The notes under the pieces are model-generated. The model saw only the letters and a program-made list of their open reading frames with translations. It searched no databases and was not told the origin of the DNA. Below, in pieces: positions 1 through 33,081 of a DNA stretch of 33,081 nucleotides (within the stretch, counting starts at the first letter, position 1; the number at the start of each line of letters is the position of its first letter). Origin of the DNA: Bryobacteraceae bacterium (lineage in GTDB: Bacteria > Acidobacteriota > Terriglobia > Bryobacterales > Bryobacteraceae); assembly GCA_025055455.1 (NCBI GenBank), contig JANWXD010000034.1, positions 1 to 33,081 of the forward strand, read 5' to 3'. The position numbers and the translations under genes were made by a program.

Positions 1-576
1 AACTCGCTCCCCGGCAGCGGTAATGCGCCATTCACTGGATCCGCCAGTCGCCAACGCGAACCGGTAACGGCCGGGCCGGGGATGGTATACGCCATAGCCT
101 CGGCTGGAAATCAGAAACGGCCAGTCCGTCTCGATGATCTGACCGCGCAGATTGGCGCCCTGCGCCGCGCGCGCCGCCAGCCCGTAGAATCTTTCCCTCT
201 CCACCGCCCTGCGCCGCGCCAGAATGCCCTGGCTGCGGCGCTGCGGCCCCTCGAGATCCTCGAAGATCGTCGTGCTGTCCCGCGCCGTGACCCGCACACC
301 CCCATGGCGCTTGGCCACCTCCACCCGCAGATATCGCGTCTGAAATATGACCTGATCCGGAGTCTCCACTCGGGAAACGGATCCCTCTTCGCTCCGGCCG
401 CCGCCTTGGCAACGGGGCCCCCGCGTCCACTCGCGGCAAATCCGGAACGACGAGGGCGAAATCCACTCCACCACTCCCCGTCCGTCCGGCAGCGGGACTT
501 CCCACCCGGCCTCGCCCTGCGCTGCCGGCCCCACGGCGGCCGCCACCGCCGCCGCCCACACGGCCCGCGCGATCAT
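1..576 (-). CDS. GH31-family glycoside hydrolase, N-terminal part (cut by window edge)
   Basis: This frame is open for 192 codons from an ATG at 576 to the left edge, so the C-terminal part, including any catalytic (beta/alpha)8 barrel, lies outside. The protein opens with an Ala-rich hydrophobic segment (about residues 1-20) that looks like a signal peptide. Around residues 145-180 a stretch reads ERFYGLAARA, then WPFLISSRGYGVY, then RPGRYRF. This is the pattern of the GH31 N-terminal beta-sandwich (a glycine-rich GERFYGLGE-like loop, then PF-x-x-SS-x-GYG). GH31 enzymes are alpha-glucosidases and alpha-xylosidases, among others; the substrate cannot be told. The ATG overlaps the stop of the upstream M24 gene (ATGA), so it is the last visible gene of that operon. 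The identification rests on N-domain motifs only. Confidence 0.68.
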   Translation of the reverse strand, partial: MIARAVWAAAVAAAVGPAAQGEAGWEVPLPDGRGVVEWISPSSFRICREWTRGPRCQGGGRSEEGSVSRVETPDQVIFQTRYLRVEVAKRHGGVRVTARDSTTIFEDLEGPQRRSQGILARRRAVERERFYGLAARAAQGANLRGQIIETDWPFLISSRGYGVYHPRPGRYRFALATGGSSEWRITAAGERV

Positions 577-1742
577 ATCCGCACGAGCGCGGTCTGCACT
601 TCTCCCGTCACGCGAGCCTCTCGATCCCCCACGAACACGTTGACCTCCGACCGGATGCCGAACTGGGGAAGATAGACCCCCGGCTCGATCGAGAAGCACG
701 TCCACGGGATGATTCGCCGTTCGTCGCGCGTTTCCAGATTGTCCATGTTTGCCCCCGCCCCGTGCACGTCCTCTCCGATCGAGTGCCCCGTGCGGTGCAC
801 GAAGTACTCCTCATAGCCCCGCTCATGTAAGTAAGCTCGCGCGACGTCGTCCACTTCGAAGCCTCGGAGCACGCGGCCTTCGCGCACGGCCTCCTGCACC
901 CGTTTGAGGGCGGCGTCTCGCGCCCCCCGAACCGCCTCGAAGACGCGCTCCACTTCTGTCGGAATCGCATCCCCGCAGTATGCCGTCCACGTGATGTCGT
1001 AATACACCGCCCCGGGTTCGGCCAGCTTCGCCCAGAGGTCGATCAACAACACGTCGCCCCGACGGATCGCGCGGTGCCGGTCCGCACGAGGCTCGTAATG
1101 CGGATCGGAGGCGTTCTCGTTCACCGCCACGATCGGTCCGTGATCCGTCACCAGACCTGCTTGCCGGAATCGATCCAGAATGAAATTCTTCACGTGCCAC
1201 TCGGTTACCAGCTCGCCTGCCGCCAGCTTCGAACCCACATACCGAAAGGCCTCCGCCCGGATCGAGTCAATCAACCCCGCCGCTCGTACGTGGGTCTCCA
1301 GCTTCTTCTCCGTCCAGCGCGCCTCGAAATATTGCACTAAGTCGGCAGAACTGGCCACCTCCACCCCGAAACTCCGCACCAACTCTACCGTTCCGGCATC
1401 CACGAGCGAAACATACGGGATCGCGCATCGCGGCGAGTACTGCATCGCGACGCGCCGGCAGGACCGCAACATCTCCCCGAGCGCCGCCACTTGGCTGGAC
1501 CAGCTGGCATACACACGCCGCCGGCCGGGCAACCCGTCCAAAATGGAAGACTCGATCCGATGCACTAGTCCTTCCGGCTCCCCTTCGGCCGGGATCAGGT
1601 AATACCAGCGCCGTGTCGGCTCACGTTCCGGCTGGAAGCCGAGAATGCGATACGCCAGAGGATCGCGCCGGTGGTGGTCAAAGAATAGCCAGCCGTCTAC
1701 CCCCTCCTGCCGCAGCGCCGACTGGATCGCAGCAAGATCCAT
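573..1742 (-). CDS. M24-family metallopeptidase (Xaa-Pro aminopeptidase/prolidase type)
   Basis: A 389-residue cytoplasmic protein with the two-domain M24B architecture: a creatinase-like N-terminal domain (about 1-160) and a pita-bread catalytic domain. All five metal ligands of the family are visible in order: Asp235 (LIDLW), Asp249 (YYDITW), His320 (TGHSIGEDVHG), Glu353 (SIEPG) and Glu366 (RSEVN). It should therefore be an active two-metal enzyme cleaving X-Pro bonds at the N-terminus or in dipeptides. The start is the ATG at 1742, whose A overlaps the TAA of the upstream transporter gene (TAATG), which implies coupled translation. The same frame stays open far upstream, but that part lies antisense to nothing and inside the transporter gene, and is only a shadow. 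A peptide importer followed by a peptidase makes a sensible pair. Confidence 0.9.
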   Translation of the reverse strand: MDLAAIQSALRQEGVDGWLFFDHHRRDPLAYRILGFQPEREPTRRWYYLIPAEGEPEGLVHRIESSILDGLPGRRRVYASWSSQVAALGEMLRSCRRVAMQYSPRCAIPYVSLVDAGTVELVRSFGVEVASSADLVQYFEARWTEKKLETHVRAAGLIDSIRAEAFRYVGSKLAAGELVTEWHVKNFILDRFRQAGLVTDHGPIVAVNENASDPHYEPRADRHRAIRRGDVLLIDLWAKLAEPGAVYYDITWTAYCGDAIPTEVERVFEAVRGARDAALKRVQEAVREGRVLRGFEVDDVARAYLHERGYEEYFVHRTGHSIGEDVHGAGANMDNLETRDERRIIPWTCFSIEPGVYLPQFGIRSEVNVFVGDREARVTGEVQTALVRI

Positions 1743-3238
1743 TACTTCACATCCCCCATCAGCTTTCGGATCGGCGCCGCCAGCACAGCCATGACCATGC
1801 CGGCACCTAAGCCCACGCCGGCCACCACGCCGAATAGCTCGGAAAGGGACAACCTCTCGTACAGCATCGCGACGCGCGCCCCGAGGTAGTTGCCCACCGA
1901 AATGGAAAGGAACCACACGCCCATCACCAGGCTGCTGATGCGCGCCGGCGCAAGCTTGGTCATGGCGCTCAGTCCCACCGGGCTCAGACACAGCTCCCCC
2001 ACCGTGTGCAGCACGTACACCCCCACCAGCCACAGAGGACTGACTTGCACTCCCCGCTGCGCCACCGACGCCCCGAGCGCCAGCACCGCAAAACCCAGTC
2101 CGGCGGCCGCCAGCCCCCATGCGAACTTGGCCGCACTCGACGGCTCCCGCGATCCCAGCCGCACCCACAACCACGCAAACACGGGGGCCAGCGCGACGAT
2201 GAGCAGTGCGTTCAGCGATTGGAACCAGCTTGCAGGAAACGTAAATCCCCACACGGTCTTGTTCGTGTTCCGCTCCGCGAACAGGTTGAGCGTGGATCCC
2301 GCCTGCTCGAACAACGCCCAAAACACCGTCGAAGCCAGAAACAGAAGCCCGATCACCGCCAGCCGCCGCCGCTCCTGGCGCTCCCAGTCTCCCAAAAACA
2401 AGGCCCACACGAAAAACGCCACCACACTGGCCGCCAGCACGACTCCTAATGCGTCGGAGAGCCCCTGCGCGGTGATCTGAACCAAACCCGCCGCGTCCGC
2501 CAGCGCCAACCCGCCCACGAACACAAGACTCCCTGCGAGTATTTTCAACGTCTTCCTGCGATGCGCCAGCGTCTCCGCCACGCTGCCGGCCCCGGCCGGC
2601 CACTTACCGGCTTCCCCTAGGTGCCTGCCGCCTGCCACGTATTGCGCCAGCCCTGCCAGCATCCCGGTGCCGGCCAGCGCAAATCCCAGGTGCCAGTTGA
2701 CACGCTGCCCCAGATAGCCGCAGGCCAGCGGCGCCAAAAACGCACCCAAGTTGATCCCCATGTAGAAGATGGAAAAACCGGCATCCCGCCGCGAATCGCC
2801 CCGCTCGTACAACTGCCCCACCATGACGCTGACGTTCGGTTTCAACAGCCCCGTTCCGCACGCCACCAGCGCCAGCCCGAAATAAAAAGCTGTCAGCGAC
2901 GGAGTCGCCAACAAGTAATTCCCCGCCGCGATAATGACGCCGCCGTACAGCACGGCGCGCCGCTGACCCAGCCAGCGATCCGCAACCCAGCCTCCCGGCA
3001 GGCTCAGCAGGTACACCATTGCCGTGAACAACCCGTACACCGCCCCTGCTTTCGCCACGTCGAAGCCGAGACCTCCCGCCTGCTGGGGCGCGGTCATGAA
3101 GAGGATCAGCAGCGCTCGCATCCCGTAATAGCTGAAGCGCTCCCACAGCTCGGTCATGAAGAGCGTGGCCAGACCTCTGGGGTGTCCGAAAAACGCTCGG
3201 TCTGCCGTCTTCAGGCGTACGTCGGCTCGCGTTGCCAT
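1742..3238 (-). CDS. POT/PTR2-family proton-coupled oligopeptide transporter
   Basis: A 498-residue inner-membrane protein with about 12-14 hydrophobic segments, the usual length for bacterial POT carriers. The E-x-x-E-R-F-x-Y-Y proton-coupling motif sits at residues 30-38 (ELWERFSYY). The second PTR2 signature (FYMGINLGAFLAPL) follows in the first half. It imports di- and tripeptides with protons; the M24 peptidase encoded directly downstream would then hydrolyse them. The chosen ATG at 3238 lies inside the last 28 bases of the preceding ABC gene, and starting there leaves the normal short cytoplasmic lead before FFGHPRGL. Exact substrate range cannot be read from sequence. Confidence 0.95.
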   Translation of the reverse strand: MATRADVRLKTADRAFFGHPRGLATLFMTELWERFSYYGMRALLILFMTAPQQAGGLGFDVAKAGAVYGLFTAMVYLLSLPGGWVADRWLGQRRAVLYGGVIIAAGNYLLATPSLTAFYFGLALVACGTGLLKPNVSVMVGQLYERGDSRRDAGFSIFYMGINLGAFLAPLACGYLGQRVNWHLGFALAGTGMLAGLAQYVAGGRHLGEAGKWPAGAGSVAETLAHRRKTLKILAGSLVFVGGLALADAAGLVQITAQGLSDALGVVLAASVVAFFVWALFLGDWERQERRRLAVIGLLFLASTVFWALFEQAGSTLNLFAERNTNKTVWGFTFPASWFQSLNALLIVALAPVFAWLWVRLGSREPSSAAKFAWGLAAAGLGFAVLALGASVAQRGVQVSPLWLVGVYVLHTVGELCLSPVGLSAMTKLAPARISSLVMGVWFLSISVGNYLGARVAMLYERLSLSELFGVVAGVGLGAGMVMAVLAAPIRKLMGDVK

Positions 3239-4434
3239 GTCACTTGCGTCGGAAAACTCGCCACCCCGGCTCCGCCCCTCGGATCAATCACGGAAAAGGC
3301 CAGCACGTCATCGCGCCAGTCTTGGCTGAAGCCCTCCCAGTATTGCGTGGCAACCGTCAGTGTATACTCCTGCTGCGCCAGCAGGCAAACGAAGCGAAAT
3401 TCTACCGTGAGTTCCTCGCCCGCCCGCGCCGGTCCCAGCTCGCACCCCTCCAGACGCGTGTTCGTCCCGAACACATCCGTCCCGAGCCGGTTTCGAATCA
3501 GCATGCCCACGACCGGCCGCTCCACGTCCTTGTGAAACCGCGCGCGCACGCGCACGCTAACGGATTCGCCGTGACACACCGTGCGCACCGGCGTGCCCCA
3601 CGGCCCCAGCAATTCCACCTCGACCAGCTCGCTCGCCCCATCGCCATGGCGGAACGACCCTTGCAGCGTCTGCCGCTCAGTGCCCGTCAACTCCGCGGGC
3701 CGATCCCCTTGTCTTTCCAGAACCAACCCCACGTAGCGGTTGATCACCTCCGCCGGCGAACCCTCGGCCGCCACCCGCCCGCCCACCAGCAGCAGCGCGC
3801 GGTCCGACAGCCGCTTGACGAGCCCCAGATCGTGAGAAACGAACAGCACTGTCACCTTGCGCCGCTTCAACTCCTCGAACTTGCGAATGCACCGGTTGGC
3901 GAAAATGGCGTCCCCCACCGCCAGCGCCTCGTCCACGATCAGAATGTCCGGCTCGACATGGATGGCCGTCGCGAACGCCAGCCGTACGTACATTCCCGCG
4001 GAATACTCTTTGACAGGTCGGTCGATGAATTCACCGATCTCCGCAAACGCCTCGATGGACGGGAAGACACGGTCCACCTCGCGCCGCGACAGGCCCAGGA
4101 TCTCGCCGTTGAGATAAACGTTCTCTCGGCCCGTAAACTCGGGATTGAATCCCGCGCCGAGCTCGAGCAGCGCCGCAATCCGTCCTTCCGTATAGACTCG
4201 TCCCGTGGTCGGGCGGATGATGCCGCTTAGGATCTGTAACAGCGTGCTCTTGCCCGAGCCGTTCGGGCCGACAATGCCCACAAACTCCCCCCGCCCTGCC
4301 GACAACGTCACGTCCCGGAGAGCCCAAAACTCCGTGCCCAGGCGTCTGCGCGTGGAATAAAAGGTCTCTAGGATGCGATCGAAAGGACGGCGGTACAAAT
4401 GATAGACTTTGGAAACCTTTTCGGCCAGGACCAC
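3211..4434 (-). CDS. Wzt-type ABC transporter ATPase with C-terminal glycan-binding-like domain
   Basis: A 407-residue protein. The N-terminal half is an ABC ATPase: Walker A GPNGSGKS at 56-63, signature YSAGM at 144-148, Walker B ending in Asp168-Glu169, H-loop His201. The last ~150 residues form a beta-rich domain (VRVRARFHKD, GMLIRNRLGTDVFG) characteristic of Wzt proteins, which recognise the end of O-antigen or similar polysaccharide before export. Such ATPases need a Wzm-type permease, normally encoded next to them; none is in the window. The only in-frame start after the upstream stop (4474-4476) is the GTG at 4434, with a weak Shine-Dalgarno. It begins 63 bases after the last virion gene on the same strand. 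Teichoic-acid-type TagH function is an alternative. Confidence 0.88.
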   Translation of the reverse strand: MVLAEKVSKVYHLYRRPFDRILETFYSTRRRLGTEFWALRDVTLSAGRGEFVGIVGPNGSGKSTLLQILSGIIRPTTGRVYTEGRIAALLELGAGFNPEFTGRENVYLNGEILGLSRREVDRVFPSIEAFAEIGEFIDRPVKEYSAGMYVRLAFATAIHVEPDILIVDEALAVGDAIFANRCIRKFEELKRRKVTVLFVSHDLGLVKRLSDRALLLVGGRVAAEGSPAEVINRYVGLVLERQGDRPAELTGTERQTLQGSFRHGDGASELVEVELLGPWGTPVRTVCHGESVSVRVRARFHKDVERPVVGMLIRNRLGTDVFGTNTRLEGCELGPARAGEELTVEFRFVCLLAQQEYTLTVATQYWEGFSQDWRDDVLAFSVIDPRGGAGVASFPTQVTWQREPTYA

Positions 4435-4497
4435 GCGGGAACGCTCAAGGATAGCGCGATCCGAGAGAAAAACTCAACCTCGCTGCGCTCGCTTGCA

Positions 4498-7400
4498 CTA
4501 CAGCCGCAGCGTCACCGTCAAATCCCGTCCGGGAAAACTCCCCGCCCCCTGCGGCGCCGATAGAATGTCCAGGCTCAGCTGCGCGCCCGCCCGCAGCGGC
4601 GGAAGCCCGAATCCGCTGACCACGTTCGAAACCAGACCCCCAGCGGGAATCGTCAGCGTGCAATACGGGTCGCTGTCCTGCCGCAGCCGCAGCAAGATCG
4701 CGCCGCCCCGCGGCGCTTCCCGCACCACAGCGAAGATGTCCCGCACCGCATGCGACTCCTCGACCACCAGAGGCGGCGCCACATCCGACTGCGTCGCCAG
4801 ATAGCCCTCGACTTGCACCGACATCTGGCCGCCCGACAGCGTGCGCAATCCCCCCTCCGGAGAGTTCGTAAAGCTGGCCGTCGCCGTCCGGCTGTTCCCG
4901 CGCATGTTCGTCACGAACAATTCGGCGCTCGCAATCCGCACGTCGGGCAGGTAGATCGAGTAACTGAAACTTCCGCTCGCCGGGCTCCCGAAAAAGTCCC
5001 GCACAAAGGGAATAATGAATACTTTCGGCCGGAGGTGGTACACCTTGTCCCCGGCGCTGTGAGTTCCCGGACTCGTACGGTGAGCGCCCCGGACCACCTC
5101 GTATCTGGAGCCGTTGTTGGCCACGCGAGTCACTCGCATCAGCTCCGCGCCGACCTGAATGAGGCTCCCCGGCTGCGCTGGGCCCGCAAGATTCAAATCT
5201 ACGAAGGTGTCGCTCGGGCTGAGGTCGCCCGCGAGCTCGTAACGGGTGGGGCTGGAGAGTTCGGCCCAGTAATGCAAGGTCAGCGTCGCCGCCGTGATCG
5301 TCCGCGTATTGGTGAGATCCTGAAACCCGATCGCCACCAGCTCCACGGTTCCTTTTCCCGTGGGTTGCAGTCCGAACACCGGCTCGTCCGGAACGTCGGT
5401 GTCGATGGGCGTCAGCGTACCGCCCCCGATCCTCCAACGCGTCAGCGGCGAAAGCTCGTATGCCGCTTCCCGGTTATGAACGTTCGCCGCCCGGCCCGAG
5501 ATGTGAACGGTCGCTCCTACCCGGTTCGGAACCTCGAACTCCACCGGGCTCGTCCGCGTCATCGCCCCGAAATGCCATGTCGCCTCTGCAATCACGAAGT
5601 GGCTCGTGCTATCCGGTTCTGTGGCCCAAGCCCGGTCCACTGTCAGCGTGGTGGCGTCATGGGCCGCGATGATTCGCTCTTGCCCCGCGCCCCTACCCTT
5701 CGTGATGCGCACCACCGCATGCCGGTATTCGTTCGGGTTCAGATTCAAAGCGTCGCTGCCGATACGAACCGGCCCGTAAATCGTCGCTTGCGTCTCCGGT
5801 ACTTGCTCGAAACGCCAGTAGAAATTCGCGTGGTCGAAGTTTTCATCCGGTGGTACCGCCAGCAGGGTCGGCAGACCCGTGTCGGTAAATTCCCCGGCGA
5901 GCGGCTGGTGCGCCACGATACGGTACAGTAGCGCCGGCGTGTCCCCCCGGTAGACGTGAAACCCGGCCGCGCCCGGGGGAAAGCTCAAACCCGTCAGCCG
6001 CACGGTGTTCGCCGTACCCGTAGCCGGAGTCCGCGCCGGAACCACAAATGACAGCGCGCTCTCTGTCCCGTCGGCGAACACCGCGCTAACCGCGTAGTAG
6101 TAAGTGCGACCGCCGGGCAGTGTGCCGCCGCTCGTGCCCACCACCGGCGACAAGCTCACCATCGGAACGCTCCGGCCGCTGGCGGCGGGCTTCGGCGGTA
6201 CGAGAAAACCTGCGCGCAGCCAGACCACGATGCGCCCGTCGCCCGAATCGTCGACCTGCTCCTGTATCTCGAGCTGCGGCTGGCCGTCTGGATCCAACAC
6301 GCTCCCCACTAGCGGCCGGGGCAAGCCGACCTCGTAAGACGGCTGACGGCCCGTCAGTGCGCCGCCAATCACCGTGTCGTCGTACCAACGGTCGTCGTGA
6401 ATCTGCGCCGTAATTCGCACCGTGCGGTAATTCAAACCCGGCGCGATCCGCTTCACGCGAAACGGCTGTCGCTGGAACCCCTCCTTCAGATAGGTGAGCG
6501 TGATCAGATCACCCGGCTTGAGACCCACACCCCGCACGCTCGTCTCGAACTCCACGTACGTGTTCCCCCGGATCGCCTTGTCCAGAGCGAGACGCGCCGC
6601 CCGCGCCGCTTGGCCTGCCGTGGCGATGCCCAGCGCGGGTAACGGCATGCTCACCTCCTGCCCAACCCGCAGCACGTCCTCCGGGTCCACTAAAGAAAGG
6701 CTGTCCTGTTGGTATTCATTCAGCGCGTCCTGAAACTCCACTACCACTCGGTTCGGCGTTTCGGCCGTGCTCCGCGACCACACCCGCAAACTCGGCGCCC
6801 CGCTTGCCGTACGTAAAATCCCCGAAAAACCAAAGGTGCCGTCGCCGAACTCATACGCCGGCCAGCCGCCATTCACAGGCGATGCACTGTTGCTGCCGGC
6901 GGGCTTCTGGGGTTGCTGCCGCGCCAGGGTGTCTTCCACCCGGAGTTGTAACCTGCCGTCGTCTCCTTGGACCAGGTACAGCCGCGACCCGGCCTGGATC
7001 CCCCGGACCACCTCCGCCACGCTGCGGCGTCGCCGCAGCACCAGGTTGCATTGGAAGCGCGGCGCCAACAGCGGATTGCCGTTCACATCCAAGGCTGGGA
7101 TCAACTCCGCGCACACCGCAGCAGCGCGGCTGAAGCTCGGGATGTCCAGTTCATCCTGCTTCCACCCGCAGCGGCGTAACACGTCGAGCAGCACCCAGGC
7201 CGGATTGTTGTCGAAGGCCTCGCCGGTATAGTTGCCTTGAAGATCGTAACGCGGCAGCTTTACCCCTTGCGCCAGCACCTCGATTCGCGGCAGCGTCCTT
7301 CCGTCGCTGACCCGCGTCGGCACGACCACGGAAAGAAACGCCATGCTGCCGTAGGGATCCCCTTCGGGAAAGTCCGGGTTGAATGCGCCGGTCCGCGCCC

Positions 7401-8406
7401 CCAGACTCACCACGCGGTACCAACCTGTCGCCGTCATGTCCGTCCCGTCCCGCCCCTCGGGAATCTCGAAATCGTTCACCAGCACCTTGAGGACGCCTTG
7501 CATCTCTCCCAGCCCCAGCAGCACTTCCAGCCGCGTCAGATTCCCGTCGTTGCGCGCGAACACCACTGGCGGCCGATACCACGCCGTGCCGTACACCAGC
7601 GGCACAAAGTCGTTGTACCGGGCCTCGTTCTCCGTGACGGCGGCAGGGTGAAATCCTTTTTCTCCGTGGCTTCGGACCAAAATGGAGGAGGGCACGAACT
7701 CGATGCCGCCGAAGCGGCGTGTCACGTTGCCCTGGCTGTCGGTATCGAACATCCCCCGCTGCTGGCACGATTCGCGGGTGTAATCGCAGCTAGTAAATGG
7801 CGCGCCCCCGTTCAGGTTCCCCGCGCCCCCGGGAATGTCCGCCGAATATCCACAGCGGTAAAACGGCGAGTATTTGCCCTCGGCGCCCCCCGTCGCCGCC
7901 TCCCCGCGCTGCGCAGCCGTCGCCGGAAATGTCCATGGGCATCGGCGTTGGATCCGCACCTCCGGTAACAGGACCCGGTGCAAGTTCAGGCGGCTCCCCA
8001 CCGAAAGGCGCAACGTGCTCTCCGTGATCTCCTCCGGCCCTTGAGCGATGCCCCGGAAAATGACCGCGGCCTCCGAGGTCGGCGTGTGGGCTCGAAGGTC
8101 GAAAAATACGAAGCGCGCCGTGACCCGGCTGCCCTTCCAACCCACTGCACGCTCCACTTGAGATAACCGCGAGTCGGTGTTGGCCAGGGTCAGGACGGCG
8201 CGCGTAACGCCGTCCACCCCCATCTCCGAGTCCGCGCGGATTTCGAACAGGTTGTGCTCGAGAATCCTTGGCTCGTATCGCTGGCCCTGAAAGGTGACCC
8301 CGTGTGTGCTCCAGTACAAGCGCTCGCCACTGAGCAGCTCACACTCCACTAGGACCAAGGGGGTGTCGGTGACTGCCCGCTCTTTGATCTCTGCAATCGT
8401 ACCCAT
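4498..8406 (-). CDS. Tail hub/tip protein: gpL-like Fe-S domain fused to gpJ-like host-specificity region
   Basis: A 1302-residue tail-tip protein. Residues 1-150 are a beta-rich hub domain resembling DUF2163/lambda gpL. Cys156, Cys185, Cys207 and Cys214, followed by RRFGGIEF, match the C-terminal gpL pattern that holds a 4Fe-4S cluster. Around 390-500 a gpJ-like block appears (NNPAWVLLDVLRRCGW, then DIPSFSRAA). A fibronectin/Ig-like module (YYYAVSAVFADGTE ... GFHVYRGD) occupies about 755-845, and beta-rich modules fill the rest. In lambda these functions are separate proteins; RcGTA has a comparable hub and a ~1300-residue megatron. The ATG at 8406 is preferred over a TTG at 8424 because GGAGCAGGG lies just before it. 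It should form the baseplate centre that docks on the cell surface. No NlpC/P60 peptidase gene sits beside it. Confidence 0.82.
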   Translation of the reverse strand: MGTIAEIKERAVTDTPLVLVECELLSGERLYWSTHGVTFQGQRYEPRILEHNLFEIRADSEMGVDGVTRAVLTLANTDSRLSQVERAVGWKGSRVTARFVFFDLRAHTPTSEAAVIFRGIAQGPEEITESTLRLSVGSRLNLHRVLLPEVRIQRRCPWTFPATAAQRGEAATGGAEGKYSPFYRCGYSADIPGGAGNLNGGAPFTSCDYTRESCQQRGMFDTDSQGNVTRRFGGIEFVPSSILVRSHGEKGFHPAAVTENEARYNDFVPLVYGTAWYRPPVVFARNDGNLTRLEVLLGLGEMQGVLKVLVNDFEIPEGRDGTDMTATGWYRVVSLGARTGAFNPDFPEGDPYGSMAFLSVVVPTRVSDGRTLPRIEVLAQGVKLPRYDLQGNYTGEAFDNNPAWVLLDVLRRCGWKQDELDIPSFSRAAAVCAELIPALDVNGNPLLAPRFQCNLVLRRRRSVAEVVRGIQAGSRLYLVQGDDGRLQLRVEDTLARQQPQKPAGSNSASPVNGGWPAYEFGDGTFGFSGILRTASGAPSLRVWSRSTAETPNRVVVEFQDALNEYQQDSLSLVDPEDVLRVGQEVSMPLPALGIATAGQAARAARLALDKAIRGNTYVEFETSVRGVGLKPGDLITLTYLKEGFQRQPFRVKRIAPGLNYRTVRITAQIHDDRWYDDTVIGGALTGRQPSYEVGLPRPLVGSVLDPDGQPQLEIQEQVDDSGDGRIVVWLRAGFLVPPKPAASGRSVPMVSLSPVVGTSGGTLPGGRTYYYAVSAVFADGTESALSFVVPARTPATGTANTVRLTGLSFPPGAAGFHVYRGDTPALLYRIVAHQPLAGEFTDTGLPTLLAVPPDENFDHANFYWRFEQVPETQATIYGPVRIGSDALNLNPNEYRHAVVRITKGRGAGQERIIAAHDATTLTVDRAWATEPDSTSHFVIAEATWHFGAMTRTSPVEFEVPNRVGATVHISGRAANVHNREAAYELSPLTRWRIGGGTLTPIDTDVPDEPVFGLQPTGKGTVELVAIGFQDLTNTRTITAATLTLHYWAELSSPTRYELAGDLSPSDTFVDLNLAGPAQPGSLIQVGAELMRVTRVANNGSRYEVVRGAHRTSPGTHSAGDKVYHLRPKVFIIPFVRDFFGSPASGSFSYSIYLPDVRIASAELFVTNMRGNSRTATASFTNSPEGGLRTLSGGQMSVQVEGYLATQSDVAPPLVVEESHAVRDIFAVVREAPRGGAILLRLRQDSDPYCTLTIPAGGLVSNVVSGFGLPPLRAGAQLSLDILSAPQGAGSFPGRDLTVTLRL

Positions 8407-8487
8407 TGCGATACCCTGCTCCAACCGCCGCGATCTCGTGGAGAACGCTGTCGCGCCGCCGATCCCAGCGTGGCGCCCGGGGGGAAC

Positions 8488-9285
8488 CTATCCTGACAGC
8501 GGCGCCGTAATGAACACCGTGCACGAATACTGCCCGGGCCCGTCCGCCTGAATCGCCAGCGCATCGGAGTCGAAACGCGCTGTCGGAAAGACCCCTCCTC
8601 GAGCACTACTGCGCTTGTAAGTCGAAGGAAGCACCTGGGCCTCAACCTGAAGGCCCCAAAGGTCTGTCGCCATTCCACCCGCCAGACGGATGGCAAACCG
8701 CACCGTTTCCGCTGTCGTCGTCGTGCGACCCGTGAGCCAGACCCGCCGCCACTCCGGGGTAACCGCGAATCCCCGCCGGTCTTCTCCGCCTGCCGCGGCC
8801 CGGACGAGCTCCAAAACTCCCCCGCCATCCCCGCGCACGTATGCGCTGAAGCAATACTGGTACCAGCCCGGGGCCGCAATCGCCTGACTCAATTCCTGCG
8901 GCGCTGCTCCCGTGTTGGTGACCCGGGTCGCGGTTTGGCCCCCCTCCGGGTCCACCTGCCCTTCCGTCAGCGTCAGCAGCGGATCTTTCGTCCAAACCGG
9001 TTCGCTCAGCCGCTCGCTCCACGCAAGCAAGTTCGCCGTGGGATCCACAAACGTGAAATTTTTCAGCCGCCCTTCCGTCGCCTCAAAAAACTGTTCGAGG
9101 GTATCTCGCTCCTCCTCCGTTAGGCGGCGGTAGGTCAGCTCCCACCGGACGCGGCCGGCCTCGGAGTCCGCGCGCTTCGCTATGCCCCCGCTCAGGTTCA
9201 CAGCCCGCACGGTCCGGAAAATCCGCTGCCGGCTCAAAGGATACTGGGCTACGGCGCCCGGCAAGAATTGTGGAAAATACAGCAT
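8488..9285 (-). CDS. Distal-tail-like protein with C-terminal carbohydrate-binding-like jelly roll
   Basis: 265 residues. The first ~95 residues (FPQFLPGAVAQYPL; later LEQFFEATEG and FTFVDP) are clearly related to the neighbouring protein encoded at 9287-9646 and to the DUF2460-like distal tail family. The rest looks like the jelly-roll modules common in phage tails: WYQYCFSAYVRG, then TPEWRRVWLTG, then VRFAIRLAGG, DLWGLQVE, and the closing PSTYKRSS. Such modules often bind glycans, so a receptor-contact role at the tail tip is inferred. The start is an ATG one base after the stop of the upstream gene. A gap of 81 bases separates it from the hub gene, the largest within the tail-tip genes, and nothing is recognisable there. 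Confidence 0.72.
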   Translation of the reverse strand: MLYFPQFLPGAVAQYPLSRQRIFRTVRAVNLSGGIAKRADSEAGRVRWELTYRRLTEEERDTLEQFFEATEGRLKNFTFVDPTANLLAWSERLSEPVWTKDPLLTLTEGQVDPEGGQTATRVTNTGAAPQELSQAIAAPGWYQYCFSAYVRGDGGGVLELVRAAAGGEDRRGFAVTPEWRRVWLTGRTTTTAETVRFAIRLAGGMATDLWGLQVEAQVLPSTYKRSSARGGVFPTARFDSDALAIQADGPGQYSCTVFITAPLSG

Positions 9286-9286
9286 C

Positions 9287-9646
9287 TCAACTCTTGTTTT
9301 GCCGAATCGTCAACCGAACCCGAACAGCGTCTTGGCCGTCCCAACCGAACTCGACTTCATCCGACTCCAAGCTGCAATCTGGGTAGACGGTGCCGTCGAC
9401 GGGATCCACGAAGGAAAAACTGCTCTGGCCGCCGCGTACGGCCTCGACGAATTCCGCCAGTTCATTTGCTTCCCGGTCGTCCAATAGCTCGAGGGAAATC
9501 ACCCACCTCTTGAGTGGCTGCTCGACGTCCCGATAACGCTGTTCGCTGCCGTCGACGAAGCGCGCCACGTATGTCTTCCAGCCCGACACGCGCACCAACG
9601 GATACTGCGCCGGCGCGCCGGTCTTGAGCGTGGGAAAGCTCGCCAT
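9287..9646 (-). CDS. Distal-tail-like protein (short paralogue of the next gene)
   Basis: A 119-residue protein with the pattern FPTLKTGAPAQYPLVR near the start, LAEFVEAVRGG in the middle and FSFVDPVDG near the end. This aligns by eye with the N-terminal third of the protein encoded at 8488-9285, so the two arose by duplication or are consecutive ring subunits. Distal tail proteins sit between tail tube and hub. The start codon is one base after the tape-measure stop (TAG-T-ATG) and the stop is one base before the next ATG, so all three are co-translated. Assignment to the DUF2460-like group is by motif and position, not by search. Confidence 0.68.
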   Translation of the reverse strand: MASFPTLKTGAPAQYPLVRVSGWKTYVARFVDGSEQRYRDVEQPLKRWVISLELLDDREANELAEFVEAVRGGQSSFSFVDPVDGTVYPDCSLESDEVEFGWDGQDAVRVRLTIRQNKS

Positions 9647-9647
9647 A

Positions 9648-10256
9648 CTACAGTTCTCCCAGAACGTCGTTCAAACCGTGGGCATTCAGCATTGCTTCCC
9701 GAACCGCCTGGGCAATTTCGTCCCTCCGGTCCAGAAACGACCGGCTATCCAAGGCCTGAATTTGTACCGTGATCTGCGGCGTGCTCGGCGCCACCCGTCT
9801 CACGGCCCCCGCCGGGCCGTAGTCGGCGGCCCCCAACGGTGCGCCAGCCTCTGGCACCGTTCCCTCGAATCGCGCCGGTGCCGGAGGCGCATAGCGCGGC
9901 AGGACCGGGGCAGCCTCTGCGCCCCTTCGGCCGAACAGACCGATCAAGCTGGAAATGAGTGGTGCCAACCCGAGCCCTCCGCCCACGAATCGCCCCGCTA
10001 GGCGGAGAGCATCCGACGCAAGCCCGAGCCCGCCTCCTGACCGCGCCGTGGTATTCTCTCGGAGGGCCGCGGTGTTTTCTTCCGCGGCTTCCGCCTGTCG
10101 CAGCGCTGTGACCCGAAGCCGGTCGAGCGCGACCGTCACGTTCTCCCACGCCGCCCCCTGCTCCAGGATCGCTCGTGCCGTGCGCTCGAGCAGACCGTTT
10201 GCGCCGCCTTCCCCGGCTCTGGTGAAAGGTCCCAGCAGCCGTTCAAGCTCGCTCAT
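9648..10256 (-). CDS. Short tail tape measure protein
   Basis: 202 residues, placed exactly where the tape measure gene lies in siphoviruses: after the frameshifted chaperone pair and before the distal tail genes. The first ~75 residues are helical and charged (ALDRLRVTALRQAEAAEEN). A Gly-rich hydrophobic segment (about 80-110, GLAPLISSLIGLFG) follows, as in tape measures that insert into the target membrane. A Pro-rich linker and a C-terminal helix close the protein. Tape measures of long-tailed phages have 700 or more residues; 202 is close to the 219 of RcGTA. The ATG at 10256 overlaps the end of the chaperone T frame by 14 bases. Function is assigned by position and composition. Confidence 0.68.
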   Translation of the reverse strand: MSELERLLGPFTRAGEGGANGLLERTARAILEQGAAWENVTVALDRLRVTALRQAEAAEENTAALRENTTARSGGGLGLASDALRLAGRFVGGGLGLAPLISSLIGLFGRRGAEAAPVLPRYAPPAPARFEGTVPEAGAPLGAADYGPAGAVRRVAPSTPQITVQIQALDSRSFLDRRDEIAQAVREAMLNAHGLNDVLGEL

Positions 10257-10581
10257 CGCCTTGGTCCGCCTCCCTTCGCCACTCGTCTTCTAAAAGCAAA
10301 AAGGCCTCTGCCTGTCGCGCGCTCAGTCGGCGATAGTCTTGCCCGCCAGATAACTTCCACAAGTAATATCTCTCCAGTAACTCGATGCTCTCCGGGGTGA
10401 TCAGCGACTTGGGGCATTCCGTCACGGCGACCGGTCCGCGAGCCCAAACCACCCGCCTCGAACCTTCGACGGCGCCCGTTCGAAACCCGCAGCCCCGCCG
10501 ATCCTCCAGGCCTTGTTCGCGGCATGTGTCGCACCTCCACTTGGCCTGGTCGGAAAACTGAAAGTGGAAGGCGACGATTAG
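10243..10581 (-). CDS. Tail-assembly chaperone, T extension (read by -1 frameshift)
   Basis: An open frame of 112 codons in the -1 frame relative to the preceding G gene, joined at the slip site 10581-10587. It has no in-frame ATG and its first possible start (a GTG) is about 45 codons in, so it can hardly be made alone. Frameshifting would give a G-T fusion of about 220 residues. The extension carries CDTCREQG and a nearby GCG, a possible zinc site, and the helical stretch ESIELLERYYLWKLSG. In lambda, gpG and gpGT coat the tape measure and guide tail-tube assembly; this pair has the same place and order. The frame overlaps the tape-measure ATG. Confidence 0.8.
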   Translation of the reverse strand, partial: LIVAFHFQFSDQAKWRCDTCREQGLEDRRGCGFRTGAVEGSRRVVWARGPVAVTECPKSLITPESIELLERYYLWKLSGGQDYRRLSARQAEAFLLLEDEWRREADQGDERA

Positions 10582-10904
10582 TTTTTTCGCTCTTCCTCCG
10601 TCAGCCCGCACTCGGCCTTGACGAGCGCGATGGCCTCCCGCACCAACTCCTCCGGGCCGGCCGCCAGCAAGGAGCTTGGCGTGGCAGGCTTGCCATCCAC
10701 CAGCAAGCCGTCCACTTGGATCACCCCCCACTGGAAATAAACTCGCTCGGCCTCCGCTGCAAGGAGGGCCGCACCGATCTTTTCCTCGGGCGCCTTGCCG
10801 GCCTCCAGATACTCAGCCTGCCGAGTCAGCTCCCGAATTCTTCGCGCCAGTTCGATCCGTCGTTCGAATGACATCCGGCGGATCGTAAGCCAGACGCCCG
10901 GCAT
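10578..10904 (-). CDS. Tail-assembly chaperone, G product
   Basis: 108 residues from the ATG at 10904 (MPGVWLTIRRMS), which has TGGAG nine bases upstream. An alternative ATG at 10976 would add 24 basic residues and overlap the tail tube gene by 29 bases; the pattern WLTIRRMSFERRIELARRI looks like the true domain start. The middle is helical (EKIGAALLAAEAERVYFQWG). The C-terminus (TEEERKN) ends at a TAA directly after an A_AAA_AAC heptamer. It sits between tail tube and tape measure, the fixed place of tail-assembly chaperones in siphoviruses. The unshifted form should be the more abundant product. Confidence 0.78.
   Translation of the reverse strand: MPGVWLTIRRMSFERRIELARRIRELTRQAEYLEAGKAPEEKIGAALLAAEAERVYFQWGVIQVDGLLVDGKPATPSSLLAAGPEELVREAIALVKAECGLTEEERKN
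10581..10587 (-). promoter_or_regulatory. Programmed -1 ribosomal frameshift slippery site
   Basis: On the minus strand the bases read A AAA AAC, a canonical X_XXY_YYZ heptamer, correctly phased with the G frame (CGA AAA AAC TAA). The zero-frame stop follows immediately. Slipping back one base places the ribosome on CTA ATC GTC and opens 112 more codons. Position and phase match the G/GT switch of tailed phages. The frameshift itself is inferred from sequence. Confidence 0.85.
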
Positions 10905-10947
10905 CGTCTGCGACTCCACCCGCCGGAAGCTCTGATAATTCCGTCTT

Positions 10948-12120
10948 CTACGCAAACGCCACCACAATCTCATCATCGGCCACCCCCTGCGCGCGGCAGC
11001 GGAGGAACCGCCACTGCAACCGCGTCTCGCTGTCGTCGAACTCCGGAACCTCCGGCACGACCGATTTCAGATACACCCCAAAAAGCTGCCCCGGACTCGT
11101 GCCCAGTTGGAACATTACCTCGATCGGAGAGCGTTGCCGCGCCGCCTGGTACAACGCCCGGGTGGCGTCGTCATCTTCTTCAAACAGATCGAAATCAACC
11201 TCCACGCGCCGAGGACCCGCGACTAGGCACCGCGGTAGAGCGCTCCCGAACTCGCGGCTGCGCACCTCGAGGTTGTTGTCCACCGTCACCTCAGCCCCCG
11301 TCAGACTGAAAAAACGGTCGGGCGCCGTCCCCAGCCACGCCTGCCCCAGATGTCCCGGAATGATCGGCGGGGGAGCCGCGGCTCCGCCCGGCTCTGGCGG
11401 AAACTCCGCCAGCCCCCCTTGCCCGGCTGCGAAGCTCACGCTGTCGATGACGTCCGCAGCCTCACCGCTGAAAAGCAGCTCGTGATAGTCCCCGTTGATC
11501 CGGATTCGCATCCGGTCAATTCCCGCCCCGGATAGGATCCGCTGCACCGCCGTGACAGGATCCCAGTAATCGAAAATACTTATGCTCTTGAGCTTGCTTG
11601 CGGGGAAGTAAGTCACCGTCTGCTGCAGCGGCGAGCCGGGACTCGGATTGAGGCTAAACGGCGCATTGAGAATCACCGTCGTCGCATCGGCCACCGCTGC
11701 CACAAAGCGCAGCTCTCCCCCGAACGCCACCGCTTGCCCCGGATTCAAACCATGCGGCGCCGCCAGCGTGACGGCTCGGCCCCCGTTTACCGTCGAAACC
11801 ACGCCTCCACTCCACACCGCCGGGTCCCCACCGAGTGCGCCTTCGATCAGCGCCCCCTGCGCCGGCGGCGCGCCGGAAACCGTATGGCCCGCCACATACG
11901 TCCGCAGCTCGAAAAAGGTCCGCCGTCGCAGACTCGTTGGGAGCCCACTGAAGGTTCGCGTCCCGGTCTTGTCCCGCCGCTCGGCGCGGTCCGTTTCCTG
12001 CCGGATCAGAAGCTTCAACGCCGAAAATCGGTTCGCCGCGCTCACGGGAGCCACCACCCCGTAGTGACTTTCGATCGCTGCATAAAAACGATTGTTATTT
12101 GATGCAATGTAACATCCCAT
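10948..12120 (-). CDS. Major tail tube protein
   Basis: A 390-residue, beta-rich protein located between the tail terminator and the chaperone pair, the usual place of the tail tube gene. It begins SNNNRFYAAIESHYG, a start style common in tail tube proteins that polymerise into stacked hexamers. A segment at about 80-180 (HGLNPGQAV ... ATTVILNAPF) looks like an added beta module, which would explain why it is larger than most tube proteins (roughly 150-250 residues). The ATG at 12120 has GGGAG seven bases upstream. The first 60 bases are noticeably AT-richer than the surroundings, which favours ready translation initiation. The family is assigned by synteny and overall character. Confidence 0.72.
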   Translation of the reverse strand: MGCYIASNNNRFYAAIESHYGVVAPVSAANRFSALKLLIRQETDRAERRDKTGTRTFSGLPTSLRRRTFFELRTYVAGHTVSGAPPAQGALIEGALGGDPAVWSGGVVSTVNGGRAVTLAAPHGLNPGQAVAFGGELRFVAAVADATTVILNAPFSLNPSPGSPLQQTVTYFPASKLKSISIFDYWDPVTAVQRILSGAGIDRMRIRINGDYHELLFSGEAADVIDSVSFAAGQGGLAEFPPEPGGAAAPPPIIPGHLGQAWLGTAPDRFFSLTGAEVTVDNNLEVRSREFGSALPRCLVAGPRRVEVDFDLFEEDDDATRALYQAARQRSPIEVMFQLGTSPGQLFGVYLKSVVPEVPEFDDSETRLQWRFLRCRAQGVADDEIVVAFA

Positions 12121-12133
12121 ATGTGCTCCCGGA

Positions 12134-12631
12134 TCAGTCCTGTCGAGCGTCTACTTCGAATGCAATCTTTGCGGATTGTAGGAAGTTCTTACCGCCATGT
12201 CGAATCGGGCTGTAAGTAACTTCATATCCACCCGGATAACACAGACCCTCACCCCAGTTACCACGTGCCGTGTCCAGGGTGTGCGCAATCGCCTCCGATA
12301 GCCGCTGCAACTCCGCGTCCAGATCCTCCAGCCGGTCTTTTGACACCCGGGCCTCGATGACCATTCGGATCCTGCCGGCAAAGGTCCGGAACTTTTCTTT
12401 GAGGTCGTTCGAAAGCCGCTCGCAGTAGACGTAAATCGCCGGGTAGTGCACGCCTGCGGTCTTTTCCGCGAGCTCCGACGAGATGTTCTGCCCGCGGATC
12501 TGTTCCGGGAGGACTTCGGCGGGAACTTTGCCCTCCCGCGACGCAATCCACGCAAGGCTCGCCGCCAGCCCCCCCGGTGCGCGCAACAGGTTCACCACGT
12601 ATTCCGTCGCCCGTCGGCCCGGTGCGCTCAT
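12134..12631 (-). CDS. Tail terminator / tail completion protein
   Basis: 165 residues with mixed alpha/beta pattern: PAIYVYCERLSN (strand), a RIRMVIEARVS strand, then a long helix EDLDAELQRLSEAIAHTLDTARG, then closing strands to KIAFEVDARQD. This order resembles tail terminator proteins (lambda gpU, DUF3168-like RcGTA g8), which cap the tube and join it to the head. The gene lies directly before the tube gene (13 bases) and three bases after the connector gene. No diagnostic motif exists, so the call leans on position. Confidence 0.6.
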   Translation of the reverse strand: MSAPGRRATEYVVNLLRAPGGLAASLAWIASREGKVPAEVLPEQIRGQNISSELAEKTAGVHYPAIYVYCERLSNDLKEKFRTFAGRIRMVIEARVSKDRLEDLDAELQRLSEAIAHTLDTARGNWGEGLCYPGGYEVTYSPIRHGGKNFLQSAKIAFEVDARQD

Positions 12632-12634
12632 CGC

Positions 12635-13387
12635 TCACCCCCGCAGCAACAGCCGCCGCAGCCGGACGAAGTCGGTCGCAGCTTGACCTGTCCCGGGCCT
12701 CCGCCCCGCCCGCAGTCCGGATGCTGGCAAAGTCCACATCGCGCCAGGCCTCAGTGGCGCGTCGTTCTGAAGCGTTACCTCCTCCGGCAAGATCCCCGCA
12801 TAGACGTTCCACCCATCGACGAAAGCCGGCGCCGCACCAGGTGCCACTGCAAGCACCGTGTTGGGCGGTGTGCTGAACGCCACCGGCTCGCTGGGCGCAC
12901 CTTCTTCATTTCCACCCGTCCAGCTCACTCGCACCCAAAATGTCCCGCCCGGATGCGCCCCGGGCGCCGCGCTCAGCCGGGGCGGAGCAGCCTTCGGAAT
13001 CGGCTGCCGCGTGACTCCCACCCCTTCCCGATATAGGCGCCCTCGCGCTTGTTTCGCCAGCCGGCCGTATTCCTTCCACTTTCCTAAGTAGCGGTCGTTG
13101 AGGTGGCTGTTGTAGGCGTCCCGGTAGATCAGTTCCAGGGCGTGCAGCACCTCCCACTGCCGCAAACTCGGCGTCACCACGACCTGTGTAAGCGGCCAAG
13201 GCGTGCCCCCGCGCTCCTCGGCTTCCTGCGCCAAAAACGTCGTCAGCTCGGCCCCGACGTCCTCGTGGGCCAGCCGCAGCTTCCCGGCGAGCTCGATGCG
13301 TTCCCCGGTGAGAAGCTCGGCGATGCCGCTTTCGTACTCCCGCAGTGCGTCCAGGCTGGCAAGTTGCTCGTCCGTGAACAGTCCCAT
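12635..13387 (-). CDS. Head-tail connector-like protein with C-terminal Ig/Fn3-like module
   Basis: 250 residues. Residues 1-135 are mostly helical (TDEQLASLDALREYESG, RQWEVLHALELIYRDAYNS), as expected for an adaptor sitting under the portal. Residues about 145-235 are a beta-sandwich-like module (GTFWVRVSWTGGNEEGAPSE ... DGWNVYAGI) similar in layout to a module in the hub protein. A surface-exposed Ig-like domain on a neck protein is unusual but known in tailed phages. The gene lies between the coat-side genes and the tail terminator; the start ATG at 13387 follows a stop by 27 bases. Function is by place and helical character. Confidence 0.55.
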   Translation of the reverse strand: MGLFTDEQLASLDALREYESGIAELLTGERIELAGKLRLAHEDVGAELTTFLAQEAEERGGTPWPLTQVVVTPSLRQWEVLHALELIYRDAYNSHLNDRYLGKWKEYGRLAKQARGRLYREGVGVTRQPIPKAAPPRLSAAPGAHPGGTFWVRVSWTGGNEEGAPSEPVAFSTPPNTVLAVAPGAAPAFVDGWNVYAGILPEEVTLQNDAPLRPGAMWTLPASGLRAGRRPGTGQAATDFVRLRRLLLRG

Positions 13388-13414
13388 GGCTCCGCCTTCC
13401 CCGCGGGAGCCCCG

Positions 13415-13726
13415 CTATTTTTTCCGCACGAGGTCACCGCGTTTCGCAGTTGGCTCCTCGAACGCCGTCGGTTCGGGCCGGGCAGTTTCGTGGGACCCAC
13501 CCGCCTCGGCCACCATCCGGGCGCTCCGCCACTGCCTCGTCTGCTCCTCGGTGGCCAGCTCCGCCGCACCGTCCAAGATCAATTGCGCTGCCAGACGCCG
13601 TGAGACTTCGGTCAATGTCCCGGCACATCCGCCGTCGGGAGTTTCTTTGCTCACGACCACCACATAGTCAGACGGCAGCGTCGCTTCCAGTTCTCGCAAT
13701 TTCTGGTAATAAACCCTCAAGTCCAT
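13415..13726 (-). CDS. Small virion-cluster protein of unknown function
   Basis: 103 residues starting at the ATG at 13726, chosen because GGAGACAGG precedes it and because the longer frame above it runs through an intergenic hairpin. It opens MDLRVYYQKLRELEATLP, then VVVVSKETPDGG, then a helical stretch with RRLAAQLILDGAAELA, and ends in a basic tail (RGDLVRKK). I do not recognise the family. It lies between the coat gene and the connector, a slot that can hold decoration, head-completion or small DNA-binding proteins. Clean spacing and a good ribosome binding site argue that it is real. Confidence 0.7.
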   Translation of the reverse strand: MDLRVYYQKLRELEATLPSDYVVVVSKETPDGGCAGTLTEVSRRLAAQLILDGAAELATEEQTRQWRSARMVAEAGGSHETARPEPTAFEEPTAKRGDLVRKK

Positions 13727-13765
13727 CCCTGTCTCCGTTGCACTTTCCACAATTACTTCTCTGGC

Positions 13766-13829
13766 GGGGCGCTGCAGCGCAGGCGTCAGAGCCTCCCGCG
13801 GGGGTCCGAACCCTGCGCCGCAGTGCCCC
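13766..13829 (-). other. Long imperfect hairpin just after the coat gene
   Basis: Arms 13766-13783 and 13812-13829 pair over 18 positions in the minus-strand transcript (5-bp GGGGC/GCCCC, 4-bp CTGC/GCAG and 7-bp GCGCAGG/CCTGCGC blocks, one G-U pair, one A-C mismatch). The 28-base apical loop contains a further CCCGCGGG palindrome. No U-tract follows, so it is not a simple intrinsic terminator. It lies between the coat gene stop (13845) and the next ribosome binding site, and may act as an attenuator or RNA-end stabiliser. Confidence 0.55.
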
Positions 13830-13844
13830 TCGCCCCAGCCAAAG

Positions 13845-14756
13845 CTAGCTGTTGACTTGCACGCCGAAGTTATTGCGCAGTACGCCAACCCCGTACAGCA
13901 CGTCCACGGTGAACTGCTGGGCCAGCGTGTTCGGCTGGTAGCTCATTACCACCCGCATGCCGAAGTTGCCCAGTTCGGCGTACTCGGCGATGGCTCCGGT
14001 ACCTGGCAGGGGTTGCGGCAACCGCCGGATCACGAGCCCGATCGCGCTCCGGGCAAACGCAAGATTATGGGTCGTCACCGGCGCGCTGCCCGTCTTGTGC
14101 ACGAACTGGGACCGGAAGACGTAGAAGTCTTTGATCTTCCCGACAGTGCCGTCAACCAGCGCCCGCAGGCCGGCCTCCCCCGCAGTCTGGAACTCGCTGA
14201 AGCGCGGAATCTGCCGCAGCTGCGAGTACGTCGCCGCATCCACCACCAGGTACTTGGGCTCACTGGCCGGCACCTTGGCCTGAAACAGCGCCGTTTCGGC
14301 GGCGTCGATCACCGCCTCCGTCACCGGAGTTCCGGGGGTGCCCACAGGCGGATTCGCCGTGAATCGCGCATACAGGCCGAGCAAGTCGCTCTCGATCTTT
14401 TCCGCCAGAGCCACGACCGCCGGCTGCATGTAGAGCTTCAGCAAATCCGGCACCGCGAGCACCTTCGTCACGTCCGGAATCTGAAACGTCGCCTCGGCAT
14501 GGGTGTTCAGCACAATCTGCGCATTCCCCAAACTCGGGTTCTGCGGTTGCACCGTCCCCCCTTCGGCGATGTTGTTCGCCACCAGGCTCGGGGGAATCGG
14601 CACGTTCACCGTGTCCCCCGCCTGGGCGAGTGTCGGCTCAAAGTCGCGATTGACGAGGTTCCCCATGACAAGGTTCCCCATAAGCGCAGGCAAAGCGTCC
14701 ACCGCTACCAGCTTGACAATCGCGTGCGCCACGTTGGCTGATGTGATGGCTGGCAT
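13845..14756 (-). CDS. Major capsid protein, P22 coat-like
   Basis: 303 residues. The N-terminal part contains NRDFEPTLAQAGDTVNVPIPP, followed by VLNTHAEATFQIPDV and helix LAEKIESDLLGLYARF. This is the style of the P22-coat-like branch of the HK97 fold (GDTV-x-V-x-IP near residue 50, HK97-like core after it). The C-terminal half ends with a strand-rich segment (GMRVVMSYQPN). There is no sign of an N-terminal delta domain cleaved by a protease and no protease gene nearby; a separate scaffold gene lies immediately upstream. The ATG at 14756 is preceded by AAAGGAGAT, the strongest ribosome binding site of the cluster, as expected for the most abundant virion protein. Confidence 0.82.
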   Translation of the reverse strand: MPAITSANVAHAIVKLVAVDALPALMGNLVMGNLVNRDFEPTLAQAGDTVNVPIPPSLVANNIAEGGTVQPQNPSLGNAQIVLNTHAEATFQIPDVTKVLAVPDLLKLYMQPAVVALAEKIESDLLGLYARFTANPPVGTPGTPVTEAVIDAAETALFQAKVPASEPKYLVVDAATYSQLRQIPRFSEFQTAGEAGLRALVDGTVGKIKDFYVFRSQFVHKTGSAPVTTHNLAFARSAIGLVIRRLPQPLPGTGAIAEYAELGNFGMRVVMSYQPNTLAQQFTVDVLYGVGVLRNNFGVQVNS

Positions 14757-14870
14757 CCCTTGTTATCTCCTTTGTCTGATGTTGCAATCCGCCCTCTCGA
14801 GCGTCATCTTCCCCGGCCCCGCGCTCCTTCTCGAGTCCGCGAGCCGCAGGATCCTAAGAAACCGTCCCGG

Positions 14871-15452
14871 CTAAGCGCCCCCCAAAGATTGCGACGCCAG
14901 GCGCGCAATCTCCCGCCGGACTTGCTCCAGCTCTTCCGGGCTCATCCCCGGCCGGATCCGGTCCAAGTCCACCACGCCCGGGCCGGACGGTCGCGCGGGG
15001 GGCGTCGCCCCAGAGCCACCGAGGTTCCGCGCAGGTAAAAACTCCGGGTTCTCGTTTACAAACTTCGCCAGATATTCCCGTAAACCGACGACGCCCTGCT
15101 CGGTCGTCGCTACCAGTTGCCCGTCCTCGGCGCGGCGTACGTCGTCCTTGACGATCCGGAAAGCCAGGTCCACTTTCGTCACCCCCAGCCTTTGCAGCTC
15201 CGCCCGGATCGCAGCATGGCGCTCCGCCTCCTCGGCCCGCTGTCGGTTCCGCGCGTTCTCTTCGATCAGCTCGTTCACCCGTCGCTCCAACTGTTCCCGC
15301 CGCTTGCGTTCCTCCGCCAGCTCGTTCTTGTACGCGGGCTCCGCCTTCAGAGCTTCTTTCTGGAAGTACTCCTCGAGCGCCTCCCGAATCAGATTCCTTA
15401 CCTGTTCTGCTCCCGTCAGAAACTCGGGTTGTTCCCGTCGCGCCTCACTCAT
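14871..15452 (-). CDS. Capsid scaffolding protein
   Basis: 193 residues, very charged and mostly helical. A coiled-coil-like stretch runs from about 30 to 85 (ELAEERKRREQLERRVNELIEE). A second region (TTEQGVVGLREYLAKFVNENPEF) and a Pro-rich linker lead to a C-terminal helix (SPEELEQVRREIARLASQ), the part that usually binds coat protein. Position between portal and coat is standard for scaffolds. The ATG at 15452 has GGGAGGGAG directly upstream, so it is preferred over an ATG sixteen codons earlier that would overlap the portal gene. The scaffold agrees with the absence of a maturation protease. Confidence 0.78.
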   Translation of the reverse strand: MSEARREQPEFLTGAEQVRNLIREALEEYFQKEALKAEPAYKNELAEERKRREQLERRVNELIEENARNRQRAEEAERHAAIRAELQRLGVTKVDLAFRIVKDDVRRAEDGQLVATTEQGVVGLREYLAKFVNENPEFLPARNLGGSGATPPARPSGPGVVDLDRIRPGMSPEELEQVRREIARLASQSLGGA

Positions 15453-15468
15453 TGCTCCCTCCCATCCG

Positions 15469-16863
15469 TCAGATATCCTTTGCCGCATCGCACCACTCAT
15501 CGATCTCTTGGGCGATGCGATCTTTGATGTCCTGCCGCACGTCGCACAGATACTTCAGACTTAGTTTTTTGAGTACCTGCTTCCGTAGCGTCTTGGATCC
15601 CTGTGCGAGTTGCAGAAGTTTCATACCGTCCTCCAGCTCGCCGCTGAAGTCCCCGATGTCGAACTCGTCCAATCCCGACACGTTGATCCGGAGTCCGTCA
15701 CCCCGCGCCGCCGCGATGCTGCCCAGCACTCGCTTGAGCGTGTCCTTCACCGTATCGCCGTACGCCCGCAAAACCTCCTGTGTGACCGTGTAATCCCGCT
15801 GCTTGCTCAAACCAGACTGCGGCGCGTTTCCCGAAAAAGCGCCGCCCGCCTGCGTCATCAGGTAACAGACGCGGTAGATCTCGTTCTTCAAGCGGTCCAG
15901 ATTGTCCGCCGCAATCTGGAACACGTGCCCCTCCGGCTCGGTCCACCCGAATCGGTCCTCGGGCCCGAGTTGGATGTAGTACGACTCCCCGACGATTTGG
16001 TGCCACTCGCGGTCCGAGTAAATCACCGGCGACGCGAACAAGCCCATCGTCAGTGCCCACGACAGTGCGTTCGACTTGTTGAAGTGTTCCAGTTGCAGCG
16101 AGGCCGCCTTGTTAGCAAGCCACAACCCGTCGCTCACTTCCATCCGGAATAGTGGCACCCGTCCGAGCCCGGCCAGTCCGTGCCGTCCCTGACTCACAAG
16201 CCGCGGATGCGCTCGATCCTCCTCCGTCGCCTCGTAGATCCGAAACTCTTCCTTGTCGTAGTAAGACCACCGCCACCGCACAGCGGGCCGGCCGTCTCCG
16301 AGCTTTCGCTGCTCGAGGTGCGCCGTGCGGACCACGACCCAGTCCAGATTTCCCCGGTCGTCGTAGCTCCAGTTGATGACTTCCTCGGACCGATAGCCCA
16401 ACAGATAGGCGCGCGCCCACCCCTGCGCTTCCTCCTCGGCGCGGTTGGTCGGAGCCCGGTCCTTCCGCGGAAAATCCACGAGAACGTGCGCACATCCGGT
16501 CACCATCGCCTCGATGAGCTGCTTGCGGAAGAAGTCGGTCAGCGACGTCCCCTTCAGGTCGCAGTCCTCGATAAACGTCGCGAAAAACTCTTTTGCGGCC
16601 TCGTTCTCCCCCTCCAGCGTAACCACCGGCTCCCGACGGAACAGCGTCGCCGCGTACCAGTCAATGATCGAACCGAGATAATTCTCATAGAAGACGCGAC
16701 GGAGCCGCTCGGCATACACCTCCGCCGGCTCCTTGTGCCGTCGCACCAGGTATGCGGCGGCGTTCGCCGTAAACTGTTGGCCCCCTGCATAGAGATCCCG
16801 GTACGTGCGCCACACTTCTTTTTTCACCGTGTACTCAGGATGTTCCAAGTCGAGGCTCACCAT
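15469..16863 (-). CDS. Phage portal protein
   Basis: 464 residues, a usual portal size, encoded between large terminase and scaffold. The N-terminal region RRVFYENYLGSIIDWYAATLFRREP is typical of portals of the DUF4055/SPP1-like kind. A beta-rich wing follows, then a stem/crown region (LQLEHFNKSNALSWAL ... NLDRLKNEIYRVCYLM) and a helical C-terminus (KTLRKQVLKKLSLKYL). Portals form the dodecameric channel at one capsid vertex through which terminase pumps DNA. The ATG at 16863 has GGGGGAG five bases away. A gap of 54 bases separates it from the terminase stop. Confidence 0.82.
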   Translation of the reverse strand: MVSLDLEHPEYTVKKEVWRTYRDLYAGGQQFTANAAAYLVRRHKEPAEVYAERLRRVFYENYLGSIIDWYAATLFRREPVVTLEGENEAAKEFFATFIEDCDLKGTSLTDFFRKQLIEAMVTGCAHVLVDFPRKDRAPTNRAEEEAQGWARAYLLGYRSEEVINWSYDDRGNLDWVVVRTAHLEQRKLGDGRPAVRWRWSYYDKEEFRIYEATEEDRAHPRLVSQGRHGLAGLGRVPLFRMEVSDGLWLANKAASLQLEHFNKSNALSWALTMGLFASPVIYSDREWHQIVGESYYIQLGPEDRFGWTEPEGHVFQIAADNLDRLKNEIYRVCYLMTQAGGAFSGNAPQSGLSKQRDYTVTQEVLRAYGDTVKDTLKRVLGSIAAARGDGLRINVSGLDEFDIGDFSGELEDGMKLLQLAQGSKTLRKQVLKKLSLKYLCDVRQDIKDRIAQEIDEWCDAAKDI

Positions 16864-16917
16864 AACTCCCCCTGCTGTTTCTCGGATGTGTCTTCCCGAC
16901 CTCGCTTCCGCCGCCTC

Positions 16918-18228
16918 TCAAAACAACGTCAGGCGCTCCATCCGCTCCCCCGCCTTCGGGCGCGGGCGGCACTCCCCCCACACCAAGTAGCCCAGCGCGT
17001 CGGAAAGGTGCGTCCGCCGCGGATCCTTGTCCTTGTCAATGATGGTCGTGCCGGGTTTGTAACTCACTTGTTCCAGATCCGCGATCAATTCGGTGCATTT
17101 GCTGTCTATGTAGAGGCGCGGCGCCCCTTCCGTAGGTCGAAGCATTGCGTTGACCAGTTGCACGCGGCTGCGCACCTCCGGGTTACAGTCCGCGAAGCGG
17201 TAGCTTATCCTCCGGTATCCCCTCGCCTGAAAGTACTCCCGGATCAGGTCGAGGTCCGTCGGCCCGTTCGTCCGTCGATGGGAGGCGCTTGCGTCGCCGT
17301 ACACCACGAGCCCCCCGGGATGGTGACCCCACCGGTAGTAAAGCTCCTGGCACGCCTCCCCCGTCGTGGCGCGCCGCAGCACCAGCTCGTCTACCACGTA
17401 CAACGTATCCCCTTCGCGCTGGGCCACCACGGAGCACAACGGATCCACGTTGAAGTCCAGTGACCACAGCAACGGCATGTCGCCGCGCACCTTCGTGTCG
17501 CACACATTTCGCTTCCGATCGAACCCGTAGTAAACCTGCCCTTCATAAATGTTCAGGTACTTGCCGAGCACCTCCTGCTCATAAAACCTTTCGTCATAAC
17601 TGCGCTTGAGCCGTTCGTAATAGTCCGGGACCCGGCTCAGTAAGTGATGGTTTTCGAAGGGCGCGGCGAGAATGACGTCGTATCCCTCCACTCGCTGCGC
17701 GATGAAGCGCCGATACACCCAGTCGAATCCCTTGGGTGTCCAGACTGCAAAGCCGCACAGATGCTTGGCGTGCGGGTCGCGCAGGCGCGCCTCCAGTCGC
17801 AACCAGGCCTCCTCCGCGGTATAGGTCAGCTCGTCCAGGCCGAACCAAGCCAGGTTCGTGCCGCGCAGCCGCTCGAAGTCATCCAACGGGCGGAACAAGA
17901 CCCGCGAGCCCGTGTCCGTGAGCACCAGAACGTTTTCGGCCCGGTGGTGCTCGTACGGGATCCGGTTGCTTTCCAGAATCTCGAACAGCGTCGCTTGGGT
18001 GGCCTCCCGCAGCATCGGGTAAGTGGGCGCGCCCAGCAGGCCGGTGCAGCCGGCGTTGAGATAGGCCAGTCGGATTGCCTCCTGGCACAATGCCTGGCTC
18101 TTGCCCGAGCCGACCGGCCCGGAAAATCCTTTGAAGCGCGCCGGAGACCGGTGGAATCGTTCCTGCGAAGGCAGCGGGGTGTAGACTATCGTTCGTTGCC
18201 GAACTCGGCCTCCGATGGCCCGACCCAT
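16918..18228 (-). CDS. terL: Terminase large subunit
   Basis: 436 residues with both motor and nuclease domains intact. Walker A is GPVGSGKS at 37-44, Walker B ends in Asp132-Glu133 (WFGLDEL), and the TPKG coupling motif is near 164. The RNase-H-like nuclease has Asp258 (SLDFNVDP), Asp312 (VYGDAS) and Asp410 (HLSDALGYL), the three metal-binding acids expected. It would package DNA through the portal and cut it. Headful (pac) cutting, which generalised packaging needs, is possible but cannot be read from the sequence. The ATG at 18228 lies inside the small-subunit gene (43-base overlap); no later start keeps the full Walker region with a natural lead. Confidence 0.92.
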   Translation of the reverse strand: MGRAIGGRVRQRTIVYTPLPSQERFHRSPARFKGFSGPVGSGKSQALCQEAIRLAYLNAGCTGLLGAPTYPMLREATQATLFEILESNRIPYEHHRAENVLVLTDTGSRVLFRPLDDFERLRGTNLAWFGLDELTYTAEEAWLRLEARLRDPHAKHLCGFAVWTPKGFDWVYRRFIAQRVEGYDVILAAPFENHHLLSRVPDYYERLKRSYDERFYEQEVLGKYLNIYEGQVYYGFDRKRNVCDTKVRGDMPLLWSLDFNVDPLCSVVAQREGDTLYVVDELVLRRATTGEACQELYYRWGHHPGGLVVYGDASASHRRTNGPTDLDLIREYFQARGYRRISYRFADCNPEVRSRVQLVNAMLRPTEGAPRLYIDSKCTELIADLEQVSYKPGTTIIDKDKDPRRTHLSDALGYLVWGECRPRPKAGERMERLTLF

Positions 18229-18464
18229 CGAACCTCGATCCCCCTCGGTGAGCTCCTCTCCATCTGCTTCTCCAGCTCGACCAGTCGCACGAAGTCGCTC
18301 ACCGTGGCCTTGATCTCATTGGCCTCCACTTTGGCCACGATCGCGTCTTTCAACCTGCGTACCAGCGCTCGGTTGGAGCTGCTTCGGCGCCGGGCCGGCG
18401 TACGCGTCCGTCCGAGCCTCCGCTCCCCGAACGGGGGCAAACTCTTCTCCCCGCGGTTTGCCAT
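18186..18464 (-). CDS. Probable terminase small subunit
   Basis: 92 residues from an ATG at 18464, with GGAGGG six bases upstream. An in-frame start 34 codons earlier has no such site. The N-terminus is short and basic (RRLGRTRTPARRRSSS), followed by a helical part with VRRLKDAIVAKVEANEIKATVSDFVRLVELEKQME, compatible with DNA binding and oligomerisation. It overlaps the large terminase start, which is where the small subunit is normally encoded. It is shorter than most small terminases (about 140-180 residues), and RcGTA also has a reduced small subunit. The call rests on position. Confidence 0.58.
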   Translation of the reverse strand: MANRGEKSLPPFGERRLGRTRTPARRRSSSNRALVRRLKDAIVAKVEANEIKATVSDFVRLVELEKQMERSSPRGIEVRWVGPSEAEFGNER

Positions 18465-19102
18465 CGCATCCCTCCGATTCCAACACGTGCAGGTGCTTAC
18501 GTTCCGGGCCTTGTCGGACCAAGGCGCGTCCGCAGGCCTCTCTTCTGCCTCCACCGTATCACCCAACAGTGAGCAGCGCCCGACGACGGCCCTCTAACTC
18601 CAACAAAACGTGAAGGTTAAAGCTCTGGCCTTTTTGTGATTGCGGAACCGGACCTCGAGGGCTTTCGCGCTTCCGCACCGGCGCAACCCCATGGCCTCGG
18701 CACCGCCTCGCCCCGCCGGCGCAGCCGCATGGGAACCATGAGCCGCCTCGTACCAGCCCGAACGTTCGCCCGATCGCTAGAATCGAACCTGCGCGCCGCT
18801 CATCCGCCGAACGCTTCTTTCCAGCCCCTCGGAGAGAAACCGGCTCTCCCTCCGCCTCGTCTCACTCGATGATGGCGAACATCATCAGGGATTGGTTTCT
18901 CACCACCCACGGCAAAATCTTGCCTCTGAGTAGCTTCCTCGCCTAACCTTGCGCCCCGGGGAGAGTGTCCTGTCGTCTGCGGCTTCTGGCCGATTTCCTG
19001 GCTAGCGTCCCTCCCCCGTAACTTGCAGGTGCCGTACGAGCCCATGGCTCGGGGCCCCGGCGCCACTTGGTTCTTTCTCAACTGGCTTCGAGGAACTCGA
19101 GT
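18465..19102. other. Gene-free stretch between the virion cluster and the CBS-Mrp operon
   Basis: About 640 bases with no convincing gene on either strand. It must contain the divergent promoters of the virion cluster and the antiporter operon, but I see no clear -35/-10 pair. Three perfect small inverted repeats are present on the operon side: 18831-18849 (6-bp stem), 18868-18886 (7-bp stem, GCGAA loop) and 19037-19051 (6-bp stem, CAT loop). None is followed by a T-run. No integrase or repressor gene remnant is visible. Confidence 0.6.
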
Positions 19103-19552
19103 ATGACTGCCAGAGAGGTGATGATCCCACATCCCGTCAGTGTCAAGCCCGAAACGCCATTGCACGAAGTCGCGCGGCTGCTGGTGGGGCGAGGCGGCGG
19201 CGTCGTGTTGGTGCTCTCCGACGAGGGTGACCTGCTCGGAATCGTGACGGAATCGGACTTGTTCCTCAAAGAGAAAGGCGTGCCGTTTTCTTTGGTCAAG
19301 TTGCCGTCGCTGTTCAATGAGTGGGTCAAACTGGACCGGCTGCACGAGCTGTATGCGAGAACCCACAGGCATACCGCCGCCGATGTCATGACCCGAAACC
19401 TGGTTACCGTAACTCCGGATACGGACATAGGTGAAATCGCCGCATTGATGCTGCGTCACCGGATCAAGCGCGTACCGGTTGTTGAAGGCAACAAGCTCTT
19501 GGGTATCGTCACACGTCACGAACTGATCCGAAAGCTGGCGTGCAAGCCATGA
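19103..19552 (+). CDS. Tandem CBS-domain protein coupled to the Mrp operon
   Basis: 149 residues made almost wholly of two CBS domains: MTAREVMIPHPVSV ... LLGIVTESDL (about 1-55) and AADVMTRNLVTVTPDTD ... KLLGIVTRHEL (about 90-145). CBS pairs bind adenine nucleotides (AMP, ATP, SAM, c-di-AMP in some) and commonly gate transporters or enzymes. The stop overlaps the ATG of mrpA (ATGA), so it is translated together with the antiporter. A regulatory role in sensing cell energy or nucleotide state for the antiporter is inferred from this context. The ATG at 19103, with GAGGA eight bases upstream, is preferred over a TTG 12 codons earlier. Confidence 0.87.
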   Translation: MTAREVMIPHPVSVKPETPLHEVARLLVGRGGGVVLVLSDEGDLLGIVTESDLFLKEKGVPFSLVKLPSLFNEWVKLDRLHELYARTHRHTAADVMTRNLVTVTPDTDIGEIAALMLRHRIKRVPVVEGNKLLGIVTRHELIRKLACKP

Positions 19553-21858
19553 ATCTCTTGATCGTCCTCCTGATCCCGTTCGGTCTCGCGGCGGCCGCTC
19601 CCGGCGTTTGCCACCTCACAAACCGGCTGACAGGCTGGTTGTTGGCGGCTCCCGTCGCGGCTCTCACTGTGCTCGTCGCCGCCTGGGGACCCGACGTCTG
19701 GCGCGAGGGCCCGCGCCTGTCCCACCTCCCCTGGGCGCCCTCCATCGGGCTGTCGCTCTCGTTCCGGCTGGATGGCTTGAGCTGGCTGTTCGCACTCCTC
19801 ATCACGGGCATCGGTGCCTTGGTGACGGTCTACGCCGGAGCTTATCTTGGCGCCCATCCGCGACTGGGGCGGTTCTACGCCAGCTTGCTGTTCTTCCTGG
19901 CTTCGATGCTGGGACTCGTCTTAGCCGACAACCTCCTGCTGCTCTTCGTGTTCTGGGAACTGACCAGTATCAGTTCTTACTTGCTCATCGGCTTTGATCA
20001 GGAGCGCGAGGCCGCGCGGCGCGCCGCGTTGCAGGCCTTGTTGGTCACCGCGGGGGGCGGTCTGGCCTTGCTGGCCGGCTTCGTGCTGCTCGGACAAATC
20101 GGCGGGAGCTTCGAGTTGTCTGCGCTCTTTCCTCAGGCCGCCACGGTGCGAGGCCACTCGTTCTACGGCCCGATCCTGGGACTGATTCTGCTGGGGGCTT
20201 TCACCAAGTCCGCACAATTCCCCTTTCATTTCTGGCTGCCCGCCGCCATGGAGGCGCCGACGCCCGTCAGCGCGTATCTGCACGCCGCCACGATGGTCAA
20301 AGCGGGCGTGTATCTGCTGGCGCGTCTGTCGCCGCTGTTGGCCGACACGCAGGCATGGTTCTGGTCTCTCACCCCCGCGGGAGCGATCACGATGCTCGTG
20401 GGCGCCATAACGGCGCTCTGTAAGACCGACCTCAAGCAGATCCTGGCGTACTCCACCGTGAGTGTTCTCGGGATCCTCACGTTTCTTGCGGGCCTGGGGA
20501 CTGTCACCGCCTTGGAAGCTTTGGCCGTGTACTTGCTCGCGCACAGCCTGTACAAGGGCGCTTTGTTCCTGGTTGCGGGCGCCATTGACCACGAAACCGG
20601 AACGCGCGACACTTCGCAGCTTGGCGGGCTGCGCCACAGCATGCCTCTGACCGCCGCCGCCGGATTGATCGCGGCCCTCTCCATGGCGGGGCTGCCTCCT
20701 GTACTCGGATTCATCAGCAAAGAGACGCTTTACGAGGCGGGACTGCGCGCACCGCAGCACGCCGTCGTGCTGACCAAACTGCTCGTGGTCACCGCCGTGG
20801 CGCTGTTTGCCGTGGCGGGAGCGGCAGGCGTACGGCCGTTTTTCGGTCCTCCGCAGGCGCCCGGCCGCCAGCCCCATGAAGCACCCGTGGGCTTATGGCT
20901 CGGGCCCGTGATCCTGGCCTTCGGGGGGCTGCTGTTTGGCCTGATTCCCGGCCGCCTGGAGCAAGCTGTTGAGACCGCCGTCCGCGCCGTGGCGCCCGAC
21001 CGATCGGTGCAGGTGCGCCTGAGCCTCTACCACGGTCTCAACCCGGCCTTGATGCTCAGCGCGCTTTCTGTGGCCGCGGGTTTTTTCCTCTACCGACTGC
21101 ATGCGCGTTACCCCGGCCCAATCGAACCTTGGCCGGCCTTAGCTCGTCTCGCTCCGGCACGGGCCTACGAGTCCGCGCTGTTGGCGTTGAACCGGCTGGC
21201 GTCCTGGCAGACACAACGACTCCAGAGCGGCTACCTCCGCAGCTACTTGCTCATCATCGTAACCGCGGCTCTGGGGCTTTCGGCGGTCCCCATGGTGATG
21301 CACCGCGTCGTTTTACCACTGTCCCTGGATCTGAACCCGCGCTGGCACGAGCTGTTGCTCGGAACGGTGATCCTGGCAGGGATCGTCACCGCCGTGCGGA
21401 CAACCTCCCGCCTCACTGCCGTTGCGTCCCTGGGGGTTGTGGGACTGGGCATCGCCCTGCTGTTTGCGTGGCTGGGTGCTCCGGATCTGGCCATGACGCA
21501 GCTTGCTGTGGAAACCCTCACGGTCATCCTGTTGGTTCTCGTGCTCTACCATCTGCCGGATTTTTCGAGACTCACGCCGGCGCGCGGCAGGCGGCGCGAC
21601 GCCACCGTCGCACTCGCCGCCGGAGGCTTCATGGCGCTGCTCGTCCTGATCGTGAACTCCACGGAATCGGACTCCCGCCTCGCCGCATACTTCCTCGAAC
21701 AGGCGCGTCCGCTGGGGCGCGGCTGCAACGTCGTCAACGTGATCCTGACGGATTTCCGGGCCCTGGATACACTGGGCGAGATCACCGTGTTGGCCGTGGC
21801 CGCCGTCGGGGTCTACGGTTTGATCCGGCTGCGGCTACACGGAGGGCGGCGCGCATGA
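19549..21858 (+). CDS. mrpA: Mrp cation/proton antiporter subunit A (MrpA/MnhA)
   Basis: 769 residues. The core is the NuoL-like antiporter domain with about 14 helices, including FWELTS with Glu137 and MVKAGVYLLAR with Lys251, the acid and lysine used in ion translocation. The C-terminal extension holds the MbhD-like block (AWLGAPDLAMTQLAVETLTV) and an MbhE-like block (NVILTDFRALDTLGEITVLAV), which makes a full-length MrpA. With subunits B-G it builds an inner-membrane complex exchanging Na+ (or K+) for protons. The start ATG at 19549 overlaps the CBS gene stop; a GTG nine bases earlier is possible. The end overlaps mrpB. Confidence 0.95.
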   Translation: MNLLIVLLIPFGLAAAAPGVCHLTNRLTGWLLAAPVAALTVLVAAWGPDVWREGPRLSHLPWAPSIGLSLSFRLDGLSWLFALLITGIGALVTVYAGAYLGAHPRLGRFYASLLFFLASMLGLVLADNLLLLFVFWELTSISSYLLIGFDQEREAARRAALQALLVTAGGGLALLAGFVLLGQIGGSFELSALFPQAATVRGHSFYGPILGLILLGAFTKSAQFPFHFWLPAAMEAPTPVSAYLHAATMVKAGVYLLARLSPLLADTQAWFWSLTPAGAITMLVGAITALCKTDLKQILAYSTVSVLGILTFLAGLGTVTALEALAVYLLAHSLYKGALFLVAGAIDHETGTRDTSQLGGLRHSMPLTAAAGLIAALSMAGLPPVLGFISKETLYEAGLRAPQHAVVLTKLLVVTAVALFAVAGAAGVRPFFGPPQAPGRQPHEAPVGLWLGPVILAFGGLLFGLIPGRLEQAVETAVRAVAPDRSVQVRLSLYHGLNPALMLSALSVAAGFFLYRLHARYPGPIEPWPALARLAPARAYESALLALNRLASWQTQRLQSGYLRSYLLIIVTAALGLSAVPMVMHRVVLPLSLDLNPRWHELLLGTVILAGIVTAVRTTSRLTAVASLGVVGLGIALLFAWLGAPDLAMTQLAVETLTVILLVLVLYHLPDFSRLTPARGRRRDATVALAAGGFMALLVLIVNSTESDSRLAAYFLEQARPLGRGCNVVNVILTDFRALDTLGEITVLAVAAVGVYGLIRLRLHGGRRA

Positions 21859-22268
21859 GGTCACTGATCCTTGTGACCGCCTCCCGCTACCTGGCGCCCT
21901 TGCTTCTGGCCGCTTCGGTGTGGATTTTGCTTCGCGGCCATAACGAGCCGGGCGGCGGATTCGCCGGTGGTCTGTTGGCGTCCGCAGCGTTCGCCCTGAA
22001 AGTGGTCAGCAACGGGGTCGCCGCCGCCCGGCGGGCCTTGCGCGTGGATCCGCACTGGTTGCTTGGCGCGGGACTTCTTACCGCACTTACCAGCGGCCTG
22101 CCGGCCCTCCTGGCCGGCCGTCCGTTCCTCACCGCAGGCTGGATCGCCGTGCCACTTCCCGCCGCCGGCTCCTGGGACGCAGGCACCGTGCTGTGGTTCG
22201 ACGCCGGCGTCTATCTGGTCGTGCTCGGCGCAGTCCTGCTCATCGTGTTTACTCTCGCGGAGGAGTGA
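21855..22268 (+). CDS. mrpB: Mrp antiporter subunit B (MnhB)
   Basis: 137 residues, about four membrane helices. It carries the MrpB hallmark [22 protein letters not shown] in the second helix region and ends [17 protein letters not shown]. The subunit belongs to the hydrophilic-pore side of the Mrp complex and is needed for activity. Its ATG shares bases with the mrpA stop (ATGA). The length is normal for a single MnhB domain. Confidence 0.93.
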
Positions 22269-22269
22269 A

Positions 22270-22617
22270 ATGACATTCTTGCTGGCCCTTCTCGTCGGCG
22301 CGCTGTACGCCGGAGCAATCTATATGATCACCCGGCGGAGCCTGGTGAAGCTGATCGTGGGCCTGGCTCTCCTCAGTCACGCGGCCCACCTCCTCATCTT
22401 CAGCGCGGGTGGCACCAAACGCGCGGCAGCGCCGCTCGTGTGCGAAGGCGCAACGCCAAGGTTAGATGCCGTAGCGGATCCTCTGCCACAGGCTCTGATC
22501 CTCACGGCCATTGTGATCAGCTTCGGCGTTCTGTCGTTCAGTCTCGCCTTACTGAGCCGAGCGTTCCAAATTACCGGAGAAGAAGACGTTGACCAGCTCC
22601 GGACCACGGAGGAATGA
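22270..22617 (+). CDS. mrpC: Mrp antiporter subunit C (MnhC, NuoK-like)
   Basis: 115 residues with three membrane helices, related to NuoK. It shows [15 protein letters not shown] in helix 2 and [17 protein letters not shown] in helix 3; the DPLPQALVLTAIVI motif is diagnostic of MnhC. The ATG lies one base after the mrpB stop, with GGAG in the end of mrpB as ribosome binding site. The frame is open far upstream within mrpB, but that part is antisense-free shadow and not used. Confidence 0.95.
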
Positions 22618-24101
22618 CGGTGCGGGTCGTGTTGCCCATCCTGATCCCGCTCGCCGTCGCAACCGCTTGTCTTCTGGCTTGGCGCTGGCGTCGCTTGCAG
22701 CGCGTGCTGGCTTTAACCGGCGCCGGCGGCCATCTGGCTGCTTCGCTGTGGCTGCTGGAGGAGGTTTCTGCCCGAGGGATTCAGGTCGTTCAGGTCGGCA
22801 ACTGGCCTGCTCCCTTCGGCATCACGCTCGTCGCCGATCTGCTGGCCGCGATGATGGTGGCGGTGACGGGCCTCATCGGTGCGGCTGTGGCGGTCTACTC
22901 GGCCGCCACGGTGGACCCTCGGCGCGAGGCCTTCGGCTACTATCTGCTCCTCCACATCCTGCTCGCCGGCGTCAGCGGCAGCTTCCTCACGGGCGACTTG
23001 TTCAACCTGTACGTCTGGTTCGAGGTGATGCTGATCGCGTCCTTCGTGTTGATGGCGCTCGGGGGCGAGCGCGGACAGATCGAAGGCGCCTTCAAGTACG
23101 TGACGATCAACCTCCTCTCGTCGGCCCTGTTCTTGGCCGCCGTGGGCCTGCTCTACGGAAGCACCGGCGCTCTCAACATGGCCCATCTGGCCGTACATCT
23201 CCGCGACACGCCGTCCGGGCTCTCCACGGTCCTGGCGATGTTGCTGCTGGCGGCCTTCGGCATCAAAGCGGCCGTGTTCCCGCTCTTCTTCTGGTTGCCG
23301 GCCTCTTACCACACTCCTCCCACCGCCGTCGCCGCCCTCTTCGCAGGCTTGCTGACGAAGGTGGGCGTCTACGCCCTCATTCGGGTCTTTACGCTCATCT
23401 TTGTGCAGCAACCCGCGTTGACTCACCAGCTCATCCTGGTTCTGGCCGGCCTCACGATGGTTACGGGGGTGCTCGGCGCGGTAGCCCAGGACGACTTTCG
23501 GCGGATCCTTTCGTTCCACATCATCAGCCAGATCGGCTACATGATCATGGGGCTCGGCCTGTTCACGCCGCTGGCTGTGGCCGCGTCGGTGTTCTACGTC
23601 GTCCACCACATGATTGTGAAGACGAACCTATTTCTGATCAGCGGCCTGGTCCACCGCTTGAGCGGATCGTACGACCTCAAGAGCCTCGGGGGCCTCTACA
23701 GCGCTCGCCCGCTGCTCGGTGTGTTGTTCCTGGTGCCCGCACTTTCCCTGGCGGGCCTGCCGCCGCTTTCCGGTTTCTTCGCCAAGCTGTTTCTGGTGAA
23801 AGCGGGTTTGGCCGGTGGCTCGGGTTGGATCGTGGCCGTGGCGCTGGTCGTCAGCCTGTTGACGCTGCTCTCGATGATGAAGATCTGGGGCGAAGTCTTT
23901 TGGAAATCCGGACCGGCCAACGCGCCAGAGTCGACAGCGCCTGCGCCGCTAGGAATGTGGCTGCCGGCTGTGCTTCTGGCGCTGATCACGTTGGCCATCG
24001 GCGCAGCGGTCGGACCTGTGTTCGAGCTTGCGGCGCGTGCCGCAGAGCAACTCATGTTTCCGGACACTTATATCCAGGCTGTGCTCGGGGGAAAAACGTG
24101 A
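22614..24101 (+). CDS. mrpD: Mrp antiporter subunit D (MnhD, NuoM/N-like)
   Basis: 495 residues, 14 predicted helices, second antiporter-like subunit. Visible features are [16 protein letters not shown] (conserved Glu in helix 5), [36 protein letters not shown] (split across helices 7-8; conserved Lys), and the C-terminal [20 protein letters not shown]. Start ATG overlaps the mrpC stop (ATGA). It forms the other ion-translocating module of the Mrp complex. Confidence 0.95.
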
Positions 24102-24436
24102 TCCGAATCCTGAACCGGTTGTTTTATGCCTCTGGACTGCTTGTGTATTTCCTTTGGGAGCTCGTCGTGGCGAATTTCCGTCTGGCGCGCGACGTTCTGC
24201 GCCCCCTGCCCCGGCTCCGACCGGCGATTGTCGCCGTGCCGCTCTCGCTCGAACGGGACACGCAGATCGTTCTGCTGGCGAACCTCATTACGTTGACGCC
24301 GGGCACGCTGAGCCTGGATGTCTCCTCCGACCGGAGGTTCCTCTACGTTCACGTGATGCATGTGGAAGACGTGGCAGCCTTCCGCGAGGAAGTCAAATCC
24401 GGCTTCGAGCGCCGCATCCGGAGGCTGCTAGGATGA
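24098..24436 (+). CDS. mrpE: Mrp antiporter subunit E (MnhE), short form
   Basis: 112 residues with one or two N-terminal helices ([18 protein letters not shown]) and a soluble part containing [22 protein letters not shown], the MnhE signature (LAN[10 protein letters not shown]). The start is a GTG overlapping the mrpD stop (GTGA). The family is typically about 160 residues; here the first membrane segments are missing, as in the compact MnhE form found in many bacteria. No frameshift is evident. Confidence 0.92.
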
Positions 24437-24699
24437 CCGAGACGGTTGCTGGCGTCGTGCTCGTCGTACTGGCCGCAGCCCTGCTGCTCGCCGTCGGCCG
24501 GCTGATTCGCGGTCCCAGCCTCCCCGACCGTGTCGTGGCTCTGGACCTCATGGCCACAATCGGGGTGGCTATGATGGCCGTGGAAAGCTTGCTCGCCCGC
24601 CAGATCGCCATGCTGGACGCGGGCATCGTCGTAGCGCTGGTCGCGTTTCTCGGAACGGTCGCTTTCGCCCATTATCTGGAACGCGGAGGAGGACGATGA
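24433..24699 (+). CDS. mrpF: Mrp antiporter subunit F (MnhF)
   Basis: 88 residues, three helices. It contains RLIRGPSLPDRVVALDLMAT, the MnhF signature (RGP-x-x-DR-x-x-A-D), and ends with DAGIVVALVAFLGTVAFAHYLERG. Start overlaps the mrpE stop (ATGA) and its own stop overlaps mrpG (ATGA). Confidence 0.95.
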   Translation: MTETVAGVVLVVLAAALLLAVGRLIRGPSLPDRVVALDLMATIGVAMMAVESLLARQIAMLDAGIVVALVAFLGTVAFAHYLERGGGR

Positions 24700-25085
24700 C
24701 CGAGTACCTGACGGCCGCTTTGCTTGTTGCCGGAGCCGTGTTTACGTTTCTGTCCGCGGTCGGCGTGGCGCGGATGCCCGACCTGTACACACGCATGCAA
24801 GCCACGACCAAGGCCACCACCTTGGGGCTAGGGCTGATCGTGTTTGCGGTGGCCGTGAATCTGGGGACGCCGGGCGTCTGGCTCCGGGCCGTGGCCATCG
24901 TCGTCTTCCTGTATGTCACGGCGCCGGTCGCGGCCCATGTCATCGCCCGCGCCGCCTACTTTGTGGGCAACCAGCCGTGGAAAGGCACCCAACGCGACGA
25001 GCTGCGGGGCCGCTATGACCCGGAAACGCACCGTCTGGCCGGAGCGCCTTCGGGGGAGTCTCAAACTCCCACCAGCAGCGAATAA
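24696..25085 (+). CDS. mrpG: Mrp antiporter subunit G (MnhG)
   Basis: 129 residues with three helices. The signature FLSAVGVARMPDLYTRMQATTKATTLG is plain, and TAPVAAHVIARAAYF follows in the third helix. A hydrophilic tail of about 35 residues ends the protein. It closes the operon; only 12 bases separate its stop from the stop of the convergent oxidoreductase gene, so any terminator must lie inside coding sequence. Confidence 0.95.
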   Translation: MTEYLTAALLVAGAVFTFLSAVGVARMPDLYTRMQATTKATTLGLGLIVFAVAVNLGTPGVWLRAVAIVVFLYVTAPVAAHVIARAAYFVGNQPWKGTQRDELRGRYDPETHRLAGAPSGESQTPTSSE

Positions 25086-25097
25086 CGGCGGCCGGAA

Positions 25098-26210
25098 CTA
25101 AGCCGCGCCCGCCACTTCCTCCCACGTCACAATGCGCTTTTCGTAAATCGCCCGCGTCCCGAGGATGGCCTGCACGGTGGCGACGAAGGCCGAATGGACA
25201 TCGTTGAGCGGCTGCCGGCGGTTCTTGACGGCCTCCACGAACGCCGCAAGCGACAGGTAAGTCGCGTCCCGGCCCGCATCGGGAACTTCGAGCGGGACCG
25301 GGGTCTGGCGCTTTCCCCTCGGTTGCCAGCTCGCCCGGATCAAGTCCATCGCTCCCTCCGAGCCGAACACGCGCTCCTGGATGCCCGTAAAACCCGGCGG
25401 GTCGAAATAGTGGTGACTGAAGTTCACACGCTGCCCGCCGGGGTACTCGAAGATGAGGCTGTAATTATCCATCACCGTGCGTCCCGGCGGCTCGTTGACG
25501 AACAGGTTCGTGCCGCCGGAACCCATGGCCCGCACCGGATGGGCGCCGATGGCCCAGGTGAACAAGTCCAGGATGTGAATGCCCTGATCGATCAAAATGT
25601 CGCCGCTTTTGGTCTTGTCGAAATACCAAGGGATTTCCCGCGGCAAGTCTCCGCCGTGACGCATGCCGTGGCACAGCAGGACGCGCCCGAGACCGCCCCC
25701 GTGGATGAAGCGCATGGCCGCGTTGCGGTGCGGATCGTGCCGCAGTTGAAATCCCACCTGCATGATTCCTTTTGCTTGCCGTGCTACGCTCACGGTTAGC
25801 TTGCAATCTTCGACGGTGAGGGCCAGCGGCTTTTCCGCATACAGGTGCTTGCCGACCTCGAGGATCGCCAGGTTGACGTCCTTGTGGGCCCAGTCCGGCA
25901 CCGCCTGCACGACGGCGTCGATGTCTTTTTGCTCGTCCAGCATCTTGCGGAAATCGGTCCATGTCCTGGCCGAACCACCCGCGTCCGCCACCATCTTGGC
26001 GGCCCGCCGGGCTCGTTCCTCGTCCAGGTCGCACACGGCGACCACCCGCACGCCTGCGATCTTGAGCATGTGCTCCAGCAAGTAGGCGCCTCGGTTCCCC
26101 ACGCCGACGAAAGCCACGCGCAGTTCGTCCGAGGGCGCCTGGCTGCGCAACAAGCCCGGCGCTGCGGCCAAGGCCGCCGTTCTCAGCCAAGTTCTCCGAC
26201 TGTAGGGCAT
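25098..26210 (-). CDS. Tat-exported Gfo/Idh/MocA-family oxidoreductase
   Basis: 370 residues. The N-terminus has a twin-arginine signal (SRRTWLRTAALAAAPGLL, residues 4-21), so the protein is probably folded with its cofactor and exported. The Rossmann part shows GVGNRG at 36-41, Asp61 after the second strand for NAD binding, and AEKPLAL (Glu126-Lys127-Pro128), the family's catalytic-region motif. DQGIHILDLFTW in the second domain is also typical. Members oxidise or rearrange sugars, inositols or glycosides; the substrate here is unknown. The ATG has a perfect AAGGAGG six bases upstream. Its neighbours suggest carbohydrate processing. Tat-borne Gfo/Idh/MocA proteins are frequent in Acidobacteriota and Planctomycetota. 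Confidence 0.92.
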   Translation of the reverse strand: MPYSRRTWLRTAALAAAPGLLRSQAPSDELRVAFVGVGNRGAYLLEHMLKIAGVRVVAVCDLDEERARRAAKMVADAGGSARTWTDFRKMLDEQKDIDAVVQAVPDWAHKDVNLAILEVGKHLYAEKPLALTVEDCKLTVSVARQAKGIMQVGFQLRHDPHRNAAMRFIHGGGLGRVLLCHGMRHGGDLPREIPWYFDKTKSGDILIDQGIHILDLFTWAIGAHPVRAMGSGGTNLFVNEPPGRTVMDNYSLIFEYPGGQRVNFSHHYFDPPGFTGIQERVFGSEGAMDLIRASWQPRGKRQTPVPLEVPDAGRDATYLSLAAFVEAVKNRRQPLNDVHSAFVATVQAILGTRAIYEKRIVTWEEVAGAA

Positions 26211-26351
26211 GATTCCTCCTTCTCGAACTGCCGTCCGTCCACCGACCAGTCTATCCGTGGTGGGGTGGCAGCAGAGGCCGTGAAGCCAAATGCCTCTGAA
26301 AAATCCCCAGCCCGCGGCCGGTTGCGCAAACGTGCCCAGGACGGCGGAGAC

Positions 26352-26380
26352 TTGCTCGGCGGGCTCAGGAGGGCTATTTT
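26352..26380 (+). promoter_or_regulatory. Possible promoter of the glycosidase-isomerase pair
   Basis: TTGCTC (26352-26357) and TATTTT (26375-26380) are separated by exactly 17 bases and lie 42 bases before the ATG. The match to sigma-70 boxes is moderate (3 of 6 and 4 of 6). The rest of the 26211-26421 spacer shows nothing else definite, and I see no clear promoter for the divergent oxidoreductase gene. Confidence 0.33.
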
Positions 26381-26421
26381 GCTAGCGAGGAACGCCAGTA
26401 CGAGTTGAGGCAAATCGGCAA

Positions 26422-29400
26422 ATGACGCTTCGATGTCTTGCAGCACTCGTTTTGGGAGCCGCCGCGATGTTCGCTCCGCTTTTCCGCAGCGGCCCCGCCG
26501 CCTCCCAGCCGGCAGAGCTTACGCCAGCTGAGGAACGGGCGGCGCTGCGCCGCCCCAAGGCGCTGCCGCCGCGCCCAGTCGTTTCTTACGAGCAGGCTCG
26601 GGCGCACTTCAAAAACCCGCCCGCCGAATACCGCTCCATGCCCCTGTGGGTGTGGAACGACGAACTGGACTGGAATCGCCTGCGAGAGCAGCTTGCCTCC
26701 TTCCGCGAGCAAGGCATGGGCGGTGTGTTCGTTCACCCCCGCCCCGGCTTGATGACGGAGTACCTCGGACAGGAGTGGTTCCGCTTGTGGCGTCTATCCC
26801 TCGAGGAGGGAAAGCGGCTCGGATTGCTAGTGAATATCTACGATGAAAACAGCTATCCCTCGGGCTTTGCGGGCGGCCACGTGCCGGCCCGCGCTCCCGA
26901 CACGGCCGCCCAATACGTCCAGGCCGAGTTGCAGGCCCCCCTCGACCCCGGCGTCTTTCGGCGTGGGGCCGCCTTGGCAGTTTTCGCCGTCCAAAAAAAC
27001 GATCAGGGACAGCCGGCCTCCGCCCGACAGATCCGCAGTCCGTCCGAATTACGACCCAACGAGTCCGGCCTCGTCTTCCGCCTCCGCCGGGCGAGTGGCA
27101 ACCCGTGGACCGGCGAGTTCCCTTACGTTGACCTCACCCATCCCCAAACAGTCTTGCACTTCCTCGAGACCACCTATGAGGCCTACCGTAAACAGTTCGG
27201 AGCGGAATTCGGCCGCACGATCCGCTGGGCCTTCTGCGATGAGCCGTTGCTGGCTACGGCCGGGGCTTACGAAAGCGCCCCCTTGGCCTTGCCCCTCAGC
27301 CGCTATATCCTCGCCGAGTTTCAGCGCCGCAACGGCTACGACCTCACCTCCGAACTGCCCTCGCTGTTCTGGGACGTCGGCGATTGGCGCCGAGTTCGCT
27401 TCGATTATTGGCAAACCCTTCACGACCTCTGGGTCGAAAACTTCATTCGACCCTTGTTTCTTTGGTGTGATCGCAACAACCTGCAGTGGACCGGTCACTG
27501 GATGGAACACCTCTGGCCCTACCCTTGGATCAGTCCCGCTGACGGTTCCCTCTACGCTTACCAACACCTCCCCGGAATCGACATGCTGGTCGGCGCACGT
27601 CTGCGAACCGAAGGCAAGGATCCCCACCTGCTGTTCACCATCAAGCAAGTCGCCAGCGCCGCCCACCAGCTCGGCCGCCGCGCTCTGTGTGAAGCCTACG
27701 GCGTGGCGGGCTGGGATAGCACCTTGGAGCACTTCAAACGTCTGGGCGACTGGCTCCTCGTCCACGGCATCAATTTCCTCAATCAACATCTGTCCTTCGC
27801 GACGGTGCGCGGTGCCCGCAAACGCGATCACCCGCCGAGCTTCAGTGACATCTCCGCCTGGTGGCCCTATTACCGGCTTCACGCCGACCACGTGGCGCGC
27901 CTTTCCTACTTGTCCAGCATCACCCAAGCCCGCAATCGCCTCCTCGTTTTAGTTCCGACCACCTCTGGCTTCCTTTGGGCGCGTCGCAGCGGAGCGACGC
28001 CCGAACTCGAGCAGATGCGCGCCGACTATGCCCGACTGAATCAGGTCCTGGCCGATCACCAGGTGGACTTCGACTTAGGCGACGAGTACCTGATGGAGTG
28101 GTTCGGCGAGGCCAAAGGCTCGCGCTTGATCATCGGCGAGGCAGACTACCACCTGCTTGTCTGGCCCGAACACATGATCAACGTCCGCGGTCAGCTGCTG
28201 CCGCTCCTCGAGCGATACCTGGCCGGGGGAGGACGCATCCTTGCCCTGGGCCCTCCCGCTCGCTACGTGGATGGCCGCCCCAATGACGCCCCCCAGCAGC
28301 TGCGCCGCCGCTACGCCTCTCAGTGGCAACAGGTGTCTGCGCTTCCGGATTTGCTCGCCGCCATCCGCAATTACCTTCCGCCCCGAGTTATCTTGGATCG
28401 CCCGTTGCCCTCCGTAGGGCTCCTTGAGCGGTTCCTCCCCTCGGGTGAAGCGGTCCTGTTTTTCGCCAATTCGGGACTGACGACCGCGCGCGCCCAGGTG
28501 GAAGTGCCGGGCGCGTCAGTCGAGCTCTGGGACACGGTCACCGGTGAAATTCGGCCGTACCCGGCCCAGTCCCTCGCGGCACGCCGCCTCCAATTTGCAC
28601 TCGAACTGGCGCCCGCCGCCTCTGCCCTCTTCGTCGTCCGCAACCGCGGAGCGCCCGCGCCTGCCGCACCCCAGCCGTCCTTTCGTCCCCTCGCTCCTAG
28701 CTCCTGGCGCATCGCGCCCGACTCGCCGAACGTGCTCGTTCTGGATTATTGCGATCTGCGCGTCGCTGGCCGCCAGTTCGAACGAATCCACACCTGGGAG
28801 GCAAACTGGATCGTATGGCAGACCCATGGCTTCGAACGTCCCGCATGGGACAATGCCGTGCAATTCCGCCAGCGCATCTTCGATCGGAATCGCTTCGACG
28901 CCCAATCCGGCTTCGAAGCCACATTCCGTTTCCGCGCGACAGACTCCTCCGCTCTCCGGCGACTGCGCTTGGCGCTGGAAACTCCGGAGTTGTATCGCGT
29001 CCGTGTCAACGGAACCGCGATCGACTTCAAGTCGGGCGAGCGCTGGCTCGATCCCCGGTTCCGTGCCACGTCGATTGAGCATGCCGTCCGGACCGGCGAA
29101 AACGTCGTGCAAATTCTGGCGCAGCCCTTCGACGTGCGCATGGAGTTGGAGAACGTGTATCTGCTCGGCAACTTCTCGCTGCACGCCGCCGACCAAGGAT
29201 TTCATCTCGCTCCGCCGCGCCCCCTCGACTTCGGTTCCTGGGCCCGGCAAGGGTACGCCTTCTATGCCAACTCTGTACTTTACGAGGCGGAATTGGACGT
29301 GCCCGCCGGCGGGGGCATCTTGCGCGTGGAGCTCGACGACTGGCACGGCAGCTTGGCGGAGGTGCGCTTCAATGCCCAGCGCCGCGCCGTGCTCGGATGG

Positions 29401-29637
29401 CCGCCCTATGTGGCCGAATTCGCGGTCCCAGCGGGCCGCCATCGCCTGGGTATCCTCGTGGTCTCGACTCCCCGCAACCTCTTCGGCCCGTTCCATCACC
29501 CCGATCGGCCGCGCATGCGAGCCTCGCCCGCTTCTTGGGCCGAGTTTCCGCCCCACCAGCCCCCGGGCGCCCGCTATGACTTGGTCGATTACGGACTGAT
29601 GCGGCCGCCGCGCCTCAGTCTCGCCCCCTCACAATAA
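26422..29637 (+). CDS. GH106-like glycoside hydrolase (alpha-L-rhamnosidase type), secreted
   Basis: 1071 residues with a hydrophobic export signal (about 1-28). Around residues 70-150 it reads MPLWVWNDEL, EQGMGGVFVHPRPGL, GQEWFRLWRLSLEEGKRLGL and then IYDENSYPSGFAGG; this order is characteristic of GH106 enzymes and their relatives. Acidic residues in FCDEPLLA and GHWMEHLWP are candidates for catalysis or Ca2+ binding. The C-terminal third is a GH2-like sugar-binding beta-sandwich (LETPELYRVRVNGT, GENVVQILAQPFDVRMELENVYL). GH106 releases terminal L-rhamnose, but related proteins are uncharacterised, so the sugar is uncertain. It is followed four bases later by the isomerase gene. Confidence 0.78.
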   Translation: MTLRCLAALVLGAAAMFAPLFRSGPAASQPAELTPAEERAALRRPKALPPRPVVSYEQARAHFKNPPAEYRSMPLWVWNDELDWNRLREQLASFREQGMGGVFVHPRPGLMTEYLGQEWFRLWRLSLEEGKRLGLLVNIYDENSYPSGFAGGHVPARAPDTAAQYVQAELQAPLDPGVFRRGAALAVFAVQKNDQGQPASARQIRSPSELRPNESGLVFRLRRASGNPWTGEFPYVDLTHPQTVLHFLETTYEAYRKQFGAEFGRTIRWAFCDEPLLATAGAYESAPLALPLSRYILAEFQRRNGYDLTSELPSLFWDVGDWRRVRFDYWQTLHDLWVENFIRPLFLWCDRNNLQWTGHWMEHLWPYPWISPADGSLYAYQHLPGIDMLVGARLRTEGKDPHLLFTIKQVASAAHQLGRRALCEAYGVAGWDSTLEHFKRLGDWLLVHGINFLNQHLSFATVRGARKRDHPPSFSDISAWWPYYRLHADHVARLSYLSSITQARNRLLVLVPTTSGFLWARRSGATPELEQMRADYARLNQVLADHQVDFDLGDEYLMEWFGEAKGSRLIIGEADYHLLVWPEHMINVRGQLLPLLERYLAGGGRILALGPPARYVDGRPNDAPQQLRRRYASQWQQVSALPDLLAAIRNYLPPRVILDRPLPSVGLLERFLPSGEAVLFFANSGLTTARAQVEVPGASVELWDTVTGEIRPYPAQSLAARRLQFALELAPAASALFVVRNRGAPAPAAPQPSFRPLAPSSWRIAPDSPNVLVLDYCDLRVAGRQFERIHTWEANWIVWQTHGFERPAWDNAVQFRQRIFDRNRFDAQSGFEATFRFRATDSSALRRLRLALETPELYRVRVNGTAIDFKSGERWLDPRFRATSIEHAVRTGENVVQILAQPFDVRMELENVYLLGNFSLHAADQGFHLAPPRPLDFGSWARQGYAFYANSVLYEAELDVPAGGGILRVELDDWHGSLAEVRFNAQRRAVLGWPPYVAEFAVPAGRHRLGILVVSTPRNLFGPFHHPDRPRMRASPASWAEFPPHQPPGARYDLVDYGLMRPPRLSLAPSQ

Positions 29638-29641
29638 CGTT

Positions 29642-31054
29642 ATGGACCACTCGAAACCACGAGCACGGGTCGGCGTCTTCGCCGTGGGCCTGGCGGCCTA
29701 CTGGCCGCAGTTTCCCGGGCTAAAAGAACGGCTCGAGACTTACCTGGCTGAAGTCGAACGGCGCATCGCAGGCTTCCAAGCCGAGCTGGTGCGCGGCGGT
29801 CTCGTGGACACCGCCCCCGCCGCCCGCCAAATCGGGGAACTGTTCGCCCGCCAGGGAGTGGATTTGCTGATCTGCCACACCGCCACCTATGCCACCTCCG
29901 CGCAAGTTCTCCCCATCGTCCAACAGACGCGCGCGCCCGTGCTGGTGCTGAACTTGCAGCCCGCAGCCGCCCTCGACTACGAACGCACGGACACCGCCGA
30001 GTGGCTGGCGAATTGCTCGGCGTGTTGCGTGCCGGAGATTTCCAACGCGTTTGCCCGGTCCGGCATCTCCTTCCACGTCGTTTCCGGCATGCTGTACGAA
30101 GATCCCAAAGCCTGGACCCAGATCGAGCAGTGGTGTCGCGCCGCCTCCGCCGCCCGAGCGCTCCGCACCAGCCGCCTCGGCTTCCTCGGACACACCTATC
30201 CCGGCATGCTGGACATGTACTCGGACTTCACCATGGTCCACGGGCAGCTGGGTGCGCACGTCGAGGTGTTGGAGATGTGTGATCTGGCGCGGCGCGTCGC
30301 CCGCGTCACCGAGGCCGAAATCGAACGCAAGCTCGAGGAGACGACCGCCTTGTTCGAGCTCGATCCGGGCGTCGCCCCCGAAGACCTCCGCTGGGCCGCA
30401 CGAGTGGCGGTGGGTCTAGACCGGCTCGTGGCCGATTTCGATCTGGACGGCCTCGCCTATTATTACCGTGGCCTCGACGGCAACGAGTACGAACGGCTGG
30501 CGGCGGGAATGATCCTCGGCAACTCGCTGCTCACCGCGCGCGGAATTCCCGCCAGCGGCGAAGGCGACCTGAAGAACTGTATCGCCATGCTATTGATGGA
30601 TCGCCTGGGTGCCGGCGGCTCGTACACGGAATTCTACGCCATGGACTTCCGCGACCACTTCGTGCTGATGGGGCACGACGGGCCGGGCCACATCGCCATC
30701 AGCGACCGGCGCCCTGTGCTCCGCAGTCTGCAGCTTTACCATGGCAAACGCGGGTATGGCATCTCGGTGGAGTTCAACGTGAAAACAGGGCCGGTGACAA
30801 TCCTCGGGATGACACAAACCGCCCAGGGCCGCTTCAAGTTCGTCGCCGCCGAAGGCGAGTCTCTCCCGGGCCCCATCCTGCGCATCGGCAATACCAACTC
30901 CCGCATTCGCTTCTCGCTGCCTCCGGCCGAGTTCGTCAATCGCTGGTGCGCCGAGGGCCCCACGCATCACTGTGCGCTCGGCGTCGGCCACCGCCGGGGC
31001 GAAATCGAGAAGCTGGCCGCTCTGCTGCAGGTGCCTCTTGCCTGGGTGGGCTGA
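29642..31054 (+). CDS. L-arabinose/L-fucose isomerase-like sugar isomerase
   Basis: 470 residues, cytoplasmic, AraA-like fold. The Mn2+/catalytic set of AraA is retained by motif: Glu307 (SGEGDLKN), Glu330 (YTEFYAMDF), His345 (MGHDGPGH) and His443 (THHCALGVGH), matching Glu306, Glu333, His350 and His450 of the E. coli enzyme in order and spacing. It should interconvert an aldose and a ketose. Substrate loops differ from classical AraA (for example the N-terminal half VICHTATYATSAQVLP), so L-arabinose is not assured; given the upstream GH106-like gene, another deoxy-sugar is possible. Co-transcription with the glycosidase is near certain (four-base gap). Confidence 0.85.
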   Translation: MDHSKPRARVGVFAVGLAAYWPQFPGLKERLETYLAEVERRIAGFQAELVRGGLVDTAPAARQIGELFARQGVDLLICHTATYATSAQVLPIVQQTRAPVLVLNLQPAAALDYERTDTAEWLANCSACCVPEISNAFARSGISFHVVSGMLYEDPKAWTQIEQWCRAASAARALRTSRLGFLGHTYPGMLDMYSDFTMVHGQLGAHVEVLEMCDLARRVARVTEAEIERKLEETTALFELDPGVAPEDLRWAARVAVGLDRLVADFDLDGLAYYYRGLDGNEYERLAAGMILGNSLLTARGIPASGEGDLKNCIAMLLMDRLGAGGSYTEFYAMDFRDHFVLMGHDGPGHIAISDRRPVLRSLQLYHGKRGYGISVEFNVKTGPVTILGMTQTAQGRFKFVAAEGESLPGPILRIGNTNSRIRFSLPPAEFVNRWCAEGPTHHCALGVGHRRGEIEKLAALLQVPLAWVG

Positions 31055-31102
31055 GCCGCTCGCCGTGCCACTCGGCCCACAACCGGGCTCCCTACCTCTC
31101 GT

Positions 31103-32962
31103 CTAAAGCACCCGCAGCAGGATCAGCGACGGCCGGGAGCGCGAGCGGCACACCCGTTGCGTCGCTTTCTGAAAATCGGACTCCCGAGCTTCGTGAATCC
31201 GCATAAATTTTTGTGGATTGCGGTCCACCAGGGGGAACCACGAGCTCTGGATGTGAACCATGATCCGATGCCCCCGGCGAAACACGTGGTAGACGTCCGG
31301 CAGCGTGAACTCCACCCGCGTCACCTTGCCCGGCTCGAACGGCTCCGGCTTTTCGAAGCTGTCGCGAAACTTACCCCGGAACGGCTCGCCGCGCACTAAC
31401 TGCTGGTAGCCGCCCATGCGCACGTTGCGCGGATTGGGATTCGGATCCGGATAGTTGTCCGGATAAACGTCAATCAGTTTGACCACCCAGTCGGAATCCG
31501 TACCGCTCGTCGAGACCTGTAGCCGCGCCGTCAGCGGCCCGGCGACCACGAAATCTCGCTCGAGGGGCTCGCTTTCATAGACCAAAACATCCGGACGGGA
31601 CGAGGCGAAACGCTGGTCGGCGACCATGTACTCGTAGGCCATGCCGATTTCGATCGAACCGATGAAGGGTACCGGTTTGGCGGGATCGCTGAGGTATTCG
31701 TCGCAGGCTTCGACTTCGTCGGCGGGCGGCTCGAACGCCAGCCGGCCGCCTTCCCGCAGGTACAGGGCTTGCTCCCGGCTCGTCTTCGGAGGCCAGGCGT
31801 CGTACTTGCGCCACTGATTGGTCCCCGTCTCGAACATGTAGGCTTCCGGCAGCTTGAGCTCGCCCTTGCCTTTGAGGAAGTAGTTGAAAAACGGCAGCAA
31901 GATCTGATCGCGGAAAAACTCGCTCGTCTTGGCGCCAAAGGAGATCGGTCCGAGCCGGTCGCCCTCCCGGTTCCAACCGCCGTGATCCCACGGACCCATT
32001 ACCAGCGCGTTCCAGGCGCCCGGACTCTGTTTTTCGATGGACTGATACACGTTGAGCGCCCCGTAGAGGTTCTCGGCGTCGAACCACCCGCCGACCGTGA
32101 GCACGGCAGGGCGAATGTTCTTCAAGTGCGGCAAGGGGTTGCGCGCTTTCCAAAACTCGTCGTAGGTGTCGTGCTCGATCAGCTCGCGCCAGAAGGCGAT
32201 CTTGCCTTTGAAATGCTTCTCCTCGGCGCCCGAAAGCGGGCCCATGCGGAGGAAGAACTGGTAGCCGTCCGGGGTGCCGTGCTCGAAAGGAGGTTCGGGC
32301 ACGGTGGCGGGCTCGGGACGCGGCCGGCCGAACCGGGCCAGAAAATTGAACGCGTGGGCCAAAAATAGCGCCCCGTTGTGCCGGAAGTCGTCGCCGATGA
32401 ACCAGTCCGTGACGGGGGCGTGGGGCGCCACCGCCTTCAGGGCCGGATGCGCGTCGATGGCCGCCATGGCCGCATAAAAGCCCGGATACGACGTGCCGTA
32501 GACGCCCACGCGGCCGTTGTTGTTCGGCACATGTTGGAGGAGCCACTCGATCGTGTCATAGGCGTCGGTGCTCTCGTCCACATCCTTCGGCGAGCGTTTC
32601 TGCGGGATGTAGGGGCGTACGTGGACAAATTCGCCTTCCGATTCGTACCGCCCGCGCACGTCCTGCAAGGCGAAGATGAAACCCTCGCGGACAAACTTCT
32701 CCGACGGACCCAGTCGCTCCGGATAACTGTCGGCCCCGTAAGGTCGCACGCTGTAAGGGGTGCGCAGCAGCAGGATGGGATAGCTCTGAGAGTCGTCCTT
32801 AGGGACGTAGACAGCCGTGAAGAGCCGCTTGCCGTCCCGCATAGGAATCCGAAATTCGTACTTGGTGTAATGCGCGCGAATGTACTCCAAGCCTTGACAC
32901 CAGGCCAGAGGCGCCGCGCACGTCAGCACGAACAAACCGGAGCGCAGCCGTTGCATCACCAT
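31103..32962 (-). CDS. Secreted CocE/NonD-family alpha/beta hydrolase (X-Pro acyl-peptidase / ester hydrolase type)
   Basis: 619 residues. An N-terminal signal peptide (RSGLFVLTCAAPLAWC) precedes the alpha/beta-hydrolase domain. The catalytic triad is visible: Ser158 in GTSYPG, Asp295 in GGWFDAEN, His327 in GPWDHGGW. The C-terminal jelly roll (about 440-610) contains FVVAGPLTARLQVSTSGTDSD and HRIMVHIQSSWFPL, as in cocaine esterase, alpha-amino-acid ester hydrolase and glutaryl-7-ACA acylase. The protein is probably periplasmic or extracellular, acting on peptides or esters; the actual substrate is unknown. ATG at 32962 is used; a GTG at 32980 and an ATG at 32956 are possible. The gene is complete. 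Confidence 0.92.
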   Translation of the reverse strand: MVMQRLRSGLFVLTCAAPLAWCQGLEYIRAHYTKYEFRIPMRDGKRLFTAVYVPKDDSQSYPILLLRTPYSVRPYGADSYPERLGPSEKFVREGFIFALQDVRGRYESEGEFVHVRPYIPQKRSPKDVDESTDAYDTIEWLLQHVPNNNGRVGVYGTSYPGFYAAMAAIDAHPALKAVAPHAPVTDWFIGDDFRHNGALFLAHAFNFLARFGRPRPEPATVPEPPFEHGTPDGYQFFLRMGPLSGAEEKHFKGKIAFWRELIEHDTYDEFWKARNPLPHLKNIRPAVLTVGGWFDAENLYGALNVYQSIEKQSPGAWNALVMGPWDHGGWNREGDRLGPISFGAKTSEFFRDQILLPFFNYFLKGKGELKLPEAYMFETGTNQWRKYDAWPPKTSREQALYLREGGRLAFEPPADEVEACDEYLSDPAKPVPFIGSIEIGMAYEYMVADQRFASSRPDVLVYESEPLERDFVVAGPLTARLQVSTSGTDSDWVVKLIDVYPDNYPDPNPNPRNVRMGGYQQLVRGEPFRGKFRDSFEKPEPFEPGKVTRVEFTLPDVYHVFRRGHRIMVHIQSSWFPLVDRNPQKFMRIHEARESDFQKATQRVCRSRSRPSLILLRVL

Positions 32963-32994
32963 AACAGGATACTGCCGCACGGAGAAAAGGCCGC

Positions 32995-33081
32995 TCAGGA
33001 ACGGTCCGTATGGCCCAGGACTCTGCCTGGCGCGATGCGATCCCGGACGAGCTGCTTCAGCTCTTTGATGTCCGGGAAGCC
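32995..33081 (-). CDS. C-terminal end of an unidentified gene (cut by window edge)
   Basis: An open frame from the right edge to a TGA at 32995-32997 encodes 28 residues (from GFPDIKELKQL to GHTDRS). Codon use and composition look like coding sequence and the gap to the hydrolase start is only 32 bases, so it could be the preceding gene of the same operon. Too short to name. Confidence 0.42.
   Translation of the reverse strand, partial: GFPDIKELKQLVRDRIAPGRVLGHTDRS

Follow-up and report, generated by a model that had tools for sequence, protein, structure and literature searches.

The 33,081-nt stretch of Bryobacteraceae DNA analysed here (the window) carries a compact run of phage-like genes, which raises the question of whether such a locus is a prophage, the residue of one or a particle that the host lineage has made its own. 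The initial annotation, made from the letters alone, leaned towards an independently domesticated particle akin to a gene transfer agent (GTA) and named a recent prophage that had lost its early arm as the rival explanation.

The cluster occupies positions 4498–18566 on the minus strand, as do all of its 15 open frames, which run from a small terminase to the tail tip. Matches in Pfam and PHROGs place them in the order packaging, head, neck and tail. The single-strand run of open frames in this order had been described before, and that part stands; the count of 14 genes does not, and the extent of 4498–18464 has to be lengthened, as the small terminase frame goes on to 18566. The small terminase (TerS) candidate (18186–18566) is a 126-aa frame with a likely later start, named from its position and C-terminal conservation; it has a disordered N-terminus, two helices and a conserved C-terminal tail, and no helix-turn-helix (HTH) was detected in it. 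In the large terminase (TerL; 16918–18228, 436 aa; phrog_2, E=2.4e-39; PF03237, E=3.4e-8), the P-loop and the aspartates D258, D312 and D410 are invariant in an alignment of 16 TerLs, the aspartates having what we take to be a nuclease role. The portal (15469–16863, 464 aa; phrog_145, E=9.8e-52), the scaffolding protein (14871–15500, 209 aa; phrog_206, E=3e-8) and a P22-type coat protein (13845–14756, 303 aa; PF11651, E=1.2e-15; phrog_283, E=8.6e-43) follow. These matches, with no protease match beside them, agree with the P22-like coat and scaffold that had been proposed. The small conserved protein after the coat (13415–13888) is read as a 157-aa frame from a TTG within the coat gene; its true length is probably about 110–130 aa, and its function is unknown.

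Beyond the head genes, a neck protein candidate (12635–13387, 250 aa) has only a weak head-closure match (phrog_8040, E=0.018), and a conserved neck or tail-terminator candidate (12134–12631, 165 aa) is named from position only. The tail tube protein (10948–12120, 390 aa; PF18906, E=1.2e-6; phrog_290) precedes a pair of tail assembly chaperone frames. The upstream, G-type frame (10578–10976, 132 aa) was identified by position and frameshift, and its GT-type extension (10243–10731) lies in the -1 frame; neither has a family match in Pfam or PHROGs. A slippery heptamer, A AAA AAC, is found at 10581–10587 on the same strand, directly before the stop of the upstream frame. A short tape measure (9648–10256, 202 aa) is inferred from position and a match restricted to the C-terminal stretch (phrog_3779, E=0.0019). 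The run closes with a DUF2460-type tail protein (9287–9646, 119 aa; PF09343, E=5.8e-10), a second DUF2460-like one (8488–9285, 265 aa; PF09343, E=4.1e-7, slightly under the curated cut-off) and a J-like central tail-tip protein (4498–8424, 1308 aa; PF13550, E=7e-11; phrog_31, E=1.6e-25). The evidence behind the tape-measure, chaperone, neck and TerS labels is weak or positional. A 239-aa frame at 18800–19519 was not counted as a gene, having no match in Pfam, PHROGs or relatives.

The chaperone pair is a recurrent trait. In each of the 49 clusters, a -1 frame succeeds the frame behind the tail tube gene, and AAAAAAC was found in the frame overlap in 47 of them, in 44 of these at most 9 nt from the stop; the exceptions are G127, with AAAAAAT, and G017, in which none was found. 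From these reading frames, it is probable that the two are joined by a -1 programmed frameshift at A AAA AAC, as in the G and GT tail chaperones of lambda. That it has been kept suggests that tail assembly has been maintained functional.

To characterize the small terminase more widely, 160 TerL loci were fetched and 120 analysed. A short frame (62–191 aa) with a conserved C-terminal end, reading KaTvGDfIRLLQLeKELEeEqPkEIkVTWVEP, lies before or overlaps TerL in 113 of the 120, a count that is descriptive only, given that the counting motif was derived from the same kind of sequences. No TerS or HTH family match was found in the six candidates scanned, a scan that did not include the longest frames (up to 191 aa). 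AlphaFold2, run on 25 sequences, gave a disordered N-terminus and two helices (65–81 and 89–104) at a mean pLDDT of 66; two helices are too few to make up an HTH fold. Identification of the short frame as TerS remains an inference from position and C-terminal conservation. With this reservation, and as far as the model can be trusted, the GTA criterion of a small terminase in which no DNA-binding domain is detectable appears to be fulfilled. In the available part of their paper, Sherlock et al. proposed the missing N-terminal domain as a defining character of GTA-type TerS (PMC6854486), and a 2024 review, as far as its accessible text goes, describes the putative TerS of known GTAs as all lacking the N-terminal DNA-binding domain (PMC11841831). 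At the TerS place of the prophage-like cousin in genome G031 lies a 203-aa protein matching a terminase small subunit family (phrog_6299, E=7.6e-13).

The genes expected of a temperate phage were not found around this set. Pfam and PHROGs gave no match between a cluster protein and any family of integrases, repressors, replication proteins or lysis proteins, as the initial annotation had read from the frames alone, and several small proteins match nothing. There are no tRNA or Rfam matches in the whole window. Att-like repeats are absent between 3000 and 20500, so the att duplications named at the outset as a refuting sign were not found; the sole direct repeat spanning the cluster, of 25 nt, falls within the P-loop coding stretches of TerL and of the neighbouring Wzt gene. 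The flanks had been described as metabolic, which does not hold: the direct neighbours are transport genes. Downstream, on the minus strand, lie a Wzt ABC transporter gene (3211–4434), a conserved neighbour not counted as part of the particle, and then genes for a PTR2 transporter (1742–3238) and an M24 peptidase (together 573–3238), common to some relatives; an MnhA-type antiporter subunit gene (19540–21858) lies on the other side of the cluster.

We then considered how widely the cluster occurs. The coat was detected in 169 of 200 Bryobacteraceae (Acidobacteriota) genomes, including 118 of the 140 high-quality ones, and in 70 of 76 genera, so the presence in relatives by which domestication was to be judged proved near-ubiquitous in the family. 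By hand count, 152 of the 169 coat-bearing genomes have a single coat match; among the other 17, some matches are split over contigs and some are second elements. TerL was found in 164 of the 200 genomes (120 of 140 high-quality). Seven of the 31 genomes without a coat match carry TerL at E<1e-150 (G061, G069, G094, G149, G191, G196 and G199), and G024 has a piece of TerL at a contig end; in three, the TerL profile, searched in 17 genomes, was also silent. Altogether, at least 177 of the 200 genomes hold coat or TerL (hand count, excluding G201, G209 and weaker ones). A TerL search of named genomes returned 119 relatives, the best 80 of which are all acidobacterial by name: 32 Bryobacterales or Bryobacteraceae and 7 Solibacter-type (hand count), the others having less specific names within Acidobacteria or Terriglobia, with Acidobacteriales or Acidobacteriaceae for three. 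In a sample of the phylum, coat matches occurred in 15 of 396 genomes, at no more than 31% identity once the window genome and one member of the family are set aside. In the order and class, families other than Bryobacteraceae show a patchy presence, with the coats of G039, G044 and G057 being 77–82% identical. Of 18 genomes from one family outside Bryobacteraceae (f3), three have J, in one case as a fragment interrupted by stops, and two have TerL, in one case as a weak match only.

The organization of the cluster is conserved along with its presence. TerL is present in 53 of the 56 regions fetched for comparison. Two of these 53 have no other cluster gene and one is the G031 cousin; the other 50, resident regions from many genera with no fewer than three core genes each, are all collinear and on one strand. 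Judged from gene order, this collinearity is more than chance. All 14 core genes are present in 41 of the 50, and 38 of these 41 complete regions, uncut by a contig end or insertion, span 12.9–14.6 kb. Broken frames affect the coat of G003, the TerL of G186 and the J of G012, G019, G039 and G053, and J is split over two frames in G020; the remaining coat, TerL and J matches listed have no internal stops. Median dN/dS (Nei-Gojobori) ranges from 0.04 to 0.24 across 11 genes, the low values that the domestication hypothesis had called for. The pairs compared were the closest ones and are non-independent, with four pairs for F132 and one each for D202, B265 and J. On these substitution ratios, the cluster genes are under purifying selection.

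Vertical descent was assessed by comparing a tree of 12 concatenated cluster proteins with that of RpoB in 26 genomes, 24 of them in the family. These were retained from 30 RpoB genomes after removal of G014 and G033 (split RpoB) and of G015 and G034 (fewer than 10 of the 12 proteins). The two trees have 11 of 23 splits in common, against a mean of 0.27 and a maximum of 3 in 1000 permutations, and of the 11 RpoB splits supported at 0.9 or more, 10 reach this level in the cluster tree as well. Within the family, cluster and RpoB distances correlate at 0.69 (permuted maximum 0.45). Apart from one supported conflict, over the RpoB split of G008 with G028, the cluster tree is congruent with the host tree, as had been expected under domestication. 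Head genes and tail genes have 13 of 23 splits in common and contradict each other on two supported ones; these two conflicts and that over G008/G028 permit some transfer or recombination. The cluster proteins diverge at about four times the RpoB rate, with a slow coat (median identity 0.77 vs 0.82 for RpoB).

The downstream flank has a recurrent neighbour. Of 40 genomes in which the stretch beyond J was read, 7 have Wzt there (in G014, after a gene for a tail protein with a TIM barrel); Wzt lies downstream additionally in G217, G064 and all five genomes of genus g67 whose contig extends so far, so that this neighbour is common to seven genera in all. The M24 gene comes directly after Wzt in G127, G217 and G064, and after PTR2 in the window; in G025, G028 and G032 the gene next to Wzt is PTR2. 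In 24 of the 40 genomes, J is followed by the TIM-barrel tail protein (PF23845, E=1.1e-15 for the G087 copy), 700–920 aa as read, with several copies cut by the end of the stretch. In the window genome this gene is absent after J, but a relative of it, 34% identical, lies on a different contig. The upstream neighbours differ between genera; genes of ilvB/ilvN/ilvC type, named from sequence, adjoin the cluster in six genomes, four upstream and two downstream. The expectation of a shared position across relatives finds support downstream, in the Wzt of seven genera, and not upstream. Among the integrase matches listed for 26 genomes, down to about 61 bits, the nearest to a cluster lies about 18 kb away in G127; another is about 45 kb from the cluster of G004, and none of those listed is on the G031 contig.

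Phage collections were searched for relatives of the cluster. In 50,697 phage records, we detected 55 coat and 1024 TerL matches, all below 60% identity. The best coat matches listed reach 32% over 41% of the coat and 28% over nearly its full length, and the best TerL match listed is 33.5% identical. Relatives of the window TerL, close or not, are encoded by 539 stretches in IMG/VR; the best 80 of these are 60–76% identical, the longest contig among them measuring 25.1 kb and many 13–17 kb. Prophage-like cousins do exist, on contig C144 of G031 and contig C156 of G064. Their coats are 77–81% and their TerLs 47–52% identical, their portals only 32–34%, and there are extra frames, between TerL and portal in G031 and between portal and scaffold in G064. 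Methyltransferase, HNH and helicase-loader matches lie near the G031 cousin.

One genus departs from the rule that the cluster carries its own packaging motor. In g67, coat and portal are present in 8 of 8 genomes, and a profile of 16 TerLs, which matched all five known TerL-bearing genomes, found no TerL in any of the eight at E<=0.01. On this profile search, an ordinary TerL relocated elsewhere in these genomes was rejected. The four-contig assembly of G127 shows a cluster that starts at the portal beside host genes and continues in open frames to J and then Wzt. Six other g67 genomes have the same genes in the same order as far as their contigs extend, with most frames open; the damage seen comprises the J of G198, which breaks after residue 898, and early stops near the match starts of I (G078) and B (G206). 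TerL is also absent from G218, of a different genus, whose assembly is only 87% complete. Without this TerL, the cluster in g67 and G218 cannot package with this motor, and the g67 cluster is no phage on its own. Pfam Terminase_6N matches occur in g67 as frames of 259–331 aa and one of 701 aa, some beside a nuclease-like frame, and matches of similar size are also present in the TerL-bearing G168; the G218 frames, of 446–538 aa, may be other phage terminases. Located away from the cluster, such frames, which separately resemble the ATPase and the nuclease of a terminase, could act in trans, so that a motor of this kind is not excluded in g67.

These data lend good support to a domesticated, vertically inherited particle of Bryobacteraceae. 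Near-ubiquity, congruence with the host tree apart from one supported conflict, low dN/dS, the common Wzt neighbour, the lack of att repeats and, among the matches listed, of an integrase close by support the domestication first proposed, and two observations not available to that proposal, the TerS without HTH and the lack of a close relative in the phage collection, strengthen it further. As to function, a GTA is the best single reading and a likely one, resting on anatomy, with particles, packaging and transfer all unseen. Two further GTA criteria are satisfied: a structural cluster without integration or replication genes of its own (for integrases, among the matches listed for 26 genomes) and, with one supported tree conflict, vertical inheritance under purifying selection. 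What defines a temperate prophage, an integrase with att sites and genes for replication or immunity, was not found (for integrases, close by among the matches listed), and a tailocin, a tail without head and packaging genes, does not fit a cluster with coat, scaffold, portal and TerL. A recent or defective prophage, including one with a lost early arm, was rejected because it does not fit the distribution, the agreement with the host tree, the flanks, the positions of the integrases listed or the absence of att repeats.

A domesticated particle might nevertheless have another job, killing, delivering protein or being empty, and benefit its host without gene movement, as in PBSX. Any such benefit would be compatible with vertical descent and purifying selection, and g67, without TerL in 8 of 8 genomes yet with coat and portal in all, keeps neck and tail genes to the contig limits in the seven genomes read further. 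Most genomes, however, retain both a TerS candidate and a TerL in which the invariant residues are intact, and a pure killing tail needs no head or packaging genes, so we regard this alternative as unlikely. Much harder to defend is a temperate phage widespread in the family and seen as prophage or remnant. The phage gene order, the G031 and G064 cousins and the viral classification of such clusters in IMG/VR (the 539 stretches with some TerL relative) would fit it, as would the Bryobacterales-specific provirus group (i) of PMC11924767, whose available text places such regions in Bryobacteraceae, Solibacter and Paludibaculum genomes. These are probably the same element, interpreted there as proviruses; their identity was not tested, and the two UViGs named in the accessible part of that paper are absent from the best 80 of 539 and the best 80 of 340 IMG/VR matches. 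Against a phage of this kind stand the occurrence in 70 of 76 genera, mostly as a single match per genome, the congruence with the host tree, the absence of att repeats, of a close phage record and, among the matches listed, of any integrase close by, and a longest viral contig of only 25.1 kb among the best 80 of 539. Less credible still are repeated independent integrations of one phage lineage, with host-specific phages co-diverging with their hosts: the varying upstream neighbours and the one tree conflict would be explained, but co-divergence without integrase, att sites or free relatives is hard to sustain, and seven genera have Wzt downstream in common. Capsid-forming phage satellites have their own head genes, no tail genes and an integrase. 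A satellite such as a capsid-forming chromosomal island, borrowing tails or heads, would account for the compact size; both head and tail genes are present, no integrase lies beside the cluster among the matches listed, the criteria are not met, and we attach almost no weight to it.

If the cluster is indeed a GTA, TerL and the truncated TerS would fill heads with any available chromosomal DNA by a headful mechanism, and a short tail, built with the frameshifted chaperone, would be added. Release would have to rely on lysis genes elsewhere, no lysis, regulator or receptor gene having been tied to the cluster. The J/DUF2460 tip, in most relatives together with the TIM-barrel tail protein, might then deliver the DNA to related cells. 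A fuller scenario can be offered only tentatively, with more doubt than confidence: a near family-wide GTA of the family's own, domesticated independently of all known GTAs from a phage with a P22-type head and a tube tail that still has relatives circulating in the family, with the motor lost in g67 and head and tail kept, the particle there being perhaps empty or carrying a cargo other than DNA.

In the literature consulted, the accessible portions of PMC5900883, PMC12142844 and PMC6172770 report no GTA in this acidobacterial group, most subscription journals and preprints remaining uncovered; the first of these counts a single predicted prophage in Bryobacter aggregatus and another in Solibacter. 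The 2024 review, in its available part, asks whether distant GTAs are outliers and which features split GTAs from phages (PMC11841831). GTAs are known from a handful of lineages. If our reading is true, their reach extends to Acidobacteriota, the small terminase without HTH is a feature that returns when a particle is domesticated independently, and 80 or more 'viral' contigs of IMG/VR, perhaps several hundred, may be host genes.

The GTA of Rhodobacter capsulatus (RcGTA), like its relatives in Alphaproteobacteria, is a compact cluster without lysogeny or replication genes, vertically inherited, with PF13550 and DUF2460 tail proteins. The cluster described here resembles it in being a compact structural set devoid of lysogeny and replication genes, in its vertical inheritance within a host group and in its PF13550 and DUF2460 tail proteins. 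RcGTA has an HK97-type coat and a prohead protease, and its tail-tip set comprises DUF2460, DUF2163, NlpC/P60 and PF13550. Here, in another phylum, the coat is of P22 type with a separate scaffold and no protease match, and Pfam and PHROGs searches of the cluster proteins found DUF2460 and PF13550 and neither DUF2163 nor NlpC/P60. Head type and tail-tip set thus exclude membership of the RcGTA lineage. A small terminase without HTH is a further likeness to RcGTA, on the available part of PMC6854486. The FpGTA of Faecalibacterium, near-ubiquitous in its genus, differs, according to the accessible text of PMC12946183, in being a podovirus-like operon of 10.5 kb whose packaged DNA has been observed, in contrast to a tail-tube cluster without particle data; the same source provides the likeness of a GTA-like operon outside Alphaproteobacteria with a TerS lacking an obvious DNA-binding domain. 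Set beside these two systems, the cluster is best read as a GTA-like particle with a P22-type head that was domesticated independently.

Within the genome from which the resident particle cluster was described, a 958-aa tail TIM-barrel protein was identified on a contig other than that of the cluster (C74, L301:9185-12061). Across most of the family, a gene related to this one comes after the gene for the central tail-tip protein J. In genome G044, from another family of the same order, an insert of approximately 3.8 kb separates the 119-aa and 202-aa tail proteins (L217).

Contigs of genus g67 (L315-L322) contain frames of approximately 260–300 aa carrying the terminase ATPase domain alone, frequently several per genome, and in some cases a separate RNase-H-like nuclease frame adjoins them. 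Terminase ATPase matches of similar size were also detected in the TerL-bearing genome G168.

A distant P22-type coat (24–27% identical, mostly around 290 aa long) was found in seven genomes of a single genus, g132, belonging to family f27 of the same phylum (L291, L292, L293, L296). Its neighbouring frames are common to all four genomes read and stand in one order, and the coat and its neighbours possibly represent a second resident head module.

Prophage-like elements were detected in G031 (C144; L219, L297, L303) and G064 (C156; L404), with matches to methyltransferase, HNH and helicase-loader proteins near the former. Despite coats 77–81% identical to that of the resident cluster, their TerL and portal proteins diverge strongly from its own.
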